64,000 nucleotides of DNA from Ancylobacter moscoviensis (GTDB lineage: Bacteria; Pseudomonadota; Alphaproteobacteria; Rhizobiales; Xanthobacteraceae), in the NCBI RefSeq assembly GCF_007559435.1, contig NZ_VMBP01000001.1, positions 559,406 to 623,405 on the forward strand, read 5' to 3'. The translations under genes were made by a program, and so were the position numbers. Shown in pieces: positions 1-64,000 of this stretch. The notes under the pieces were generated by a model, which did no database searches, had not been told where the DNA came from, and worked only from the letters and a program-made list of their open reading frames with translations. Numbering within the stretch: the stretch's first letter is position 1; each line of letters begins with the position of its first letter.

Positions 1-177
1 CAGGCCGACATCCATCAGCACGAGATCGACGCGCTGCGCCTCGACCTCGTTGATGGCGGCCTGGGCGGTATCGACGGCGACCACCTCGAACTCGTCATAG
101 AGCGAGAGCTGCTCGACCAGCGCCTCGCGCAGGTCCTTGTCGTCGTCGACCACCAAAACTCGTTGAGCGTTCGCCAT
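1..177 (-). CDS. Response regulator receiver domain, partial (C-terminus outside window)
   Basis: This is the first 59 codons of a two-component response regulator; the gene runs off the left edge. Translating from the ATG at 177 gives an acidic cluster VVDDDKD (residues 9-15) after a hydrophobic first strand, and LVLMDVG with the presumed phospho-acceptor Asp56, the classic receiver (REC) layout. The output domain is not visible, so neither its DNA target nor its partner kinase can be named. It is divergent from the L,D-transpeptidase gene, with about 195 bp between them. Confidence 0.85.
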   Translation of the reverse strand, partial: MANAQRVLVVDDDKDLREALVEQLSLYDEFEVVAVDTAQAAINEVEAQRVDLVLMDVGL

Positions 178-372
178 GTCGCGTTCCCGAATGTCCGCTT
201 TCCGAATATCCGCGTTTCCGCAAGGCCGCCGACGGAAGCACTTGTTCGTGGCACGCCGCGCGTCCACTTTGCGCAGCGTCGGATGGATGCCCCACGTCCC
301 GGAGTAGGCAGGCGGGGCGCGTTCGGCAAGAGTCGGCCGGCCCGCAGATCGACGTAGGAGCGGGTTCGTGAC

Positions 373-981
373 GTGATCGTGAACGGAAAACGCGTGAAGA
401 AGAAGCCCCTTCGCAAAGAAACCCGCAGGAATTTGCCGCTCGCGCGCTCCCGCGCCGCCCGTCTGCGGGTGGTCGCGCGTCCGGGGGCGGAGCCGCGGGA
501 TCGCCAGCGGGGCTGGCTGTTTCTCGACGGCCGCGCCATTCCCGTCGCGCTCGGCCGTTCCGGCGTCCGCGCCGACAAGCGCGAGGGCGACGGCGCCACG
601 CCGCGGGGCGTCTGGCATCCGCGCGAGGTGCGCTACCGCGCCGATCACGGCCCGCGCCCGGTCACCGGCCTGCCGGTCCGCCGTACCCGGCCCGACGACG
701 GCTGGTGCGACGATCCCGGCGACGGGCGCTACAACCGCCCGATCCGCCGGCCGTTCAAGGCCTCGCATGAGGAGATGTGGCGGACCGACGGGCTCTACGA
801 CCTGGTGATCGTCCTCGACCACAACGCCCGCCCGCGCCGGGCGCGGCGCGGCTCCGCCGTCTTCCTGCATCTGGCGCGCGGCGCCTTCGAGCCCACCGCC
901 GGCTGCATCGCCTTCCGCCGCGCCGATCTCCGGCGCCTGCTCGCCCGCATGTCGCCGCGCACGGCGATCGAAGTGGTGTAG
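373..981 (+). CDS. L,D-transpeptidase (YkuD) family protein
   Basis: YkuD-fold proteins form or edit 3-3 cross-links in peptidoglycan, or attach proteins to it. The C-terminal half carries the catalytic signature: His166 in FLHLARG, followed by the nucleophile Cys178 in TAGCIAF. The last 110 residues also contain the usual YN-R-P segment. The protein is 202 aa from a GTG start and has a very basic first 40 residues (KRVKKKPLRKETRR) rather than a clear signal peptide, so either export uses an unusual route or the true start lies downstream. Compact YkuD proteins of this kind occur in Rhizobiales. The substrate is unknown. It converges on yggS. Confidence 0.8.
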   Translation: MIVNGKRVKKKPLRKETRRNLPLARSRAARLRVVARPGAEPRDRQRGWLFLDGRAIPVALGRSGVRADKREGDGATPRGVWHPREVRYRADHGPRPVTGLPVRRTRPDDGWCDDPGDGRYNRPIRRPFKASHEEMWRTDGLYDLVIVLDHNARPRRARRGSAVFLHLARGAFEPTAGCIAFRRADLRRLLARMSPRTAIEVV

Positions 982-990
982 AGGCGCGCC

Positions 991-1674
991 TCAGCGCCCG
1001 CCGAAGATGGCGCTGCCCACCCGCACATAGGTGGCGCCGAGCGCGATGGCGGTCTCATAGTCGCCGCTCATGCCCATGGAGAGCGTGGACAGGCCGTTGC
1101 GGCGGGCGATCTTGGCGAGCAGGGCGAAGTGCGGCGCGGCGGGCTCGTCCGCCGGAGGGATGCACATCAGCCCGTCGATCGCCAGCCCGTGGACGTCGCG
1201 GCATTCGGCGATGAAGGCGTCGGCCTCCTGCGGCACGACGCCCGCCTTCTGCGGCTCCTCGCCGGTGTTGACCTGCACCAGAAGGCGCGGCGCCGGGCGC
1301 CCGTCGAGCTTCGCGAACTCCTTGGCCAGCGCCGCCGCCAGCGAGGGACGGTCGAGCGTGTGGATGACGTCGAACAGGCCGAGCGCCTCGCGCACCTTGT
1401 TGGTCTGCAACGGGCCGATCAGATGCAGTTCCAGATCGGGGAAACGGGCCCGCAATTCCGGCCACTTGGCCTTGGATTCCTGCACCCGGTTCTCGCCGAA
1501 CAGGCGCTGGCCCGCCTCGAGGACCGGCAGGATATGCTCCGGACCGAAGGTCTTGGAAACCGCGACCAGATGGACCTGCGCCGGATCGCGGCCGGCATCG
1601 CGGCACGCCTGCGCGATCCGCTCCCGCACCTCGCCGAGCCGGCTCGACACTTCCATTGACAGATCGCCCGTCAT
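991..1674 (-). CDS. yggS: YggS-family pyridoxal phosphate homeostasis protein
   Basis: Cytosolic PLP-binding protein of the alanine racemase N-terminal (TIM barrel) family, without racemase activity; it keeps free PLP and amino-acid pools in balance. Diagnostic stretches are VHLVAVSKTF, containing the PLP lysine, FGENRVQE, HLIGPLQTNK, and GLMCIPP followed by LSMGMSGDYE near the C-terminus. The ATG at 1674 gives 227 aa and is preceded by AGGTGG; an in-frame GTG at 1683 adds three residues. The length is normal for the family. It converges on the L,D-transpeptidase gene and diverges from the diguanylate cyclase. Confidence 0.93.
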   Translation of the reverse strand: MTGDLSMEVSSRLGEVRERIAQACRDAGRDPAQVHLVAVSKTFGPEHILPVLEAGQRLFGENRVQESKAKWPELRARFPDLELHLIGPLQTNKVREALGLFDVIHTLDRPSLAAALAKEFAKLDGRPAPRLLVQVNTGEEPQKAGVVPQEADAFIAECRDVHGLAIDGLMCIPPADEPAAPHFALLAKIARRNGLSTLSMGMSGDYETAIALGATYVRVGSAIFGGR

Positions 1675-1856
1675 CGCCACCACCTATCGTGGAGGGAGGC
1701 ATGGCCGGGCCGCACCGATGCTGTCAATAGAGGTGCCCGAAACAGGCGATCCGGAACAGATGTCCCGAGGCCCCGCAGCGGCTACCGCCTGCCCTTGCGG
1801 CAGCGACGGCTGGCCGATAACGTCCGCAGCCACATAAAGCACGCCGCGAGAACAAC

Positions 1857-3641
1857 TTGACCAGCGATCGGGGTCCGACCCCCGTTTCCGACCCTTCCGC
1901 TCCGCCGCCCCGGCTCGCTCCTCCGGCAGGGGGACAGAGGCCACGGCCGCGGACAGTGAGCCTGCGGATCCGGCTGGCGGTCTTCGCGCTGCTGGTCATG
2001 ACCATCGTCGCGAGCGAGCGCACCTACAGCATCGTCCGGCTGCACATGGACAATCTCGCCGCGGCGGAAAGCCACGTGACGGACCTGCTGGAGCGCGGCG
2101 TCGGCCAGTTCAGCGCCGCCGTGTCCAGCGCCCACGCCGTGCTCTCCACCCTCGCCGCGACGCCCGGCACGGTGCCGGTGGACAACGCGCTCTACACCGC
2201 CACGCCGTCGGACCAGACGCCATCGGTGCCCGATCCGGGCATGACGCCAGACGCACCCTCGCACTGCCAGGCGCTGCGACCGGTGCTCGAAAGCTCGCCC
2301 TCCATCGCATCGCTGACCATCGTGGCGCCGAACGGGATCGTTCGTTGCGGCACGGCGAACGGCGCGGTCGGCCTCGACCTGTCGACCCGCGACTATTTCC
2401 GCATCGCGATGCGCGGCATCCCGTCCCTCGAATCGGTATCGGTCAGCTACGTCACCGGCACGCCCAGCCTCTATGCCGCCCAGCCGGTCATCGGGGAAAA
2501 CGGCGACGTCGTCGCGGTGCTCGTCGCCCGTATCGAGCTGAGCGACCTGCTGCCGCGCGAATTCCTGTCCGACCTCGGACCGACGGCGCAGGTCATCATC
2601 GTCGACCCCGCCGGCGCGCTGGTCATGACCTATCCGGACGGCCTGCCGGTCACGGCCCGCATGGACCTGTCGGACACCGCGCCGGTGGCCCGCGCCATGA
2701 GCCGCACGCGCGGCACCATCCTCGCCGAAGGGCCGGACGGCGTGCGCCTCTACGCCTTCACGCGCCTGCCCGCCACCAATCTGCACCTGCTCGTCGGCGT
2801 CGACGAGGCGATCATCCTGAAGCCGGTCGAGCGGGCCACCTGGTCCGCGGGCCTGATGCTGCTCGTGCTCAGCGGCATCATCCTGTGCACCTTCTGGCTC
2901 GCCGGCGAACGGCTCATCGTCGCCCCCGTGCAGGCGCTCGCCAACCGCCTCGTCCGTTTCGGCCGCGGCGAGACCGAGGAGGCGCCGACCGCCCACCTGC
3001 TGATCACCGAGCTCCAGCCGCTGGTGGTGGCCTTCGAGCACATGGCGGGCGAGCTCACCCGCCGGGAATCGGCCCTGCGCAACGCCAACCGTCGCCTCAA
3101 CTCGCTCGCCAGCCTCGACCCGCTGACCGGCATCGCCAACCGCCGCAGCTTCGACGCCGCGCTCGCCCTGCAGTGGAACACGGCGACGCGGCTCGGCATG
3201 CTCATGATCGACATCGACAAGTTCAAGGCGTTCAACGACCACCACGGCCACCAGGAAGGCGACCACTGTATCCGCCTCGTCGCCCAGACCATCGCCTCGA
3301 CGATCCGCAGCTCGGACATGGTCGCCCGCGTCGGCGGCGAGGAATTCGCCGTGCTGATGCCTGGCGCCACCCTCGCCGCCGCAACGGAGGTCGGGCAGAG
3401 GCTGCGCCGGGCGATCGAGAGCCTCGCCATCGAGCATCCCACCGGCGTGACCGGCGTGGTCACGGTCAGCATCGGCTGCGCCGCCTGCGATCCGGGGCCG
3501 GCACTGGCGGTCGGCGATCTGGTGGCGGCGGCCGACAAGGCGCTCTACGAGGCGAAGGCCGCCGGCCGCAACGAGGTGCGCAGCGCGAAGACGGTCGGCG
3601 CCGGCACCGCAGACGACGCCCGCCGCGCCGCCGAGGGCTGA
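1857..3641 (+). CDS. Membrane-bound diguanylate cyclase with extracytoplasmic sensor domain (GGDEF)
   Basis: Synthesises cyclic di-GMP from two GTP. A first membrane helix (about residues 36-56) and a second one (about 331-352, GLMLLVLSGIILCTFWLAG) flank a periplasmic region of about 270 aa that looks like a Cache-type ligand sensor. The C-terminal GGDEF domain has an intact active site, GGEEF (493-497). The product-inhibition I-site RSSD lies five residues upstream, so feedback control by c-di-GMP is expected. No EAL domain is present. The open frame starts at TTG 1857; an in-frame GTG at 1956, just before the first helix, is a plausible alternative start. The ligand is unknown. Confidence 0.88.
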   Translation: MTSDRGPTPVSDPSAPPPRLAPPAGGQRPRPRTVSLRIRLAVFALLVMTIVASERTYSIVRLHMDNLAAAESHVTDLLERGVGQFSAAVSSAHAVLSTLAATPGTVPVDNALYTATPSDQTPSVPDPGMTPDAPSHCQALRPVLESSPSIASLTIVAPNGIVRCGTANGAVGLDLSTRDYFRIAMRGIPSLESVSVSYVTGTPSLYAAQPVIGENGDVVAVLVARIELSDLLPREFLSDLGPTAQVIIVDPAGALVMTYPDGLPVTARMDLSDTAPVARAMSRTRGTILAEGPDGVRLYAFTRLPATNLHLLVGVDEAIILKPVERATWSAGLMLLVLSGIILCTFWLAGERLIVAPVQALANRLVRFGRGETEEAPTAHLLITELQPLVVAFEHMAGELTRRESALRNANRRLNSLASLDPLTGIANRRSFDAALALQWNTATRLGMLMIDIDKFKAFNDHHGHQEGDHCIRLVAQTIASTIRSSDMVARVGGEEFAVLMPGATLAAATEVGQRLRRAIESLAIEHPTGVTGVVTVSIGCAACDPGPALAVGDLVAAADKALYEAKAAGRNEVRSAKTVGAGTADDARRAAEG

Positions 3642-3753
3642 GCCGAAGGTTGACCGGGCGCACGACTTGGTGCCTAGTCCGGCGCCATTATCCGCAAGCG
3701 GTCATCCTCGCGACGTCCGCCATTTCAACAGCCTGCCCATATAGAAGCCTGCC

Positions 3754-6366
3754 ATGACCACCGAGCGTTACAATGCCCGCGAGGCCGAGCCCCGCTGGCA
3801 GAAGATCTGGGACGAACGCGGCATCTTCCGCACCCGCAACGACGATCCGCGTCCCAAATACTACGTGCTCGAGATGTTCCCCTATCCTTCCGGGCGCATC
3901 CATATCGGCCATGGCCGCAACTATGTGATGGGCGATGTCGTCGCGCGCTTCAAGCGCATGAAGGGCTTCAACGTCCTGCACCCCATGGGCTGGGACGCCT
4001 TCGGCCTGCCGGCGGAGAACGCCGCGATCGAGCGCAAGACCCATCCGGGCAAGTGGACCTACGAGAACATCGCCACCATGCGCGACCAGCTCAAGCTGCT
4101 GGGACTGTCGCTGGACTGGTCGCGCGAGATCGCCACCTGCGACCCGGAATATTACGGCGAGCAGCAGCGCATCTTCCTCGAATTCCTCAAGGGCGGCTTC
4201 GTCTACCGCCGCGAGAGCGAAGTGAACTGGGACCCGGTCGACAACACCGTGCTCGCCAATGAGCAGGTGATCGACGGCCGCGGCTGGCGCTCCGGCGCGC
4301 TGGTCGAGCGCCGCAAGCTCGCCCAGTGGTTCTTCCGCATCACCGCGCTGGCGCAGGAGCTGCTCGACGGCCTCGACACGCTGGACCGCTGGCCGGACAA
4401 GGTGCGCCTCATGCAGCGCAACTGGATCGGCCGTTCAGAGGGCCTCCACGTGCGCTTCGCGCTGGAGAACGCGCCGGCCGACCTGCCCCGCGAGATCAAG
4501 GTCTACACGACCCGCCCGGACACGCTGTTCGGCGCCTCCTTCCTCGCGCTCTCCCCCGGCCATCCGCTGACCGAGACACTTGCCGCCGGCAATCCGGCGC
4601 TTGCCGCCTTCGTCGAGGAATGCCGCCGCGGCGGCACCTCGACGGCGGAGATCGAGACGCAGGAGAAGATGGGCTTCGACACCGGACTGAAGGTGCGCCA
4701 TCCGCTCGGCGGTCCCGATCTGCCGGTCTACGTCGCCAATTTCGTGCTGATGGAATACGGCACCGGCGCCATCTTCGGCTGCCCGGCGCACGACCAGCGC
4801 GACTTCGACTTCGCCAGCAAATACGGCCTGCCGATCACCCCGGTGGTGCTGCCGCCGGACGCCGACCCCGCGACCTTCTCGGTCGCCGACGGCCCCTATG
4901 AGGGCGACGGCACGCTCTATAATTCCCGCTTCCTCGACGGCCTCGCGGTTCCCGAGGCGAAGGAAGCCGTCGCCGCGAGGCTCGAGAACGACGTTCTCGG
5001 CAACGCGCCGGTCGGCGAGCGGACAGTGAATTTCCGCCTGCGCGACTGGGGCATCTCGCGCCAGCGCTATTGGGGCTGCCCGATCCCGATCATCCATTGC
5101 GACGCCTGCGGCCCGGTTCCCGTTCCCGAGGACCAGCTGCCGGTGCGCCTGCCGGACGACGTGACCTTCGACCAGCCCGGCAACCCGCTCGATCGCCATC
5201 CGACGTGGAAGCATGTCGACTGCCCGCAATGCGGCGCCCCGGCCCGGCGCGAGACCGACACCATGGACACCTTCGTGGATTCGTCCTGGTACTTCGCGCG
5301 CTTCGCCTCGGAGCCCGGCACCGCGCCGCTGCAGAAGGCCGCCGCCGACAAGTGGCTGCCGGTCGACCAGTATATCGGCGGCATCGAGCACGCGATCCTG
5401 CACCTGCTCTATTCGCGCTTCTTCATCCGCACGCTGAAGAAGCTCGGCCGGGTGTCGGTGGAGGAGCCCTTCGCCGGCCTCTTCACCCAGGGCATGATCG
5501 TCCACGAGACCTACAAGGACGCGGAAGGACGCTGGCTGTTCCCCGAGGAGGTCGAGCGCGACGCCGAAGGGCAGCCGGTGAAGGTGGGAACGGGCGAGCC
5601 CGTGACCATCGGCGCGCCCGAGAAAATGTCGAAGTCCAAGAAGAACGTGGTGCCGCCGGAGATCGTCGCCGACACCTACGGCGTCGACTGCGCGCGCTGG
5701 TTCATGCTGGCCGACACCCCGCCCGAGCGCGACAGCGAATGGACCAGCGCCGGCATCGAGGGCGCCTGGCGCTTCGTGCAGCGCATCTGGCGCCTCGTCG
5801 GCGACGCCCTCGCCCTGGCGCCTGAAGACGTCGCCCGGCCGGCTGATTTCGGCTCCGAATCGATTGCGCTGCGCCGTGCCGCGCACAAGCTCGCTGCGCA
5901 GGTCGAGGACGATGTAGAGCGCCTGCGCTTCAACGTCGCCGTCGCCCGCGTGCACAGCTTCGCCAACGTGTTCGGCGATGCGCTGGTCGCGGCCCGCAAG
6001 GGCGGCGACGTGCCGGCCGATCTCGCCTTCGCCCTGCGCGAGGCGGCGGCCTTCCTCGTTGCCGTGGTCGCGCCGATGGTGCCTCATCTCGCCGAGGAAT
6101 GCTGGCAGGTGCTGGGCGCTGCCGGCCTCGCCGCCGAGGCGCGGTGGCCGGCCGTCGAGCCCGCCCTGCTCGCCGAGGACACCGTTACGCTGCCGATTCA
6201 GATCAACGGCAAGCGCCGCGGGGAGATCGTCGTGCCGAAGGACGCCGCGCCCGGCGAGGTCGAGAAGGCGGTGCTTGCCCTCGATGTCGTCACGCAGGCA
6301 CTCGACGGACGCGCGCCGAAGCGTATCATCGTGGTGCCGCAGAGGATTGTGAATGTCGTCGCCTGA
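3754..6366 (+). CDS. leuS: Leucyl-tRNA synthetase
   Basis: Class I aminoacyl-tRNA synthetase charging tRNA-Leu in the cytosol. The HIGH motif is HIGH at residues 50-53 inside [15 protein letters not shown], and KMSKS is at 624-628. The CP1 editing insertion (about 220-420, with the TTRPDT threonine-rich loop) lies between them, and the anticodon-binding and C-terminal domains follow. At 870 aa it is full length for a bacterial LeuRS. It heads a cluster whose next gene, lptE, overlaps it by 14 bp. A TTGACC at 3650-3655 could be a -35 element, but no good -10 follows it. Confidence 0.98.
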
Positions 6367-6919
6367 CCGGATGAACCCGATGCCCTCCCGCCGCCGCCTG
6401 CTCAGTCTCGCCTGCGCGTGGCTGCTCGCCGCTTCCACCGCCGGCTGCTTCCAGCCCATGTATGCCGAGACGACGCCGGGCCAGGGATCGGCGCTGGCCG
6501 AGAACCTCAGCCAGGTCGAGGTCGCCTTCGCCGGCGGCCGCGTCGGCAACGAGGTCCGCAACGACCTGATCTTCGAGCTGACCGGCGGCGCCGGGAACCC
6601 GGTGGGCGCTCCCTACCGGCTGATCCTCAAGGTCCGCAACTCGACCACCGAGGCGGCCGTGGTGAGCCCGCTCACCGGCCTGCCGGAAGTCGAACTGGTG
6701 ACCGTCGACGTCGACTGGCAGCTCTTCGATGTCGGCGACCTGAAGACCCCGCTGAAGACCGGCAACGCCTTCGGCAAGGCCTCGCTGGACAGCGGCTATC
6801 AGCGCTTCGCCCGCGCCCGCGCCATCCGCGATGCGGAGAACCGCTCGGCTCGTGTCGCCGCCGAATCGATCAAGAGCCAGCTCGCCTCCTTCTTCGTGAC
6901 GCGCGCGCCCAAGAGCTGA
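6353..6919 (+). CDS. lptE: LPS-assembly lipoprotein LptE
   Basis: Outer-membrane lipoprotein that plugs the LptD barrel and delivers lipopolysaccharide to the cell surface. A short basic N-terminus and hydrophobic stretch end in the lipobox STAGC (Cys32 from this start), followed by FQPMY, typical of alphaproteobacterial LptE. The mature part is about 157 aa. ATGs at 6353, 6371 and 6380 are all in frame; the first overlaps the leuS stop and suggests translational coupling. The leuS-lptE-holA order is conserved in many proteobacteria and supports the call where sequence identity alone would be weak. Confidence 0.9.
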
Positions 6920-6925
6920 ACCGCC

Positions 6926-7951
6926 ATGGTTGCGGTCAGGCCGGGCGACGTCGAGGCGACGCTGACGCGTATCGATCCGCTGCGCCCGGTGCTCCTGCTC
7001 TTCGGCCCGGACAGCGGGCTGGTGCGCGAGCGCGCCCGCGCCTATCTCGCCCGCGCCGCCGAAGGCTCGGACGATCCGTTCGGCATCGTCCGCCTGGACG
7101 GTGACGAGATCTCCGGCGATCCCGGCCGGCTGGTCGACGAGGCCGGCACGGTCGCGCTGTTCGGCGGTCGGCGCGTGGTCTCGCTGCGGGCAGGCGCGCG
7201 CAACATCGTCCCCGCCGTCGAAGCTCTCCTCGCCTCCCCGCCCTCCAATGCCATCGTGGTCATCGAGGCCGGCGACCTCAAGCGCGGCACCGGCCTGCGG
7301 GCGCTCTGCGAGGGCTCGCCGCACGCGCTCGCCATCACCTGCTACGCCGACACCGACCGCGACCTCTCCCGGCTGATCGACACCATGACGGCGGAAGCCG
7401 GCATCTCCATCGAGCGTGACGCGCGTGCCGAGCTGCTGGGCCTTCTGGGCAGCGACCGGCTGGCCTCACGCGGCGAGATCGCCAAGCTGCTGCTCTATGC
7501 CGCCGGCGAGCCGCGCATCACGCCCGAACATGTGCGCGCCATCGTCGGCGACGCCTCGAGCCTCGCGCTCGACGAGATCGCCGACGGCACCTTCGCCGGC
7601 CAGCCGGGAGACATGTCGACGGCCTTCGCCAAGGCCATCGGCGAGGGCATGCGGGCGGACATCATCCTCGGCGCGGTGTGCCGTACGGCGCAGTCGCTGC
7701 ACCAGATGCGTCTCGGCATCGAGACCGGCGGCAGCGTCGAGCGCGCGGTCGAGGGCGCCCGGCCAGCGATCCATTTCCGGCGCAAGCCCCTGGTCGAAAA
7801 GGCGCTTCGGAGCTGGACCGCGGCACGGCTGGAGACCGCCCTTCTGGCCCTCGACGACGCGCTGCTGACGGCGCGCCGCAACGCGGCGCTCGGCCCCTCG
7901 GTGGCGGAACGGGTTCTTCTGCAGATCGCCGGTCAGGCCCGGCGCGGCTAG
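6926..7951 (+). CDS. holA: DNA polymerase III, delta subunit
   Basis: Clamp-loader subunit that opens the beta sliding clamp during replication. The protein (341 aa) has the family architecture: an N-terminal domain beginning with LRPVLLLFGPDSGLVRERA, a central AAA+-like region without a functional P-loop, and a C-terminal helical collar domain. It follows lptE by 6 bp and converges on parB with only 15 bp between the stop codons, which leaves no obvious terminator. Assignment rests on the N-terminal pattern and the conserved leuS-lptE-holA context. Confidence 0.92.
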   Translation: MVAVRPGDVEATLTRIDPLRPVLLLFGPDSGLVRERARAYLARAAEGSDDPFGIVRLDGDEISGDPGRLVDEAGTVALFGGRRVVSLRAGARNIVPAVEALLASPPSNAIVVIEAGDLKRGTGLRALCEGSPHALAITCYADTDRDLSRLIDTMTAEAGISIERDARAELLGLLGSDRLASRGEIAKLLLYAAGEPRITPEHVRAIVGDASSLALDEIADGTFAGQPGDMSTAFAKAIGEGMRADIILGAVCRTAQSLHQMRLGIETGGSVERAVEGARPAIHFRRKPLVEKALRSWTAARLETALLALDDALLTARRNAALGPSVAERVLLQIAGQARRG

Positions 7952-7966
7952 CGATTAACGGGCGCC

Positions 7967-8878
7967 TCAGCCCGCCGCCAGGCGGCGGCACACCTCGTCG
8001 AGCTGGTCGAGCGAGGAATAGCGGATGCGGATCTCGCCCGCCTCGCCATCGTGCTTCAACGTCACCTGAAGGCCCAGCTCGTCGGAGAGCTTGCGCTGCA
8101 GCGCGGCGGTGTCGGCATCGAGCGCCGGAATCGTCTTCGGCTTGCGCGGCGGCTTGCCGGCGGCTTCCGCCTTGGCGACGTTCAGCTCCTGCGCCAGCGC
8201 CTCGATGGCGCGCACGTTCATGCCCTGCTCGACGATGGCCCGGGCAAGCGCTTCCGGATCGTCCTGGGTCAGCAGCGCGCGCGCATGGCCGGCGGAAAGG
8301 CGCCCATCCGCCAGATATTCCTTCACCGTCTCCGGCAGGCGCAGCAGGCGCATCGTATTGGCGACGTGGCTGCGGCTCTTGCCGATCACCCGCGCCAGAT
8401 CGTTCTGCGAATAGCCGAACTGATCGGCGAGCGACTGGTAGCCGGCCGCCTCCTCCAGCGGGTTGAGATCGGCGCGCTGGACGTTCTCGATGATCGCGAT
8501 CTCGAGCGCTTCGCGGTCGTTCACCTCGACGACGACGATCGGCACCTCGTGGACGCCGGCGCGCTGGGCGGCCCGCCAGCGGCGCTCGCCGGCGACGATC
8601 TCATAGGCATCGCGCTCGCCGGCCACCTGCCGGACCACGATCGGCTGGATGATGCCGCGCTCATGGATCGAGGCGGCGAGGTCTTCCAGATCCTCCTCGG
8701 CGAACGTACGGCGGGGGTTGCGCGGGTTCGGGCGCAGGAAGGCGAGCGGCACCTTGCGGGCGCCGCCGCCCGACCGGCCGCGATCGTTCGCCGCGCCGCT
8801 GTCGTCGCCCATATCGCCGATCAGCGCCGCGAGGCCGCGCCCGAGCCGCGAACGTCCGCCGTCTTCCGCCATCGCCAT
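7967..8878 (-). CDS. parB: Chromosome partitioning protein ParB
   Basis: CTP-dependent DNA clamp that loads at parS sites and spreads to build the segregation complex. It has an N-terminal ParA-interacting tail (SRLGRGLAALIGD), the CTP-binding ParB/Srx domain with GERRWRA (97-103), a helix-turn-helix for parS recognition around IGKSRSHVANTMRL, and a C-terminal dimerisation segment. It is 303 aa. The ATG at 8878 is chosen because AGGAGG lies 5-6 bases upstream; ATG 8872 is too far from it. It forms an operon with parA, and four parS-like sites are present in this window. Confidence 0.97.
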   Translation of the reverse strand: MAMAEDGGRSRLGRGLAALIGDMGDDSGAANDRGRSGGGARKVPLAFLRPNPRNPRRTFAEEDLEDLAASIHERGIIQPIVVRQVAGERDAYEIVAGERRWRAAQRAGVHEVPIVVVEVNDREALEIAIIENVQRADLNPLEEAAGYQSLADQFGYSQNDLARVIGKSRSHVANTMRLLRLPETVKEYLADGRLSAGHARALLTQDDPEALARAIVEQGMNVRAIEALAQELNVAKAEAAGKPPRKPKTIPALDADTAALQRKLSDELGLQVTLKHDGEAGEIRIRYSSLDQLDEVCRRLAAG

Positions 8879-8888
8879 TACGCCCTCC

Positions 8889-9755
8889 TCACGCTGCCGC
8901 CGTTGCGCGCAAGGTCCGCTCGCGCTGGATTATTTCGGATGCGAGACGAAGATAGGCCTGCGATCCGACGCATTTGAGATCGTAGAGCAGCACCGGCTTC
9001 CCGTAGGACGGCGCCTCCGACACCCGGACATTGCGGGGGATGATGGTCTCGTAGACCTTCTCGCCCATGAACTGGCGCACATCCTCCACCACCTGGCTGG
9101 AGAGATTGTTGCGCGCGTCGAACATGGTCAGCACGACGCCGTGGATGGTAAGATCGGGATTGAGCGTCGAACGCACCTGCTCGACCGTCTTCAGAAGCTG
9201 GGACAAGCCTTCCAGCGCGAAGAACTCGCACTGCAGCGGCACCAGAATGGCGTTCGCCGCCGCCATGGCGTTGACCGTGATCAGGTTCAGCGAGGGCGGG
9301 CAGTCGATCAGCACATAGGTGTAGTCGATATCGTTCCGCTGGCGAATCGACATCCCCGACGGGGCGTTCAGCCGCCGGATAGCGTCGCGCAGTCGATAGG
9401 CGCGGTCGCGTTGCCCGGCCAACTCCAGCTCGACGCCGGAAAGGTCCATGGTGGAAGGCGCGATGTGCAGTCGCGGCACCGCCGTCTCGAGGATAGCGTC
9501 GCGGAACTCGACCTCGCCGGTCAGCACGTCATAGGTCGAGACGCGGCGGCTGCGCCGGTCGATGCCGAGCCCGGTCGAGGCGTTGCCCTGCGGATCGAGG
9601 TCGACGATCAGCACGGTCTCACCGATCGCCGCCAGCGCGGTGCCGAGATTGATCGCCGTCGTGGTCTTGCCGACGCCGCCCTTCTGGTTGGCGAGAGCGA
9701 GTACGCGCGGCATCGGGCGCGGCGCGTTCGGTGCGAGCGGAACCTCATCCGTCAT
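8889..9755 (-). CDS. parA: Chromosome partitioning ATPase ParA
   Basis: Deviant Walker ATPase whose DNA-bound gradient moves the ParB-parS complex after origin replication. The deviant Walker A is KGGVGKTTT (residues 25-33), followed by VDLDPQGNASTGLG (Walker A') and VLIDCPPSL (Walker B). At 288 aa without an N-terminal HTH extension it is the chromosomal (Soj-like) type. It lies 13 bp downstream of rsmG and 10 bp upstream of parB, the canonical rsmG-parA-parB operon. Confidence 0.97.
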   Translation of the reverse strand: MTDEVPLAPNAPRPMPRVLALANQKGGVGKTTTAINLGTALAAIGETVLIVDLDPQGNASTGLGIDRRSRRVSTYDVLTGEVEFRDAILETAVPRLHIAPSTMDLSGVELELAGQRDRAYRLRDAIRRLNAPSGMSIRQRNDIDYTYVLIDCPPSLNLITVNAMAAANAILVPLQCEFFALEGLSQLLKTVEQVRSTLNPDLTIHGVVLTMFDARNNLSSQVVEDVRQFMGEKVYETIIPRNVRVSEAPSYGKPVLLYDLKCVGSQAYLRLASEIIQRERTLRATAAA

Positions 9756-9768
9756 GATGTCGATCCTG

Positions 9769-10440
9769 CTAAACGGGCGCGGAGCCCGGTGACGTCGATA
9801 CCAGCGGCTCGGCCGCCCGGACGATCAGGACATGGCCTCCACGATCGGTCAGGCTGCCCTTGATCTGAGCCTTGAGTTTCCAAGATTTAGAGGCTTGGGT
9901 CAATTCGTTATCAACATCTTGTCCCTTGAGGAACAGTCCCGTTGCCCCCTGCGCAAGGAACGGCACCGCCAGCTCCAGCAATTTCGGCAATGGCGCAAGC
10001 GCGCGGGCGGAGACGATCTCCACGCCGGTGGCGATCTTCGGCGCCACCTGTTCGATACGAGCCGGCAGCACCGTCACCGGCAGTTCCGCGATGCGCGCCG
10101 CCTCGCGCAGGAAAGCCGCCTTGCGGCTGTCGCTCTCCACGAGGGTCACGTCCGCCTCCCGCCGCTCGGCCAGCGCCGCCGCGACCACGAGACCGGGAAA
10201 GCCCCCGCCGGAGCCGAGGTCGACCCAGCGGGTCGCCTCCCCCGCCAGCGGCACGAGCTGGAGCGAATCCGCGATATGGCGTGTCCAGACCTGCGGCAGC
10301 GTCGCCGGCGCGACGAGATTGATCGTCCGCTGCCATTTCTCCAGCAGCGCGACGATGGCATCGAGCCGCTGCTCTGTTTCACGTGAAACAGGCGTGAGTT
10401 GCAGCGCGCGGGCGCGGTCGGACGAATCGCTTTCGGTCAT
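9769..10440 (-). CDS. rsmG: 16S rRNA (guanine527-N7)-methyltransferase RsmG (GidB)
   Basis: SAM-dependent methylation of G527 in 16S rRNA; loss gives low-level streptomycin resistance in other bacteria. The SAM motif I WVDLGSGGGFPGLV and the later VSARALAPLPKLLEL region are clear. The length is 223 aa. Residues 18-22 (VSRET) are encoded by a perfect 16-bp parS site, so this stretch of protein is shaped by a DNA-segregation requirement. It sits in the mnmG-rsmG-parA-parB gene order; the mnmG stop is 24 bp upstream. Confidence 0.96.
   Translation of the reverse strand: MTESDSSDRARALQLTPVSRETEQRLDAIVALLEKWQRTINLVAPATLPQVWTRHIADSLQLVPLAGEATRWVDLGSGGGFPGLVVAAALAERREADVTLVESDSRKAAFLREAARIAELPVTVLPARIEQVAPKIATGVEIVSARALAPLPKLLELAVPFLAQGATGLFLKGQDVDNELTQASKSWKLKAQIKGSLTDRGGHVLIVRAAEPLVSTSPGSAPV
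10375..10390. other. parS centromere site, perfect 16-bp match
   Basis: The sequence TGTTTCACGTGAAACA is the exact bacterial parS consensus, bound by ParB. It lies inside rsmG and is read there as Val-Ser-Arg-Glu-Thr. It is 1.5 kb from parB and 9.3 kb from the hemE-ppsR origin candidate. Confidence 0.95.
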
Positions 10441-10464
10441 GAGCGCAGTATAGCGGCTCGGAAC

Positions 10465-12321
10465 CTACCGCGCGCGGCGCGCATGCGCCGCCAGCAATGC
10501 CAGGGCGGCCGGGGTCATGCCATCGATGCGGCTCGCCTGGCCAATGGTACGGGGGCGAATCGATTCCAGCTTGGCCTTGATCTCGTTGGAGATTCCGGCA
10601 AGGCCGCGATAGTCCACCTCGGAAAGCTCGGCCGCCTCGTCCCGGCGGAAGGACGCGATGTCCGCCTCCTGCCGATGCAGGTAAACGGCATATTTCGCGT
10701 CGATCTCCACCTGCTCGCCGATGCGCGCCTCCTCCACCGACGCCTCCGGCCAGATCCGACAGATGTCGGCCCAGCCGACATGCGGATAGGACAGGAGATC
10801 GAAGGCGCTGCGGCGCTGGCCGTCCCGGTTCAGCGTCAGCCCATGCCGGTCGCCTTCCGCCGGCGTCAGCGACACCGAGCGGCTCCATTCGCGCACCCGC
10901 TCCAGCGCCTCCCGCTTCGCGGCGAAACGCGCGCGACGCTCCGTGCCGACGAGGCCGAGTGCCTCACCGCGATCGGTGAGCCGCTGGTCGGCATTGTCGG
11001 CCCGCAGCGACAGGCGGTACTCGGCACGCGAGGTGAACATGCGGTAGGGCTCGCTTACGCCGCGCGTCACCAGGTCGTCGATCATCACGCCGATATAGGC
11101 TTCCGCCCGGTCGAAGGTCACGCCCTCCATGCCGCCCGCCCGGCGGGCCGCATTGAGCCCGGCGACCAATCCCTGCGCCGCCGCCTCCTCATAGCCGGTG
11201 GTGCCGTTGATCTGCCCGGCCAGGAAAAGCCCCTTCGCCTTGCGGGTCTCCAGCGTCGGCTGCAGTTCGCGCGGATCGACGTGGTCATATTCGATGGCGT
11301 AGCCGGGCCGCAGCATCGCCACCCGCTCAAGGCCGGGAATGGTCGCGAGCAGAGCGAGCTGCGCGTCCTCCGGCAGCGAGGTGGAAATGCCGTTGGGGTA
11401 GACGGTCGGATCGTCCAGTCCCTCCGGCTCGAGGAAGATCTGGTGCCCTTCCCGCTCGCCGAAGCGGACGATCTTGTCCTCGATGGACGGGCAATAGCGC
11501 GGACCGACGCTACGGATGTTCCCGGAATACATCGCCGAGCGCTCGATGTTCGCCCGGATCACCGCATGGGTTTCCGGCGTGGTGCGGGTGATGCCGCACT
11601 GGACTTGCCGGTTGGTGATCGCCTCGGTCAGGGTCGAGAAGGGTTCCGGCGGCGTGTCCCCGTCCTGCATCTCCAGCCCCGCCCAGTCGATGGTCCGCCC
11701 GTCGAGGCGCGGCGGCGTGCCGGTCTTCAGTCGCCCGAGCGTCAGGCCGATGGCGGCGAGCGAACCCGACAGGCCGCGCGCCGGCTGTTCACCCATCCGC
11801 CCGGCCGGCATCTGCCGGTCGCCAATATGGATCAGCCCGTTGAGAAAGGTGCCGGTGGTGATGACGACGGCGCCGGCTGCGACCACCCGGCCATCCGCCA
11901 GGACCAGCCCCTGGACGCGGCCATCCGTCATCAGGAGACGATCCGCCTCCCCTTCCACGACCGAAAGGTTCGGCTGCGAATCGATCGCCCGCTGCATGGC
12001 GGCGGCATAGAGCTTGCGGTCGGCCTGCGCGCGCGGGCCGCGCACGGCCGGCCCCTTGCGGCGGTTGAGCACGCGGAACTGGATGCCGCCCTGGTCCGCC
12101 ACCCGGCCCATCAGCCCGTCCAGCGCATCGATCTCGCGCACGAGGTGCCCCTTGCCCAGACCGCCTATGGCCGGGTTGCAGGACATGGCACCGATGGTGG
12201 CGAAGGCGTGCGTGACCAGCGCGGTGCGCGCGCTGAGCCGCGCGGCCGCCGCCGCCGCTTCCGTGCCCGCATGTCCGCCGCCGACAATGACGACGTCGAA
12301 GGAAAGATCGTGTTCGTTCAT
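10465..12321 (-). CDS. mnmG: tRNA uridine-5-carboxymethylaminomethyl modification protein MnmG (GidA)
   Basis: FAD-dependent partner of MnmE that installs (carboxymethyl)aminomethyl groups on wobble U34 of tRNAs. The N-terminal FAD-binding motif [16 protein letters not shown] starts at residue 8; [17 protein letters not shown] and GRTIDWAG are typical MnmG signatures, and the C-terminal helical MnmE-binding domain ends in ARRAR. ATG 12321 (618 aa) puts the FAD motif where the family has it; an in-frame ATG at 12357 would add 12 residues with no counterpart. It is separated from mnmE by a gap holding two parS-like sites. Confidence 0.97.
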
Positions 12322-12436
12322 GGCTGCCCGATCCGCACCATATGGGCGCGCGTCCATTCGCCTGTTTCAAGCCCGCGAAAGATGGCGGCGTCAAGCCAAA
12401 CGAACGAGGGCAAATATCGGGATTGGTGAACGGCGC

Positions 12437-12452
12437 TGATTCACGTGAAACA
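12437..12452. other. parS-like site, one mismatch
   Basis: TGATTCACGTGAAACA differs from parS at one position (third base). It lies in the gap between mnmG and mnmE, 33 bp from a second copy. Confidence 0.8.
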
Positions 12453-12484
12453 TTTCGTTTACGAATCGGACCAGCATGCGCCGG

Positions 12485-12500
12485 TGTTTCACGTGAATCC
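12485..12500. other. parS-like site, two mismatches
   Basis: TGTTTCACGTGAATCC keeps the central 13 bases of parS and differs at positions 14 and 16. It lies in the same mnmG-mnmE gap as the 12437 site, and the centre-to-centre distance between the two is 48 bp. Confidence 0.7.
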
Positions 12501-12514
12501 CCGTCTCGACGGCC

Positions 12515-13897
12515 TCACTTACCGATGCAGAATTCGCGGAACACCACGTCGAGCAGATCCTCGACGCCGATGGCCCCGGTCATCCGCCCGAGCGCGCGTC
12601 CGGCGAGGCGCAGCTCCTCGGCCATTAACTCATCGTCGAGATGATCCCACCGGTCGAGAGCGAAGCCGAGCCGGCCCGCCGCTTCCGCCGCGCTGGCGCG
12701 GTGACGCTCGCGGATCAGTGCCGGGTGCTCGCTGCCGCGTGCGCGCTCGGCGACGAAAGCCCCGACCGCCTCGGTCAGCGCATCGAGGCCGGTGCCGAAC
12801 TTCGCCGATACCGAAAAGCTCTGCCCGGCCCAGCCGGACCCCATCGGCGCGGCGGCGCTCGGCGCGTCGAGCTTGTTGGCGACCAGCCACAGCTCCGCGC
12901 CTTCCGCCTCGATCTCCGGTCGCTCCACCGGCGGCGGTCCACCCGCCGCATCGTGCACCCACAGGACGAGGTCCGCCTCGGCGATCCGGGCACGGGCACG
13001 GCGGATGCCCTCGGCTTCCACCTTGCCCTCCGCCATGCGCAGCCCGGCCGTGTCGACGAGCGTCACCTTGTGTCCGCCGAGATCGAGCGCGACCTCCAGC
13101 ACGTCACGGGTGGTGCCGGGCTCATCGGAGACGATGGCGACGTCACGTGCGGCGAGTGCGTTGAGCAGCGACGACTTGCCGGCATTAGGCACCCCGGCGA
13201 TGGCGACCAACGCGCCCTCGCGCACCATCGCCCCACGACGGTCGGCAAGCGCCGCTTGCAGCTCCGCGAGCAGCGCCGTCACTTCCGGCCGGGCGAGCGC
13301 ACGTGCCTCCGCCGGTACGTCGTCCTCCTCGGCGAAATCGATGCCTGCCTCGATCAGCGCCATCGCCCGGATGAGCCGCCGCCGCCACTCCTCCACCCGC
13401 TGGCCGAGATGGCCAAAGGCATGGGCGAAGGCGAGCCGGCGCTGCCCCTCCGTCTCGGCGGCGATGAGATCGGCGAGGCCTTCGGCCTGCGTCAGGTCCA
13501 TCCGCCCGTTGAGGAAGGCGCGGCGGGTGAACTCGCCGGGTTCGGCGGGGCGCAGGCCCGGCAGGGCGAACAGTGCCGCCAGCACGGCCGTGACAACGGC
13601 GCGGCCGCCATGGATCTGCAACTCTGCCATGTCCTCGCCGGTGGCGCTGCGCGGGCCGGGAAACCAGAGCACCAGCCCCTCGTCCAGCAACTCGCCATCC
13701 CCCGGATTGCGCAACCTGGCCAGCGCCGCCCGGCGCGGCTCGGGCAGACGGCCCGCCAGCGCCCGCACGGCCGGCCCCGCCGCCGGCCCGGAAATGCGGA
13801 TGACCGCGACCGCGCCGCCGCTTCCCGAGGAGACCGCCGCGATGGTGCCGCCGCCCGACGTCACCGTGCCAATTCCGCTTCCCTCCTGCACACTCAC
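12515..13897 (-). CDS. mnmE: tRNA modification GTPase MnmE (TrmE)
   Basis: K+-activated GTPase acting with MnmG on tRNA wobble uridine. It has an N-terminal formyl-THF-binding domain beginning at TIAAVSSGSGGAVAVIRISGP, a helical domain, and an inserted G domain with G1 GVPNAGKSS (about 235-243) followed by DEPGTTRD and DTAGLR. The invariant C-terminus FCIGK carries the essential Cys457. It is 460 aa from GTG 13897; nearby in-frame GTGs (13891, 13864) are possible starts, because about 15 residues precede the conserved region. It is divergent from the DUF255 gene. Confidence 0.96.
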   Translation of the reverse strand: MSVQEGSGIGTVTSGGGTIAAVSSGSGGAVAVIRISGPAAGPAVRALAGRLPEPRRAALARLRNPGDGELLDEGLVLWFPGPRSATGEDMAELQIHGGRAVVTAVLAALFALPGLRPAEPGEFTRRAFLNGRMDLTQAEGLADLIAAETEGQRRLAFAHAFGHLGQRVEEWRRRLIRAMALIEAGIDFAEEDDVPAEARALARPEVTALLAELQAALADRRGAMVREGALVAIAGVPNAGKSSLLNALAARDVAIVSDEPGTTRDVLEVALDLGGHKVTLVDTAGLRMAEGKVEAEGIRRARARIAEADLVLWVHDAAGGPPPVERPEIEAEGAELWLVANKLDAPSAAAPMGSGWAGQSFSVSAKFGTGLDALTEAVGAFVAERARGSEHPALIRERHRASAAEAAGRLGFALDRWDHLDDELMAEELRLAGRALGRMTGAIGVEDLLDVVFREFCIGK

Positions 13898-13999
13898 CCG
13901 CTACGCCCTATCTCTTGAGACGGCCCCGAAAAACCACGCCTCGCGCCGCTCCAACAGCACCGCCCACAGCAAGACCCTGTCATAAGCCGGAGAGACGCC

Positions 14000-16021
<2,022 letters not shown>

Positions 16022-16082
16022 GAGGAGTGCGACCGGACCTCGCCCCTCCTCCGGGGGTAAATCGGCGATCTGGGGACAGGGC

Positions 16083-16091
16083 TGTGGATAA
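16083..16091 (-). other. DnaA box, perfect consensus
   Basis: TGTGGATAA is the complement of TTATCCACA, the strict DnaA-binding consensus, and is followed by a second TTGTGGG-like run. It is in the gap between the DUF255 gene and a small membrane protein gene, 3.6 kb from hemE. Confidence 0.6.
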
Positions 16092-16213
16092 GTTGTGGGC
16101 ATTTTTCGCCGGATGCCCGCGATTCCTCAGAAATCGCTGCTGACGGTCATTCAGCCTTTTCCGATGGATGGATCGGACAGACGGTCAAATCGCCGTCCTG
16201 AGTCATTTCTGAA

Positions 16214-16240
16214 GGCTATCGTTTCGCCTACGAAACAGCC
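16214..16240. repeat. Inverted repeat (stem-loop) in the 16.0-16.3 kb gap
   Basis: GGCT then GTTTCG are mirrored by CGAAAC then AGCC around a CCTA loop; three unpaired bases separate the two parts of the left arm. No T-run follows, so a simple terminator is not obvious. Confidence 0.6.
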
Positions 16241-16258
16241 TCATTCATTGCAATGAGG
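16239..16258. repeat. Inverted repeat with internal palindrome CATTGCAATG
   Basis: CCTCATT and AATGAGG flank six bases, and the central CATTGCAATG is itself palindromic. It directly abuts the 16214-16240 stem-loop. It could be an operator for the minus-strand gene or part of a structured origin-like region; no regulator can be named. Confidence 0.6.
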
Positions 16259-16308
16259 CATCTAGTAGTAGTTCGCCTTGCGAAAATGCCGCCTCTACCG
16301 GGCGCGGC

Positions 16309-16689
16309 CTATTCCTTCCGGCCGAAACGGATATTCGCGAACATCAGCGGGACCACCAGCATCAGCGCCCCGGCAAGGTCGGCCTGGAAGATGTAGGCAA
16401 GGCCCAGTTCCTCCCGCACCGCCGGTCCGATCACCGGGTCGGCGAAGTCGGCGACGAGGCCAGAGATGAACAGCGCGGCCGGGAGCCAGACGGTGAGCGG
16501 CAGCCACCAGCGCCGGCAGGCCATGACCCAGCTCAGCGCGGCAATGCCGATCACGAAGATCCACAATTCGGCGGAAGGGGGTTCACGCTCGGCGATGCCG
16601 GCAGCCGCCGGCATCGTGGAAAGCAGAGCCACGGGAGCCCCGAGCACGGGGGTGACAACGAAGAGCCGGAAGAAACGTCCCGCCTTCAT
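16309..16689 (-). CDS. Hypothetical small membrane protein
   Basis: 126 aa, not recognised. The N-terminus (KAGRFFRLFVVTPVLGAPVAL) may be a signal peptide or first membrane helix. Further hydrophobic segments lie at about 42-58 (LWIFVIGIAALSWVMAC), 65-80 (WLPLTVWLPAALFISGL) and 104-118 (ALMLVVPLMFANI). It ends with the basic/acidic tail RFGRKE. The gene is 21 bp downstream of rho on the same strand, so it may be co-transcribed at the end of the hemE-hemJ-rho unit. Codon usage matches its neighbours. No function is proposed. Confidence 0.65.
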   Translation of the reverse strand: MKAGRFFRLFVVTPVLGAPVALLSTMPAAAGIAEREPPSAELWIFVIGIAALSWVMACRRWWLPLTVWLPAALFISGLVADFADPVIGPAVREELGLAYIFQADLAGALMLVVPLMFANIRFGRKE

Positions 16690-16710
16690 GCCGCCTCCCG
16701 TCGCGATGGC

Positions 16711-17976
16711 TCAGGTGTTCATGGAATCGAAGAAGTCGCCGTTCGTCTTCGTCTGGCGCAGCTTGTCGACCAGGAATTCGATGGCATCGACCGTGCCCAT
16801 CGGATTCAGGATGCGCCGGAGCACATACATCTTCTTCAGAACATCGGCCGGCACAAGCAGTTCTTCCTTGCGGGTGCCCGAACGGGTGATGTCGATCGCC
16901 GGGAAGACGCGCTTGTCGGAAACCTTGCGGTCGAGGATGACCTCGGAGTTACCGGTGCCCTTGAACTCTTCGAAGATCACTTCGTCCATGCGCGAGCCGG
17001 TCTCGATGAGCGCGGTCGCGATGATCGTCAGCGAGCCGCCTTCCTCGATGTTGCGCGCCGCGCCGAAGAAGCGCTTGGGACGCTGCAGCGCATTGGCGTC
17101 GACACCGCCGGTCAGCACCTTGCCCGAGGACGGCACAACGGTGTTGTAGGCGCGGCCGAGGCGGGTGATCGAATCGAGCAGGATGACGACGTCGCGCTTG
17201 TGCTCGACGAGGCGCTTGGCCTTCTCGATCACCATCTCGGCGACCTGCACGTGGCGCTGGGCCGGCTCGTCGAAGGTGGAGGAAACCACCTCGCCCTTCA
17301 CCGAGCGCTGCATGTCGGTGACTTCCTCCGGCCGCTCGTCGATGAGCAGCACGATGAGGTAGCACTCGGGATGGTTGGTGGTGATGGACTGCGCGATGTT
17401 CTGCAGCAGCACCGTCTTGCCGGTGCGCGGCGGCGCCACGATCAGGCCGCGCTGGCCCTTGCCGATCGGCGCCACGATGTCGATGACGCGAGCGGAAAAA
17501 TCCTTGCGCGTCGGGTCTTCGATTTCCAGCTTCAGCCGCTCGTCGGGATAGAGCGGGGTCAGGTTGTCGAAGTTGATCTTGTGCCGGATCTTGTCCGGAT
17601 CCTCGAAATTGATCGTGTTGACCTTGAGGAGGGCGAAGTAGCGCTCGCCGTCCTTCGGCGAGCGGATCTGTCCTTCGACCGTGTCTCCGGTCCGCAGCCC
17701 GAAGCGGCGGATCTGGCTGGGCGAGACATAGATGTCGTCGGGCCCGGGCAGATAATTGGCATCCGGCGAGCGCAGGAAGCCGAAGCCGTCGGAGAGGATC
17801 TCGACCACGCCCTCGCCGATGATGTCGGTCTCGCGGGCCGCGAGCTGCTTGAGAATGGCGAACATCAGCTCCTGCTTGCGCAGCGTGCTGGCGTTCTCGA
17901 CCTCAAGTTCCTCGGCGAACACCAGAAGTTCGGCGGGATTCTTGGACTTGAGGTCCTGGAGCTTCATTTCCCCCAT
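16711..17976 (-). CDS. rho: Transcription termination factor Rho
   Basis: Hexameric RNA-dependent helicase that terminates untranslated transcripts. The N-terminal helical domain ([15 protein letters not shown]) is followed by the cold-shock/RNA-binding domain (GFGFLRS), and then the RecA-like ATPase with Walker A APPRTGKT (181-188). ATG 17976 gives 421 aa, the usual size in Rhizobiales. The open frame continues upstream for 46 codons, but that extension is low-complexity and non-conserved. A 10-bp palindrome ATATCGATAT (17991-18000) lies about 15 bp upstream of the start, within a 247-bp leader that may hold autoregulatory Rho-loading sequence. Confidence 0.97.
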
Positions 17977-18223
17977 GGGAAAAGGCCTCGATATCGATAT
18001 TGGAGAGACCCGGCCAAGCGATAGAACCCGCCGGGACTGCAAAAGGGTGGGAAACGCTGGTCTGCGGACCTGGCCGAGAAGATCGGCCTCTTGTCCGAAC
18101 ACACCGGGCGGCATCGGGGAAGATGCCCGCCAAAGCGGAGCGTCAGCCAGCTTCGTGGAAGTAGCGGCAACATAGGCAAAGCCACGATTCGGCGCAAGCC
18201 TGCCGCACGAAGCTTTGACGCGA

Positions 18224-18649
18224 TCAAAACGGCTTTACGATGACGAGGATCACGATGCCGATCATCAGCAGCGTCGGAACCTCGTTGATGAAGCGATAGA
18301 AACGCGGCGGACGGGTGTTCCGGTCCTCGGCGAAATCGCGCACCCGCTCGGCCAGAAAGCCGTGGAAACCGCTCATGCCGAGCACCAGCGCGAATTTGGC
18401 GAGGAACCAGCCGGAAAAATACCAGCCGCCGTCCCAGGCGAGATAGAGCCCGGCGAGCCACGCCACCCCCATGGCGGGGTTCATGATCGCCTTCAGCAGG
18501 CGCCGCTCCATCACCTTGAAGGTCTCGGACTGCGGCGAGCCGGCGGGCGCGTCGCAATGATAGACCATCAGCCGCGGCAGATAGAGCAGGCCCGCCATCC
18601 ACGAGATGACGGCGATGACGTGCAGCGCCTTGATCCACTCATAGAGCAT
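18224..18649 (-). CDS. hemJ: Protoporphyrinogen IX oxidase HemJ
   Basis: Membrane protein (141 aa) that oxidises protoporphyrinogen IX in haem biosynthesis; it is the form used by most alphaproteobacteria. Four hydrophobic helices are visible. The family histidine lies in helix 1 ([25 protein letters not shown]), and the conserved [15 protein letters not shown] closes the protein. It lies 15 bp downstream of hemE, an earlier step of the same pathway, which strongly supports the call. Confidence 0.93.
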
Positions 18650-18664
18650 GGCGAGCCGCCTTCC

Positions 18665-19720
18665 TCAGCTCCCCCGCACCCGCGCGATCATGCGTTCCAC
18701 ATGGGCGATGGGCGTCTCCGGCCGGATGCCGTGACCGAGATTGAAGATATGCGCCGCGCCGTGGAAATCCTCCATCAGCGCATCGATGGCACCGTCGAGC
18801 GCCTTGCCGCCGGCGATCAGCGCCAGCGGATCGAGATTGCCCTGCAACGCGCATTTGCCACCGAGCGCATAGCGGGTGGCGCGGCGGTCCGCCGTCCAGT
18901 CCAGCCCGACGCCATTCACCCCCGTCGCCTGCACCAGCTCGGTGAGGCCCGAGAGCGTCGCACCCTTGGGAAAGGCGATGATCCGCGCGCCCGGCACTTC
19001 GGCCCGCACCGCCGCCACGATCCGCCGGATCGGATCGATGGTCCAGCGGCGGAAAGCCTCCGGATCGAGCACGCCCGCCCAGCTGTCGAAGATCTGCACC
19101 GCATCGGCACCGGCCCGGAACTGACCGATCAGATAGCGCGCGGAGGTCTCGACCAGCCGGTCGATCAGCGCCGCGAAGAAGGGGGGATCGATGAACGAGA
19201 CCAGCCGCGCCGGCGCCTGGTCGGGCGTGCCGCGTCCGGCGACCATATAGGTCGCCACCGTCCACGGGGCCCCGCAGAAGCCGAGCAGCGCCATCTCGCG
19301 CGGCAGCTCGGCGCGGATACGGGCGACCGCCTCGAACACCCGGTCGATCTTGCCGGGGTCGAGTTCCTCGCGCAGCGCGGCGAGCTCAGCCGCGTTGGTC
19401 ACAGGCACGAGGCGCGGTCCCTCGCCGGCCTCGAAGGTGAGCGAACAGCCCAAAGCATGCGGCACGACGAGAATGTCGGAGAACAGGATCGCCGCGTCGA
19501 AGCCGAAGCGGCGGATCGGCTGGAGCGTCACCTCGACGGCATGATCGGGCGTGTAGCAGAGGGAGAGGAAGTCGCCCGCCTTCTCGCGCACCGCCCGGTA
19601 TTCCGGGAGGTAGCGTCCCGCCTGGCGCATCATCCAGATCGGCGTGCGCTTCGGCACATGGCCGTCGAGCGCCTGCAGCATGATGGGCAGGCCCATCCCG
19701 TTGTCCCCCGGCTCTTTCAT
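18665..19720 (-). CDS. hemE: Uroporphyrinogen decarboxylase
   Basis: Decarboxylates uroporphyrinogen III to coproporphyrinogen III in haem biosynthesis (cytosol). The substrate-cleft motif [15 protein letters not shown] lies at about residues 28-42, and [13 protein letters not shown] is the second signature. It is full length at 351 aa. It is divergent from ppsR across the presumed origin region and followed by hemJ and rho on the same strand. In Caulobacter and Rickettsia the chromosomal origin lies immediately upstream of hemE in the same arrangement. Confidence 0.97.
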
Positions 19721-19882
19721 ACTTCTTTAATCTCTTTTGAAGGAGAGTCGTCTTTGTTTAGGTGAGGGCATTAGACGGGTTCCTCGCCCATCACAACCGA
19801 CCCCCAGCTTGATCGCTGCGGGACGGCGCGTGCGCGTTCCGAAATCGCTTCGGTGTCAGGAAGTTAGGGCAGGCGCGGCGGA

Positions 19883-19891
19883 TTATCCACG
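19883..19891 (+). other. DnaA-box-like site (one mismatch)
   Basis: TTATCCACG matches the TTATCCACA consensus at eight of nine positions and lies within the hemE-ppsR gap. Confidence 0.55.
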
Positions 19892-20018
19892 CAGTTCGCC
19901 AAAGGCCCGGCGATTTCACGCACAGGCCCATGCCCTGTGGAGGAAACGGGTCGCTTTCCCCAGCCCGGACTTGCTAACGTCGCTGGGGCATGGCTTGTTC
20001 CATCCTCATGCACAGCCC

Positions 20019-20027
20019 TGTGGATGA
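20019..20027 (-). other. DnaA-box-like site overlapping the ppsR start codon
   Basis: TGTGGATGA is the complement of TCATCCACA, one mismatch from consensus. Its ATG is the chosen ppsR start codon. Confidence 0.45.
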
Positions 20028-20890
20028 CCGGCGTGACTGATGCCGCCCGCCCGTCGGAAAGCTATTACCACCTTCATCTCGTGTCGGATTCGACCGGCGA
20101 GACGCTGATCAGCGTCGGCCGTGCCGCGGCGGCGCAGTACAATGTGAAGCCGATCGAGCACATCTATCCGCTGGTGCGCACACACAAGCAGCTCGACAAG
20201 GTCATCCAGGCCATCGACGAATATCCCGGCATCGTGCTGTACACGCTGACCGAGCCGGAGCTGCGCAACCGCCTGAAGACCTATTGCCAGGAAAACGGCG
20301 TGCCGGTCCTTTCCGTGCTGGCGCCGGTGGTGCGGCTGTTCCAGGCTTATCTCGGCGGCGTGCCAGAGCCGCGCGTCGGCGGCCAGCATCAGCTCGACGG
20401 CGATTATTTCCGCCGTATCGACGCGATGAACTTCACCGTCATGCACGATGACGGCCAGCATGTGGACGGGCTGGAGGGAGCGGATGTCGTGCTGCTCGGC
20501 ATTTCCCGCTCGTCCAAGACGCCGACCAGCATCTATCTCGCCAATCGCGGCATCAAGACCGGCAACATCCCGCTGGTGCCCGGGTTGCCGGTGCCGCCCG
20601 GTCTGTCGGAGCTGAAGCGTCCGCTGATCGTCGGCTTGCTGGCGAGCGCCGAGCGCGTGGTGGAGATCCGCCGCAACCGGCTTCTCGGGCTCAACGCGGC
20701 GCAGTCGGTGGATGCTTATACGGACCGCCAGTCGGTGGCGGAGGAGATCGCCTTTTCCCGCCGTCTCTGCGCCAAGAATGGCTGGCCGATGATCGACGTC
20801 ACGCGTCGGTCCATCGAGGAGACGGCGGCCGCCATCATCGGTCTGTTGCAGGAACACCGGCGCAAGCTTTCCGAGAGTTCAGGTGCCTGA
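20024..20890 (+). CDS. ppsR: Pyruvate, water/phosphate dikinase regulatory kinase-pyrophosphorylase (DUF299)
   Basis: Bifunctional ADP-dependent kinase and Pi-dependent pyrophosphorylase that switches PEP synthase or pyruvate phosphate dikinase off and on. The family N-terminus YYHLHLVSDSTGETL and the P-loop-like GISRSSKTPTSIYLANRG are both present. ATG 20024 gives 288 aa, with the conserved region starting at residue 14. An upstream in-frame start at 19937 would add 29 unconserved residues across the candidate origin, and GTG 20033 is an alternative. The maf start overlaps its stop, beginning the ppsR-maf-aroE-coaE-dnaQ operon. The target dikinase is not in the window. Confidence 0.93.
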   Translation: MTGVTDAARPSESYYHLHLVSDSTGETLISVGRAAAAQYNVKPIEHIYPLVRTHKQLDKVIQAIDEYPGIVLYTLTEPELRNRLKTYCQENGVPVLSVLAPVVRLFQAYLGGVPEPRVGGQHQLDGDYFRRIDAMNFTVMHDDGQHVDGLEGADVVLLGISRSSKTPTSIYLANRGIKTGNIPLVPGLPVPPGLSELKRPLIVGLLASAERVVEIRRNRLLGLNAAQSVDAYTDRQSVAEEIAFSRRLCAKNGWPMIDVTRRSIEETAAAIIGLLQEHRRKLSESSGA

Positions 20891-21515
20891 TTCGTCGCGA
20901 CAGAACGGCCTTTGGCGAGGTTCCGAGCCGCTCGTCCTCGCTTCGAAGAGCGTCGCCCGCCGGGCTTTGCTCGAAGCGGCACGTCTGCCTTTCGAGGCGG
21001 TCGGGGTCGATGTGGACGAGCGCACGCTGGAATCGGAGGCGGCGGGCAGGGGCCTTGGCCCGGCGCAGATCGCCAGCGTGCTGGCCCGTGCCAAGGCGCT
21101 GGCCGGCAGCGCGGCGCATCCGGGCCGTCTGGTCATCGGCGCCGACCAGACGCTGGCGCTCGGGGATGAAGCCTTCCACAAGCCAGCCGACATGGCGGCG
21201 GCGCGGATGCAGATCGCCCGCCTTGCCGGGCGGACCCATGCCCTGCACTCGGCGATCGCCGTCACCCATGATGGCACGGTGTTGTTCGAGACGGTCGAAT
21301 CCGCCCATCTCGCCATGCGGCCGCTCGACGGGGCATCGCTCGACGCCTATCTCGCGGCGGCCGGGCCGGCGGTGCTCTCCAGCGTCGGCGGCTATCAGCT
21401 CGAAGGGCTGGGCATCCATCTGTTCGAACGTGTGGAAGGCGATCACTCGGTGATACTGGGAATGCCGCTGCTGCCGCTTCTCGCCTTTCTGCGCCGTCAG
21501 GGAGTCCTGTTGTGA
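20883..21515 (+). CDS. maf: Maf-like nucleotide pyrophosphatase
   Basis: House-cleaning nucleoside triphosphate pyrophosphatase of the Maf/HAM1 superfamily, acting on dTTP/UTP or modified pyrimidine nucleotides in the cytosol. The hallmark PLVLASKSVARRALLE (P-loop-like SxSxxR) lies near the N-terminus, followed by VIGADQTLALGDEAFHKP. The length is 210 aa from GTG 20883, overlapping the ppsR stop by 8 bp. The aroE start overlaps its own stop. The subfamily (YhdE or YceF type) cannot be settled by eye. Confidence 0.93.
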   Translation: MPDSSRQNGLWRGSEPLVLASKSVARRALLEAARLPFEAVGVDVDERTLESEAAGRGLGPAQIASVLARAKALAGSAAHPGRLVIGADQTLALGDEAFHKPADMAAARMQIARLAGRTHALHSAIAVTHDGTVLFETVESAHLAMRPLDGASLDAYLAAAGPAVLSSVGGYQLEGLGIHLFERVEGDHSVILGMPLLPLLAFLRRQGVLL

Positions 21516-22357
21516 CCCGCCATGCTGCCGTTATCGGCCACCCGGTCGCCCATTCCCGCTCGCCGCTGATCCATGGCTACTGGCTGAAGCAGCACGGGAT
21601 CGACGGCGATTACGGGCTGCGCGACGTGCCGCCGGAGCGGATCGAGGCCTTTCTCGCCGATTTCGCCGGCAGCGGCCTCGTCGGAGCCAATGTCACCGTC
21701 CCGCACAAGGAAGCCGCCTTCCGGGCGGCCGTGGAGCGCGATCCGGTGGCGGAGGCGCTCGGCGCGGTCAACACGCTTTGGCTCGAGGATGGCCGGCTCT
21801 GCGGCGCCAATACCGACGTTCACGGCTTCCTCGCCAATCTCGACGCGGCTGAGCCGGAATGGGCGCGTGCGTTGGGGGAGGCGGTGGTGCTGGGGGCCGG
21901 CGGGGCTTCCCGCGCGGTCGTCTACGGACTTCTCAGTCGCGGCATCGACCGGGTCGTGGTGGCGAACCGCACACGCGCCCGCGCCGAGGCATTGCGCGAT
22001 CAGTTCGGGCCGCGCGTGCTGCCGGTGGACTGGCGTGACCTTGCCAGCCGTCTCGATGGTTGCCGCCTTCTGGTCAACACCACCTCGCTCGGCATGAAGG
22101 GCCAGCCGCCGCTCGACATCGACCTGTCCGCGCTGTCGCCGGACGCGCTGGTGACGGACATCGTCTATGTGCCGCTGGAAACGCCCCTGTTGAAGGTGGC
22201 GAAGGCGCGGGGTCTTGCCACGGTCGACGGGCTCGGCATGCTGCTGCATCAGGCGGTGCCCGGCTTCGAGCGCTGGTTCGGCGTGCGCCCGGAGGTCACG
22301 CCGGAACTGCGGGCGCTCGCCATCGCTGATCTTGCCGCCAAGGGCCAGCTGACGTGA
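21512..22357 (+). CDS. aroE: Shikimate 5-dehydrogenase
   Basis: NADPH-dependent reduction of 3-dehydroshikimate in aromatic amino-acid biosynthesis. The substrate site [10 protein letters not shown] lies near the N-terminus, the catalytic lysine is in NVTVPHKE, and the Rossmann loop is [16 protein letters not shown]. The length is 281 aa, from a GTG start overlapping the maf stop by 4 bp. aroA, a later step of the same pathway, is at the right end of this window but is not linked to it. Confidence 0.95.
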
Positions 22358-23004
22358 CCGGATCCACGCCCTTTCGCCTCGGCCTCACCGGCTCGATCGG
22401 CATGGGCAAGTCGACCACCGCCGGCATCTTCCGGGAATTCGGCGTGCCAGTGCACGATGCGGATGCCGCCGTGCACGCGCTCTATGGCGCCGAGGGCGTC
22501 GTGCCGGTCGAGGCGGCCTTTCCCGGCGTCACGGTCGCCGGGCGGATCGACCGGGCCTTGCTCGGCGCGCGGGTGCTCGACGACGATACGGCGATGAAGA
22601 GGCTGGAATCCATCGTCCACCCGCTGGTGCGCGCCCGCGAGGCGGCCTTTCTCACGCAGGCGGCCGCGATGGGCGAGCCGGTGGCCGTGCTCGATATCCC
22701 CCTGCTGTTCGAAAGCGGCGCGCAGGGCCGGGTCGATGCGGTGGTCGTCGTCACCGCGCCGGAATCTGTGCAGCGCGCGCGGGTTCTCGCCCGTCCGGGC
22801 ATGACGGAGGAGAAATTCGCGGCGATTCTCTCCCGGCAGCTTCCCGATTCGGAGAAGCGGCGCCGCGCCGATTATGTGATCGACACCGGCCACGGACTGG
22901 ATCATGCCCGCGCTGCGGTCGCGGCCCTGCTGGCGGGGCTGCGCGAACGCCTCGCCGGAGCCGATGGCGCCGGGACGAATGCGCAAGGAGACGACGATGC
23001 GTGA
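22354..23004 (+). CDS. coaE: Dephospho-CoA kinase
   Basis: Final step of coenzyme A synthesis: ATP-dependent phosphorylation of the 3'-hydroxyl of dephospho-CoA. The Walker A is GSIGMGKST (13-21), followed by the [10 protein letters not shown] substrate-binding segment and a lid with DIPLLFE. The GTG start overlaps the aroE stop by 4 bp; the length is 216 aa. Pantothenate kinase, the first CoA step, is encoded separately at 34.8 kb. Confidence 0.95.
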
Positions 23005-23695
23005 GATCGTGCTCGATACCGAGACCACCGGCCTCAACCCGCTCACCGGCGACCGGCTGGTGGAGATCGGCTGCGTGGAGATTCTCAACCGCATCCCGAC
23101 CGGGCAGGTCTACCACGTCTACCTCAATCCCGAGCGCGACATGCCGGTGGAGGCGTTCAACGTCCACGGCCTGTCGGCGGAGTTTCTGTCCGACAAGCCG
23201 CTCTTCACCCAGGTGGTGGACGACTTCCTCGCCTTCATCGGCAATGACCCGCTAATCATCCACAACGCGGCCTTCGATATCGGCTTCATCAATGCCGAGC
23301 TTGGCAAGGCCGGCCGGGCCGCCATCACCTTCGACCGGGTGGTGGACACGCTGAGCCTCGCCCGGCGGCGGCATCCCGGTGCGTCGAATCGTCTCGACGA
23401 CCTGATGGCGCGCTACGGCATCGACGGCTCGCGCCGCACCAAGCACGGGGCGCTGCTCGATTCCGAGCTTCTGGCGGAAGTCTATGCCGAGCTGTGCGGG
23501 GGCAAGCAGACCACGCTCAGCCTCGCCGTCGCGGAGGTTGCCGGCAGCCTGGGCGACCGCCAGTCGTCAGCGCCGCTCCAGCGGCCGCGCCCTCTCGCTC
23601 CGCGCGTCCACCCCGAGGAAACCGCCGCGCACGAGGCGTTCGTCGCCACGCTCGGCGACGCCGCGATCTGGAAAGAATATACGGCCGAAAGCTGA
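22997..23695 (+). CDS. dnaQ: DNA polymerase III, epsilon subunit (3'-5' proofreading exonuclease)
   Basis: Proofreading subunit of the replicative polymerase. The DEDDh exonuclease motifs are visible: Exo[12 protein letters not shown] at residues 4-14, Exo[12 protein letters not shown], and Exo[17 protein letters not shown]. The C-terminal tail contains the polymerase-binding region. ATG 22997 (232 aa) has AGGAG six bases upstream and starts right at the catalytic domain; longer in-frame starts overlap coaE without conservation. It is the last gene of its operon and converges on secB. Confidence 0.95.
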
Positions 23696-23734
23696 GCTTC
23701 CGGCCGCGCGGGTCGTCGACAGGCCGGTGTGGCG

Positions 23735-24202
23735 TCAGGAAGCCAACACGTTGTTCGGCTGCTGCTGCGCCATGCGCTGGCGATAGAGCGTCACGAAGTC
23801 CACCGGATCGATCATCAGCGGCGGGAAGCCGCCGTTGCGCACGGTGTCGGCGACGATCTGGCGCGCGAACGGGAACAGCATGCGCGGGCATTCGATCAGG
23901 ATGAACGGGTGGATCGTCTCCTGCGCCACGTTCTGGGCGCGGAAGATGCCGGCATAGACCAGCTCCAGCGCGAACAGGGTCTTGCCGCCGAGCTCGGCCT
24001 TGGCCTCGACCTTCAGCTCGACCTCGTATTCGCCGCCCTCGCGCACGGGGCGCGCGTTGACGTTGATCTGGATGCCGATCTGCGGCTGGCCCTTCACGAC
24101 CAGCGATTCCGGCGCGCCCGGATTCTCGAAGGACAGGTCCTTGGTGTACTGGGTCAGCACCTGCAGCGTCGGCATCGAGGCGGCGTTTTCGGTTTCGGCC
24201 AT
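23735..24202 (-). CDS. secB: Protein-export chaperone SecB
   Basis: Tetrameric cytosolic chaperone that keeps preproteins unfolded and passes them to SecA. It has the core SecB fold signature [20 protein letters not shown], then NVNARPV, and [11 protein letters not shown] with the hydrophobic groove. It is 155 aa from ATG 24202, with GGAG seven bases upstream. The open frame extends upstream without conservation. It is convergent with dnaQ, a neighbourhood shared with Caulobacter and Rhizobiales. Confidence 0.96.
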
Positions 24203-24635
24203 TAGAATCTCCGTGGGGTCCGCCGGACAGGCCCCCGCAGGGCGCCGGCGCATGGTGCCGCTGGGTCGGTTCGTCCGCCGCAGACGGTCTTCGCAATGGG
24301 CCGGTGTCGCTAACACGGTTGCTCGCACGTCACAAGCAGTACCGCCCTGTGCGGGCCTTCCGGTCCCGGAGGGAGGGAGCGTTCAGCCATGGCATGGCGC
24401 AGGCCGGCGGCTTGTTCTACTCTTCGGTGACGACGATCCGGCGCGCGCCGTTCCGCCCGAAGTGATGACCCTGGGGCATGGATGGGGTGGCGAAATCGCC
24501 CAGACGTCGTAAATAGGTCTGAAGGACGTCCGGCCCGTCGCCGCTTGGAACGGATCGCAGGCGCCCCAGATTCAGAAATCACCCCAGCGCCGGAAAGGTG
24601 GGTCCGGCGACGGTACAACAACGGCGAACTGCGAC
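24203..24635. other. 433-bp gap without a convincing gene
   Basis: Divergent promoter region between secB and the Tim44-domain gene. The only open frames (for example minus strand 24310-24621) are Arg/Pro-rich shadows without start signals or conserved features. In several related genomes a small FxsA-family membrane protein gene sits near here, but no hydrophobic frame like it is visible. Confidence 0.5.
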
Positions 24636-25367
24636 GTGTTCGATATTTATACGATCATCTTCCTGGCCCTCGCCGTGTTCATCTTCATACGGCTGCGCAG
24701 CGTGCTGGGACAGCGTACGGGGCGGGAGCGGCCGCCTTACGATCCCTATTCGCGCCGCGACGCCGCCAAGGCACCGGCCGGTCCGTCCGACAAGGTGGTG
24801 AACTTCCCCGGCACCGCCGAGAAGCCGCCCGTGCCGGAAACCGTCGATGCGACCGAGGCCGAGACCGAGGAACCGGCGCCCGCGCGCTGGGCCGGCGTCG
24901 CCGAAGTCGGCTCGGCCGTGGCCAACGGCCTCGACGCCATCGCCGCGCAGGAGCGCGGCTTCGACGTCCAGCACTTCCTCACCGGCGCGCGCTCCGCCTA
25001 TGAGATGATCGTCGTCGCCTTCGCCAATGGCGACCGCGCGACGCTGAAGGAGCTGCTGGCGCGCGACGTGTTCGACGGCTTCTCCGCCGCCATCGCCGAG
25101 CGCGAGCAGCGCGGCGAGACGATGCAGACGCAGTTCGTCGGCATCAACAAGGTCGAGATCATCGAGGCCGGCGCCAAGGGGCGCACCGCGCAGATCACGC
25201 TGCGCTTCCTCTCGCAGCTCATCTCCGTCACCCGCGACAAGAACGGCGCGGTGATCGACGGCGATCCCGAGCAGGTGGCTGATGTCACCGATGTCTGGAC
25301 CTTCTCCCGCGAGCTCGGCACCCGCGACCCGAACTGGAAGCTGGTCGCCACCGAAGCGGCTTCGTGA
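24636..25367 (+). CDS. Tim44-like domain protein (TimA-type)
   Basis: Membrane-anchored relative of mitochondrial Tim44, common in alphaproteobacteria and proposed to act in protein export or membrane-protein handling. A single N-terminal helix (IYTIIFLALAVFIFIRL, residues 4-20) is followed by a charged, proline-rich linker of about 60 aa and then the Tim44 fold (FLTGARSAYEMIVVAFANGDRATLKELL through VWTFSRELGTRDPNWKLVATE). It is 243 aa from a GTG start. It is followed by mltA after 12 bp. The exact role in bacteria is not settled. Confidence 0.9.
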   Translation: MFDIYTIIFLALAVFIFIRLRSVLGQRTGRERPPYDPYSRRDAAKAPAGPSDKVVNFPGTAEKPPVPETVDATEAETEEPAPARWAGVAEVGSAVANGLDAIAAQERGFDVQHFLTGARSAYEMIVVAFANGDRATLKELLARDVFDGFSAAIAEREQRGETMQTQFVGINKVEIIEAGAKGRTAQITLRFLSQLISVTRDKNGAVIDGDPEQVADVTDVWTFSRELGTRDPNWKLVATEAAS

Positions 25368-25379
25368 GAAGATGACGGG

Positions 25380-26663
25380 GTGCGTGTCCATCTCGTCATC
25401 CTCGCCGCGTCCGGCTTTCTGACCGGCGCCCTGCCGCCCGTTCTGCCGGGGACCGTCGGCGTGCGGCCTGTCCTCGCCGCGTCTTCCACGCCGGAACCGC
25501 TCTTTCCGCAGGCGGCGCTGGAGCCCATCGGCTTCGACGCGCTGCCCGGCTGGGCGGGCGATGACCATGCAAGCGCTTTCGCCACCTTCCGCAAGAGCTG
25601 CGCCCGCATCGCTTCCAAGCCGGACGCTGTCACCCCCGCCCGGTCGGTCTTCACCGCCCTGCGCAAGGTCTGCGCACAGGCGGCGCGCCTGCCCGGAAAG
25701 GTGAACGACAAGGGTGCCAAAGCCTTCTTCGAGAAGGAATTCCGCCCCTTCCGCATCAGTCCCGTCGACCAGCCCGACGGTTTCCTCACCGGCTATTACG
25801 AGCCGGAGGTGGAAGGCTCGCTCACCCCTTCGGCCGAATTCGCCACCCCGCTCTATCGCCGCCCGCCGGATCTCGTCATCGAGGCGCCACCCAAGGACGG
25901 CCCGCCCGCCAACAAGGGCAAGGCGTTCCGCCGCGTGGACGGCCAGCTTGTGCCCTATCACGACCGTGCCGCCATCGAGGACGGCGCGCTGAAAGGGCAG
26001 GGACTGGAGGTCGCCTGGATCCGTGATCCGGCGGATGCCTTCTTCGCCCATATCCAGGGCTCGGTGCGGGTTCGGCTGCCGGATGGCCACGTGCTGCGCC
26101 TGAACTATGACGGCCATAACGGCCAGGCCTATACGCCGGTCGGGCGCATCCTCATCGACCGCGGGCTGGTGGCGCGCGAGAAGATGTCGATGGACGCGAT
26201 CCGCGCCTATATCGCCGCCCATCCCGAGGAGGGGCGCGAACTGATGCGGCAGAACCGCTCCTATGTCTTCTTCCGCGTCGCCCACGAGCTGAAGGGCGAC
26301 GACGGCGCGGTGGGCGCGCAGGGGCAGCCGCTGGCCGCCGGCCGTTCCATCGCGGTCGACAAGAACATCCATGTCTACGGCACGCCCTTCTACATCGACG
26401 CGGCGCTGCCGACCGGCAGGTACGGCGCCGTCGAGCCTTTCGAGCGGCTGATGATCGCGCAGGATACCGGGTCGGCCATCGTCGGGCCGGCGCGCGCCGA
26501 CATCTTCTTCGGCGCCGGCAAGGAGCCCGGTGCGGTGGCCGGCCGCATCCAGCATCCCGGCCGCTTCGTCATCCTGCTGCCGCGCGCGCTCGATCCGGCG
26601 CGGCGCCGCGTGCCGTTGCCGCCCGCCCGGCCGCCGGTTCCCGCCGTCGCGGAAACGCCGTGA
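25380..26663 (+). CDS. mltA: Membrane-bound lytic murein transglycosylase A
   Basis: Cleaves peptidoglycan glycan strands to give 1,6-anhydro-muropeptides in the periplasm. An N-terminal hydrophobic segment (VHLVILAASGFLTGALPPVLPG) serves as the signal. The MltA barrel domain follows (FLTGYYEPEVEGSL, and then QGLEVAWIRDPADAFFAHIQGS). The C-terminal 3D domain contains the catalytic aspartates (AQDTGSAIVGPARADIFFG). It is 427 aa from GTG 25380. No lipobox Cys is apparent, unlike in E. coli. The smr start overlaps its stop. Confidence 0.93.
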   Translation: MRVHLVILAASGFLTGALPPVLPGTVGVRPVLAASSTPEPLFPQAALEPIGFDALPGWAGDDHASAFATFRKSCARIASKPDAVTPARSVFTALRKVCAQAARLPGKVNDKGAKAFFEKEFRPFRISPVDQPDGFLTGYYEPEVEGSLTPSAEFATPLYRRPPDLVIEAPPKDGPPANKGKAFRRVDGQLVPYHDRAAIEDGALKGQGLEVAWIRDPADAFFAHIQGSVRVRLPDGHVLRLNYDGHNGQAYTPVGRILIDRGLVAREKMSMDAIRAYIAAHPEEGRELMRQNRSYVFFRVAHELKGDDGAVGAQGQPLAAGRSIAVDKNIHVYGTPFYIDAALPTGRYGAVEPFERLMIAQDTGSAIVGPARADIFFGAGKEPGAVAGRIQHPGRFVILLPRALDPARRRVPLPPARPPVPAVAETP

Positions 26664-27262
26664 TGACCGGCGACGGAACCGGGCGCCCGCGGCGCCGGCG
26701 TCCCCTCCAGCCGGAGGAGAAGGCGCTGTGGGAGCATGTGACGCGCTCCATCCAGCCCATGCGCCCGCTCGCCCGGACGGCGCCCGTCGAAACGCCGCTG
26801 GAGGATGCTCCCGCTGCGGAGACGGCGAACCGCAAGGCGGTGAAACCCGCCCGCGCGGGTTTTCTCCCACCGCCCCCGCCCCCCAAGCCGCCCGGCCCGC
26901 CGCCGCTGGCGCCGCTGGAACCGAAGCAGCGCCGCCGCCTGTCGCGCGGGGCGGAGGTCGATGCGCGGCTCGACCTGCACGGCATGACCCAGGCGGCGGC
27001 CCACGGCCGGCTGATTGCCTTCCTGCGCGGGGCGCAGGGCTCCGGTCATTCGCTGGTGCTCGTCATCACCGGCAAGGGCGACGGGGCGCCGTTCCTCGCC
27101 GGCGAGGGCGGGCGTGGCGTGCTGCGCCGGCTGGTGCCGCAATGGCTCGCCGCGCCGGAGCTGCGTGCCGTGGTGGTCGGTTTCGAGACCGCCGCGCGCG
27201 GGCATGGCGGGGAGGGCGCGCTCTATGTGCGGGTGCGGCGCGTGCGCGGAGGCCTGCCATGA
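26660..27262 (+). CDS. Smr domain protein
   Basis: C-terminal Smr (small MutS-related) domain, a DNA/RNA-binding and nicking-endonuclease fold. The signatures are the family LDLHG (RLDLHGMTQAAAH) and VITGKGDG, then the LRRLVPQWL segment. The first 90 residues are basic and proline-rich, as in Rhizobiales DUF-type Smr proteins. The length is 200 aa. GTG 26660 or ATG 26663 both overlap the mltA stop, so translation is coupled. It ends inside the start codon of the HTH gene. The substrate is unknown; RNA or DNA are both possible. Confidence 0.9.
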   Translation: MMTGDGTGRPRRRRPLQPEEKALWEHVTRSIQPMRPLARTAPVETPLEDAPAAETANRKAVKPARAGFLPPPPPPKPPGPPPLAPLEPKQRRRLSRGAEVDARLDLHGMTQAAAHGRLIAFLRGAQGSGHSLVLVITGKGDGAPFLAGEGGRGVLRRLVPQWLAAPELRAVVVGFETAARGHGGEGALYVRVRRVRGGLP

Positions 27263-27624
27263 CGCCCTTCGGCCGCCGCATGCGCGAGATGCGCGCCGAG
27301 CGCGGCGTGACGCTGTCGCAGATGGCCGAGCAGATCGGCGTCTCCGCCGCCTATCTCTCGGCGCTGGAGCACGGCAAGCGCGGCCAGCCGACCTTCATGA
27401 TGCTCCAGCGCATCATGGCCTATTTCAACGTCATCTGGGACGAGGCGGAAGCGCTGCGCGCGCTCGCGGAGATGTCCGATCCGCGCGTCGTGGTCGACAC
27501 CTCCGGCCTCGCGCCGGAGGCGACGGAGCTGGCGAACCTGCTGGCCCGCGAGATCGCCACCCTGCCGCCGGAAGCGGTGGCGGAGCTGCTCGGCCGGCTC
27601 AAGATCCTCAGCCGGCCCGGGTGA
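27259..27624 (+). CDS. Small Xre-type helix-turn-helix regulator
   Basis: 121-aa cytosolic protein. The Cro/C1-type HTH occupies residues 5-60 (LSQMAEQIGVSAAYLSALEHGKRGQP is the two-helix recognition unit). The C-terminal half is helical (TELANLLAREIATLPPEAVAELLGRL), perhaps for dimerisation. Its ATG overlaps the smr stop (ATGA), placing it third in the mltA-smr-HTH unit. It converges on hslU, with a 24-bp parS-containing palindrome just after its stop. Target genes are unknown. Confidence 0.9.
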   Translation: MTPFGRRMREMRAERGVTLSQMAEQIGVSAAYLSALEHGKRGQPTFMMLQRIMAYFNVIWDEAEALRALAEMSDPRVVVDTSGLAPEATELANLLAREIATLPPEAVAELLGRLKILSRPG

Positions 27625-27629
27625 GCCGG

Positions 27630-27653
27630 CCCCGGTTTCACGTGAAACCGGGG
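27630..27653. other. parS-like site embedded in a perfect 24-bp palindrome
   Basis: The arms CCCCGG and CCGGGG flank TTTCACGTGAAA, giving perfect two-fold symmetry. The inner 16 bp (27634-27649) match parS except for the outermost symmetric pair of T/A, which is G/C here. It lies 5 bp after the HTH stop and 20 bp from the hslU stop, between convergent genes. Confidence 0.8.
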
Positions 27654-27672
27654 AACTCGTTTCGTATCCGAT

Positions 27673-28980
<1,308 letters not shown>

Positions 28981-29027
28981 CGGGCGTCTTTCGAAAGGAA
29001 CGGAAAGGCAGAGGGCGCGCGCGCCTC

Positions 29028-29573
29028 TCAGCCGATGGTTTCGACCACCACGTTCTGGTTGGTGTAGATGCAGATGTCGGCCGCGATGCCGAGGCTCTTG
29101 CGCACGATCGCCTCGGCGTCCTGCCCGCTGTCGGCCAGCGCGCGGGCGGCCGCCAGCGCGTAGCCGCCGCCTGAGCCGATGGCCGCGATGCCATTCTCCG
29201 GCTCCAGCACGTCGCCGGTGCCGGTGAGCACGAGCGTGATGTTCTTGTCGGCGACGATCATCATCGCTTCCAGCCGGCGCAGATAGCGGTCGGTGCGCCA
29301 GTCCTTGGCGAGCTCCACGGCGGCGCGCTGAAGCTGGCCCGGATACTGCTCCAGCTTGGCCTCCAGCCGCTCGAACAGGGTGAAGGCGTCGGCGGTGGCG
29401 CCGGCGAAGCCGCCGATCACGTCGCCCTTGCCCAGCCGCCGCACCTTGCGGGCGTTGGACTTCATCACCGTGTTGCCGAGCGTCACCTGCCCGTCGCCGC
29501 CGATGGCGACGCGCCCGCCGGAGCGGACGGAGACGATGGTGGTGCCGTAGATCGTGTCGGGGGAATGGGTCAT
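29028..29573 (-). CDS. hslV: ATP-dependent protease peptidase subunit HslV
   Basis: Dodecameric threonine peptidase of the ClpYQ/HslVU protease. The catalytic Thr is exposed after removal of a ten-residue propeptide; the mature protein should start [10 protein letters not shown], with Thr11 as the nucleophile. [22 protein letters not shown] and [17 protein letters not shown] are family signatures. It is 181 aa and is followed by hslU. Confidence 0.97.
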
Positions 29574-29626
29574 GCAGGGCTCTGCTGTGGAAGGCTCCGA
29601 GAGCCCTTACTTAAGGCCTCGAAGCG

Positions 29627-30868
29627 TCAGCGCAACTCGGCGGCAGCTTGGTCCTGCAGCTCCGTGCCCGTCGCAGGCTCCGCCAGCTTCAGCCCCGGCA
29701 GGATGCCGGCGAGCACGATGACGCCGCCGACGATGAGGAAGACATCGGCCGGCAGGAAGACCAGAAGGCCGGTGAGCAGTCCCGCCAGGAATACCGAGAG
29801 CGCCACTCCGGCATTGGCGATGCCCAGCGCCCAGCCGCGCTCGGTCTCGTCCACCGCCGAGGAGACGGCGGCGAGCAGGGTGATGAAGGCGAGGATGTTG
29901 CTGGCGGTCGACAGGAAGGCCACCGCCACCTGTCCCCAGGCCGGCAGCGGCAGGCCGCTGACGATCAGGAAGGCGCCGCACAGGGCGAGGCCGAGGAGCG
30001 CGGTCGGCTTGTCGCTGCCGAGCCACGCCCGCACATACCGGAAGCCGATGGCCGAGGAGAAGGCGCAGCCGAGCCCCATCACCATGGAGAACAGGCCGAG
30101 ATCGGCGGTGGTGAAGCCGTAGGAACGCTGCATCTCGATGAGGATGAAGGTGTAGTAGATCAGGAAGCCGAACTGGAACAGGAAGAAGGACGCCGCCGGC
30201 ACGATGATCGCCGGCCGGTCACTGACGCGGGCCAGCAGCCGGAAGGGCTGCTTCCAGTCGAGGCTGAAGGCGCGGCGCGCCTCGTCGCTGGCGAAATGGG
30301 CGGAGCGCAGCAGCACGAGGGTGAGCAGGCACAGCGCCAGCGCGAGGCCGAGCGGCAGGCGGAAATCCCAGTGGCCGAGCACCCCGCCGATGGCCGGGCC
30401 CGCCACCATGCCGAGCGTATTGACCAGCACGACCTGCGCCATGGCGGCGCTGCGCCGGTCCTCGGGCGCCGCGTCGACGACCGAGGCCTGCGCGATCGGC
30501 GCGGTTCCCGCCATCAGCCCGGAGGACAGCCGGCCGAGGAAGAATAGCCAGAGATGGCCCACTTCCAGCGCCAGCCACATCAGCCCGTAGCTCGCCGCCA
30601 GCCCCGCCATGCAGATCATCAGCGTGCGCCGCCGCCCCACCGCGTCGGAGAGGTCGCCGAGCAGCGAGGCGCCGAAGAACATGCCGATCGGGAACAGCGA
30701 GAAGGCCAGCGAGAGCAGCGTGTCGCGCGTCGAAGGCGCGTAGCCAGCGACGATCGTCCCGTTCTCGAACAGGGCGACGATCAGCGGATACATCAGCCCG
30801 AAGGAGAAGATGTCGATGAAGACGGCGAGGAACAGTGGGGCGCGGGCACGCAGCGTGGCGAGGTCCAT
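29627..30868 (-). CDS. Major facilitator superfamily (TetA-like) transporter
   Basis: Polytopic inner-membrane permease with about 12 hydrophobic segments. The first reads FLAVFIDIFSFGLMYPLIVALF, and the loop between TM2 and TM3 carries the MFS motif A version GDLSDAVGRRRTL. The substrate cannot be inferred; drug/H+ antiporters of the TCR/TetA branch have this pattern. ATG 30868 gives 413 aa and has GGAG seven bases upstream, while longer in-frame starts add Arg/Pro-rich sequence. It is divergent from hisB. Confidence 0.88.
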   Translation of the reverse strand: MDLATLRARAPLFLAVFIDIFSFGLMYPLIVALFENGTIVAGYAPSTRDTLLSLAFSLFPIGMFFGASLLGDLSDAVGRRRTLMICMAGLAASYGLMWLALEVGHLWLFFLGRLSSGLMAGTAPIAQASVVDAAPEDRRSAAMAQVVLVNTLGMVAGPAIGGVLGHWDFRLPLGLALALCLLTLVLLRSAHFASDEARRAFSLDWKQPFRLLARVSDRPAIIVPAASFFLFQFGFLIYYTFILIEMQRSYGFTTADLGLFSMVMGLGCAFSSAIGFRYVRAWLGSDKPTALLGLALCGAFLIVSGLPLPAWGQVAVAFLSTASNILAFITLLAAVSSAVDETERGWALGIANAGVALSVFLAGLLTGLLVFLPADVFLIVGGVIVLAGILPGLKLAEPATGTELQDQAAAELR

Positions 30869-31034
30869 CGGGCACTCCGGGGCGATGACCGGGACGGGTG
30901 GCGGGAATGGGCGGGATGGCGGCCATGATGACGGCGTTTCGCCAGCCGCGCCAGCCTCTTGTCGGGCACGGCGCGGCGCGTATGGCATCGCAACACTATA
31001 GCTGCTAAGACGCCGGCTCTCCGGGAGCCCCATC

Positions 31035-31628
31035 ATGCGCACCGCCAGCATCGCCCGCGCCACCAAGGAAACGCAGATCCGCCTCTCCGTCGATCTCGAC
31101 GGCACGGGAAAGGCGACGATCGCGACCGGGGTTGGCTTCTTCGACCACATGCTGGACCTGCTGGCGCGCCATTCGCGCATCGACATGGAGATCGAGGCCA
31201 AGGGCGACCTGCACATCGACTTCCACCACACGGTGGAGGATGTCGGCATCGCGCTCGGCCAGGCGGTGAAGGCGGCGCTCGGCGACATGCGCGGCGTCAC
31301 CCGCTACGCCAGCCTGCACCTGCCGATGGACGAGACGCTGACCCGCGTCGCGCTCGACATTTCCGGCCGGCCCTTCCTCGTCTTCCGCACCGAGTTCCCG
31401 GCGCCGAAGATCGGCGAGTTCGATACCGAGCTGGTGCGCGAGTTCTTCCAGGCCTTCGCCGTCAATGCCGGCCTGACGCTGCACGTCGAGACTCTGTACG
31501 GCGTGAACGCGCACCATATAGCGGAGAGCTGCTTCAAGGGCCTCGCCCGCGCCCTGCGTGCGGCGGTGGCCATCGATCCGGCGGCGGCGGGCGAGATCCC
31601 CTCCACCAAGGGCAGCCTCGGTGGCTGA
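31035..31628 (+). CDS. hisB: Imidazoleglycerol-phosphate dehydratase
   Basis: Dehydrates imidazole-glycerol phosphate to imidazole-acetol phosphate in histidine synthesis. The two metal-binding repeats contain [14 protein letters not shown] and [15 protein letters not shown], later [23 protein letters not shown]. It is 197 aa and monofunctional, without the E. coli phosphatase domain. It is the first gene of the hisB-DUF2628-hisH-hisA-hisF-hisE cluster, and the MFS gene is divergent upstream. Confidence 0.97.
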
Positions 31629-31660
31629 TCTCAGTGGTTGAGAGCGAACGGCTGAGGAAC

Positions 31661-32179
31661 ATGGCGGTCTGGACAGTCTTCGAGCCCGAGGCGGCGGACG
31701 AGGCGCGCGCGACCCATCACTGGGCGGAGGGCCTGGTCTTCGTGCCCGAGCGCATCTCGTGGAGCGCGCTCCTGCTGGCGCCGCTGGTGCTGCTGCGCCA
31801 CCGGCTGTGGCTGGCGCTCGTCGTCTATCTGCTCGTGCAGGGCGCGCTGCTCGTCGCCATGCGCCTGCTCGGCCTCGATAGCAATGCCGGCATCCTGCTT
31901 CTGGTGGCGAATGTCGCGGTGGCGGTGATGCTGCCGGGCCTGCGCCATGCCCGCCTCGCCGCGCGCGGCTTCGAGGAGGCCGGCACCGTCGTGGCGCCGA
32001 AGCTGGAAGCCGCCGAGCAGCGCTATCTCGACGCCCGCCTCGGCGGCGCGTCGCTCGTCCCGCTCGCCCGGCCGCGCCTCGACGCGCCGGCCGGCGAATG
32101 GGGCGCGTCTTCCGTTCCCCCGCCGGCCCGCCCGGTGGAATCCGCCGTGCTCGGCCTGTTTCCGGAGGCCCGTCGATGA
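31661..32179 (+). CDS. DUF2628 membrane protein in the his operon
   Basis: 172-aa protein of a family often found inside alphaproteobacterial histidine operons, function unknown. The N-terminus contains the conserved AVWTVFEP and the [15 protein letters not shown] stretch, then three hydrophobic segments (about 40-110: [50 protein letters not shown]). A soluble acidic/proline-rich tail follows. ATG 31661 is used; GTG 31634 is an alternative. It overlaps hisH by 4 bp, so it is translated with the pathway genes. Confidence 0.85.
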
Positions 32180-32838
32180 TGCCGCCCGCGCCCGTCGCCC
32201 TGATCGACTACGGTTCCGGCAACCTGCATTCGGCGGGCAAGGCGCTGGAGCGCGCCGCCCGCGAGAGCGGCACCGACCGTACCGTGGTGGTCACCGCCGA
32301 TCCCGACATCGTGCGCCGTGCCGACCGCATCGTGCTGCCGGGCGTCGGCGCCTATGCCGATTGCCGCCGCGGGCTCGATGCCGTGCCCGGCATGGTGGAG
32401 GCGCTCACCGAGGCGGTGATCACGGGCGGACGCCCGTTCCTCGGCATCTGCGTCGGCCTGCAGCTCATGGCCTCGCGCGGTCTGGAGCACGGCGTCACCG
32501 AGGGGCTGGGCTGGATCGAGGGCGACGTCACCCGGATCGTGCCGGGCGACCCCTCCCTGAAGATTCCGCACATGGGGTGGAATTCGCTCACCGTCGCCCG
32601 TCCGCATCCGCTTCTGGAAGGCATTCCGACGGGCGAGGGCGGGCTCGATGCCTATTTCGTCCATTCCTATCACCTGAGCGCCGCGCATCCGGGCGAGGTG
32701 ATCGCGACGAGCGAGTATGGCGGCAAGATCACCGCCATGGTCGGCCGCGACAACATCGCCGGCACGCAGTTCCATCCCGAGAAGAGCCAGCGCCTCGGCC
32801 TCGCTCTCCTCGCCAATTTCCTCAAGTGGACGCCGTGA
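32176..32838 (+). CDS. hisH: Imidazole glycerol phosphate synthase, glutaminase subunit
   Basis: Class I glutamine amidotransferase that supplies ammonia to HisF. The nucleophile is Cys92 in [11 protein letters not shown]; the His/Glu pair lies in [10 protein letters not shown] near the C-terminus, and the oxyanion region is LPGVGAY. The length is 220 aa. The ATG overlaps the DUF2628 stop by 4 bp, and the hisA GTG start overlaps its own stop. Confidence 0.97.
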
Positions 32839-33569
32839 TCCTTTTTCCCGCCATCGATCTCAAGGAAGGCAAGTGCGTGCGCCTGCAGCAGGGCGACATG
32901 GCGCGCGCCACCGTCTTCAATCATGACCCCGCCCAGCAGGCCGCGCAGTTCGAAAGCCAGGGCTTCCGCTACCTGCACATCGTCGATCTCGACGGCGCCT
33001 TCGCCGGCAAGCCGGTCAACGCCCATGCGGTCGAGCGCATTCTGGAAGCCGTCGGCATGCCGGTGCAGCTCGGCGGCGGCATCCGCGATCTCGCGGGCGT
33101 CGAGGCGTGGCTGGCGAAGGGCATTACCCGCGTCATCCTCGGCACGGCGGCGGTGCGCGACCCGGCCTTCGTGAAGGAGGCGGCTCGCCGCTTCCCCGGC
33201 CGCGTGGCGGTGGGCATCGACGCGCGCGACGGCCGCGTCGCGGTGGAGGGCTGGGCGGAGACCTCGGACCTTGAGGCCGCCGAGCTCGCCCGCCGTTTCG
33301 AGGATGCCGGCGTCGCCGCCATCATCTACACCGACATCGCCCGCGACGGCCTGCTGAAGGGTCTCAACCTCGACGCCACCATTGCGCTGGCCGACGCCGT
33401 CTCCATCCCGGTCATCGCCTCGGGCGGGCTCGCCTCGCTCGACGACGTGCGAGCTCTGCTGGAGCCGCGCGCCGCCAAGCTCGAAGGCGCCATCACCGGC
33501 CGTGCCCTCTATGATGGGCGGCTCGACCCGCATGCCGCGCTGGCGCTGGTGGCGGGTTTGCCGGCATGA
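32835..33569 (+). CDS. hisA: 1-(5-phosphoribosyl)-5-[(5-phosphoribosylamino)methylideneamino] imidazole-4-carboxamide isomerase (ProFAR isomerase)
   Basis: TIM-barrel Amadori isomerase of the histidine pathway. The catalytic Asp8 is in [14 protein letters not shown] and the second one is in [12 protein letters not shown]; the phosphate loops are LGGGIRD and ASGGLAS. It is 244 aa from GTG 32835, overlapping hisH by 4 bp. The frame remains open far upstream through hisH, but that part is only a shadow of other genes. Confidence 0.97.
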
Positions 33570-33580
33570 GTGAGGATTCC

Positions 33581-34366
<786 letters not shown>

Positions 34367-34378
34367 AAGGAGGCCACC

Positions 34379-34714
34379 ATGGCCGAGGACACGGCGCGCG
34401 TCACTCTCGACGACCTTGCCGCCATCGTCGCCCGCCGCGCCTCCGGCGAGGGCGAGGCTTCCTATACGCGCACCCTCATCGCCAGGGGCGTCGCCAAATG
34501 CGCCCAGAAGCTGGGCGAGGAAGCGGTCGAGACGGCGCTGGCCGCCGTCGGGACCGATACGAAAGCCGTCGTATCGGAGACCGCCGATCTTCTCTACCAT
34601 CTCGTCGTGCTGCTTCAGGCGCGCGGCGTTCCCCTGGAAGACGTCTATGCGGAACTGGGCCGCCGGACGAACCGGTCCGGCCTCGAGGAGAAGGCTTCCC
34701 GCCCGAAGGGCTGA
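34379..34714 (+). CDS. hisE: Phosphoribosyl-ATP pyrophosphatase
   Basis: Hydrolyses phosphoribosyl-ATP to phosphoribosyl-AMP in histidine synthesis. It is a small all-alpha MazG-like enzyme (111 aa) with the motif [13 protein letters not shown] and the E-x3-D metal motif in [16 protein letters not shown] strong AAGGAGG lies just upstream of its ATG. It is stand-alone rather than fused to HisI and is the last his gene here; hisI, hisG and hisD are not in the window. Confidence 0.95.
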
Positions 34715-34837
34715 GGAAGTGAGGATCGCGGCGGCCGGTAACCTGCGGCCTCGCGGTGTTCCTTGTCGTCACCTTGTGGTATACGGTCGACCAACGCTTG
34801 GCGTCTTCAATGTCCAGGCGAGCCGGGAAACGCTGCC

Positions 34838-35797
34838 ATGGATCTGAAGCTCGACGATGCGGGGCTGTCACCCTTCCGCAATTTCAGCCGTGCCGAATGG
34901 GCGGCGCTGCGCGCGGACACGCCCCAGCCCCTGCAACCGGAGGAGATCCAGCGTCTCCAGGGCCTGAACGACCGCCTGTCGCTGCCCGAGATCGAGGAAA
35001 TCTACCTGCCGCTGTCGCGCCTGCTGTCGATCTATGTCGGCGCGACGCAGAAGCTGTTCCGGCAGATGCAGAAATTCCTCGGTCCCGAGCAGAACGGCAA
35101 GATGCCCTACATCATCGGCGTCGCCGGCTCGGTGGCGGTGGGCAAGTCCACCACCTCGCGCGTGCTGGAGGCGCTGCTGGCGCGCTGGCCGAACACGCCC
35201 AAGGTGGCGCTGGTGACGACGGACGGTTTCCTGCTGCCCAACGCCGTGCTGGAGCAGGAGGGGCTGATGGGGCGCAAGGGCTTCCCGGAAAGCTACGACC
35301 TGCCGGCGCTGCTGCATTTCCTCACCGACATCAAGGCCGGACGGCGGCCGGTGCGCGCGCCGATCTACAGCCACTTCAACTACGACGTGACGCCCAATGC
35401 CTCGGTGGAGGTCGACCAGCCGGACATCCTCATCGTCGAGGGGCTGAACGTTCTGCAGACCAGCCGTCCGCCAAAGGACGGCAAGGGCATCCCCTTCGTC
35501 TCCGACTTCTTCGACTTCAAGATCTATATCGACGCCGACGAGACGATCCTGGAGCGCTGGTACGTGGAGCGCTTCATGCGCCTGCGCGAGACGGCGTTCC
35601 GTGACCCCAAGGCCTATTTCCACCGCTATGCCAGCCTGTCCGGGACGGAGGCCGACGCCACCGCCCGCTCCATCTGGCGGTCCATCAACCTCGTGAACCT
35701 GCGCGAGAATATCCTGCCCACCCGCCAGCGCGCCGATCTCATCCTGCGCAAGGGCGGCGACCATGAGGTCGAGGCGGTCGCGCTGCGCAAGCTCTAG
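34838..35797 (+). CDS. coaA: Pantothenate kinase (type I)
   Basis: First and rate-limiting step of CoA synthesis: ATP-dependent phosphorylation of pantothenate, feedback-inhibited by CoA in the type I enzyme. Walker [13 protein letters not shown] is at residues 94-105; [14 protein letters not shown] and [15 protein letters not shown]-like segments follow. It is 319 aa, the E. coli CoaA size. ATG 34838 begins the conserved MDLKLDD segment; a 25-residue upstream extension is not conserved. Position after hisE is common in Rhizobiales. Confidence 0.95.
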
Positions 35798-35806
35798 GCG
35801 CCGCCA

Positions 35807-36454
35807 ATGGCCCCGTCCCCGGTGGAGATCGTGCCCGGCTGCTTCTACTGGCCCGGCTGGTTCGACCGCGGCGAGCAGGAGGCGCTGGCCGAGGATCTGC
35901 GGCAGGTACTGGCGCAGGCGCCGCTGTTCACGCCGCGCATGCCGAGGACCGGCAAGCCCTTCTCGGTGCGCATGTCGAATTGCGGGCCGCTGGGCTGGGT
36001 GTCGGACGAGACCGGCTACCGCTACCAGCCGACCCATCCCGAGACCGGGGCGCCCTGGCCGCCCATGCCCGCGCGCCTGCTGGCGGCATGGCGGGCGCTG
36101 GCCGGCTCGCCATGGGCGCCGGAGGCCTGCCTGATCAACTGGTACGCGCCGGGCGCGCGCATGGGTCTGCATCAGGACCGCGACGAGGAGGAGTTCGGCG
36201 CCCCGGTGCTGTCGCTCTCGCTGGGCGACACGGCGCTGTTCCGCGTCGGCGGCACGTCGCGCAAGGATCCCACGCGCTCCATCCGCCTCGCCTCCGGCGA
36301 CGCGCTGCTGCTGTCGGGCCCGGCGCGGCTGGCCTTTCACGGCATCGACCGCATCCTGCCGGATACGTCGACCTTGCTGAAGCAGCCCGGCCGCATCAAT
36401 CTGACGTTACGACGGGTGCATCGTGGCGAGGCGTGCGAAATTCCGCCTTGTTGA
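35807..36454 (+). CDS. alkB: AlkB-type alpha-ketoglutarate-dependent DNA/RNA dealkylase
   Basis: Fe(II)/2-oxoglutarate dioxygenase that oxidatively removes alkyl groups from 1-methyladenine and 3-methylcytosine. The iron facial triad is His122 and Asp124 (LHQDRDE) with His178 (LAFHGID). The 2-oxoglutarate-binding arginines lie in RINLTLRR (196-203), and NWYAPGARMGLHQD is the family signature. It is 215 aa. It begins 9 bp after coaA and may be co-transcribed. No ada gene is nearby. Confidence 0.93.
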   Translation: MAPSPVEIVPGCFYWPGWFDRGEQEALAEDLRQVLAQAPLFTPRMPRTGKPFSVRMSNCGPLGWVSDETGYRYQPTHPETGAPWPPMPARLLAAWRALAGSPWAPEACLINWYAPGARMGLHQDRDEEEFGAPVLSLSLGDTALFRVGGTSRKDPTRSIRLASGDALLLSGPARLAFHGIDRILPDTSTLLKQPGRINLTLRRVHRGEACEIPPC

Positions 36455-36502
36455 GCCCGCAGAAACGGCGAAGTTCGAGCTATCGATTCTGAAGGATTGC
36501 GC

Positions 36503-37483
36503 ATGCGCCTTGTTGTCCCCATTGCCGCCGCCGCTTTTTCCCTTCTGGCCTGCTGCCTCCCTGCCGCCGCGGCCAACGCGCAGGCCGTCTTTCCCAATCA
36601 GGGATCGATCGGTCTCGTGCCGCCGGAGGGCATGAGCGAGATACCCGGCGTGCCGGGCTTCCAGGATCGCGCGGCCAAGGCCTCGATCCTCGTGCTGGAA
36701 ATGCCGAAGCGGGCTTTCGCCGAGATCACCAGCGACGTCGCCGCGAAGGAGCTGCAGAAGCAGGGCGTGACGGTGGAGGAACGCCGTGACGTGGAGCTTC
36801 CCGACGGCATCAAGGCGGTGCTGCTCAAGGGCTACCAGGCGGTCGGCAGCGAGGCGCTGAAGAAGTGGATTCTCATCGCCGGGGGCAAGGAGCAGACCGG
36901 CATGGTGACGGTCCAGTTTCCCGAGCCGACATCGGCCCGCTACAGCGACGAAACGATCGAATCGTCGCTGCGCTCGGTCGTGTTCCGCGCGCCGCCAAGC
37001 ACCGAGGAGCTGCTGGCACGCCTGCCCTTCACCCTCGGCGACCTCTCCGGCTATCGCGTGCTGAAGGTGCTCGGCAACAGCGCCGTGCTGCTGACCAAGG
37101 ATGACGGCAAGAAGGCGGACGGCAAGGCCGGTGACGGCGAGCCCGACATGGCCGGCAACGCGTTCTTCATCGTCGCCGCAGGTCCGGGCGACATCCGCGA
37201 GGAGGAGCGCGAGAGCGTCGCCAAGCGGGCCATCTCCAGCGTGCCGGGCGTGAAGGAGCTGCGCGTCGAGCGCGGCGGCCCACTGCGCATTGGCGGCCAG
37301 GCCGGCTTCGAGCTGGTCGGCAAGGGCCTCGACATGAAGACCGACAAGCCGCTGAAGGTCGCCCAGTGGCTGCGCTTCGGCCGCACCAGCTATCTGCGCA
37401 TGGTCGGCGTCGCGCCCGAGGAGAATTTCGACGCCGATTTCACCGCCATGCGCGGCCTGCGCGACAGCATCGAGATGCGCTGA
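36503..37483 (+). CDS. Exported protein of unknown function
   Basis: 326 aa. A clear signal peptide (RLVVPIAAAAFSLLACCLPAAAANAQA, cleavage probably near residue 27) precedes a soluble domain without membrane segments. Two repeated alpha/beta-looking halves can be guessed (FIVAAGPGDIREEERESVAKRAISSVPGVKEL in the second), and a lysine/aspartate-rich loop KDDGKKADGKAGDGEPD separates them. I do not recognise the fold. GAAGGA lies six bases before ATG 36503; a TTG two codons earlier is less likely. A strong hairpin follows the gene, shared with convergent grpE. Confidence 0.8.
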   Translation: MRLVVPIAAAAFSLLACCLPAAAANAQAVFPNQGSIGLVPPEGMSEIPGVPGFQDRAAKASILVLEMPKRAFAEITSDVAAKELQKQGVTVEERRDVELPDGIKAVLLKGYQAVGSEALKKWILIAGGKEQTGMVTVQFPEPTSARYSDETIESSLRSVVFRAPPSTEELLARLPFTLGDLSGYRVLKVLGNSAVLLTKDDGKKADGKAGDGEPDMAGNAFFIVAAGPGDIREEERESVAKRAISSVPGVKELRVERGGPLRIGGQAGFELVGKGLDMKTDKPLKVAQWLRFGRTSYLRMVGVAPEENFDADFTAMRGLRDSIEMR

Positions 37484-37509
37484 GGCTCCTCCGCTTCGCA
37501 AACGAAAAG

Positions 37510-37531
37510 GCCGGGCGGTTTCCCGCCCGGC
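37510..37531. terminator. Hairpin terminator between convergent genes
   Basis: A 9-bp GC stem (GCCGGGCGG pairing with CCGCCCGGC) closes a TTTC loop. On the minus strand it is followed by CTTTTCGTTT, so it should terminate grpE best; on the plus strand the tail is weak. Confidence 0.8.
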
Positions 37532-37561
37532 GCTTGTCGTCACGATCTGGGATGGCGCCGA

Positions 37562-38194
37562 TCAGCCCTCGGCGGCGGGGGTCTCGACCGGCGCGGCCTT
37601 GGGGCCGCCCTTGGAGACGCCGACCAGTGCCGGGCGCAGCACGCGCTCGCCGATCTTATAGCCGGGCTGGATGACCTGCACGACCGTGCCGGAAGGCACC
37701 TCGGCGTTCGGCACCTCGAACATCGCCTGGTGCAGGTTCGGATCGAACTTGGCGCCCTCCGCCTCGATGCGGGCGACGCCGTGCTTGCCCAGCGTCTGCG
37801 TCAGCGCGCGCGAGGTCAGCTCGATGCCGTCGAGCAGCGTCTTCAGCGTGCCCTCGGCCTTTTCGCGCGCCTCGGCGTCGATGACCCCGAGCGCCCGCTC
37901 GAAATCGTCGGCGACCGTGAGCACGTCGCGGGCGAAGCCGGTGATGCCGTAGACCTTGGCATCGGCGACCTCGCGCTCGGCGCGACGGCGCACATTGTCG
38001 GCCTCGGCGAAGGCGCGCAGGAACTTGTCCTTGAGCGTGGCGACCTCGGCCTCCAGCCGCTCCTTCTCGGCGGCGAGCTGGCTGGCGAGGTCTTCGGGCG
38101 CTGCCGTAGTCTCCGCCGTTTCGGGAGTCGGCGCCGCCACGTCGGGCCGGTCAGCGTCGGGCTGGTCAGCCGGGTTGCGGTTGTCGTCGCTCAT
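37562..38194 (-). CDS. grpE: Nucleotide exchange factor GrpE
   Basis: Dimeric nucleotide-exchange factor for DnaK. An acidic, disordered N-terminus of about 40 residues leads into a long coiled coil (ASQLAAEKERLEAEVATLKDKFLRAFAEADNVRRRAERE), then the beta-domain GVARIEAEGAKFDPNLHQAMFEVP. ATG 38194 gives 210 aa; GAGGTG lies just upstream. It is preceded by hrcA on the same strand, the classical hrcA-grpE heat-shock pair. Confidence 0.96.
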   Translation of the reverse strand: MSDDNRNPADQPDADRPDVAAPTPETAETTAAPEDLASQLAAEKERLEAEVATLKDKFLRAFAEADNVRRRAEREVADAKVYGITGFARDVLTVADDFERALGVIDAEAREKAEGTLKTLLDGIELTSRALTQTLGKHGVARIEAEGAKFDPNLHQAMFEVPNAEVPSGTVVQVIQPGYKIGERVLRPALVGVSKGGPKAAPVETPAAEG

Positions 38195-38276
38195 AAGCAC
38201 CTCGTCGGGAGAATGGATTTGCCGGCGGAGCGTCGTTCCGCGGACGCCCGCCATATCGGGTCGGGGACAGGAAAAA

Positions 38277-39377
38277 TCAAGCCGCGTCAATTCCCGGGCC
38301 GGCCAGCACGCGGCTGACGACACGGGCGGTGAAGTCGACCATCGGCACGATCCGGGCATAGTTCAGCCGCGTCGGCCCGATGACCCCGAGCACGCCGACC
38401 ACCCGCCCCTGCCCGTCGCGATAGGGCGCGACGATGGTGGACGAGCCGGACAGCGAGAACAGCTTGTTCTCCGAGCCGATGAAGATGCGCAGCCCCTGCG
38501 CGCCCTCGGCGCGGCCCAGCAGGTCGACCACCTCCTGCTTGGCTTCGAGGTCGTCGAACAGCAGCCGCACCCGCTCCAGATCCTCGATCGCCCGGAGGTC
38601 GTGGAGCAGCCGCGTCTGGCCGCGCACGATGAGTCGCCGCTCCGCCGTGTCGCCGCCGGACCAGCTTGCGAGGCCGGTCTCCACCACCCGCGCGGTCAGC
38701 TCGTCGAGCTCGGCGCGGCGGGCAGTGAGTGTGCGCTCCACCTCGCCGCGCAGCTCGGCCAGCGTGCGCCCGCGCGTCAGCGAGGCGAGAAAGTTCGTCG
38801 CCTCCACCAGCGCCGAGACCGGCAGGCCGACCGGCAGCGGCACGAGGCGGTTCTCCACCTCCCCGTCCTCGGAGACGAGGATCAGCAGCGCCCGCGTCGC
38901 GTCGAGCGGCACGAATTCGATGTGCTTGAGCCGTACATCCGTCTTGCCGGTGGTGACGACGCCGGCGCCGCGCGACAGGCCGGAAAGCAGGTTCGAGGCT
39001 TCCGCCAGCACGCCATCCACGGTCTGGGCGCGGGCGGCGGCGCGCACCTGCGTCTCGATGGAGTTGCGCTCATCCTCGGAGACGTCGCCGATCTCCAGCA
39101 GCGCGTCGACGAAGAAGCGCAGTCCGCGCTCGGTCGGCAGCCGGCCGGCGCTGGTGTGAGGAGCGTAGATCAGCCCGGCCGCCTCGAGGTCCGCCATCAC
39201 GTTGCGCACGGAGGCGGGCGAGAGCGTCATCGGGATGAGGCGGGAGATGTTGCGCGAGCCCGCCGGCTCGCCCGTGGCGAGATAGGTCTCGACGATCTGG
39301 CGGAAAATCTCGCGCGAGCGTTCGTCGAGCCGGGCGAGCTGCGGCGCGGCAGCGGACAGCAGAGGTTCGATGGGCAT
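38277..39377 (-). CDS. hrcA: Heat-inducible transcription repressor HrcA
   Basis: Represses groESL and related heat-shock genes by binding CIRCE operators; GroEL modulates its activity. An N-terminal winged HTH ([25 protein letters not shown], and then [19 protein letters not shown]) is followed by a GAF-like dimerisation domain. ATG 39377 gives 366 aa; a longer frame lacks conservation. I found no CIRCE repeat (TTAGCACTC/GAGTGCTAA) upstream of hrcA or grpE, so its own operon may be controlled otherwise. Confidence 0.95.
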
Positions 39378-39558
39378 TGCGAGCCTGTGGTTCCGGTCGG
39401 TCGATCCCGTTGGTCGTGTCCTATTATCTCGGTAATCGGGCGGTGGGTTCAAGCGCTCTGGTCCGGCGCCGTCCCCGGTCATTGCACCGGCGCGGCCGCG
39501 CCCTTACAAGGGCCGGCCAGAGGGGTCCCGCCGACCCGCGTTTCAGGAGACCGCCCGC

Positions 39559-40272
39559 ATGCGCCCTTCCCGCCGCCTTCCCGACGAGATGCGCTCCGTC
39601 AGCTTCGAGCGCGGCGTGCTGCGTCATGCCGAGGGCTCCTGCCTGGTGAAGTTCGGCGAAACCCATGTGCTGGTGGCTGCGACGCTGGAAGAGCGCCTGC
39701 CGCCGTGGCTCAAGGGCCAGGGCCGCGGCTGGGTGACGGCGGAATACGGCATGCTGCCGCGCGCCACCCATGAGCGCACCCGCCGTGAGGTGACGACCGG
39801 CAAGCCGTCCGGCCGCACCCAGGAGATCCAGCGCCTCATCGGCCGCTCGCTGCGCGCGGTGGTGGACCTCGAAAAGCTCGGCGAGCGTCAGATCACCGTC
39901 GATTGCGACGTCATCCAGGCTGATGGCGGCACCCGCACCGCCTCCGTCACCGGCGCGTGGATCGCGCTGCATGACTGCCTGAGCTGGATGAAGTCGCGCG
40001 GCATGATCCCAGCCGTTCCGCTGCGCGACCATCTGGCCGCCGTTTCCTGCGGCATCATCGACGGCGAGCCGCGCCTCGATCTCGACTACGCCGAGGATTC
40101 GGAGGCGCATACGGACGTGAATTTCGTGATGACCGGCTCCGGCGGCTTCGTCGAGGTGCAGGGAACCGCGGAGAAGACGCCCTTCACCGAGGACGAGTTC
40201 AACGCCATGCTGGGCCTCGCCCGCAAGGGCATCACCAAGCTGGTCGATCTGCAGAAGCTGGCCGTATCATGA
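39559..40272 (+). CDS. rph: Ribonuclease PH
   Basis: Phosphorolytic 3'-5' exoribonuclease that trims tRNA 3' ends. It has the N-terminal [13 protein letters not shown], the phosphate-binding [15 protein letters not shown], and [21 protein letters not shown]. The length is 237 aa, intact (unlike the frameshifted E. coli K-12 copy). It is divergent from hrcA and overlaps rdgB by 4 bp, the conserved rph-rdgB-hemW order. Confidence 0.96.
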
Positions 40273-40934
40273 GCAGCGAGCCGCATCGGCGCCTCGAAGG
40301 ACGCATCGTCATCGCCACGCATAATCCGGGCAAGCTGGAGGAAATGCGAGGCCTGCTGGCGCCCTACGGAGTCGATGCCGTCTCGGCCGGCGAGCTCGGC
40401 CTGCCCGAGCCCGATGAGACCGGCCTCACCTTCGCCGAGAACGCCCGCATCAAGGCGGTCGCCGCCGCCAGGGCGTCCGGCCTGCCGGCCTTCGCCGATG
40501 ATTCCGGCCTGTGCGTGGACGCGCTCGGCGGCGCGCCGGGGCTCTACACCGCCCGCTGGGCGGGGCCGGAGAAGGACTTCATGGCGGCGATGACCCGCGT
40601 GGAAGAGGAGCTGCGCGAAGCCGGGGCGGAGCTGCCGGACCTGCGCCGCGCCTATTTCATTTCCGCTCTCTGCCTCGCCTGGCCCGACGGCCATGTGGAG
40701 GATTTCGAAGGCGTGGTGAACGGCACGCTGGTGTGGCCGCCGCGCGGGCCGGCCGGCTTCGGCTACGACCCGATGTTCCAGCCGGACGGCCAGCCTGAAG
40801 ACAATCCGCGCACCTTCGGCGAGATGACGGGCGCCGAGAAGCACGGCCTGCCGCCGCTCGGCCGGGGCCTCTCGCACCGCGCCCGCGCCTTCATCGCGCT
40901 GGCGCAGGCCGCCTTCGGGGCGACGTTTGACTGA
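40269..40934 (+). CDS. rdgB: XTP/dITP diphosphatase (RdgB/HAM1 family)
   Basis: Removes non-canonical purine nucleotides such as XTP and dITP, preventing their incorporation. Characteristic segments are [13 protein letters not shown] at the N-terminus, [27 protein letters not shown] and [12 protein letters not shown]. It is 221 aa. Its ATG overlaps the rph stop, and its end overlaps the hemW start by 8 bp. Confidence 0.95.
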
Positions 40935-42108
40935 GGTGGCGCCGCGCCCGGCGCCGCCGCCGGTCGATCCCGGCTTCGGCGTCTATGTGCACTGGCCCTT
41001 CTGCAAGGCCAAGTGCCCCTATTGCGACTTCAACTCCCATGTCCGCCATTCCCCGCCCGACCAGGCGCGCTTCGTCGCCGCCTTCCGGGCCGAGATCGCC
41101 CATACGCGCCAGCGCATCGGCCAGCGGCGCACCCAGAGCGTGTTCTTCGGCGGCGGCACTCCCTCGCTGATGGATCCGGCCACGGTCGGGGCGATCCTCG
41201 AGGCCATCGACACCGCCTGGCCGCTCGACGCGCGTGCGGAGGTGACGCTGGAGGCGAACCCGACCAGCGTGGAGGCCGGGCGTTTCCGAGGCTACCGCGC
41301 GGCGGGGGTCAACCGCGTCTCGCTGGGGGTTCAGGCGCTGGACGACGCCGCACTGAAGGCGCTCGGGCGCATGCACACGGCACAGGAAGCGCTGGGCGCG
41401 GTGGCGGTGGCGCGCGCCGCCTTCGAACGTGTGTCCTTCGACCTCATCTATGCCCGCCCCGACCAGAAGCCGGAGGACTGGGCGGCCGAGCTGAAGCGCG
41501 CCATCGACGAGGGCTGCGAGCACCTCTCGCTCTACCAGCTCACCATCGAGGACGGCACGCCCTTCGCCGCGCTGCACCGGGCCGGCCGGCTCATCGTGCC
41601 CGACGGCGATGCCGCCCGCGCCCTGTGGGACGTGACGCAGGAGACCACGCTGGCCGCCGGCCTTCCCGCCTACGAGATCTCGAACCACGCCCGGCCGGGG
41701 GCGGAAAGCCGCCACAACCTGCTCTACTGGCGCTACGGCGAATATGCCGGCGTCGGCCCCGGCGCCCATGGCCGGCTCGACACGCCCGAGGGCCGGGTCG
41801 CCACCTCCACCGAGCGCGGTCCGGAGGAATGGGTGGCGCGGGTCGAGCAGGCGGGCCACGGCGTCATCGTCGACGAGCGGCTCTCGCGCGCCGAACAGGC
41901 CGACGAATATCTGCTGATGGGGCTGCGGCTGACGGAGGGTATCGACCGCGCGCGCTTCGCGCGGCTGGCCGGTCGCGACCTCGATGCTACGCATTTTGCT
42001 ACCCTCCTGGCGGAAGGCCTGATCGAGGAACTGCCCGGCGAGCGCCTGCGCGCGACGGCCATCGGCCTGCCCGTGCTCGACGCCATCGTCGCCGATCTGG
42101 CGGCGTAG
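40927..42108 (+). CDS. hemW: Radical SAM haem chaperone HemW (HemN-like)
   Basis: Radical SAM family protein that binds haem and inserts it into haemoproteins; formerly annotated as coproporphyrinogen dehydrogenase. The [4Fe-4S] motif is Cys26-x3-Cys30-x2-Cys33 (CKAKCPYC), followed by [10 protein letters not shown] and the C-terminal HemN domain. It is 393 aa from TTG 40927; GTG 40936 is an alternative. It lacks the N-terminal extension of true HemN, which supports HemW. Third gene of rph-rdgB-hemW. Confidence 0.93.
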
Positions 42109-42123
42109 CGGCGCCGGCCGCCT

Positions 42124-43353
42124 TCAGGTCGCCTGCGCGAAGCTGCGCGGGGCCGGGCTGACGATCCGCGTCGAACCAGCGGCAATCTGCATCACCGCCA
42201 GGCCGCGCTGGTTGGTACCGTCGGCCCGGAAGCGGAAGATCCCGTCGACGCCGCTGAAGCCCGACGGATTCTGGATCGCCGCGTCCGTGATGCCGTTCTC
42301 GCCATAGCTGTTGACCAGCGCCGCCATCAGCGACACCGCATCATGGGCGAGGGCGGCGGTGCGCACGGGCTCGCGACCGTAGCGCGCGCGGTAGCGCCAG
42401 GCAAACGCGCGGAAACCGGCCGGATCGGGCGCGGCGAAGATGCCGCCATTGAGCGAGGGCGCGGCGAAGAGCTTCGGATCGTCCCACAGGCCGGTGCCGA
42501 TGAGCTGCTTGCCGGTCAGGTTCACCCCCGCCGCCGCCAGCGCCTGGAGCACCTGAGGCACCGCGTCGGCGGCATCCGGCAGGAACACCGCGTCGGCCTG
42601 CACGGCGGAACCGGCAACGCGCCGCGCGGCTTCCGCGTACTGGCCGGGCGCGTAGCGCTCCAGCCCGACGATGCGCCCGCCGACGACCGGCACGGTCTCG
42701 CGGAAGGCGGCCTCGACCACCGAGCCGTAGGCGTTGTCCGGCACCAGCCCGACGAAGGAGCGCCGCCCGATGGAGGCGGCGTAGCGGACGCCGCGCTCGA
42801 CGTCGGTCTGCGGCAGGAAGCTGAGCAGGTAGACGCCCTGCGTGGCGACATTGGTGTCGGTGGAGAAGCCGACCAGCGGCACGCCGCGCTGCCGGGCGAC
42901 CTGCCCGGCGGCGGCGACGGAATGGGCGAAGAGCGGGCCGATGATGGCGCGCGCGCCCTCGTCCAGCGCCTGCTGGGCGGCCGTCTGCGCGCCCGGGCCG
43001 GTGCCGCCGTCATCCTTGACGATCAGCCGCAGCCGGGCGCCGGCGAATTCCGACAGCGCCAGATCCGCCGCGTTCTGCAACGCCTGCGCCACCGTCGCGG
43101 CGTTGCCGCTGGCACCGAGCGGCAGGATCAGGCCGATGGGCGTGCCGGTGCCGGGCGCGGTATTGCCGCCGGGCGGCAGGGCCGGGGCGGGAAGCGAGGA
43201 TTGCGGTGGCGCGACATCAGGGCCCGAGGAGCAGGCGGCGAGCGCCGCCGCGCCGGCCATCACCAGGAAGCCGCGCCGGGTGGCGTTGCGCGCCCGCACG
43301 CCCGCTAGCCGTCGTTCTTCGTCGATCGGCCGGGGGAAGTCGTCTTCGCTCAT
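42124..43353 (-). CDS. Penicillin-binding protein activator / periplasmic-binding (Leu/Ile/Val-type) lipoprotein
   Basis: Exported lipoprotein with a type I periplasmic-binding fold. The signal region has a twin-arginine (RR at 26-27, RRGFLVMAG) and then the lipobox LAAC with Cys41, so Tat export followed by lipidation is possible. The mature part (IGLILPLGASGNAATVAQALQNAADLALSEF) matches the LpoA/ABC-binding family. No ABC transporter genes are adjacent. The place divergent to rsmI-yraN-gshB is conserved in Rhizobiales, where the family is annotated as penicillin-binding protein activator; the biochemical role is inferred. It is 409 aa. Confidence 0.85.
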   Translation of the reverse strand: MSEDDFPRPIDEERRLAGVRARNATRRGFLVMAGAAALAACSSGPDVAPPQSSLPAPALPPGGNTAPGTGTPIGLILPLGASGNAATVAQALQNAADLALSEFAGARLRLIVKDDGGTGPGAQTAAQQALDEGARAIIGPLFAHSVAAAGQVARQRGVPLVGFSTDTNVATQGVYLLSFLPQTDVERGVRYAASIGRRSFVGLVPDNAYGSVVEAAFRETVPVVGGRIVGLERYAPGQYAEAARRVAGSAVQADAVFLPDAADAVPQVLQALAAAGVNLTGKQLIGTGLWDDPKLFAAPSLNGGIFAAPDPAGFRAFAWRYRARYGREPVRTAALAHDAVSLMAALVNSYGENGITDAAIQNPSGFSGVDGIFRFRADGTNQRGLAVMQIAAGSTRIVSPAPRSFAQAT

Positions 43354-43592
43354 CGTGCTGTATCGCTCATCGCGCCCGGCGTTCGGAGAAAATCGCACGC
43401 CCGCCAGCACGACGGGCACCATCGTCCTTTGTAGGACAGAGGGCCTCGCCCTGTCACCGTGCGGGGCGGTCACGATGGATGAATGGCCGACATATCCACG
43501 TGTTCACGGAAAGTGTTGGCCGTCGGAAGGCGGGCCTTGTCCCGCACACGGCGCATGACGCGGGAGATGGCGGTCTCTACAATGCCGTCATC

Positions 43593-44498
43593 ATGAATGC
43601 CTCCCCTGAGTCTTCCCGCCCCCGCCTCTTCCGCATCGCCGGCCACAGCCTCCCCGCCGCGCGGCCCGAGAGCGGGCTCCACATCGTCGCCACGCCCATC
43701 GGCAATCTGGGTGACGTTACGTTGCGGGCGCTGGAAACGCTGGCGGGAGCGGATGTCATCGCCTGCGAGGATACCCGTATCACCCGGCGCCTGCTGGATC
43801 GTTACGGTATCGAAACGCCGCTCGTCGCCTATCACGATCACAATGCCGAGCAGACGCGCCCGCGCCTTCTCGCCCGGCTGGCGGAGGGGGCCGTGGTGGC
43901 GCAGGTCTCGGACGCCGGCACGCCGCTGGTGTCCGATCCCGGCTACAAGCTGGTCGAGGCGGCATTGGAAGCCGGGTACCGGGTGATTCCTGTCCCCGGC
44001 GCGTCGGCGAGCCTTGCCGCGCTGGTGGCGGCGGGGTTGCCGACCGACCGTTTCTTCTTCGAGGGTTTCCTGCCGGCAAAGAGCGGCGCACGGCGCACGC
44101 GCATCAGCGAATTGAAGACCTTACCCTCGACGCTGGTCGTCTATGAGAGCGGCCCGCGCCTGCCCGAAAGCCTCGCCGATCTGGCGTCCGGCCTCGGCGC
44201 CCGGCCGGCGGCGGTGTGCCGCGAGCTCACCAAGACCTTCGAGGAGGTGCGGCGCGGCCCGCTCGATGCCCTCGCCGCTCACTATGCCGAGGCCGGGCCG
44301 CCCAAGGGGGAGATCGTGCTCGTCATCGGACCGCCGCTGGCGGCCGAGTCGAGCGCGGCGGATCTCGATGCCGCGCTGCGCACGGCACTCGCCAGCCTGT
44401 CGGTGAAGGACGCGGCGGCAGCGGTGGCGACCGCGACCGGCCTGCCGCGCCGCGCCGTCTATGCCCGCGCGCTCGCCCTGCAGGCCGGCGATGAGTGA
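43593..44498 (+). CDS. rsmI: 16S rRNA (cytidine1402-2'-O)-methyltransferase
   Basis: SAM-dependent methyltransferase of the tetrapyrrole-methylase fold that modifies C1402 of 16S rRNA. It has the typical GLHIVATPIGNLGDVTLRALETLAGADVIACEDTR, SDAGTPLVSDPGYKLVEAA and FFEGFLPAKSGAR. The length is 301 aa from ATG 43593, with a roughly 27-residue N-terminal lead before the domain. The yraN ATG overlaps its stop, giving the rsmI-yraN-gshB unit. Confidence 0.95.
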   Translation: MNASPESSRPRLFRIAGHSLPAARPESGLHIVATPIGNLGDVTLRALETLAGADVIACEDTRITRRLLDRYGIETPLVAYHDHNAEQTRPRLLARLAEGAVVAQVSDAGTPLVSDPGYKLVEAALEAGYRVIPVPGASASLAALVAAGLPTDRFFFEGFLPAKSGARRTRISELKTLPSTLVVYESGPRLPESLADLASGLGARPAAVCRELTKTFEEVRRGPLDALAAHYAEAGPPKGEIVLVIGPPLAAESSAADLDAALRTALASLSVKDAAAAVATATGLPRRAVYARALALQAGDE

Positions 44499-44862
44499 CA
44501 CCGGCGAGAAGCGCCGCGCGGCCTTCACGCGCGGGCTCGATGCCGAAGCGGCGGCGGCGGCGCTGTTCGAGGCCGAGGGCTTCACCATTCTGGCGCGCCG
44601 CGTGCGCACCCCGCGTGGCGAGATCGACCTCATTGCGCGCCGCGACGGATTGCTGGTGTTCATCGAGGTGAAGGCGCGCACCAGCCTCTATTCCGCCGCC
44701 GAATCGATCCTGCCGCGCCAGCGCCGGCGCATCGCCGGAGCGGCGGAGATCTTCCTCGCCCGCAATCCCGAATTCGCCGGGCTCGACATGCGGCTCGACG
44801 TGGTGCTGGTCACGCCCAATGCGGCGCCGGTGCACCTGCCCGGCGCCTTCGAGGCGGAATAG
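44491..44862 (+). CDS. yraN: YraN family protein (UPF0102, nuclease-like fold)
   Basis: Small protein (123 aa) of the restriction-endonuclease-like superfamily. The putative catalytic core is present: Glu-Asp in RGEIDLIAR and EVK in FIEVKAR. A Holliday-junction resolvase-type role has been suggested for the fold but not shown. ATG 44491 overlaps the rsmI stop by 8 bp. It is followed, after 134 bp, by gshB. Confidence 0.9.
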
Positions 44863-44996
44863 CCCGGAACGGCCTCACGTCGACACCGCTCGGTAGCGTC
44901 CGGTGCGCGAAGGCGCTACATCAGGCGCAACGCCTCCGGCGCCTCTGTCGCCGGCTTGCATTCCCCGACAGGCATCCCGCCGATACGGAATTTCCC

Positions 44997-45941
44997 ATGA
45001 GCCTCAACGTCGCCGTCCAGATGGACCCGATCGACCGCATCAACATTGCGGGCGATTCCACCTTCGCGCTGCTGCTGGAAGCGCAGGCGCGCGGGCACGC
45101 GCTCTCCTATTACACCACCGACCGCCTCGCCATGCGCGACGGCGAGCTGTTCGGCACCGTGCAGCCGCTGGAGGTGCGCGACGTGCGGGGCGACCATTTC
45201 ACGCTCGGCGAGCCTCGCCGCGTGCGGCTCGACAGCTTCGACGTCATCCTGATGCGTCAGGATCCGCCTTTCGACATGCAGTATGTGACGGCCACGCATC
45301 TGCTCGAACGGATCCACCCGAAGACGCTGGTGGTGAACGATCCCGCCCATGTGCGCAACGCGCCGGAAAAGATCTTCGTCACCGAGTTCCCGGACCTGAT
45401 GCCGCCGACGCTGATCACCCGTGACCTCGAGGAGATCAAGGCGTTCCGCGACGAGTTCGGCGACATCGTGGTCAAGCCGCTCTACGGCAATGGCGGCGCG
45501 GCGGTTTTCCGGCTGACGCGGGAGGACCTGAACTTCGGTTCGCTCTACGACCTCTTCGCCACCACCTTCCGCGAGCCCTGGGTGGTGCAGCGCTTCCTGC
45601 CGGAGGTGAAGCACGGCGACAAGCGCATCATCCTGGTCGATGGCGAGTTCGCCGGGGCGGTCAACCGGGTGCCGAGCGAGGGCGACCTGCGCTCCAACAT
45701 GGTGCGCGGCGGCGCGGCGAAGGAGACCGATCTGACGGCGCGCGAGCGCGAGATCTGCGAACGGCTCGGCCCCTCGCTGCGCGAAAAGGGTCTGCTCTTC
45801 ACCGGCATCGACGTGATCGACGGCAACCTGACCGAGATCAACGTCACCTCGCCCACCGGCATCCGCGCCATCCGCCGCCTCGGCGGCCCGGACATCGCGG
45901 CGCTGATCTGGGATGTGATCGAGAAGAAGCGTCGCGGCTGA
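44997..45941 (+). CDS. gshB: Glutathione synthetase
   Basis: ATP-grasp ligase joining gamma-glutamylcysteine and glycine. The N-terminal [27 protein letters not shown] is the family signature. The ATP-grasp core includes [16 protein letters not shown] and the C-terminal [19 protein letters not shown] that binds metals. It is 314 aa. A strong hairpin terminator follows it; gshA is not in the window. Confidence 0.97.
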
Positions 45942-45966
45942 AGGCTCGTTCCGGCTTCAAAACGAA

Positions 45967-46000
45967 AACGGCACCGCCTCGTCCCCGAAGCGGTGCCGTT
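45967..46000. terminator. Bidirectional hairpin terminator
   Basis: The 11-bp stem AACGGCACCGC / GCGGTGCCGTT has a 12-nt loop and lies between convergent gshB and the DUF1150 gene. T-rich flanks on both strands (ACTTTCG on plus, TTCG on minus) suggest use in both directions. Confidence 0.85.
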
Positions 46001-46028
46001 ACTTTCGTCGGCGTGCTCGCCGCACGGC

Positions 46029-46313
46029 TCAGTGGAGGCTGAGCGTCACCAGCTCGTTCTGCGCCGCGCTCGCCAGGGCCGCCTCGCGGCTGTCGGTGAG
46101 CATGATCGGCGTGCCGTCGGCGGCATGGAGAGTGAAGAGCGTCAGCCCCGGCGCGAGGTGCGCCTGCGGGAAGAGCCCGGCAGCATCCTCGGACCGGATG
46201 GTGCGCACATAGGCGATATGCCCGCCGCCCAGATTGGCGAAGGCTTCCGGCGAGAGCGCACCGGCCAGGGCGGAACCCGCCGCGCCGGGATCGAGGTGAA
46301 ATTCGTTGGTCAT
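46029..46313 (-). CDS. DUF1150 family protein
   Basis: 94-aa cytosolic protein with conserved core ANLGGGHIAYVRTIRSEDAAGLFPQA, LTLFTLHAADGTPIMLTDSREAALASAA. It is unknown in function, but in alphaproteobacteria it is regularly encoded directly downstream of a small heat-shock protein, as here (46 bp after hsp20). This suggests stress-related co-expression. ATG 46313; the frame continues upstream but without conservation. Confidence 0.88.
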   Translation of the reverse strand: MTNEFHLDPGAAGSALAGALSPEAFANLGGGHIAYVRTIRSEDAAGLFPQAHLAPGLTLFTLHAADGTPIMLTDSREAALASAAQNELVTLSLH

Positions 46314-46359
46314 GGTCCGCGACTCCTTTCGTAGCTGTCGAGACCGGCTTCGGGCTCCC

Positions 46360-46782
46360 TCATTCGTCCGTCGCAATAGCGATACGCCGGACGATGCGTT
46401 CCGGTTCCGGCCGGACCAGGTCGACCGAGAGAAGTCCGTTCTTCAGATCGGCACCCAGAACCCGCATGCCATCGGCCAGCACGAAGGTGCGCTGGAACTG
46501 GCGTGCGGCGATGCCACGGTGAAGATAGACCCGCTCGGGCTCCTCGGCCTGGCGGCCGCGGATGACGAGCTCCTTTTCCTCCACCGTCACCTCGAGCTGC
46601 TCGCGGGTGAAACCGGCGACAGCCAGGGTGATGCGGAGCCTTTCCGGCTGGTCCGGAGGCACCACCCGCTCCACATTGTAGGGCGGATAGCCATCCGAAC
46701 CTTTCATGACGCGGTCGAGCGCTCGCTCGACCTCGTCAAAGCCGAGCAGGAAGGGGCTCGACAGCGAGGGAATGCGCGACAT
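46360..46782 (-). CDS. Small heat-shock protein (Hsp20/IbpA family)
   Basis: ATP-independent holdase that binds unfolding proteins. The alpha-crystallin domain spans about residues 35-125 (YNVERVVPPDQPERLRITLAVAGF, then VEEKELVIRGRQ, and GIAARQFQRTFVLADGM); the N-terminus SRIPSLSSPFLLGFDEVERALDRV is typical of IbpA proteins of Rhizobiales. It is 140 aa from ATG 46782; the longer frame is non-conserved. The C-terminal I-x-I anchor is probably IAIATDE. A possible RpoH promoter lies 73-102 bp upstream. Confidence 0.95.
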   Translation of the reverse strand: MSRIPSLSSPFLLGFDEVERALDRVMKGSDGYPPYNVERVVPPDQPERLRITLAVAGFTREQLEVTVEEKELVIRGRQAEEPERVYLHRGIAARQFQRTFVLADGMRVLGADLKNGLLSVDLVRPEPERIVRRIAIATDE

Positions 46783-46854
46783 GCTCCCAAAGTCCTCGTC
46801 TAGAAGCGACTTTGCGTGTGTGGGACCCCAAGAGAGGCATCCCGTTCCGCTGGG

Positions 46855-46884
46855 ATATGGGCAAGCGGCAGGGGCGACGCAAGA
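46855..46884 (-). promoter_or_regulatory. Candidate heat-shock (sigma-32/RpoH) promoter for hsp20
   Basis: On the minus strand CTTG (46883-46880) is followed after 18 bases by CCCATAT (46861-46855), close to the RpoH consensus CTTG ... CCCATnT. Initiation would leave a 5' leader of about 65 nt before hsp20. Confidence 0.45.
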
Positions 46885-46962
46885 CATCGCCGCGCGGGGC
46901 CGCTGAAAAAGGCGCGCGCGACGGAACGGCCGGCGAGATTCGGCAGCGTGGTGGGAAAGGGC

Positions 46963-48021
46963 TCAGGCGGCGTGGCGTTCGCCGTTCACCCCGAAATGGT
47001 CGAGATAGCGCGGGTTGATGCGCTCGACCGGCAGCACGATCAGCACGTCGGTGGTGCCGAACTGGCGGTCGACCACCGCGCCGCGGCCGATCTGCGCGCC
47101 GAGCCGCAGATAGCCCTTGATCAACGGCGGCAGCTCGTTGAGCGCGGCCTTGGCGTCCAGTCCCTCGACCGGCAGCCGGTCCATCGCCGCGGCGTGGCGC
47201 GGCAGCGCGTCGGCCGACCACTCCGGGTCGACCGGGGCGAAATGGTGCAGGAAGGCGAGCGGGCGCGCGAGGCTATCGGGATCGGTGCCTTCCAGGCTGG
47301 CGCAGCCGAACATCACGTCGATGCCGTGCCGGCGCACATAGGCCCAGATGCCGTGCCAGAGCAGCTCCACCGTGCGCTTGTTGCGGTAGGAGGAAAGGAC
47401 GCAGGAGCGGCCGAGCTCCAGGAAGCGCCGGTGCGGGTGGCGTGCCAGCAGCGGCGCGATGTCGAATTCGCCGGCCGTGTAGAAGCCGCCATGGCGGGCG
47501 GCGATCTCCTGCCGCAGCAGGCGATAGGTGCCGACGACGCGCGGCACGCGCTTGCCGCGCACCATGCGGCAGGAATCATGGTCGAGCACGAGGAGATGGT
47601 CGCAGAAGCCGTCGAAGGCGTCGAAGTCGCGCCGGGCAAGGCGCATGGCGGCGGCCGGGACGGCCGACATCTCCTCGTAGAACACCTCGTAGCGCAGGCG
47701 CTGGGCGCGCCGCACATCCGCCGCCGTCACCGCGAGGCGCACCTCCAGCGGCCCGATCCGCCCGAGCGTCTGCGGCCCCCGATCGCTCCGGCTCTCGCGG
47801 TGGCGCAGGCCGGAATAGGAACGCAGCGCCGGCATGAAGCGGGAGGGCGCAAATGCGGTGGGCAGGAAAGGGAGCGGCCCGGACTCCGAGGCGCGAGACC
47901 CCGGGGTCAGCGATTTGAGCAGGGCGGGAGCGAGGAAACGGGGCTTGAGCAGGGCGCGCAAGGCGGGATGGCCACCGGCAGGGCGTGCCTCGACATTCGC
48001 GTCGGCCAGCATCTCGGTCAT
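46963..48021 (-). CDS. olsB: GNAT-family N-acyltransferase, probable L-ornithine N(alpha)-acyltransferase OlsB
   Basis: Transfers a 3-hydroxyacyl group from acyl-ACP to ornithine, the first step of ornithine-lipid synthesis, a phosphorus-free membrane lipid of many Rhizobiales. The acyltransferase core runs from LEVRLAVTAADVRRAQRLRYEVFYEEM to FLELGRSCVLSSYRNKRTVELLWHGIWAYV, matching the OlsB/hemolysin-like family. ATG 48021 gives 352 aa, with a roughly 95-residue N-terminal extension that is not part of the core. An in-frame GTG at 48048 is less likely. A TATAGT element lies near 48047-48052. OlsA is not adjacent. Confidence 0.82.
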   Translation of the reverse strand: MTEMLADANVEARPAGGHPALRALLKPRFLAPALLKSLTPGSRASESGPLPFLPTAFAPSRFMPALRSYSGLRHRESRSDRGPQTLGRIGPLEVRLAVTAADVRRAQRLRYEVFYEEMSAVPAAAMRLARRDFDAFDGFCDHLLVLDHDSCRMVRGKRVPRVVGTYRLLRQEIAARHGGFYTAGEFDIAPLLARHPHRRFLELGRSCVLSSYRNKRTVELLWHGIWAYVRRHGIDVMFGCASLEGTDPDSLARPLAFLHHFAPVDPEWSADALPRHAAAMDRLPVEGLDAKAALNELPPLIKGYLRLGAQIGRGAVVDRQFGTTDVLIVLPVERINPRYLDHFGVNGERHAA

Positions 48022-48318
48022 GGAAAGGCCCCCAAACCTTTGATCCACTATAGCGGCTTCGGATTGGAATCACATCTGTAGGACGCCTATGTGACAGTGC
48101 GTCCCGGCCGGGTCTTGCCGGAAAGCAGCGCCTCGACGCGGGAGCACCGGCCGCCCATCAGCCGTAGAGCGAGGGGTGCTTTCGGGGAAAACGTCGGCTC
48201 GTGCGGTGGCTTTGCGGCGTCCCCGTCGATCCCGTTTCAAGGCCCGTCTCGGCCATTCCATGTCCGTGGGAAAGCGCGCCGCTGTCCCGGTGGCGCACCC
48301 CCCGAGAAGTATCCACCG

Positions 48319-49851
48319 TCAGGCGGCCGCGGCAGCCCGGTCGGCGGCGGCGCGGTAGGCCAGGGCCTCGGCGAGATGCGTGCGGCCGACCGATTCGGCG
48401 CCGGCGAGATCGGCCAGCGTGCGCGCCACCCTCAGCACCCGGTGATAGCCGCGGGCGGAGAGCCGCATGAGCCGCGCGGCGTCGGCGAGCAGCGCCGTGC
48501 CGGCTTCGTCCGGCGCGGCGATCGCTTCCAGGATCGGGCCGCTCGCCTCGGCATTGGTGAAGAGGTCCGCCCGGCCCAGCGCCAGATAGCGTTCGCGTTG
48601 CAGGCGTCGCGCTTCGGCGACGCGGGCGGCGACCTTCGCGCTCGGCTCGGCAGGCCCCGGCCGCACGAGGTCGATCGCCGCGACGGCCGGCACGTCGAGA
48701 TGCAGGTCGATCCGGTCGAGGAACGGCCCGGAGAGGCGGGCCTGGTACTCGCTGGCGCAGCGCGGCCCGCGCCGGCAGGTGTGGCCGGGTTCGCCGGCCC
48801 GGCCACAGCGGCAGGGATTCATCGCCGCGACGAGCTGGAAACGGGCGGGATAGGCGATGCGGTGATTGGCGCGGGCGATCACCGCATCGCCGGTTTCCAG
48901 CGGCTGCCGGAGCGAATCCAGCACCGCCGGCTGGAATTCCGGCAGCTCGTCGAGGAAGAGCACGCCGTTATGGGCGAGCGACACCTCGCCGGGCCGGGCC
49001 CGCATGCCGCCGCCGACCATCGCCGCCATACTGGCCGAATGATGCGGGGCGCGGAAGGGGCGCCGGCTGGTGAGCGCCCCGCCCTGCAGCGTGCCGGCGA
49101 CCGAGGCGATCATCGACACGTCCAGCAGCTCCGCCGGCGAGAGCGGCGGCAGCAGCGACGGCAGGCGCTGCGCCAGCATTGACTTGCCGGCGCCCGGAGG
49201 CCCGCAGAGCAGAAGATTGTGCCGGCCGGCGGCGGCGATCTCCAGCGCCCGCTTGGCGACCTCCTGTCCCTTCACCTCGGCGAGATCGGGCAGCGTTCCG
49301 CCACCATGCTCGAGCCGGGGCTCCGGCCGGCCGAGCATCTGCCGTCCAGCGAAGTGATTGACGATCTGGATCAGCGAGAGCGGCGCGAGAACCGCCATGT
49401 CCGGGCTCGCCCAGGCGGCTTCCGGGCCGCAAGCGGCGGGGCAGATGAGCCCGTGGCCGCGCGCATTGGCGCCCATGGCCGCCGGCAGCACCCCGGCGAC
49501 CGGGGCCAGCCGCCCGTCGAGCGCGAGTTCGCCCACCACGGTGAAACCGTCCAGCGCGTCGGAGGGCAGCGCCCCGATGGCGGCCATCAGGCCGAGCGCG
49601 ATGGGCAGGTCGTAATGGCTGCCTTCCTTCGGCAGGTCGGCGGGCGCGAGATTGACGGTGATGCGCTTGGCGGGCAGCGCGAGCCCAGAGGCGATGAGCG
49701 CGGCGCGGACCCGCTCCTTGGCCTCGGTGACGGCCTTGTCGGCCAGGCCGACCAGATTGAAGGCCGGCAGCCCGGGGCTTACCTGCACCTGAACGTCAAC
49801 GGGGCGCGCCTCGACGCCCTCGAACGCCACCGTCGCCACGCGCTGGACCAT
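48319..49851 (-). CDS. comM: YifB/ComM family Mg-chelatase-like AAA ATPase
   Basis: AAA+ protein related to ComM, a hexameric branch-migration helicase that helps integrate transforming DNA in naturally competent bacteria; it is conserved also in species not known to be competent. The N-terminal Lon-S5-like domain (VQRVATVAFEGVEARPVDVQVQVSPG) is followed by AAA+ Walker A GPPGAGKSMLAQRLP, Walker B LFLDELPEF, and a zinc-like CRCG...C motif, then the C-terminal Mg-chelatase domain. ATG 49851 (510 aa) is where family members begin; GTG 49893 is an alternative. Confidence 0.92.
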   Translation of the reverse strand: MVQRVATVAFEGVEARPVDVQVQVSPGLPAFNLVGLADKAVTEAKERVRAALIASGLALPAKRITVNLAPADLPKEGSHYDLPIALGLMAAIGALPSDALDGFTVVGELALDGRLAPVAGVLPAAMGANARGHGLICPAACGPEAAWASPDMAVLAPLSLIQIVNHFAGRQMLGRPEPRLEHGGGTLPDLAEVKGQEVAKRALEIAAAGRHNLLLCGPPGAGKSMLAQRLPSLLPPLSPAELLDVSMIASVAGTLQGGALTSRRPFRAPHHSASMAAMVGGGMRARPGEVSLAHNGVLFLDELPEFQPAVLDSLRQPLETGDAVIARANHRIAYPARFQLVAAMNPCRCGRAGEPGHTCRRGPRCASEYQARLSGPFLDRIDLHLDVPAVAAIDLVRPGPAEPSAKVAARVAEARRLQRERYLALGRADLFTNAEASGPILEAIAAPDEAGTALLADAARLMRLSARGYHRVLRVARTLADLAGAESVGRTHLAEALAYRAAADRAAAAA

Positions 49852-50003
49852 GCCGCGCCCCCGTTTCGCCCCGGCGAGATCCGCTTCCGCCACGAGGAAC
49901 GTAGCGGACTACCGCCATACGTCAAGAACATTTGAAGAACAAATTCGGGGCATGCCGCAGCGGCAGCCTCATTTCCACATGTGCGACTCAGCGGCTCATT
50001 GAC

Positions 50004-50020
50004 GATAGAAGAATTCTATC
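50004..50020. promoter_or_regulatory. Inverted repeat upstream of fdsG, candidate operator
   Basis: GATAGAA-GAA-TTCTATC lies 86 bp before the fdsG start, inside a 212-bp AT-richer intergenic stretch divergent from comM. The symmetry and position suggest a binding site for a regulator of the formate dehydrogenase operon. Which regulator is unknown, and no regulator gene is adjacent. Confidence 0.45.
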
Positions 50021-50105
50021 AAGGCACGGAACACCTGAATTGATTTCGGTTTCGCCGCGTATGATCCTTTCCTTTGGAAAATTCTAAAAGAAGGCCCGGG
50101 AGAAA

Positions 50106-50579
50106 ATGCCGCATTACGAACCCTGGAGCGACGAGCGCGCCCGCGCGGTGATCGAGGAGTTCTCTCACCTCGAAGGCCCGCTCATGCCGATGCTCCATGC
50201 GGTGCAGGAAACCTTCGGCCATGTGCCGGACGCGGTCGTGCCGATGCTGGCCGAGATGCTGAACATCTCCCGCGCCGAAGTGCATGGCGTCGTGACCTTC
50301 TATCATGATTTCCGCCACGAGCCGGCCGGCCACCACGTGCTGAAGCTGTGCCGCGCCGAGGCGTGCCAGGCGGCGGGCGGCGATGCGCTGGCCGATCACG
50401 CCGAGCACCGGCTGGGCTGCAAGCTCGGCGAGACGACGGCCGATGGCCGCGTCACCGTGGAGCCGATCTACTGCCTCGGCCTGTGCGCGACCGCGCCGTC
50501 CGCCATGCTGGACGGCAAGATCGTGGCCCGGCTCAACGAGCGTCGCCTCGACGCGCTGATCGCGGAGGCGCAGTCGTGA
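50106..50579 (+). CDS. fdsG: NAD-dependent formate dehydrogenase, gamma subunit (NuoE-like)
   Basis: Thioredoxin-fold [2Fe-2S] subunit of the soluble formate dehydrogenase, homologous to NuoE. The four cluster cysteines are visible: Cys82 and Cys87 (LCRAEACQ), Cys123 and Cys127 (CLGLC). It passes electrons between FdsA and FdsB. ATG 50106 is preceded by GGGAG. It is 157 aa. The first gene of fdsGBA-fdhD-fdsD; the fdsB start overlaps its stop. Confidence 0.96.
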   Translation: MPHYEPWSDERARAVIEEFSHLEGPLMPMLHAVQETFGHVPDAVVPMLAEMLNISRAEVHGVVTFYHDFRHEPAGHHVLKLCRAEACQAAGGDALADHAEHRLGCKLGETTADGRVTVEPIYCLGLCATAPSAMLDGKIVARLNERRLDALIAEAQS

Positions 50580-52135
50580 CCATTCGTATCTACGTTCCCA
50601 AGGACGCCTGTGCCATCGCCTGCGGTGCTGATGAGGTGGTGGAGGCCATCGAGGCCGCCGCCCGCAAGCGCCAGCAGCCGGTCGAGATCGTGCGCAACGG
50701 CTCGCGCGGCATGCTGTGGCTGGAGCCGCTGGTGGAGGTCGTGACCGCCGAGGGGCGGATCGGCTACGGCCCGGTCGAGGCCGGGGATGTCGAGGGTTTG
50801 TTCGAGGCCGGTTTCCTCACCGGCGGCGCGCACGGCCTGCGCATCGGCAAGCCGGAGGAGCATCCCTTCCTCGCCAAGCAGACGCGCCTCACCTTCGCGC
50901 GCTGCGGCATCATCGATCCGGCCTCCTATACCGATTACCGCGCCCATGGCGGCTATCGCGGGCTGGAGCGCGCGCTGCAGCTCGGCCCGGCGGAGATCAT
51001 CGAGGAAGTCAAGAAGTCCGGCCTGCGCGGCCGCGGCGGCGCCGGCTTCCCGACCGCCATCAAGTGGAAGACGGTGGCCGACGCCAAGGCGGAACGGAAG
51101 TACATCGTCTGCAATGCCGACGAGGGCGATAGCGGCACCTTCGCCGATCGCATGATCATGGAAGGCGACCCCTTCGAGCTGATCGAGGGCATGACCATCG
51201 CCGGCATCGCGGTGGGCGCCACCAAGGGCTTCGTCTACACCCGCTCGGAATATCCCCACGCCATCTGGGCGATGGAGAAGGCGATCGAGGTGGCGCGGGC
51301 GCACGGCATGCTCGGCGTCAACATCGCCGGCTCGCAGTACAGCTTCGACATGGAAGTGCGCATGGGCGCGGGCGCCTATGTGTGCGGCGAGGAGACGGCG
51401 CTGCTCGATAGTCTCGAGGGCAAGCGCGGCACGGTGCGCGCCAAGCCGCCGCTGCCGGCCCACAAGGGCCTGTTCCAGAAGCCGACCGTCATCAACAACG
51501 TGCTCTCGCTGACCGCCGTGCCGCATATCCTGGCCGATGGCGGCGAGTTCTACGCCAATTTCGGCATGGGGCGCTCGCGCGGCACCATGCCGATCCAGAT
51601 CGCCGGCAATGTGAAGTTCGGCGGCCTGTTCGAGACCGCCTTCGGCATCACGCTCGGCGAGCTGATCAACGACATCGGCGGCGGCACCGCCTCGGGCCGT
51701 CCGGTCAAGGCGGCGCAGGTGGGCGGCCCGCTCGGCGCCTATGTGCCGACCTGGCAGTTCGACCTGCCCTTCGACTACGAGTCCTTCGCGGCGAAGGACG
51801 CGCTGATCGGCCATGGCGGCATCGTGGTGTTCGACGAGAGCGCCGACATGGCCAAGATGGCGCGTTTCGCCATGGAGTTCTGCTCGGTCGAGAGCTGCGG
51901 CAAGTGCACGCCCTGCCGCATCGGCTCGACGCGCGGCGTCGAATTGATGGACCGGATCATGGCCGGCGAGCGCCGCGAGGCCAATCTCGCGACGCTGACC
52001 GACCTTTGCCAGACCATGAAGCTTGGATCGCTCTGCGCCCTTGGCGGGTTTACCCCCTATCCGGTGCTGAGCGCGATGAACCATTTCCCCGAGGATTTCG
52101 GTGCCCCGCCGCACCGCCTCGAAGCCGCTGAATGA
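50576..52135 (+). CDS. fdsB: NAD-dependent formate dehydrogenase, beta subunit (NuoF-like, FMN/NAD)
   Basis: Carries FMN and a [4Fe-4S] cluster and reduces NAD+. An N-terminal thioredoxin-like domain (residues 1-100) precedes the NuoF core, with the FMN-binding GRGGAGFP (152-159) and CNADEGDSGTFADR. The Fe-S cysteines are 441, 444 and 447 (SCGKCTPC), with Cys487. It is 519 aa from GTG 50576, overlapping fdsG by 4 bp. In complex I, NuoF lacks the thioredoxin fusion, so this is the Fds/Hox type. Confidence 0.96.
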   Translation: MTIRIYVPKDACAIACGADEVVEAIEAAARKRQQPVEIVRNGSRGMLWLEPLVEVVTAEGRIGYGPVEAGDVEGLFEAGFLTGGAHGLRIGKPEEHPFLAKQTRLTFARCGIIDPASYTDYRAHGGYRGLERALQLGPAEIIEEVKKSGLRGRGGAGFPTAIKWKTVADAKAERKYIVCNADEGDSGTFADRMIMEGDPFELIEGMTIAGIAVGATKGFVYTRSEYPHAIWAMEKAIEVARAHGMLGVNIAGSQYSFDMEVRMGAGAYVCGEETALLDSLEGKRGTVRAKPPLPAHKGLFQKPTVINNVLSLTAVPHILADGGEFYANFGMGRSRGTMPIQIAGNVKFGGLFETAFGITLGELINDIGGGTASGRPVKAAQVGGPLGAYVPTWQFDLPFDYESFAAKDALIGHGGIVVFDESADMAKMARFAMEFCSVESCGKCTPCRIGSTRGVELMDRIMAGERREANLATLTDLCQTMKLGSLCALGGFTPYPVLSAMNHFPEDFGAPPHRLEAAE

Positions 52136-52149
52136 GGAGGACGCTACGC

Positions 52150-55005
52150 ATGTCCCTCGTCCATGAGATCGACTACGGAACGCCCGCCCCGAAGACCGAC
52201 GCGCTGGTGACGCTCACCATTGACGGCATGGAAGTGACGGTGCCCGAGGGTACCTCCATCATGCGCGCGGCGATGGAGATGGGGACGCAGATCCCCAAGC
52301 TCTGCGCCACCGACAGCCTGGAGGCGTTCGGTTCCTGCCGCCTCTGCCTGATCGAGATCGAGGGCCGCAACGGCACGCCCGCCTCCTGCACCACGCCGGT
52401 GGCGCCGGGCATCAAGGTCCACACCCAGACCCCGCGCCTGGCGCAGCTGCGCAAGGGCGTGATGGAGCTCTACATCTCCGACCACCCGCTGGACTGCCTG
52501 ACCTGCGCGGCGAACGGCGACTGCGAGCTGCAGGACATGGCCGGCGCGGTCGGCCTGCGCGAGGTGCGCTACGGCATGGAGGGCGCGAACCATTTCGCCC
52601 CCACCTCCGAGTTCGTGTTGCCGAAGGACGAGTCGAACCCCTATTTCACTTATGACCCGGCCAAGTGCATCGTCTGCAATCGCTGCGTGCGCGCCTGCGA
52701 GGAAGTGCAGGGCACCTTCGCTCTGACGATTTCCGGCCGCGGCTTCGATTCCCGCGTGTCGCCCGGCCAGTCGGAAGCCTTCCTGACCTCCGAATGCGTC
52801 TCCTGCGGCGCCTGCGTGCAGGCCTGCCCGACGGCGACGCTGTCCGAGAAGCGCCTCATCGAGATCGGCACGCCCGAGCACTCGGTGGTCACCACCTGCG
52901 CCTATTGCGGCGTCGGCTGCACCTTCAAGGCGGAGATGCGCGGCCAGGAAGTGGTGCGCATGGTGCCGTGGAAGGACGGCAAGGCCAATCGCGGCCATAG
53001 CTGCGTGAAGGGCCGCTTCGCCTGGGGTTACGCCACCCATCAGGACCGCATCACCAAGCCGATGATCCGCGCCAAGGTCACCGACCCGTGGCGGGAGGTG
53101 TCGTGGGAGGAGGCGATCGCCCACACCGCTTCCGAGCTGAAGCGCATCCAGGATGCCTATGGCCGCAAGGCGGTGGGCGGCATCACCTCCTCGCGCTGCA
53201 CCAACGAGGAAGCCTATCTCGTCCAGAAGATCATCCGCGCCGGCTTCGGCACCAACAATGTCGACACCTGCGCGCGCGTCTGCCACTCGCCGACCGGCTA
53301 CGGCCTGAACCAGGCCTTCGGCACCTCGGCCGGCACGCAGGACTTCGACTCGGTCGAGGATTCCGACGTCATCCTCGTCATCGGCGCCAACCCGACCGAC
53401 GGGCACCCGGTGTTCGGCTCGCGCATGAAGAAGCGGCTGCGCCAGGGTGCCAGGCTGATCGTCATCGATCCCCGCCGCATCGACCTCGTGCGTTCGCCTC
53501 ATATCAAGGCGGACTTCCACCTGCCGCTGCAGCCGGGCACCAACGTCGCCGTCGTCACCGCGCTGGCGCATGTCGTCGTCACCGAGGGTCTGGTGAACGA
53601 GGACTATGTCCGCCAGTTCTGCGACTGGGACGAGTTCCAGGACTGGGCGGAGTTCGTGGCCGACAAGCGCCACTCGCCCGAGGAAGTCGAGAAGCTCTCC
53701 GGCGTGCCGGCCGAGCTGATCCGCGGCGCTGCCCGGCTCTATGCCACCGGCGGCAACGCGGCCATCTATTACGGCCTCGGCGTCACCGAGCACAGCCAAG
53801 GCTCCACCACCGTCATGGCCATCGCCAACCTCGCCATGGCGACCGGCAATATCGGCCGTCGCGGCGTCGGTGTGAACCCGCTGCGCGGCCAGAACAACGT
53901 GCAGGGCTCCTGCGACATGGGCTCGTTCCCGCACGAGCTGCCGGGCTACCGCCACATCTCCGACGACGCCACCCGCGCGACGTTCGAGGCCATGTGGGGT
54001 CGCCCGCTCGATCCCGAGCCCGGCCTGCGCATCCCGAACATGCTGGACGCGGCCGTCGACGGCACCTTCAAGGCGATCTACATCCAGGGCGAGGACATCC
54101 TCCAGTCCGACCCGGACACCAAGCATGTCGCCTCGGGTCTCGCGGCGATGGAGCTGGTCATCGTGCAGGACCTGTTCCTGAACGAGACCGCCAACTACGC
54201 CCATGTCTTCCTGCCGGGCTGCACCTTCCTCGAGAAGGACGGCACCTTCACCAATGCCGAGCGCCGCATCCAGCTCGTGCGCAAGGTGATGGCGCCGAAG
54301 AACGGCTATGGCGACTGGGAAGTCACCCAGATGCTGGCGCAGGCCATCGGCCTCGACTGGAACTACACCCACCCCTCGCAGATCATGGACGAGATCGCCG
54401 CGCTGACCCCGACCTTCGCCGGCGTGTCGTTCAAGAAGCTCGACGAGATGGGCTCGGTGCAGTGGCCGTGCAACGACGCCAACCCCGAGGGCATGCCGAT
54501 CATGCACATCGGCGGCTTCGCGCGCGGCAAGGGTAAGTTCGTCGTCACCGAATACGTGCCGACCGACGAGCGCTCCGGCGCCCGCTTCCCGCTGCTGCTC
54601 ACCACCGGCCGCATCCTCAGCCACTACAATGTCGGTGCGCAGACCCGCCGCACCGAGAACGTGGCCTGGCATCCGGAGGACGTGCTGGAGATCCACCCGC
54701 ACGACGCCGAGCAGCGCGGCGTGCGGGACGGCGACTGGGTGCGCATCGACAGCCGGGCGGGCTCCACGACGCTGCGCGCGGAGATCACCGACCGCGTGGC
54801 GCCGGGCGTCGTCTACACCACCTTCCACCACCCGGGCACGCAGGCGAACGTCGTGACCACCGACTTCTCCGACTGGGCGACCAACTGCCCGGAGTTCAAG
54901 GTCACGGCGGTGCAGATCGCCCGCTCGAACGGCCCGTCCGAGTGGCAGGAGGACTATGACGACTTCGCCCGCCAGAGCCGTCGCATCGCCGTCGCGGCGG
55001 AGTGA
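52150..55005 (+). CDS. fdsA: NAD-dependent formate dehydrogenase, catalytic alpha subunit (molybdopterin)
   Basis: Oxidises formate to CO2 at a bis-molybdopterin guanine dinucleotide site. The N-terminal NuoG-like part holds a [2Fe-2S] (LCATDS ... SCRLC) and the His-Cys3 cluster CLTCAANGDC; then CIVCNRCVRAC and CVSCGACVQACP, and CAYCGVGC near residue 260. The metal ligand is Cys378 in RVCHSPTGYG, so no selenocysteine is used. ATG 52150 has AGGAGG 10 bases upstream and gives 951 aa; an in-frame ATG at 52132 overlaps fdsB. Mo versus W cannot be told from sequence. Confidence 0.96.
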   Translation: MSLVHEIDYGTPAPKTDALVTLTIDGMEVTVPEGTSIMRAAMEMGTQIPKLCATDSLEAFGSCRLCLIEIEGRNGTPASCTTPVAPGIKVHTQTPRLAQLRKGVMELYISDHPLDCLTCAANGDCELQDMAGAVGLREVRYGMEGANHFAPTSEFVLPKDESNPYFTYDPAKCIVCNRCVRACEEVQGTFALTISGRGFDSRVSPGQSEAFLTSECVSCGACVQACPTATLSEKRLIEIGTPEHSVVTTCAYCGVGCTFKAEMRGQEVVRMVPWKDGKANRGHSCVKGRFAWGYATHQDRITKPMIRAKVTDPWREVSWEEAIAHTASELKRIQDAYGRKAVGGITSSRCTNEEAYLVQKIIRAGFGTNNVDTCARVCHSPTGYGLNQAFGTSAGTQDFDSVEDSDVILVIGANPTDGHPVFGSRMKKRLRQGARLIVIDPRRIDLVRSPHIKADFHLPLQPGTNVAVVTALAHVVVTEGLVNEDYVRQFCDWDEFQDWAEFVADKRHSPEEVEKLSGVPAELIRGAARLYATGGNAAIYYGLGVTEHSQGSTTVMAIANLAMATGNIGRRGVGVNPLRGQNNVQGSCDMGSFPHELPGYRHISDDATRATFEAMWGRPLDPEPGLRIPNMLDAAVDGTFKAIYIQGEDILQSDPDTKHVASGLAAMELVIVQDLFLNETANYAHVFLPGCTFLEKDGTFTNAERRIQLVRKVMAPKNGYGDWEVTQMLAQAIGLDWNYTHPSQIMDEIAALTPTFAGVSFKKLDEMGSVQWPCNDANPEGMPIMHIGGFARGKGKFVVTEYVPTDERSGARFPLLLTTGRILSHYNVGAQTRRTENVAWHPEDVLEIHPHDAEQRGVRDGDWVRIDSRAGSTTLRAEITDRVAPGVVYTTFHHPGTQANVVTTDFSDWATNCPEFKVTAVQIARSNGPSEWQEDYDDFARQSRRIAVAAE

Positions 55006-55017
55006 GCGGAGGGCCCG

Positions 55018-55851
55018 ATGATCCCGCCGGTCGTCCGTGTCGCGCGCCTTGCCGTCGTTTCTTCGGGAGCGAAGGCGGGCGAGCGGGCGATCCCCGAGGA
55101 GACGCCCGTCGCCATCGTCCATAACGGCTCCACCTATGCCGTGATGATGGCGACCCCTAGCGACCTCGAGGATTTCGGCTACGGCTTCAGCCTCACCGAG
55201 GGCGTCATTGGCGATCTCGCCGATGTCGAATCCATCGAGACGCTGGAGTTCGAGGAAGGCGTCGAGATCCGCCTCTGGCTCAACCAAGAGCGTGCCGGCG
55301 AGCAGGTGGCGCGCCGCCGCCAGATCGCAGGGCCCACGGGCTGCGGCCTGTGCGGGGTGGAAAGCCTGGAACTTGCCGTCAAGCCGGCGCGGGCCGTGGG
55401 CGAGGGGCGGAGCTTCACGGCGGCGGACATCTCCCGCGCGGTGGCGTCGCTGCCGCCCGCCCAACTGCTCAACCATGAAACCCGCGCGGTGCACGCCGCC
55501 GCCTTCTGGGAGCCGGAGGCCGGGCTGGTGGCGGTGCGCGAGGATGTCGGGCGCCACAACGCGCTCGACAAGCTGGTCGGCCATCTCGTCCGGCAAGGCC
55601 GCGCGGCGGCATCGGGCATCGTGCTGCTGACCAGCCGCGTGTCGATCGAGATGGTGCAGAAGACCGCCATGCTCGGCGCGCAGGTGCTGGTCGCGGTTTC
55701 CGCGCCGACCGCTCTCGCCGTCCGCACGGCAGAGGCCGCCGGCATCACGCTGGTGGCCATCGCCCGTGACGACGGCTTCGAAGTGTTTACCCACCCCCAT
55801 CGCATCGTGCTTGGCGGGGCAGAACAGGAGCGTATCGCCCATGTCGGCTAA
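55018..55851 (+). CDS. fdhD: Formate dehydrogenase accessory sulfurtransferase FdhD (FdsC)
   Basis: Transfers sulfur to the molybdenum cofactor, needed for FdsA maturation. The sulfur-carrying loop is Cys109-x2-Cys112 in GPTGCGLCG, and the family start region AIPEETPVAIVHNGSTYAVMMATPSDLEDFGYGFSLTEG is complete. It is 277 aa. It lies between fdsA and fdsD, matching fdsC of characterised fdsGBACD operons. Confidence 0.95.
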   Translation: MIPPVVRVARLAVVSSGAKAGERAIPEETPVAIVHNGSTYAVMMATPSDLEDFGYGFSLTEGVIGDLADVESIETLEFEEGVEIRLWLNQERAGEQVARRRQIAGPTGCGLCGVESLELAVKPARAVGEGRSFTAADISRAVASLPPAQLLNHETRAVHAAAFWEPEAGLVAVREDVGRHNALDKLVGHLVRQGRAAASGIVLLTSRVSIEMVQKTAMLGAQVLVAVSAPTALAVRTAEAAGITLVAIARDDGFEVFTHPHRIVLGGAEQERIAHVG

Positions 55852-56128
55852 TACGATGGAGCGCCTTGTCTACATGGCGAACCAGATCGGCAAGTTCTTC
55901 GAGCCGCAGGGCCACGAGAAGTCCGTGAAGGGCGTCGCCAAGCACATCAAGGATTTCTGGGATCCGCGCATGCGCGCGCGCATGGAAGATCACATCGCGG
56001 CGGGCGGCGAGGGCCTGACGCCGGCGGTGTTCGAGGCGCTGAAGACCCTGCCGCCCGTGAGCCGCGATACCATTCCGGCTCCGCACCCGACCCTGAACCC
56101 GCCGGGGCCGACCGCTCACCATCACTGA
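55841..56128 (+). CDS. fdsD: NAD-dependent formate dehydrogenase, delta subunit
   Basis: Small helical accessory subunit (95 aa) with the conserved MERLVYMANQIGKFF and GVAKHIKDFWDPRMRARM segments, followed by a proline- and histidine-rich tail. It is required for stable, active complex in other systems, but its precise role is unclear. ATG 55841 overlaps fdhD by 11 bp; ATG 55856 is an alternative start. The operon terminator lies 24 bp after its stop. Confidence 0.93.
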   Translation: MSANTMERLVYMANQIGKFFEPQGHEKSVKGVAKHIKDFWDPRMRARMEDHIAAGGEGLTPAVFEALKTLPPVSRDTIPAPHPTLNPPGPTAHHH

Positions 56129-56151
56129 GCGTCCCCCTTTCTGACTGCCGC

Positions 56152-56182
56152 AAAGCCGGCGCGTGGCAAGCGCGCCGGCTTT
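56152..56182 (+). terminator. Hairpin terminator of the formate dehydrogenase operon
   Basis: The 12-bp stem AAAGCCGGCGCG / CGCGCCGGCTTT has a 7-nt loop and ends in TTTG. It lies just after fdsD. Confidence 0.85.
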
Positions 56183-56383
56183 GTCGTGTCCGGCAGGCGC
56201 CGCGGCGAGCCGGCCATCTGCCGCTAGGTCATGTGCGTCATCGCCTTTCCCCGACGGGAAAATTCTTCCGAAATGCCCGGCTCCGGCGTGATTCGTCGCG
56301 AATCGACCACGCTTCCGCCATGCGTGAGCGGCATCCGATCCTGTAGCTTGAGGTCGGGCGGTACCAGCCGAGGTCGGGGACAG

Positions 56384-58213
56384 ATGCAGAGCGACGGACA
56401 CGCATTGCTGCTCGGGGCGCTGGTCTTCCTCGCCACGGCCGTCGTCGCCGTGCCCATCGCGCGGCGGCTCGGTCTGTCGCCGATCGTCGGCTACATCCTC
56501 GCAGGGGTGGCCATCGGACCTTCCGGCATCGGCATCTTCCACGATCCCGAGCGCATCATCACCGTGGCCGAGATCGGCGTGGTGCTGCTGCTCTTCATCA
56601 TCGGTCTGGAGCTCCAGTTCTCCCGCCTGCTGGCGCTGCGCCGCGCCATCTTCGGCCTCGGCACGGCGCAACTCATCTTCAGCGGCGCCGCCATCGCCGT
56701 GCTGACGCATTATGCCGGCAACGGCTTCGACTGGCGCGCCTCGCTGGTGGCGGGCCTTGCGCTGGCGCTCTCGGCCACCTCCATCGCGCTGCAGCTGCTG
56801 GAGGAGAAGCGCGGGCTCTCCCAGCCTTACGGCCAGCGGGCCTTCGGCGTGCTGCTGTTCCAGGACATGGCGGTGGTGCCGCTGCTTGCCTTCCTGCCGC
56901 TGCTCGCCCGAGGCACCCATGAGGAGAGCACCTTCGCCGAATCGGCGCTGCATGTCGCCATCATCGTCGGCGCGCTCATCCTGATCATCGCCATCGGGCG
57001 CTACATGCTCACGCCCTTCTTCCGCATCCTCGCGCGCTCGGGCGCGCGCGAGGTGATGACGGCCGCCGCCCTGCTCGTCGTGCTGGGGGCGGGCACGCTG
57101 ATGGCGGCGACGGGCATGTCGATGGCGCTCGGCGCCTTCCTCGCCGGCGTCATGCTGTCGGAATCGAACTTCCGCCATGAGCTGGAAGCCAATATTGACG
57201 CCTTTCGCGGCCTGCTGATCGCGCTGTTCTTCATGGGCGTCGGCATGTCCATGAATCTCGGCGTGGTGCTCGCCAACGCGCCGCTGCTGATCGCCGGCAC
57301 GCTGCTGGTGACGGTGGTGAAGGCGGTTTCCGTGTGGGCGGTGTTCCGTGTCTCCGACGGCACGCGGGCGGACGCCGTGCGCTCCGCTTCGGTGCTTACC
57401 CCGGCCGGCGAGTTCTCCTTCGTGCTCTTTCCGCTCGCCCTCGGGCTGGGACTGATCAATGCCCGCCAGAGCGATATGCTGGCGGCCTGCGCGGCCATGA
57501 CCATGCTCCTCGGCCCGCCGGTGGCGCTGATTGGCGAACGCCTCGCCCGCCGGCTGGAGCGACGCCCCGCCGATCCGCCCAAGGAGGATTTCTCCGATGC
57601 CCATGGCTCGGTGCTGGTGGTCGGTTTCGGCCGCTTCGGCCAGATCGCTTCGCAGTGCCTGCTGGCGCAGGGGCTGGAAGTCACCATCATCGACAACGAT
57701 GTCGAGATGATCCAGAGCGCCGGCCGCTTCGGCTTCCGCATCTATTACGGCGACGGCACGCGGCTCGACGTGCTGCGCGCCGCCGGCGCGGAGCGGGCGC
57801 AGGTCGTCGCCATCTGTGTCGACCGGCGCGACACCGCCGACCGCATCGTGGCGATCATGCAGGCCAACATGCCCGGCGTGCGCCTGCATGTGCGCGCCTA
57901 TGACCGCAACCATTCGGTGGCGCTGCGGACGCAAGGCGTCGACTACGAGATCCGCGAGACCTTCGAATCCGCGCTCAGCTTCGGCGAGGCGACGCTACGC
58001 GCCAACGGCATCGACGCCGCGACTGCGCAGGCGACGGTGACGGATGTGCGCCAGCGCGATCTCGAGCGGCTCAGCCGCCAGCTCGCCGAGGGCGAGGATC
58101 GCGGGCCGATCCCGATCGAGCCGGAGCCGCTGGTGCCGCCGGAGCGCAGCGCCCGTCCGCTCAATCCCGAGGCGGAGGACGTGCTCAAGCACGAGACCGA
58201 GTTCTCGTCCTGA
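56384..58213 (+). CDS. KefB/KefC-type monovalent cation:proton antiporter (CPA2) with TrkA-N domain
   Basis: Inner-membrane K+ (or Na+)/H+ antiporter or K+ efflux system. About 12 hydrophobic segments fill residues 1-390, including IVGYILAGVAIGPSG and FLAGVMLSESNFRHELEANIDAFRGLLIALFFMGVGM. A cytosolic Rossmann (TrkA-N) domain follows (VLVVGFGRFGQIASQCLLAQG, about 408-428) that binds NAD(H). ATG 56384 gives 609 aa. No glutathione-sensing KefF/G partner is adjacent, so the ligand and ion are inferred from family only. Confidence 0.9.
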   Translation: MQSDGHALLLGALVFLATAVVAVPIARRLGLSPIVGYILAGVAIGPSGIGIFHDPERIITVAEIGVVLLLFIIGLELQFSRLLALRRAIFGLGTAQLIFSGAAIAVLTHYAGNGFDWRASLVAGLALALSATSIALQLLEEKRGLSQPYGQRAFGVLLFQDMAVVPLLAFLPLLARGTHEESTFAESALHVAIIVGALILIIAIGRYMLTPFFRILARSGAREVMTAAALLVVLGAGTLMAATGMSMALGAFLAGVMLSESNFRHELEANIDAFRGLLIALFFMGVGMSMNLGVVLANAPLLIAGTLLVTVVKAVSVWAVFRVSDGTRADAVRSASVLTPAGEFSFVLFPLALGLGLINARQSDMLAACAAMTMLLGPPVALIGERLARRLERRPADPPKEDFSDAHGSVLVVGFGRFGQIASQCLLAQGLEVTIIDNDVEMIQSAGRFGFRIYYGDGTRLDVLRAAGAERAQVVAICVDRRDTADRIVAIMQANMPGVRLHVRAYDRNHSVALRTQGVDYEIRETFESALSFGEATLRANGIDAATAQATVTDVRQRDLERLSRQLAEGEDRGPIPIEPEPLVPPERSARPLNPEAEDVLKHETEFSS

Positions 58214-58222
58214 GTATGTAGC

Positions 58223-58246
58223 GGGTAATTCGCCGGCAAATTATCC
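58223..58246. repeat. Near-perfect 24-bp palindrome between convergent genes
   Basis: GGGTAATTCGCC pairs with GGCAAATTATCC except one C/A mismatch and one G-T wobble. It lies between the antiporter stop and the HAD gene, and overlaps the HAD stop. It probably acts as a bidirectional terminator-like structure; a protein-binding role is not excluded. Confidence 0.55.
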
Positions 58247-59089
58247 GGCGCGGGGAAGCACGAACTGCTCGATCGCGTGGGCGACGCCGTTCTCGTCATT
58301 GCTCACTGAGACGAAGTCGGCTTGCTCCTTCACCTCCGCCGCGGCGTTGCCCATGGCGATGCGCAGGCCGGCGACGGCGAACATCGGCAGGTCGTTGGCC
58401 ATGTCGCCGATGACCGCCACCTCGTCCATCGGCACGCCGAAATGCCGGGCGAAGGCGCGCGCCGCATAGCCCTTGTCGGTGCCGGGGGGCGTGAGGTCGA
58501 GATATTTGGCCTGCGAACGCCGCGCCGTCGCGCCCGCGCCGACCAGCGCCTGCAGCTCCGGCTCGCTTTCCGCCAGCATGTCGAAATCGGTCGAGGAGAA
58601 GACCAGCTTGCCGGCGCGGGCGATGTGGTCGCCGAACTCCGCCACCACGGTGGGCTGGAACGCCACGGTGCGGATCTCGCTGGCGACATAGGCGTTGCCG
58701 GGGTCGGTGATGAACCATTCGTCGTCGGCGAACACCCAGACATAGGCGCCGCGCGGCGCCATCATCTCGATGCCCTTGCGGGCGGCTTCCGCCGCCACGA
58801 AGTGCTGCTCCACCGGCGTGAAGTCGCCACGCTGGATGGAGCCGCCGTTGAAGCCGCCGAACAGGTCGAGCTTCAACGCCTCGACCAGGATCCTCATGCC
58901 GCGCGGCGGGCGGGCGGAGACGGCGGCGAAGGCGACGCCGGCCTCGCGCAGGCGCCGCACGGCTTCGACCGTGGTAGGAGTGACCTGCTTTTCCTTGTTC
59001 ACCAGCGTGCCGTCGACGTCCGACACCATGAGCCGGATGCGGCCCGAGGGCGTGTGCTTCGCGGCGGGCGAGGCGTCGGTTGCGGTCAT
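58241..59089 (-). CDS. Cof-type HAD-IIB family phosphatase
   Basis: Cytosolic HAD hydrolase, 282 aa. Motif I is SDVDGTLVN (nucleophile Asp), motif II FAAVSARPPRGM, and the C-terminal motif IV reads AVIGDMANDLPMF. A type IIB cap lies between them. Substrates of the family are sugar or nucleotide phosphates. Its start (ATG 59089) overlaps the zwf stop as ATGA, so it is the third gene of gnd-zwf-HAD, and a phosphosugar substrate near the pentose phosphate route is plausible. The specific substrate is not known. Confidence 0.9.
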   Translation of the reverse strand: MTATDASPAAKHTPSGRIRLMVSDVDGTLVNKEKQVTPTTVEAVRRLREAGVAFAAVSARPPRGMRILVEALKLDLFGGFNGGSIQRGDFTPVEQHFVAAEAARKGIEMMAPRGAYVWVFADDEWFITDPGNAYVASEIRTVAFQPTVVAEFGDHIARAGKLVFSSTDFDMLAESEPELQALVGAGATARRSQAKYLDLTPPGTDKGYAARAFARHFGVPMDEVAVIGDMANDLPMFAVAGLRIAMGNAAAEVKEQADFVSVSNDENGVAHAIEQFVLPRAG

Positions 59090-60627
59090 CGGCGTTCCCT
59101 TTCGAGCGGCAGCCACTGGAAGCCATCCTGCGCCAGCATCACGTCGGCCATGGCCGGGCCGTTGGAGCCGGCGGAATAGAACTGCACCTCGTCCTCGCCT
59201 CCCGACACCGCCTCGATGATCGGCTCGACGGCCTCCCATCCGGCCTCGATGGTATCGGCGCGCTGGAACAGCGTCGGGTCGCCGCACAGGCAGTCATAGA
59301 TCAGCGTCTCATAGCCGGTGCTTGGGGCCGCCTTGAAGTAGTCGGCGTATTTGAAGTCCATCTCCACCTCGGAGAGCTTGACCTTGCGGCCCGGCACCTT
59401 GGCGGCGAAGCGCAGCGAGACCCCCTCGTCGGGCTGGACGTGGATCACCATCAGATTGGGCTTGAGCGCGGTGGGCAGGTGGCGGAACAGCACGCCCGGC
59501 GCCCGCTTGAACTGGATGGCGATCTCGGTGCGCCGCACCGCCAGCGCCTTGCCGGTGCGGACATAGAAGGGCACGCCGTTCCAGCGCCACGAGTCGACGA
59601 AGCACTTGAGCGCCACATAGGTCTCGGTGCGGCTTTCGGGATCGACGTCCTTCTCCGCCCGATAGTCCCGCACCGCCTGTCCGTTGACGAAGCCGGCGCG
59701 GTACTGGCCGCGCACCGCCGCGCCGATGGCATCGTTCGGGCGCATATGGCGGATCGCCTCGATCACCTTGGTCTTTTCGGTGCGTACGGCGTCGGCGTCG
59801 AAGGAGTTCGGCGGCTCCATCGCGGTCATGGCGAGGAGCTGGAACATGTGGTTCGGCACCATGTCGCGCAGCGCGCCGGTGGCGTCGTAGAAGCGCCCGC
59901 GCTGCTCCACCGTCACCGTCTCGGCGGCGGTGATCTGCACGTGGTCGATATATTCCTTGCTCCAGATCGGCTCGAAGATGCCGTTGCCGAAGCGCAGCGC
60001 CATCATGTTCTGGACCGTTTCCTTGCCGAGGAAATGGTCGATCCGGTAGATCTGCCGCTCGTCGGCGACGGCGAGCAGGCGCCGGTTCAGCGCCCGCGCC
60101 GAGGGAAGATCGGTGCCGAAGGGCTTCTCCACCACGACATGGCGGAAGGTCTCCGGCTCCTCCTTCAGCAGGCCGGCGGCACCGAGCTGTTCGGAGATGG
60201 TGGCAAAGAAGCGCGGCGCGACGGCGAGGTAGAAGACGGCGTTGCCGGTCTGCTGCCGGCGCCGCTCCAGCCGCTCGCGGATGCGCCCGTAGGTAGCGGG
60301 ATCCTCGAAGTCGCCGGCGACATAGCCGATGCGGCTGATGAGCCACTTCCAAGTCTCGCCCTCGGTGTCGAGATGACCCGGCAGGTTCGCCACCTCGTCG
60401 GTGAGATAGGCGCGGTAGTCCTCCTCGCTCTGCTCCACGCGGTCGACGCCGACGATGGCGAAGTCGTCGACCAGCACGCCCTCATTGGCGAGGTTGTAGA
60501 GCGAGGGGAGCAGCAGGCGCTTGGTGAGGTCGCCGGAGGCGCCGAAGATGAAGAAGGTCGAGGCCGGCGCCGGCGCCGTGTCCGGCGCCAGCACCTTCTG
60601 GCCGAGAACGACGGTCTCGCTTCCCAT
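59086..60627 (-). CDS. zwf: Glucose-6-phosphate 1-dehydrogenase
   Basis: Oxidises glucose 6-phosphate to 6-phosphogluconolactone, feeding the pentose phosphate and Entner-Doudoroff routes. FIFGASGDLTKRLL is the nucleotide-binding motif, and RIDHFLGKE holds the active-site His/Lys. It is 513 aa, normal for the family. It is 15 bp downstream of gnd and overlaps the HAD gene by 4 bp. No pgl gene for the next step is found in the window. Confidence 0.97.
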   Translation of the reverse strand: MGSETVVLGQKVLAPDTAPAPASTFFIFGASGDLTKRLLLPSLYNLANEGVLVDDFAIVGVDRVEQSEEDYRAYLTDEVANLPGHLDTEGETWKWLISRIGYVAGDFEDPATYGRIRERLERRRQQTGNAVFYLAVAPRFFATISEQLGAAGLLKEEPETFRHVVVEKPFGTDLPSARALNRRLLAVADERQIYRIDHFLGKETVQNMMALRFGNGIFEPIWSKEYIDHVQITAAETVTVEQRGRFYDATGALRDMVPNHMFQLLAMTAMEPPNSFDADAVRTEKTKVIEAIRHMRPNDAIGAAVRGQYRAGFVNGQAVRDYRAEKDVDPESRTETYVALKCFVDSWRWNGVPFYVRTGKALAVRRTEIAIQFKRAPGVLFRHLPTALKPNLMVIHVQPDEGVSLRFAAKVPGRKVKLSEVEMDFKYADYFKAAPSTGYETLIYDCLCGDPTLFQRADTIEAGWEAVEPIIEAVSGGEDEVQFYSAGSNGPAMADVMLAQDGFQWLPLERERR

Positions 60628-60642
60628 GAACGCGCCCGCCGC

Positions 60643-61626
60643 TCACTTGCCGTTCTTGAATTCGGTATGGCCGCCGAACTGGAAGCGCATGGCGGAAAGC
60701 AGCTTCTCGCTGAAGGTGTGGTCCTGGCGCGAGCGGAAGCGGGTATAGAGCGCCGCCGAGAGCACCTCGGCCGATACCGCCTCCTCGATCGCCGCCATCA
60801 CCGTCCAGCGGCCCTCGCCGGAATCGGCGACCTCGCCGGGATAGTCGCCGAGCGTCTCGTCCTTGGCGAGCGCGATCGAGGTGAGGTCCAGCAGCCAGGA
60901 GGAGACGACGCTGCCGCGCCGCCACACCTCGGCGATGTCCGCCATGTCGAGCGTGAAGCGCTCGTTCGCCGGCAGCGCCTCGGACTTCTTGTTCTTGAGG
61001 ATGTCGAAGCCTTCCGCGTAGGCCTGCATCAGGCCGTACTCGATGCCGTTATGGACCATCTTCACGAAATGGCCCGAGCCAGCCGGCCCGCAATGCATGT
61101 AGCCCTGCTCGACCCGCAGATCGCGCCCCTCGCGGCTGGGGGTGAGCGGAATGTCGCCGCGTCCGGGAGCGAGAGCGGCGAAGATCGGGTCGAGCCGGTC
61201 GACCGCTTCCTTCACGCCGCCGATCATCATGCAGTAGCCGCGCTCCAGGCCCCAGACGCCGCCGGAGGTGCCGACGTCGATGTAATGGATGCCCTTGGGC
61301 TCCAGCTCGGCGGCGCGGCGGATGTCATCCTTGTAGAAGCTGTTGCCGCCGTCGATGATCGCGTCGCCCGGCGACAGAAGTCCGGCGAGCGTGGCGATGG
61401 TGCCCTCGGTCGGTCCGCCGGCGGGCAGCATCACCCAGACGGCGCGGGGGGCGTCGAGCTTGGCGACAAGGTCGGCCAGGTCGCCCGCAGGGCGGCTGCC
61501 CTCGGCGCCCAGCTCCTTCACGGCGGCTTCGTTGCGGTCCCAGACCACGCAGTCGTGGCCAGCTTTGGTGAGCCGGCGCGCGATGTTTCCGCCCATACGG
61601 CCGAGGCCGACGATTCCAAGCTGCAT
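60643..61626 (-). CDS. gnd: 6-phosphogluconate dehydrogenase, decarboxylating (short form)
   Basis: Oxidative decarboxylation of 6-phosphogluconate to ribulose 5-phosphate. The Rossmann motif is [13 protein letters not shown] at residues 6-18, and the catalytic lysine lies in [23 protein letters not shown]. At 327 aa it is the short GntZ/YqeC-like class rather than the roughly 470-aa E. coli type; the short class is often NAD-linked, but the cofactor cannot be read here. First gene of gnd-zwf-HAD. Confidence 0.94.
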
Positions 61627-61908
61627 TGATTCTCCTCCCGAGCGCGCGCCAGCCGCCTGCGGAGATGCCGCATCTCCGCGCCGGCGCCGTCACATCCACG
61701 TCGAACGTTTAGCGCAAGCCTATGCCGGGCATACGACAATTGGAAAGGGGCGGACGCGCATGACGAGCCGATCGTCTGTTCCGCGAGTGCCGGCGGGCAC
61801 GGTCTCGATCGGCTGGCGGCGGTTCGACGCCGCGGAAGGTCACGCGAATATGAGACCGCGCCGCGAGGGCGGCGAATCGGCAGGTGCGTCGACCATCGGG
61901 GGGAGATT

Positions 61909-61984
<76 letters not shown>

Positions 61985-62143
61985 ACCGGGGGCGCCGGAT
62001 GCGCGGGGCGCCGGAGCGCCTCGCCTTGGGTTTTCACCCGGCTGTCGCTCCGGTGCGAGCCGGAGCGGAACGGTCGTAAAGCACATGGCGGAGCGGACTG
62101 CAAGCCTCGACTTCACGTCGGGTGCGCCGTCCCCAGCGCTTTT

Positions 62144-62542
62144 TCAGCTTTCCTCGTCGTCCTCGAGGCCGTCGCCGATCAGATCGGACACGTCGTCGTC
62201 GCCATCCTCATCTTCTTCAAGGAAAGCGTCCTCGTCGTCGTCGTCGCTGGCGACGTCCTCGTCGATCTCCAGATCGTCGTCGACGGCGGCCGACTTGGCG
62301 TTGCCGGCGGTGGCCTCCTCGTCGGCATCCTCCAGCGAGACCAGTTCGACCTCGGTGTTCTCCTCGACCTCGGGGTCGGCCTCGACGGCGCGCGGCGCCT
62401 CGGCGCGGCCGCGCGTGACAGGAGCGGTGATCGGCACGATCTGCCCGGTATAGGGCGAGATCACCGGATCCTTGTTCAGGTCGTAGAACTTCCGCCCGGT
62501 GACGGGGCAGATGCGCTTGGTGCCTAATTCAGGTTTCACCAC
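62144..62542 (-). CDS. TIGR02300/FYDLN-acid domain protein
   Basis: 132-aa protein of unknown function. The N-terminus (VKPELGTKRICPVTGRKFYDLNKDPVI) is the family signature. The zinc-ribbon-like CxxC pairs found in some family members are here C-P-V-T and S-P-Y-T, so metal binding is unlikely. The C-terminal two thirds are strongly acidic (repeated Glu/Asp runs) and probably disordered. The start is GTG 62542, or GTG 62539, where family members begin. It is divergent from aroA, and tRNA-Ala is downstream on the same strand. Confidence 0.88.
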   Translation of the reverse strand: MVKPELGTKRICPVTGRKFYDLNKDPVISPYTGQIVPITAPVTRGRAEAPRAVEADPEVEENTEVELVSLEDADEEATAGNAKSAAVDDDLEIDEDVASDDDDEDAFLEEDEDGDDDVSDLIGDGLEDDEES

Positions 62543-62753
62543 GGTTTCAAACCTCGGGTGGTGATGGAAAGGGTGCTCCCATTGAACTGCTCGCGATGCG
62601 GAGTCAAGCCGCATCTTGAAGGCCCGTGGCGGCGATAACGCCCTCGTGCTACGACGGGCGCCCGTCGCGGGCGCGGGAGCCCGGCTCTCCCGCCGGCGCG
62701 CGATAACCGTTCCGCAGGATCCGCGCGGCCGCGGTCCCAAAGACAAGGCTTGA

Positions 62754-64000
<1,247 letters not shown>

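Follow-up and report, generated by a model that had tools for sequence, protein, structure and literature searches.

The intergenic region between hemE and ppsR, within the 64-kb stretch of DNA analysed here (the window), is highly likely, judging from its sequence, to be the chromosomal origin of replication (oriC) of an Ancylobacter-like Xanthobacteraceae chromosome. An origin at this place had been proposed in an earlier note on the same DNA, and the proposal is supported by the gene order, the DnaA boxes, the local A+T-rich dip in composition, the bracketing by parS-like sites, the GC skew and the presence of DnaA boxes at the same position in 15 and 16 genomes of two sets of 20 from the order. 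It is very probably an ordinary case of the hemE–COG1806 type of origin found in related bacteria, and as it lies in the same place as the origins of those bacteria the find is expected rather than surprising. No paper on the Ancylobacter origin of replication was found in the literature searched, and a bounded origin gives studies of gene dosage and marker frequency in Ancylobacter and related bacteria a fixed point of reference.

Gene order and sequence features of the hemE–ppsR region

The window corresponds to positions 559406-623405 of contig C5 (1.32 Mb), one of the 13 contigs of a 4.18-Mb genome. The nearest relatives of its ppsR, in the one genome collection scanned, are from a Xanthobacteraceae MAG (93% identity) and from named Ancylobacter species (81-91%). 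The genes run in the order parB, parA, rsmG, mnmG and mnmE on the minus strand, yyaL on the plus strand, orf126, rho, hemJ and hemE on the minus strand, and ppsR, maf, aroE and coaE on the plus strand. While mnmG, maf, aroE and coaE were named by reading their translations, the other named genes were identified by Pfam matches; orf126 had no Pfam match. The divergent genes that had been noted on either side of the region are thus confirmed as hemE and ppsR through their URO-D and Kinase-PPPase domains, and rsmG, parA and parB, reported to lie in the same window, were all found by Pfam. The four parS-like sites claimed for the window also hold up and are the only four in the genome with up to two mismatches. 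They bracket the hemE–ppsR region, at 9.3, 7.3 and 7.2 kb to the left and 7.6 kb to the right of its edges (Table 1). An Rfam search of positions 9000-24000 at gathering thresholds gave 0 matches. The only dnaA-like gene found is on a different contig (C7:477324-477809), so that, if C5 is correctly assembled, 579 kb or more separate it from the predicted origin.

Table 1. Features of the window discussed in the text, with positions counted from its first nucleotide.
Feature	Positions	Strand	Basis or remark
parB	7967-8878	-	Pfam ParB_N, HTH_ParB, ParB_C
parA	8889-9755	-	Pfam AAA_31
parS-like site	10375-10390	+	Pattern search; exact
parS-like site	12437-12452	+	Pattern search; 1 mismatch
parS-like site	12485-12500	+	Pattern search; 2 mismatches
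Element B, rival or accessory DnaA element	16022-16308		Between convergent yyaL and orf126; perfect TTATCCACA at 16083-16091 (-)
hemE	18665-19720	-	Left boundary gene; Pfam URO-D, E 1.7e-110
A+T-rich stretch, candidate unwinding element	19712-19765		Composition; overlaps hemE start; unwinding putative
Two overlapping CtrA-like sites, TTCA-N7-TTAA (19716) and TTAA-N7-TGAA (19727)	19716-19741	+	Each one mismatch from TTAA-N7-TTAA
Predicted oriC, hemE–ppsR intergenic region	19721-20032		Four DnaA-like boxes, A+T-rich dip, conserved position and sites
DnaA-like box TTATCCACG	19883-19891	+	1 mismatch
DnaA-like box TCCTCCACA	19936-19944	-	2 mismatches
DnaA-like box TCATGCACA	20006-20014	+	2 mismatches; inverted relative to the box at 20019
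DnaA-like box TCATCCACA	20019-20027	-	1 mismatch
ppsR (COG1806/DUF299 homologue)	20033-20890	+	Right boundary gene; Pfam Kinase-PPPase, E 4.3e-88
parS-like site	27634-27649	+	Pattern search; 2 mismatches

At the hemE end of the region 27 of the 40 bases at 19721-19760 are A or T, as the earlier note had counted, and the A+T-rich stretch listed in Table 1 is the sole cluster of 40-bp windows with at least 26 A/T in the 64 kb. When the window was shuffled 60 times with its dinucleotides preserved, 5% of the shuffles reached 27 per 40 bp. Over 200 bp the A+T richness is above the level of the genome, with a GC content of 0.565 at 19704-19903 compared with 0.685 on C5, but it is not extreme, being tied for fourth-lowest GC among the non-overlapping windows of the 64 kb; those with lower GC include 49917-50116 (0.47) and 16088-16287 (0.495).

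All three of the DnaA-box-like nonamers listed earlier (at 19883, 19936 and 20019) are present, with one, two and one mismatches respectively, and the box at 20006, absent from that list, makes a fourth. The cluster is above chance: four boxes with up to two mismatches compare with a shuffle mean of 0.50, none of 500 shuffles reached four, and no second 312-bp stretch of the window contains as many. No perfect DnaA box is found in the hemE–ppsR region, the nearest being 3.5 kb away in element B. At two mismatches the scan for DnaA boxes is dense over C5, and the genome-wide list at one mismatch comprises 100 of 134 matches. A motif near the hemE end, GGATTANCGGGATT, was considered as a signal and rejected as anything but a lead; many of its best scores were near those of shuffled sequences, and the result is circular as the motif was derived from the same loci.

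Initiation could then proceed as follows. DnaA would bind to the clustered weak boxes of the hemE–ppsR gap and open the A+T-rich segment at the hemE end, the helicase would be loaded and forks would leave in both directions. ParB, presumably bound to the four flanking parS-like sites, would then help to segregate the new origins. Any control by CtrA would rely on the degenerate sites situated at the start of hemE.

Conservation within the genus and the order

The clade used for comparison consists of the window and 15 of 18 loci, with L015, L016 and L018 left out because they are truncated or lack an adjoining hemE or yyaL. Within this clade, DnaA boxes with up to one mismatch are found in the hemE–ppsR gap at 15 of the 16 loci (26 boxes, shuffle mean 0.42). 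A DNA search with the region gave matches in 28 of the 30 genomes of the genus, its own included, and in none of 51 others. The letters are thus kept at genus level, with the position and the kinds of site kept more widely.

Of the 149 genomes examined from the order, 130 have a ppsR match, and two sets of 20 genomes were picked from these. The picks were spread over families but were non-random, and several families are in both sets. For set 1, with 20 kb fetched for each genome, the search covered the interval between the alignment ends of hemE (or hemJ) and ppsR. Set 2 was picked without sight of the locus and searched over the 650 bases upstream of ppsR, which mostly included the hemE start. 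The gene order is well kept in set 1: rho and hemJ lie upstream of ppsR in all 20 genomes, hemE is its immediate upstream neighbour in 18, and the fetched stretch includes both parA and parB in 19. The gaps of this set contain 20 boxes with up to one mismatch, distributed over 15 of the 20 genomes (shuffle mean 1.5, with at most 5 boxes in any of 200 shuffles). Set 2 yielded 32 boxes, spread over 16 of its 20 genomes (shuffle mean 1.7); hemE was recognised in 18 genomes of this set. Two genomes of set 1 from another genus of the window's family (loci L103 and L104) are without hemE beside ppsR; their hemJ–ppsR gap contains neither a DnaA box at one mismatch or less nor an exact CtrA site.

GC skew and other candidate sites

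The GC-skew check suggested in the earlier note agrees with the predicted origin in part. The cumulative skew over the whole of C5 is V-shaped, with values of -8668 at 580 kb, -8755 at the minimum at 616 kb and -414 at 1320 kb, and the coarse minimum of a relative (see below) brackets the locus. On C5 itself, however, the minimum is 37 kb away from the predicted origin at 579 kb, though the raw curve is nearly flat between the two. A strand-corrected change point, calculated from the 4-fold sites of 912 C5 ORFs, falls at 615 kb, formally about 35 kb to the right of hemE–ppsR; its nominal 95% set spans 613-620 kb, and a looser set, 252-633 kb, includes the region. Beyond C5, the skew data for this genome consist of 15 samples of C6 and one of C7. 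The part of the window holding both the minimum and the change point, at about 55000-57000 (about 615-616 kb on C5), is not close to any DnaA box with one mismatch or fewer.

The relative, 501b, is assembled as a single 5.08-Mb scaffold and was sampled at 60 places (40 of 20 kb and 20 of 10 kb, one of them half N). Its skew minimum lies between 3.995 and 4.080 Mb, with hemE–ppsR at about 4.024 Mb and a terminus near 1.19 Mb, and none of 200 permutations fitted as well. The resolution is coarse, since the fit is almost as good for an origin placed at 3.91 or at 4.34-4.51 Mb. A search for a dif site, using a consensus core with up to three mismatches, gave no match in either this genome or 501b and is uninformative.

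The displacement of the change point on C5 would fit a reading in which hemE–ppsR is a divergent promoter involved solely in DnaA- or CtrA-regulated transcription, with the origin elsewhere within tens of kb. Both proteins also act as transcription factors, according to the available portions of two papers (PMC4468827; PMC2877005). Beyond 23264, however, the window contains no further DnaA box at one mismatch or less, and therefore no origin candidate near the change point. The bracketing by parS-like sites, the skew of 501b and the homologous position of the mapped Caulobacter origin, as described in the accessible text of PMC1914354, also argue against a promoter function alone, which we regard as very unlikely.

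Element B offers a second site at which DnaA might load, using the perfect box and opening the adjoining A+T-rich stretch, which would make it either the actual origin or half of a bipartite one. Its TTATCCACA is one of only two perfect DnaA boxes genome-wide and is perfect in 14 of the 16 clade loci, and the GC content falls to 0.495 over the 200 bp at 16088-16287. In addition, the element sits between convergent genes, so that no promoter explains its conservation. Such a role is unlikely, nonetheless, as the window copy has a single box (up to two mismatches), a number matched by 198 of 500 shuffles (39.6%). Moreover, a DNA search with the element gave matches in 17 of the 30 genomes of the genus and 0 of 51 others, and the corresponding gap contains a box with up to one mismatch in only one of 20 genomes of the order.

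The genes between the two sites would be leading with an origin at hemE–ppsR and lagging with an origin at element B. Their coding-strand 4-fold skew, as clade means with spreads of about 0.11, is 0.090 for hemJ, 0.015 for hemE and -0.219 for rho, compared with C5 reference values of -0.079 for leading and -0.179 for lagging genes. Two genes, hemJ and hemE, are therefore leading-like and favour an origin to their right at hemE–ppsR, whereas rho is lagging-like and favours element B. We read element B as either an accessory DnaA site or a terminator region containing a DnaA box; the RNA of positions 16180-16300 folds more stably than its shuffled versions (z -2.9), a property that a terminator region might show. 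The other perfect box of the genome is at C5:281257 (L042 1852-1860), about 100 bases past an apparent tRNA gene recognised by reading the sequence.

A further cluster of DnaA-like boxes is found at C5:773061-773663 (L032 about 9656-10260), between genes that from their translations are pyruvate-phosphate-dikinase-like and mutS-like. With five boxes of up to two mismatches, two of which have no more than one, and GC down to 0.55, it too might be taken for an origin. This is extremely unlikely: the cluster lies where the cumulative skew is already rising (-6254 at 760 kb and -6066 at 780 kb, against the minimum of -8755), has no parS-like site nearby and occurs in one of 41 genomes searched, its own. 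On the skew and this restricted occurrence it was rejected.

CtrA sites and comparison with known origins

For the predicted origin at hemE–ppsR, CtrA is the weakest part of the argument because the sites are degenerate. The TTAA-N7-TGAA pair that the earlier note likened to a CtrA site is indeed present at 19727, but it is one mismatch off the consensus and no exact TTAA-N7-TTAA site occurs across the 64-kb window. It and the overlapping site at 19716 are the only two within one mismatch of this consensus in the 64 kb. Since the hemE start codon overlaps the outer (left) half of the site at 19716, coding constraint may account for the conservation of that site. A search for an IHF site with the strict consensus WATCAANNNNTTR gave no match on either strand of 15901-20200.

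The CtrA phosphorelay is conserved in most alphaproteobacteria, according to the accessible part of PMC8116508. Exact CtrA sites at hemE–ppsR were found in 20 of the 40 fetched genomes of Hyphomicrobiales, where about 0.1 sites would be expected per 20 genomes. Set 1 has 14 such sites in 12 of its 20 genomes (shuffle mean 0.07), with one in the remainder of those loci, and set 2 has eight in eight of 20 (shuffle mean 0.12, largest 2). A pattern search covered 30 further genomes; among the five with complete results that are in neither fetched set (G113, G061, G132, G111 and G115), one, G113, has two CtrA sites just upstream of ppsR, which brings the combined tally to 21 of 45. In the clade of the window an exact site is present at one of the 16 loci. 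Two members of the clade, L004 and L009, were scored as being without a CtrA-like site, their interval having been trimmed further in, and the alignment shows TTCA-N7-TTAA in both.

This order-wide result matters more than the origin call and is the most interesting outcome of the follow-up. The pattern of sites suggests that CtrA may often act directly on the origin in Hyphomicrobiales and that this control may have weakened or disappeared in several lines, though the sites could instead serve the transcription of hemE or ppsR. The available text of a review states that CtrA sites are not seen in other origins (PMC4468827), and for S. meliloti and Brucella no CtrA binding was seen at the origin in the portions available of PMC4433202 and PMC2877005. 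No published survey of CtrA sites at the origins of this order was found in a search that mostly excluded the subscription literature. It is conceivable, though distinctly unlikely, that Ancylobacter has a two-part origin, with an ancestral hemE–ppsR part whose CtrA control has eroded to one-mismatch relics sharing control with the genus-specific element B 3.5 kb away. If true, this would set Ancylobacter apart from its order, where exact CtrA sites are otherwise frequent at the origin.

The chromosomal origin of Sinorhizobium meliloti is near hemE. The other predicted origins of Hyphomicrobiales share the gene order and the DnaA boxes with the window and differ in their exact CtrA sites, present in 20 of 40 compared with one of 16 in the window's clade. 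The origins of Caulobacter and Rickettsia lie between hemE and COG1806, as set out in the part of PMC1914354 available, which matches the position that the earlier note had given for them. Origins adjacent to hemE have also been predicted in Sphingopyxis (PMC4741004, accessible text), and Ori-Finder takes hemE as an indicator gene (PMC3794950, likewise in part). From the same portion of PMC1914354, the predicted origins of Rickettsia and Wolbachia have the hemE boundary and DnaA boxes seen here, with between zero and seven CtrA sites; unlike the window, they belong to A+T-rich genomes, and in the Wolbachia group COG1253 replaces COG1806. Cori of Caulobacter crescentus, as described there, combines five DnaA boxes and five CtrA sites with an IHF site, where the window has four weak boxes, CtrA-like sites with one mismatch and no strict IHF match. 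In its boundary genes, intergenic place, A+T richness and DnaA boxes, however, Cori is like the region predicted here (PMC1914354).
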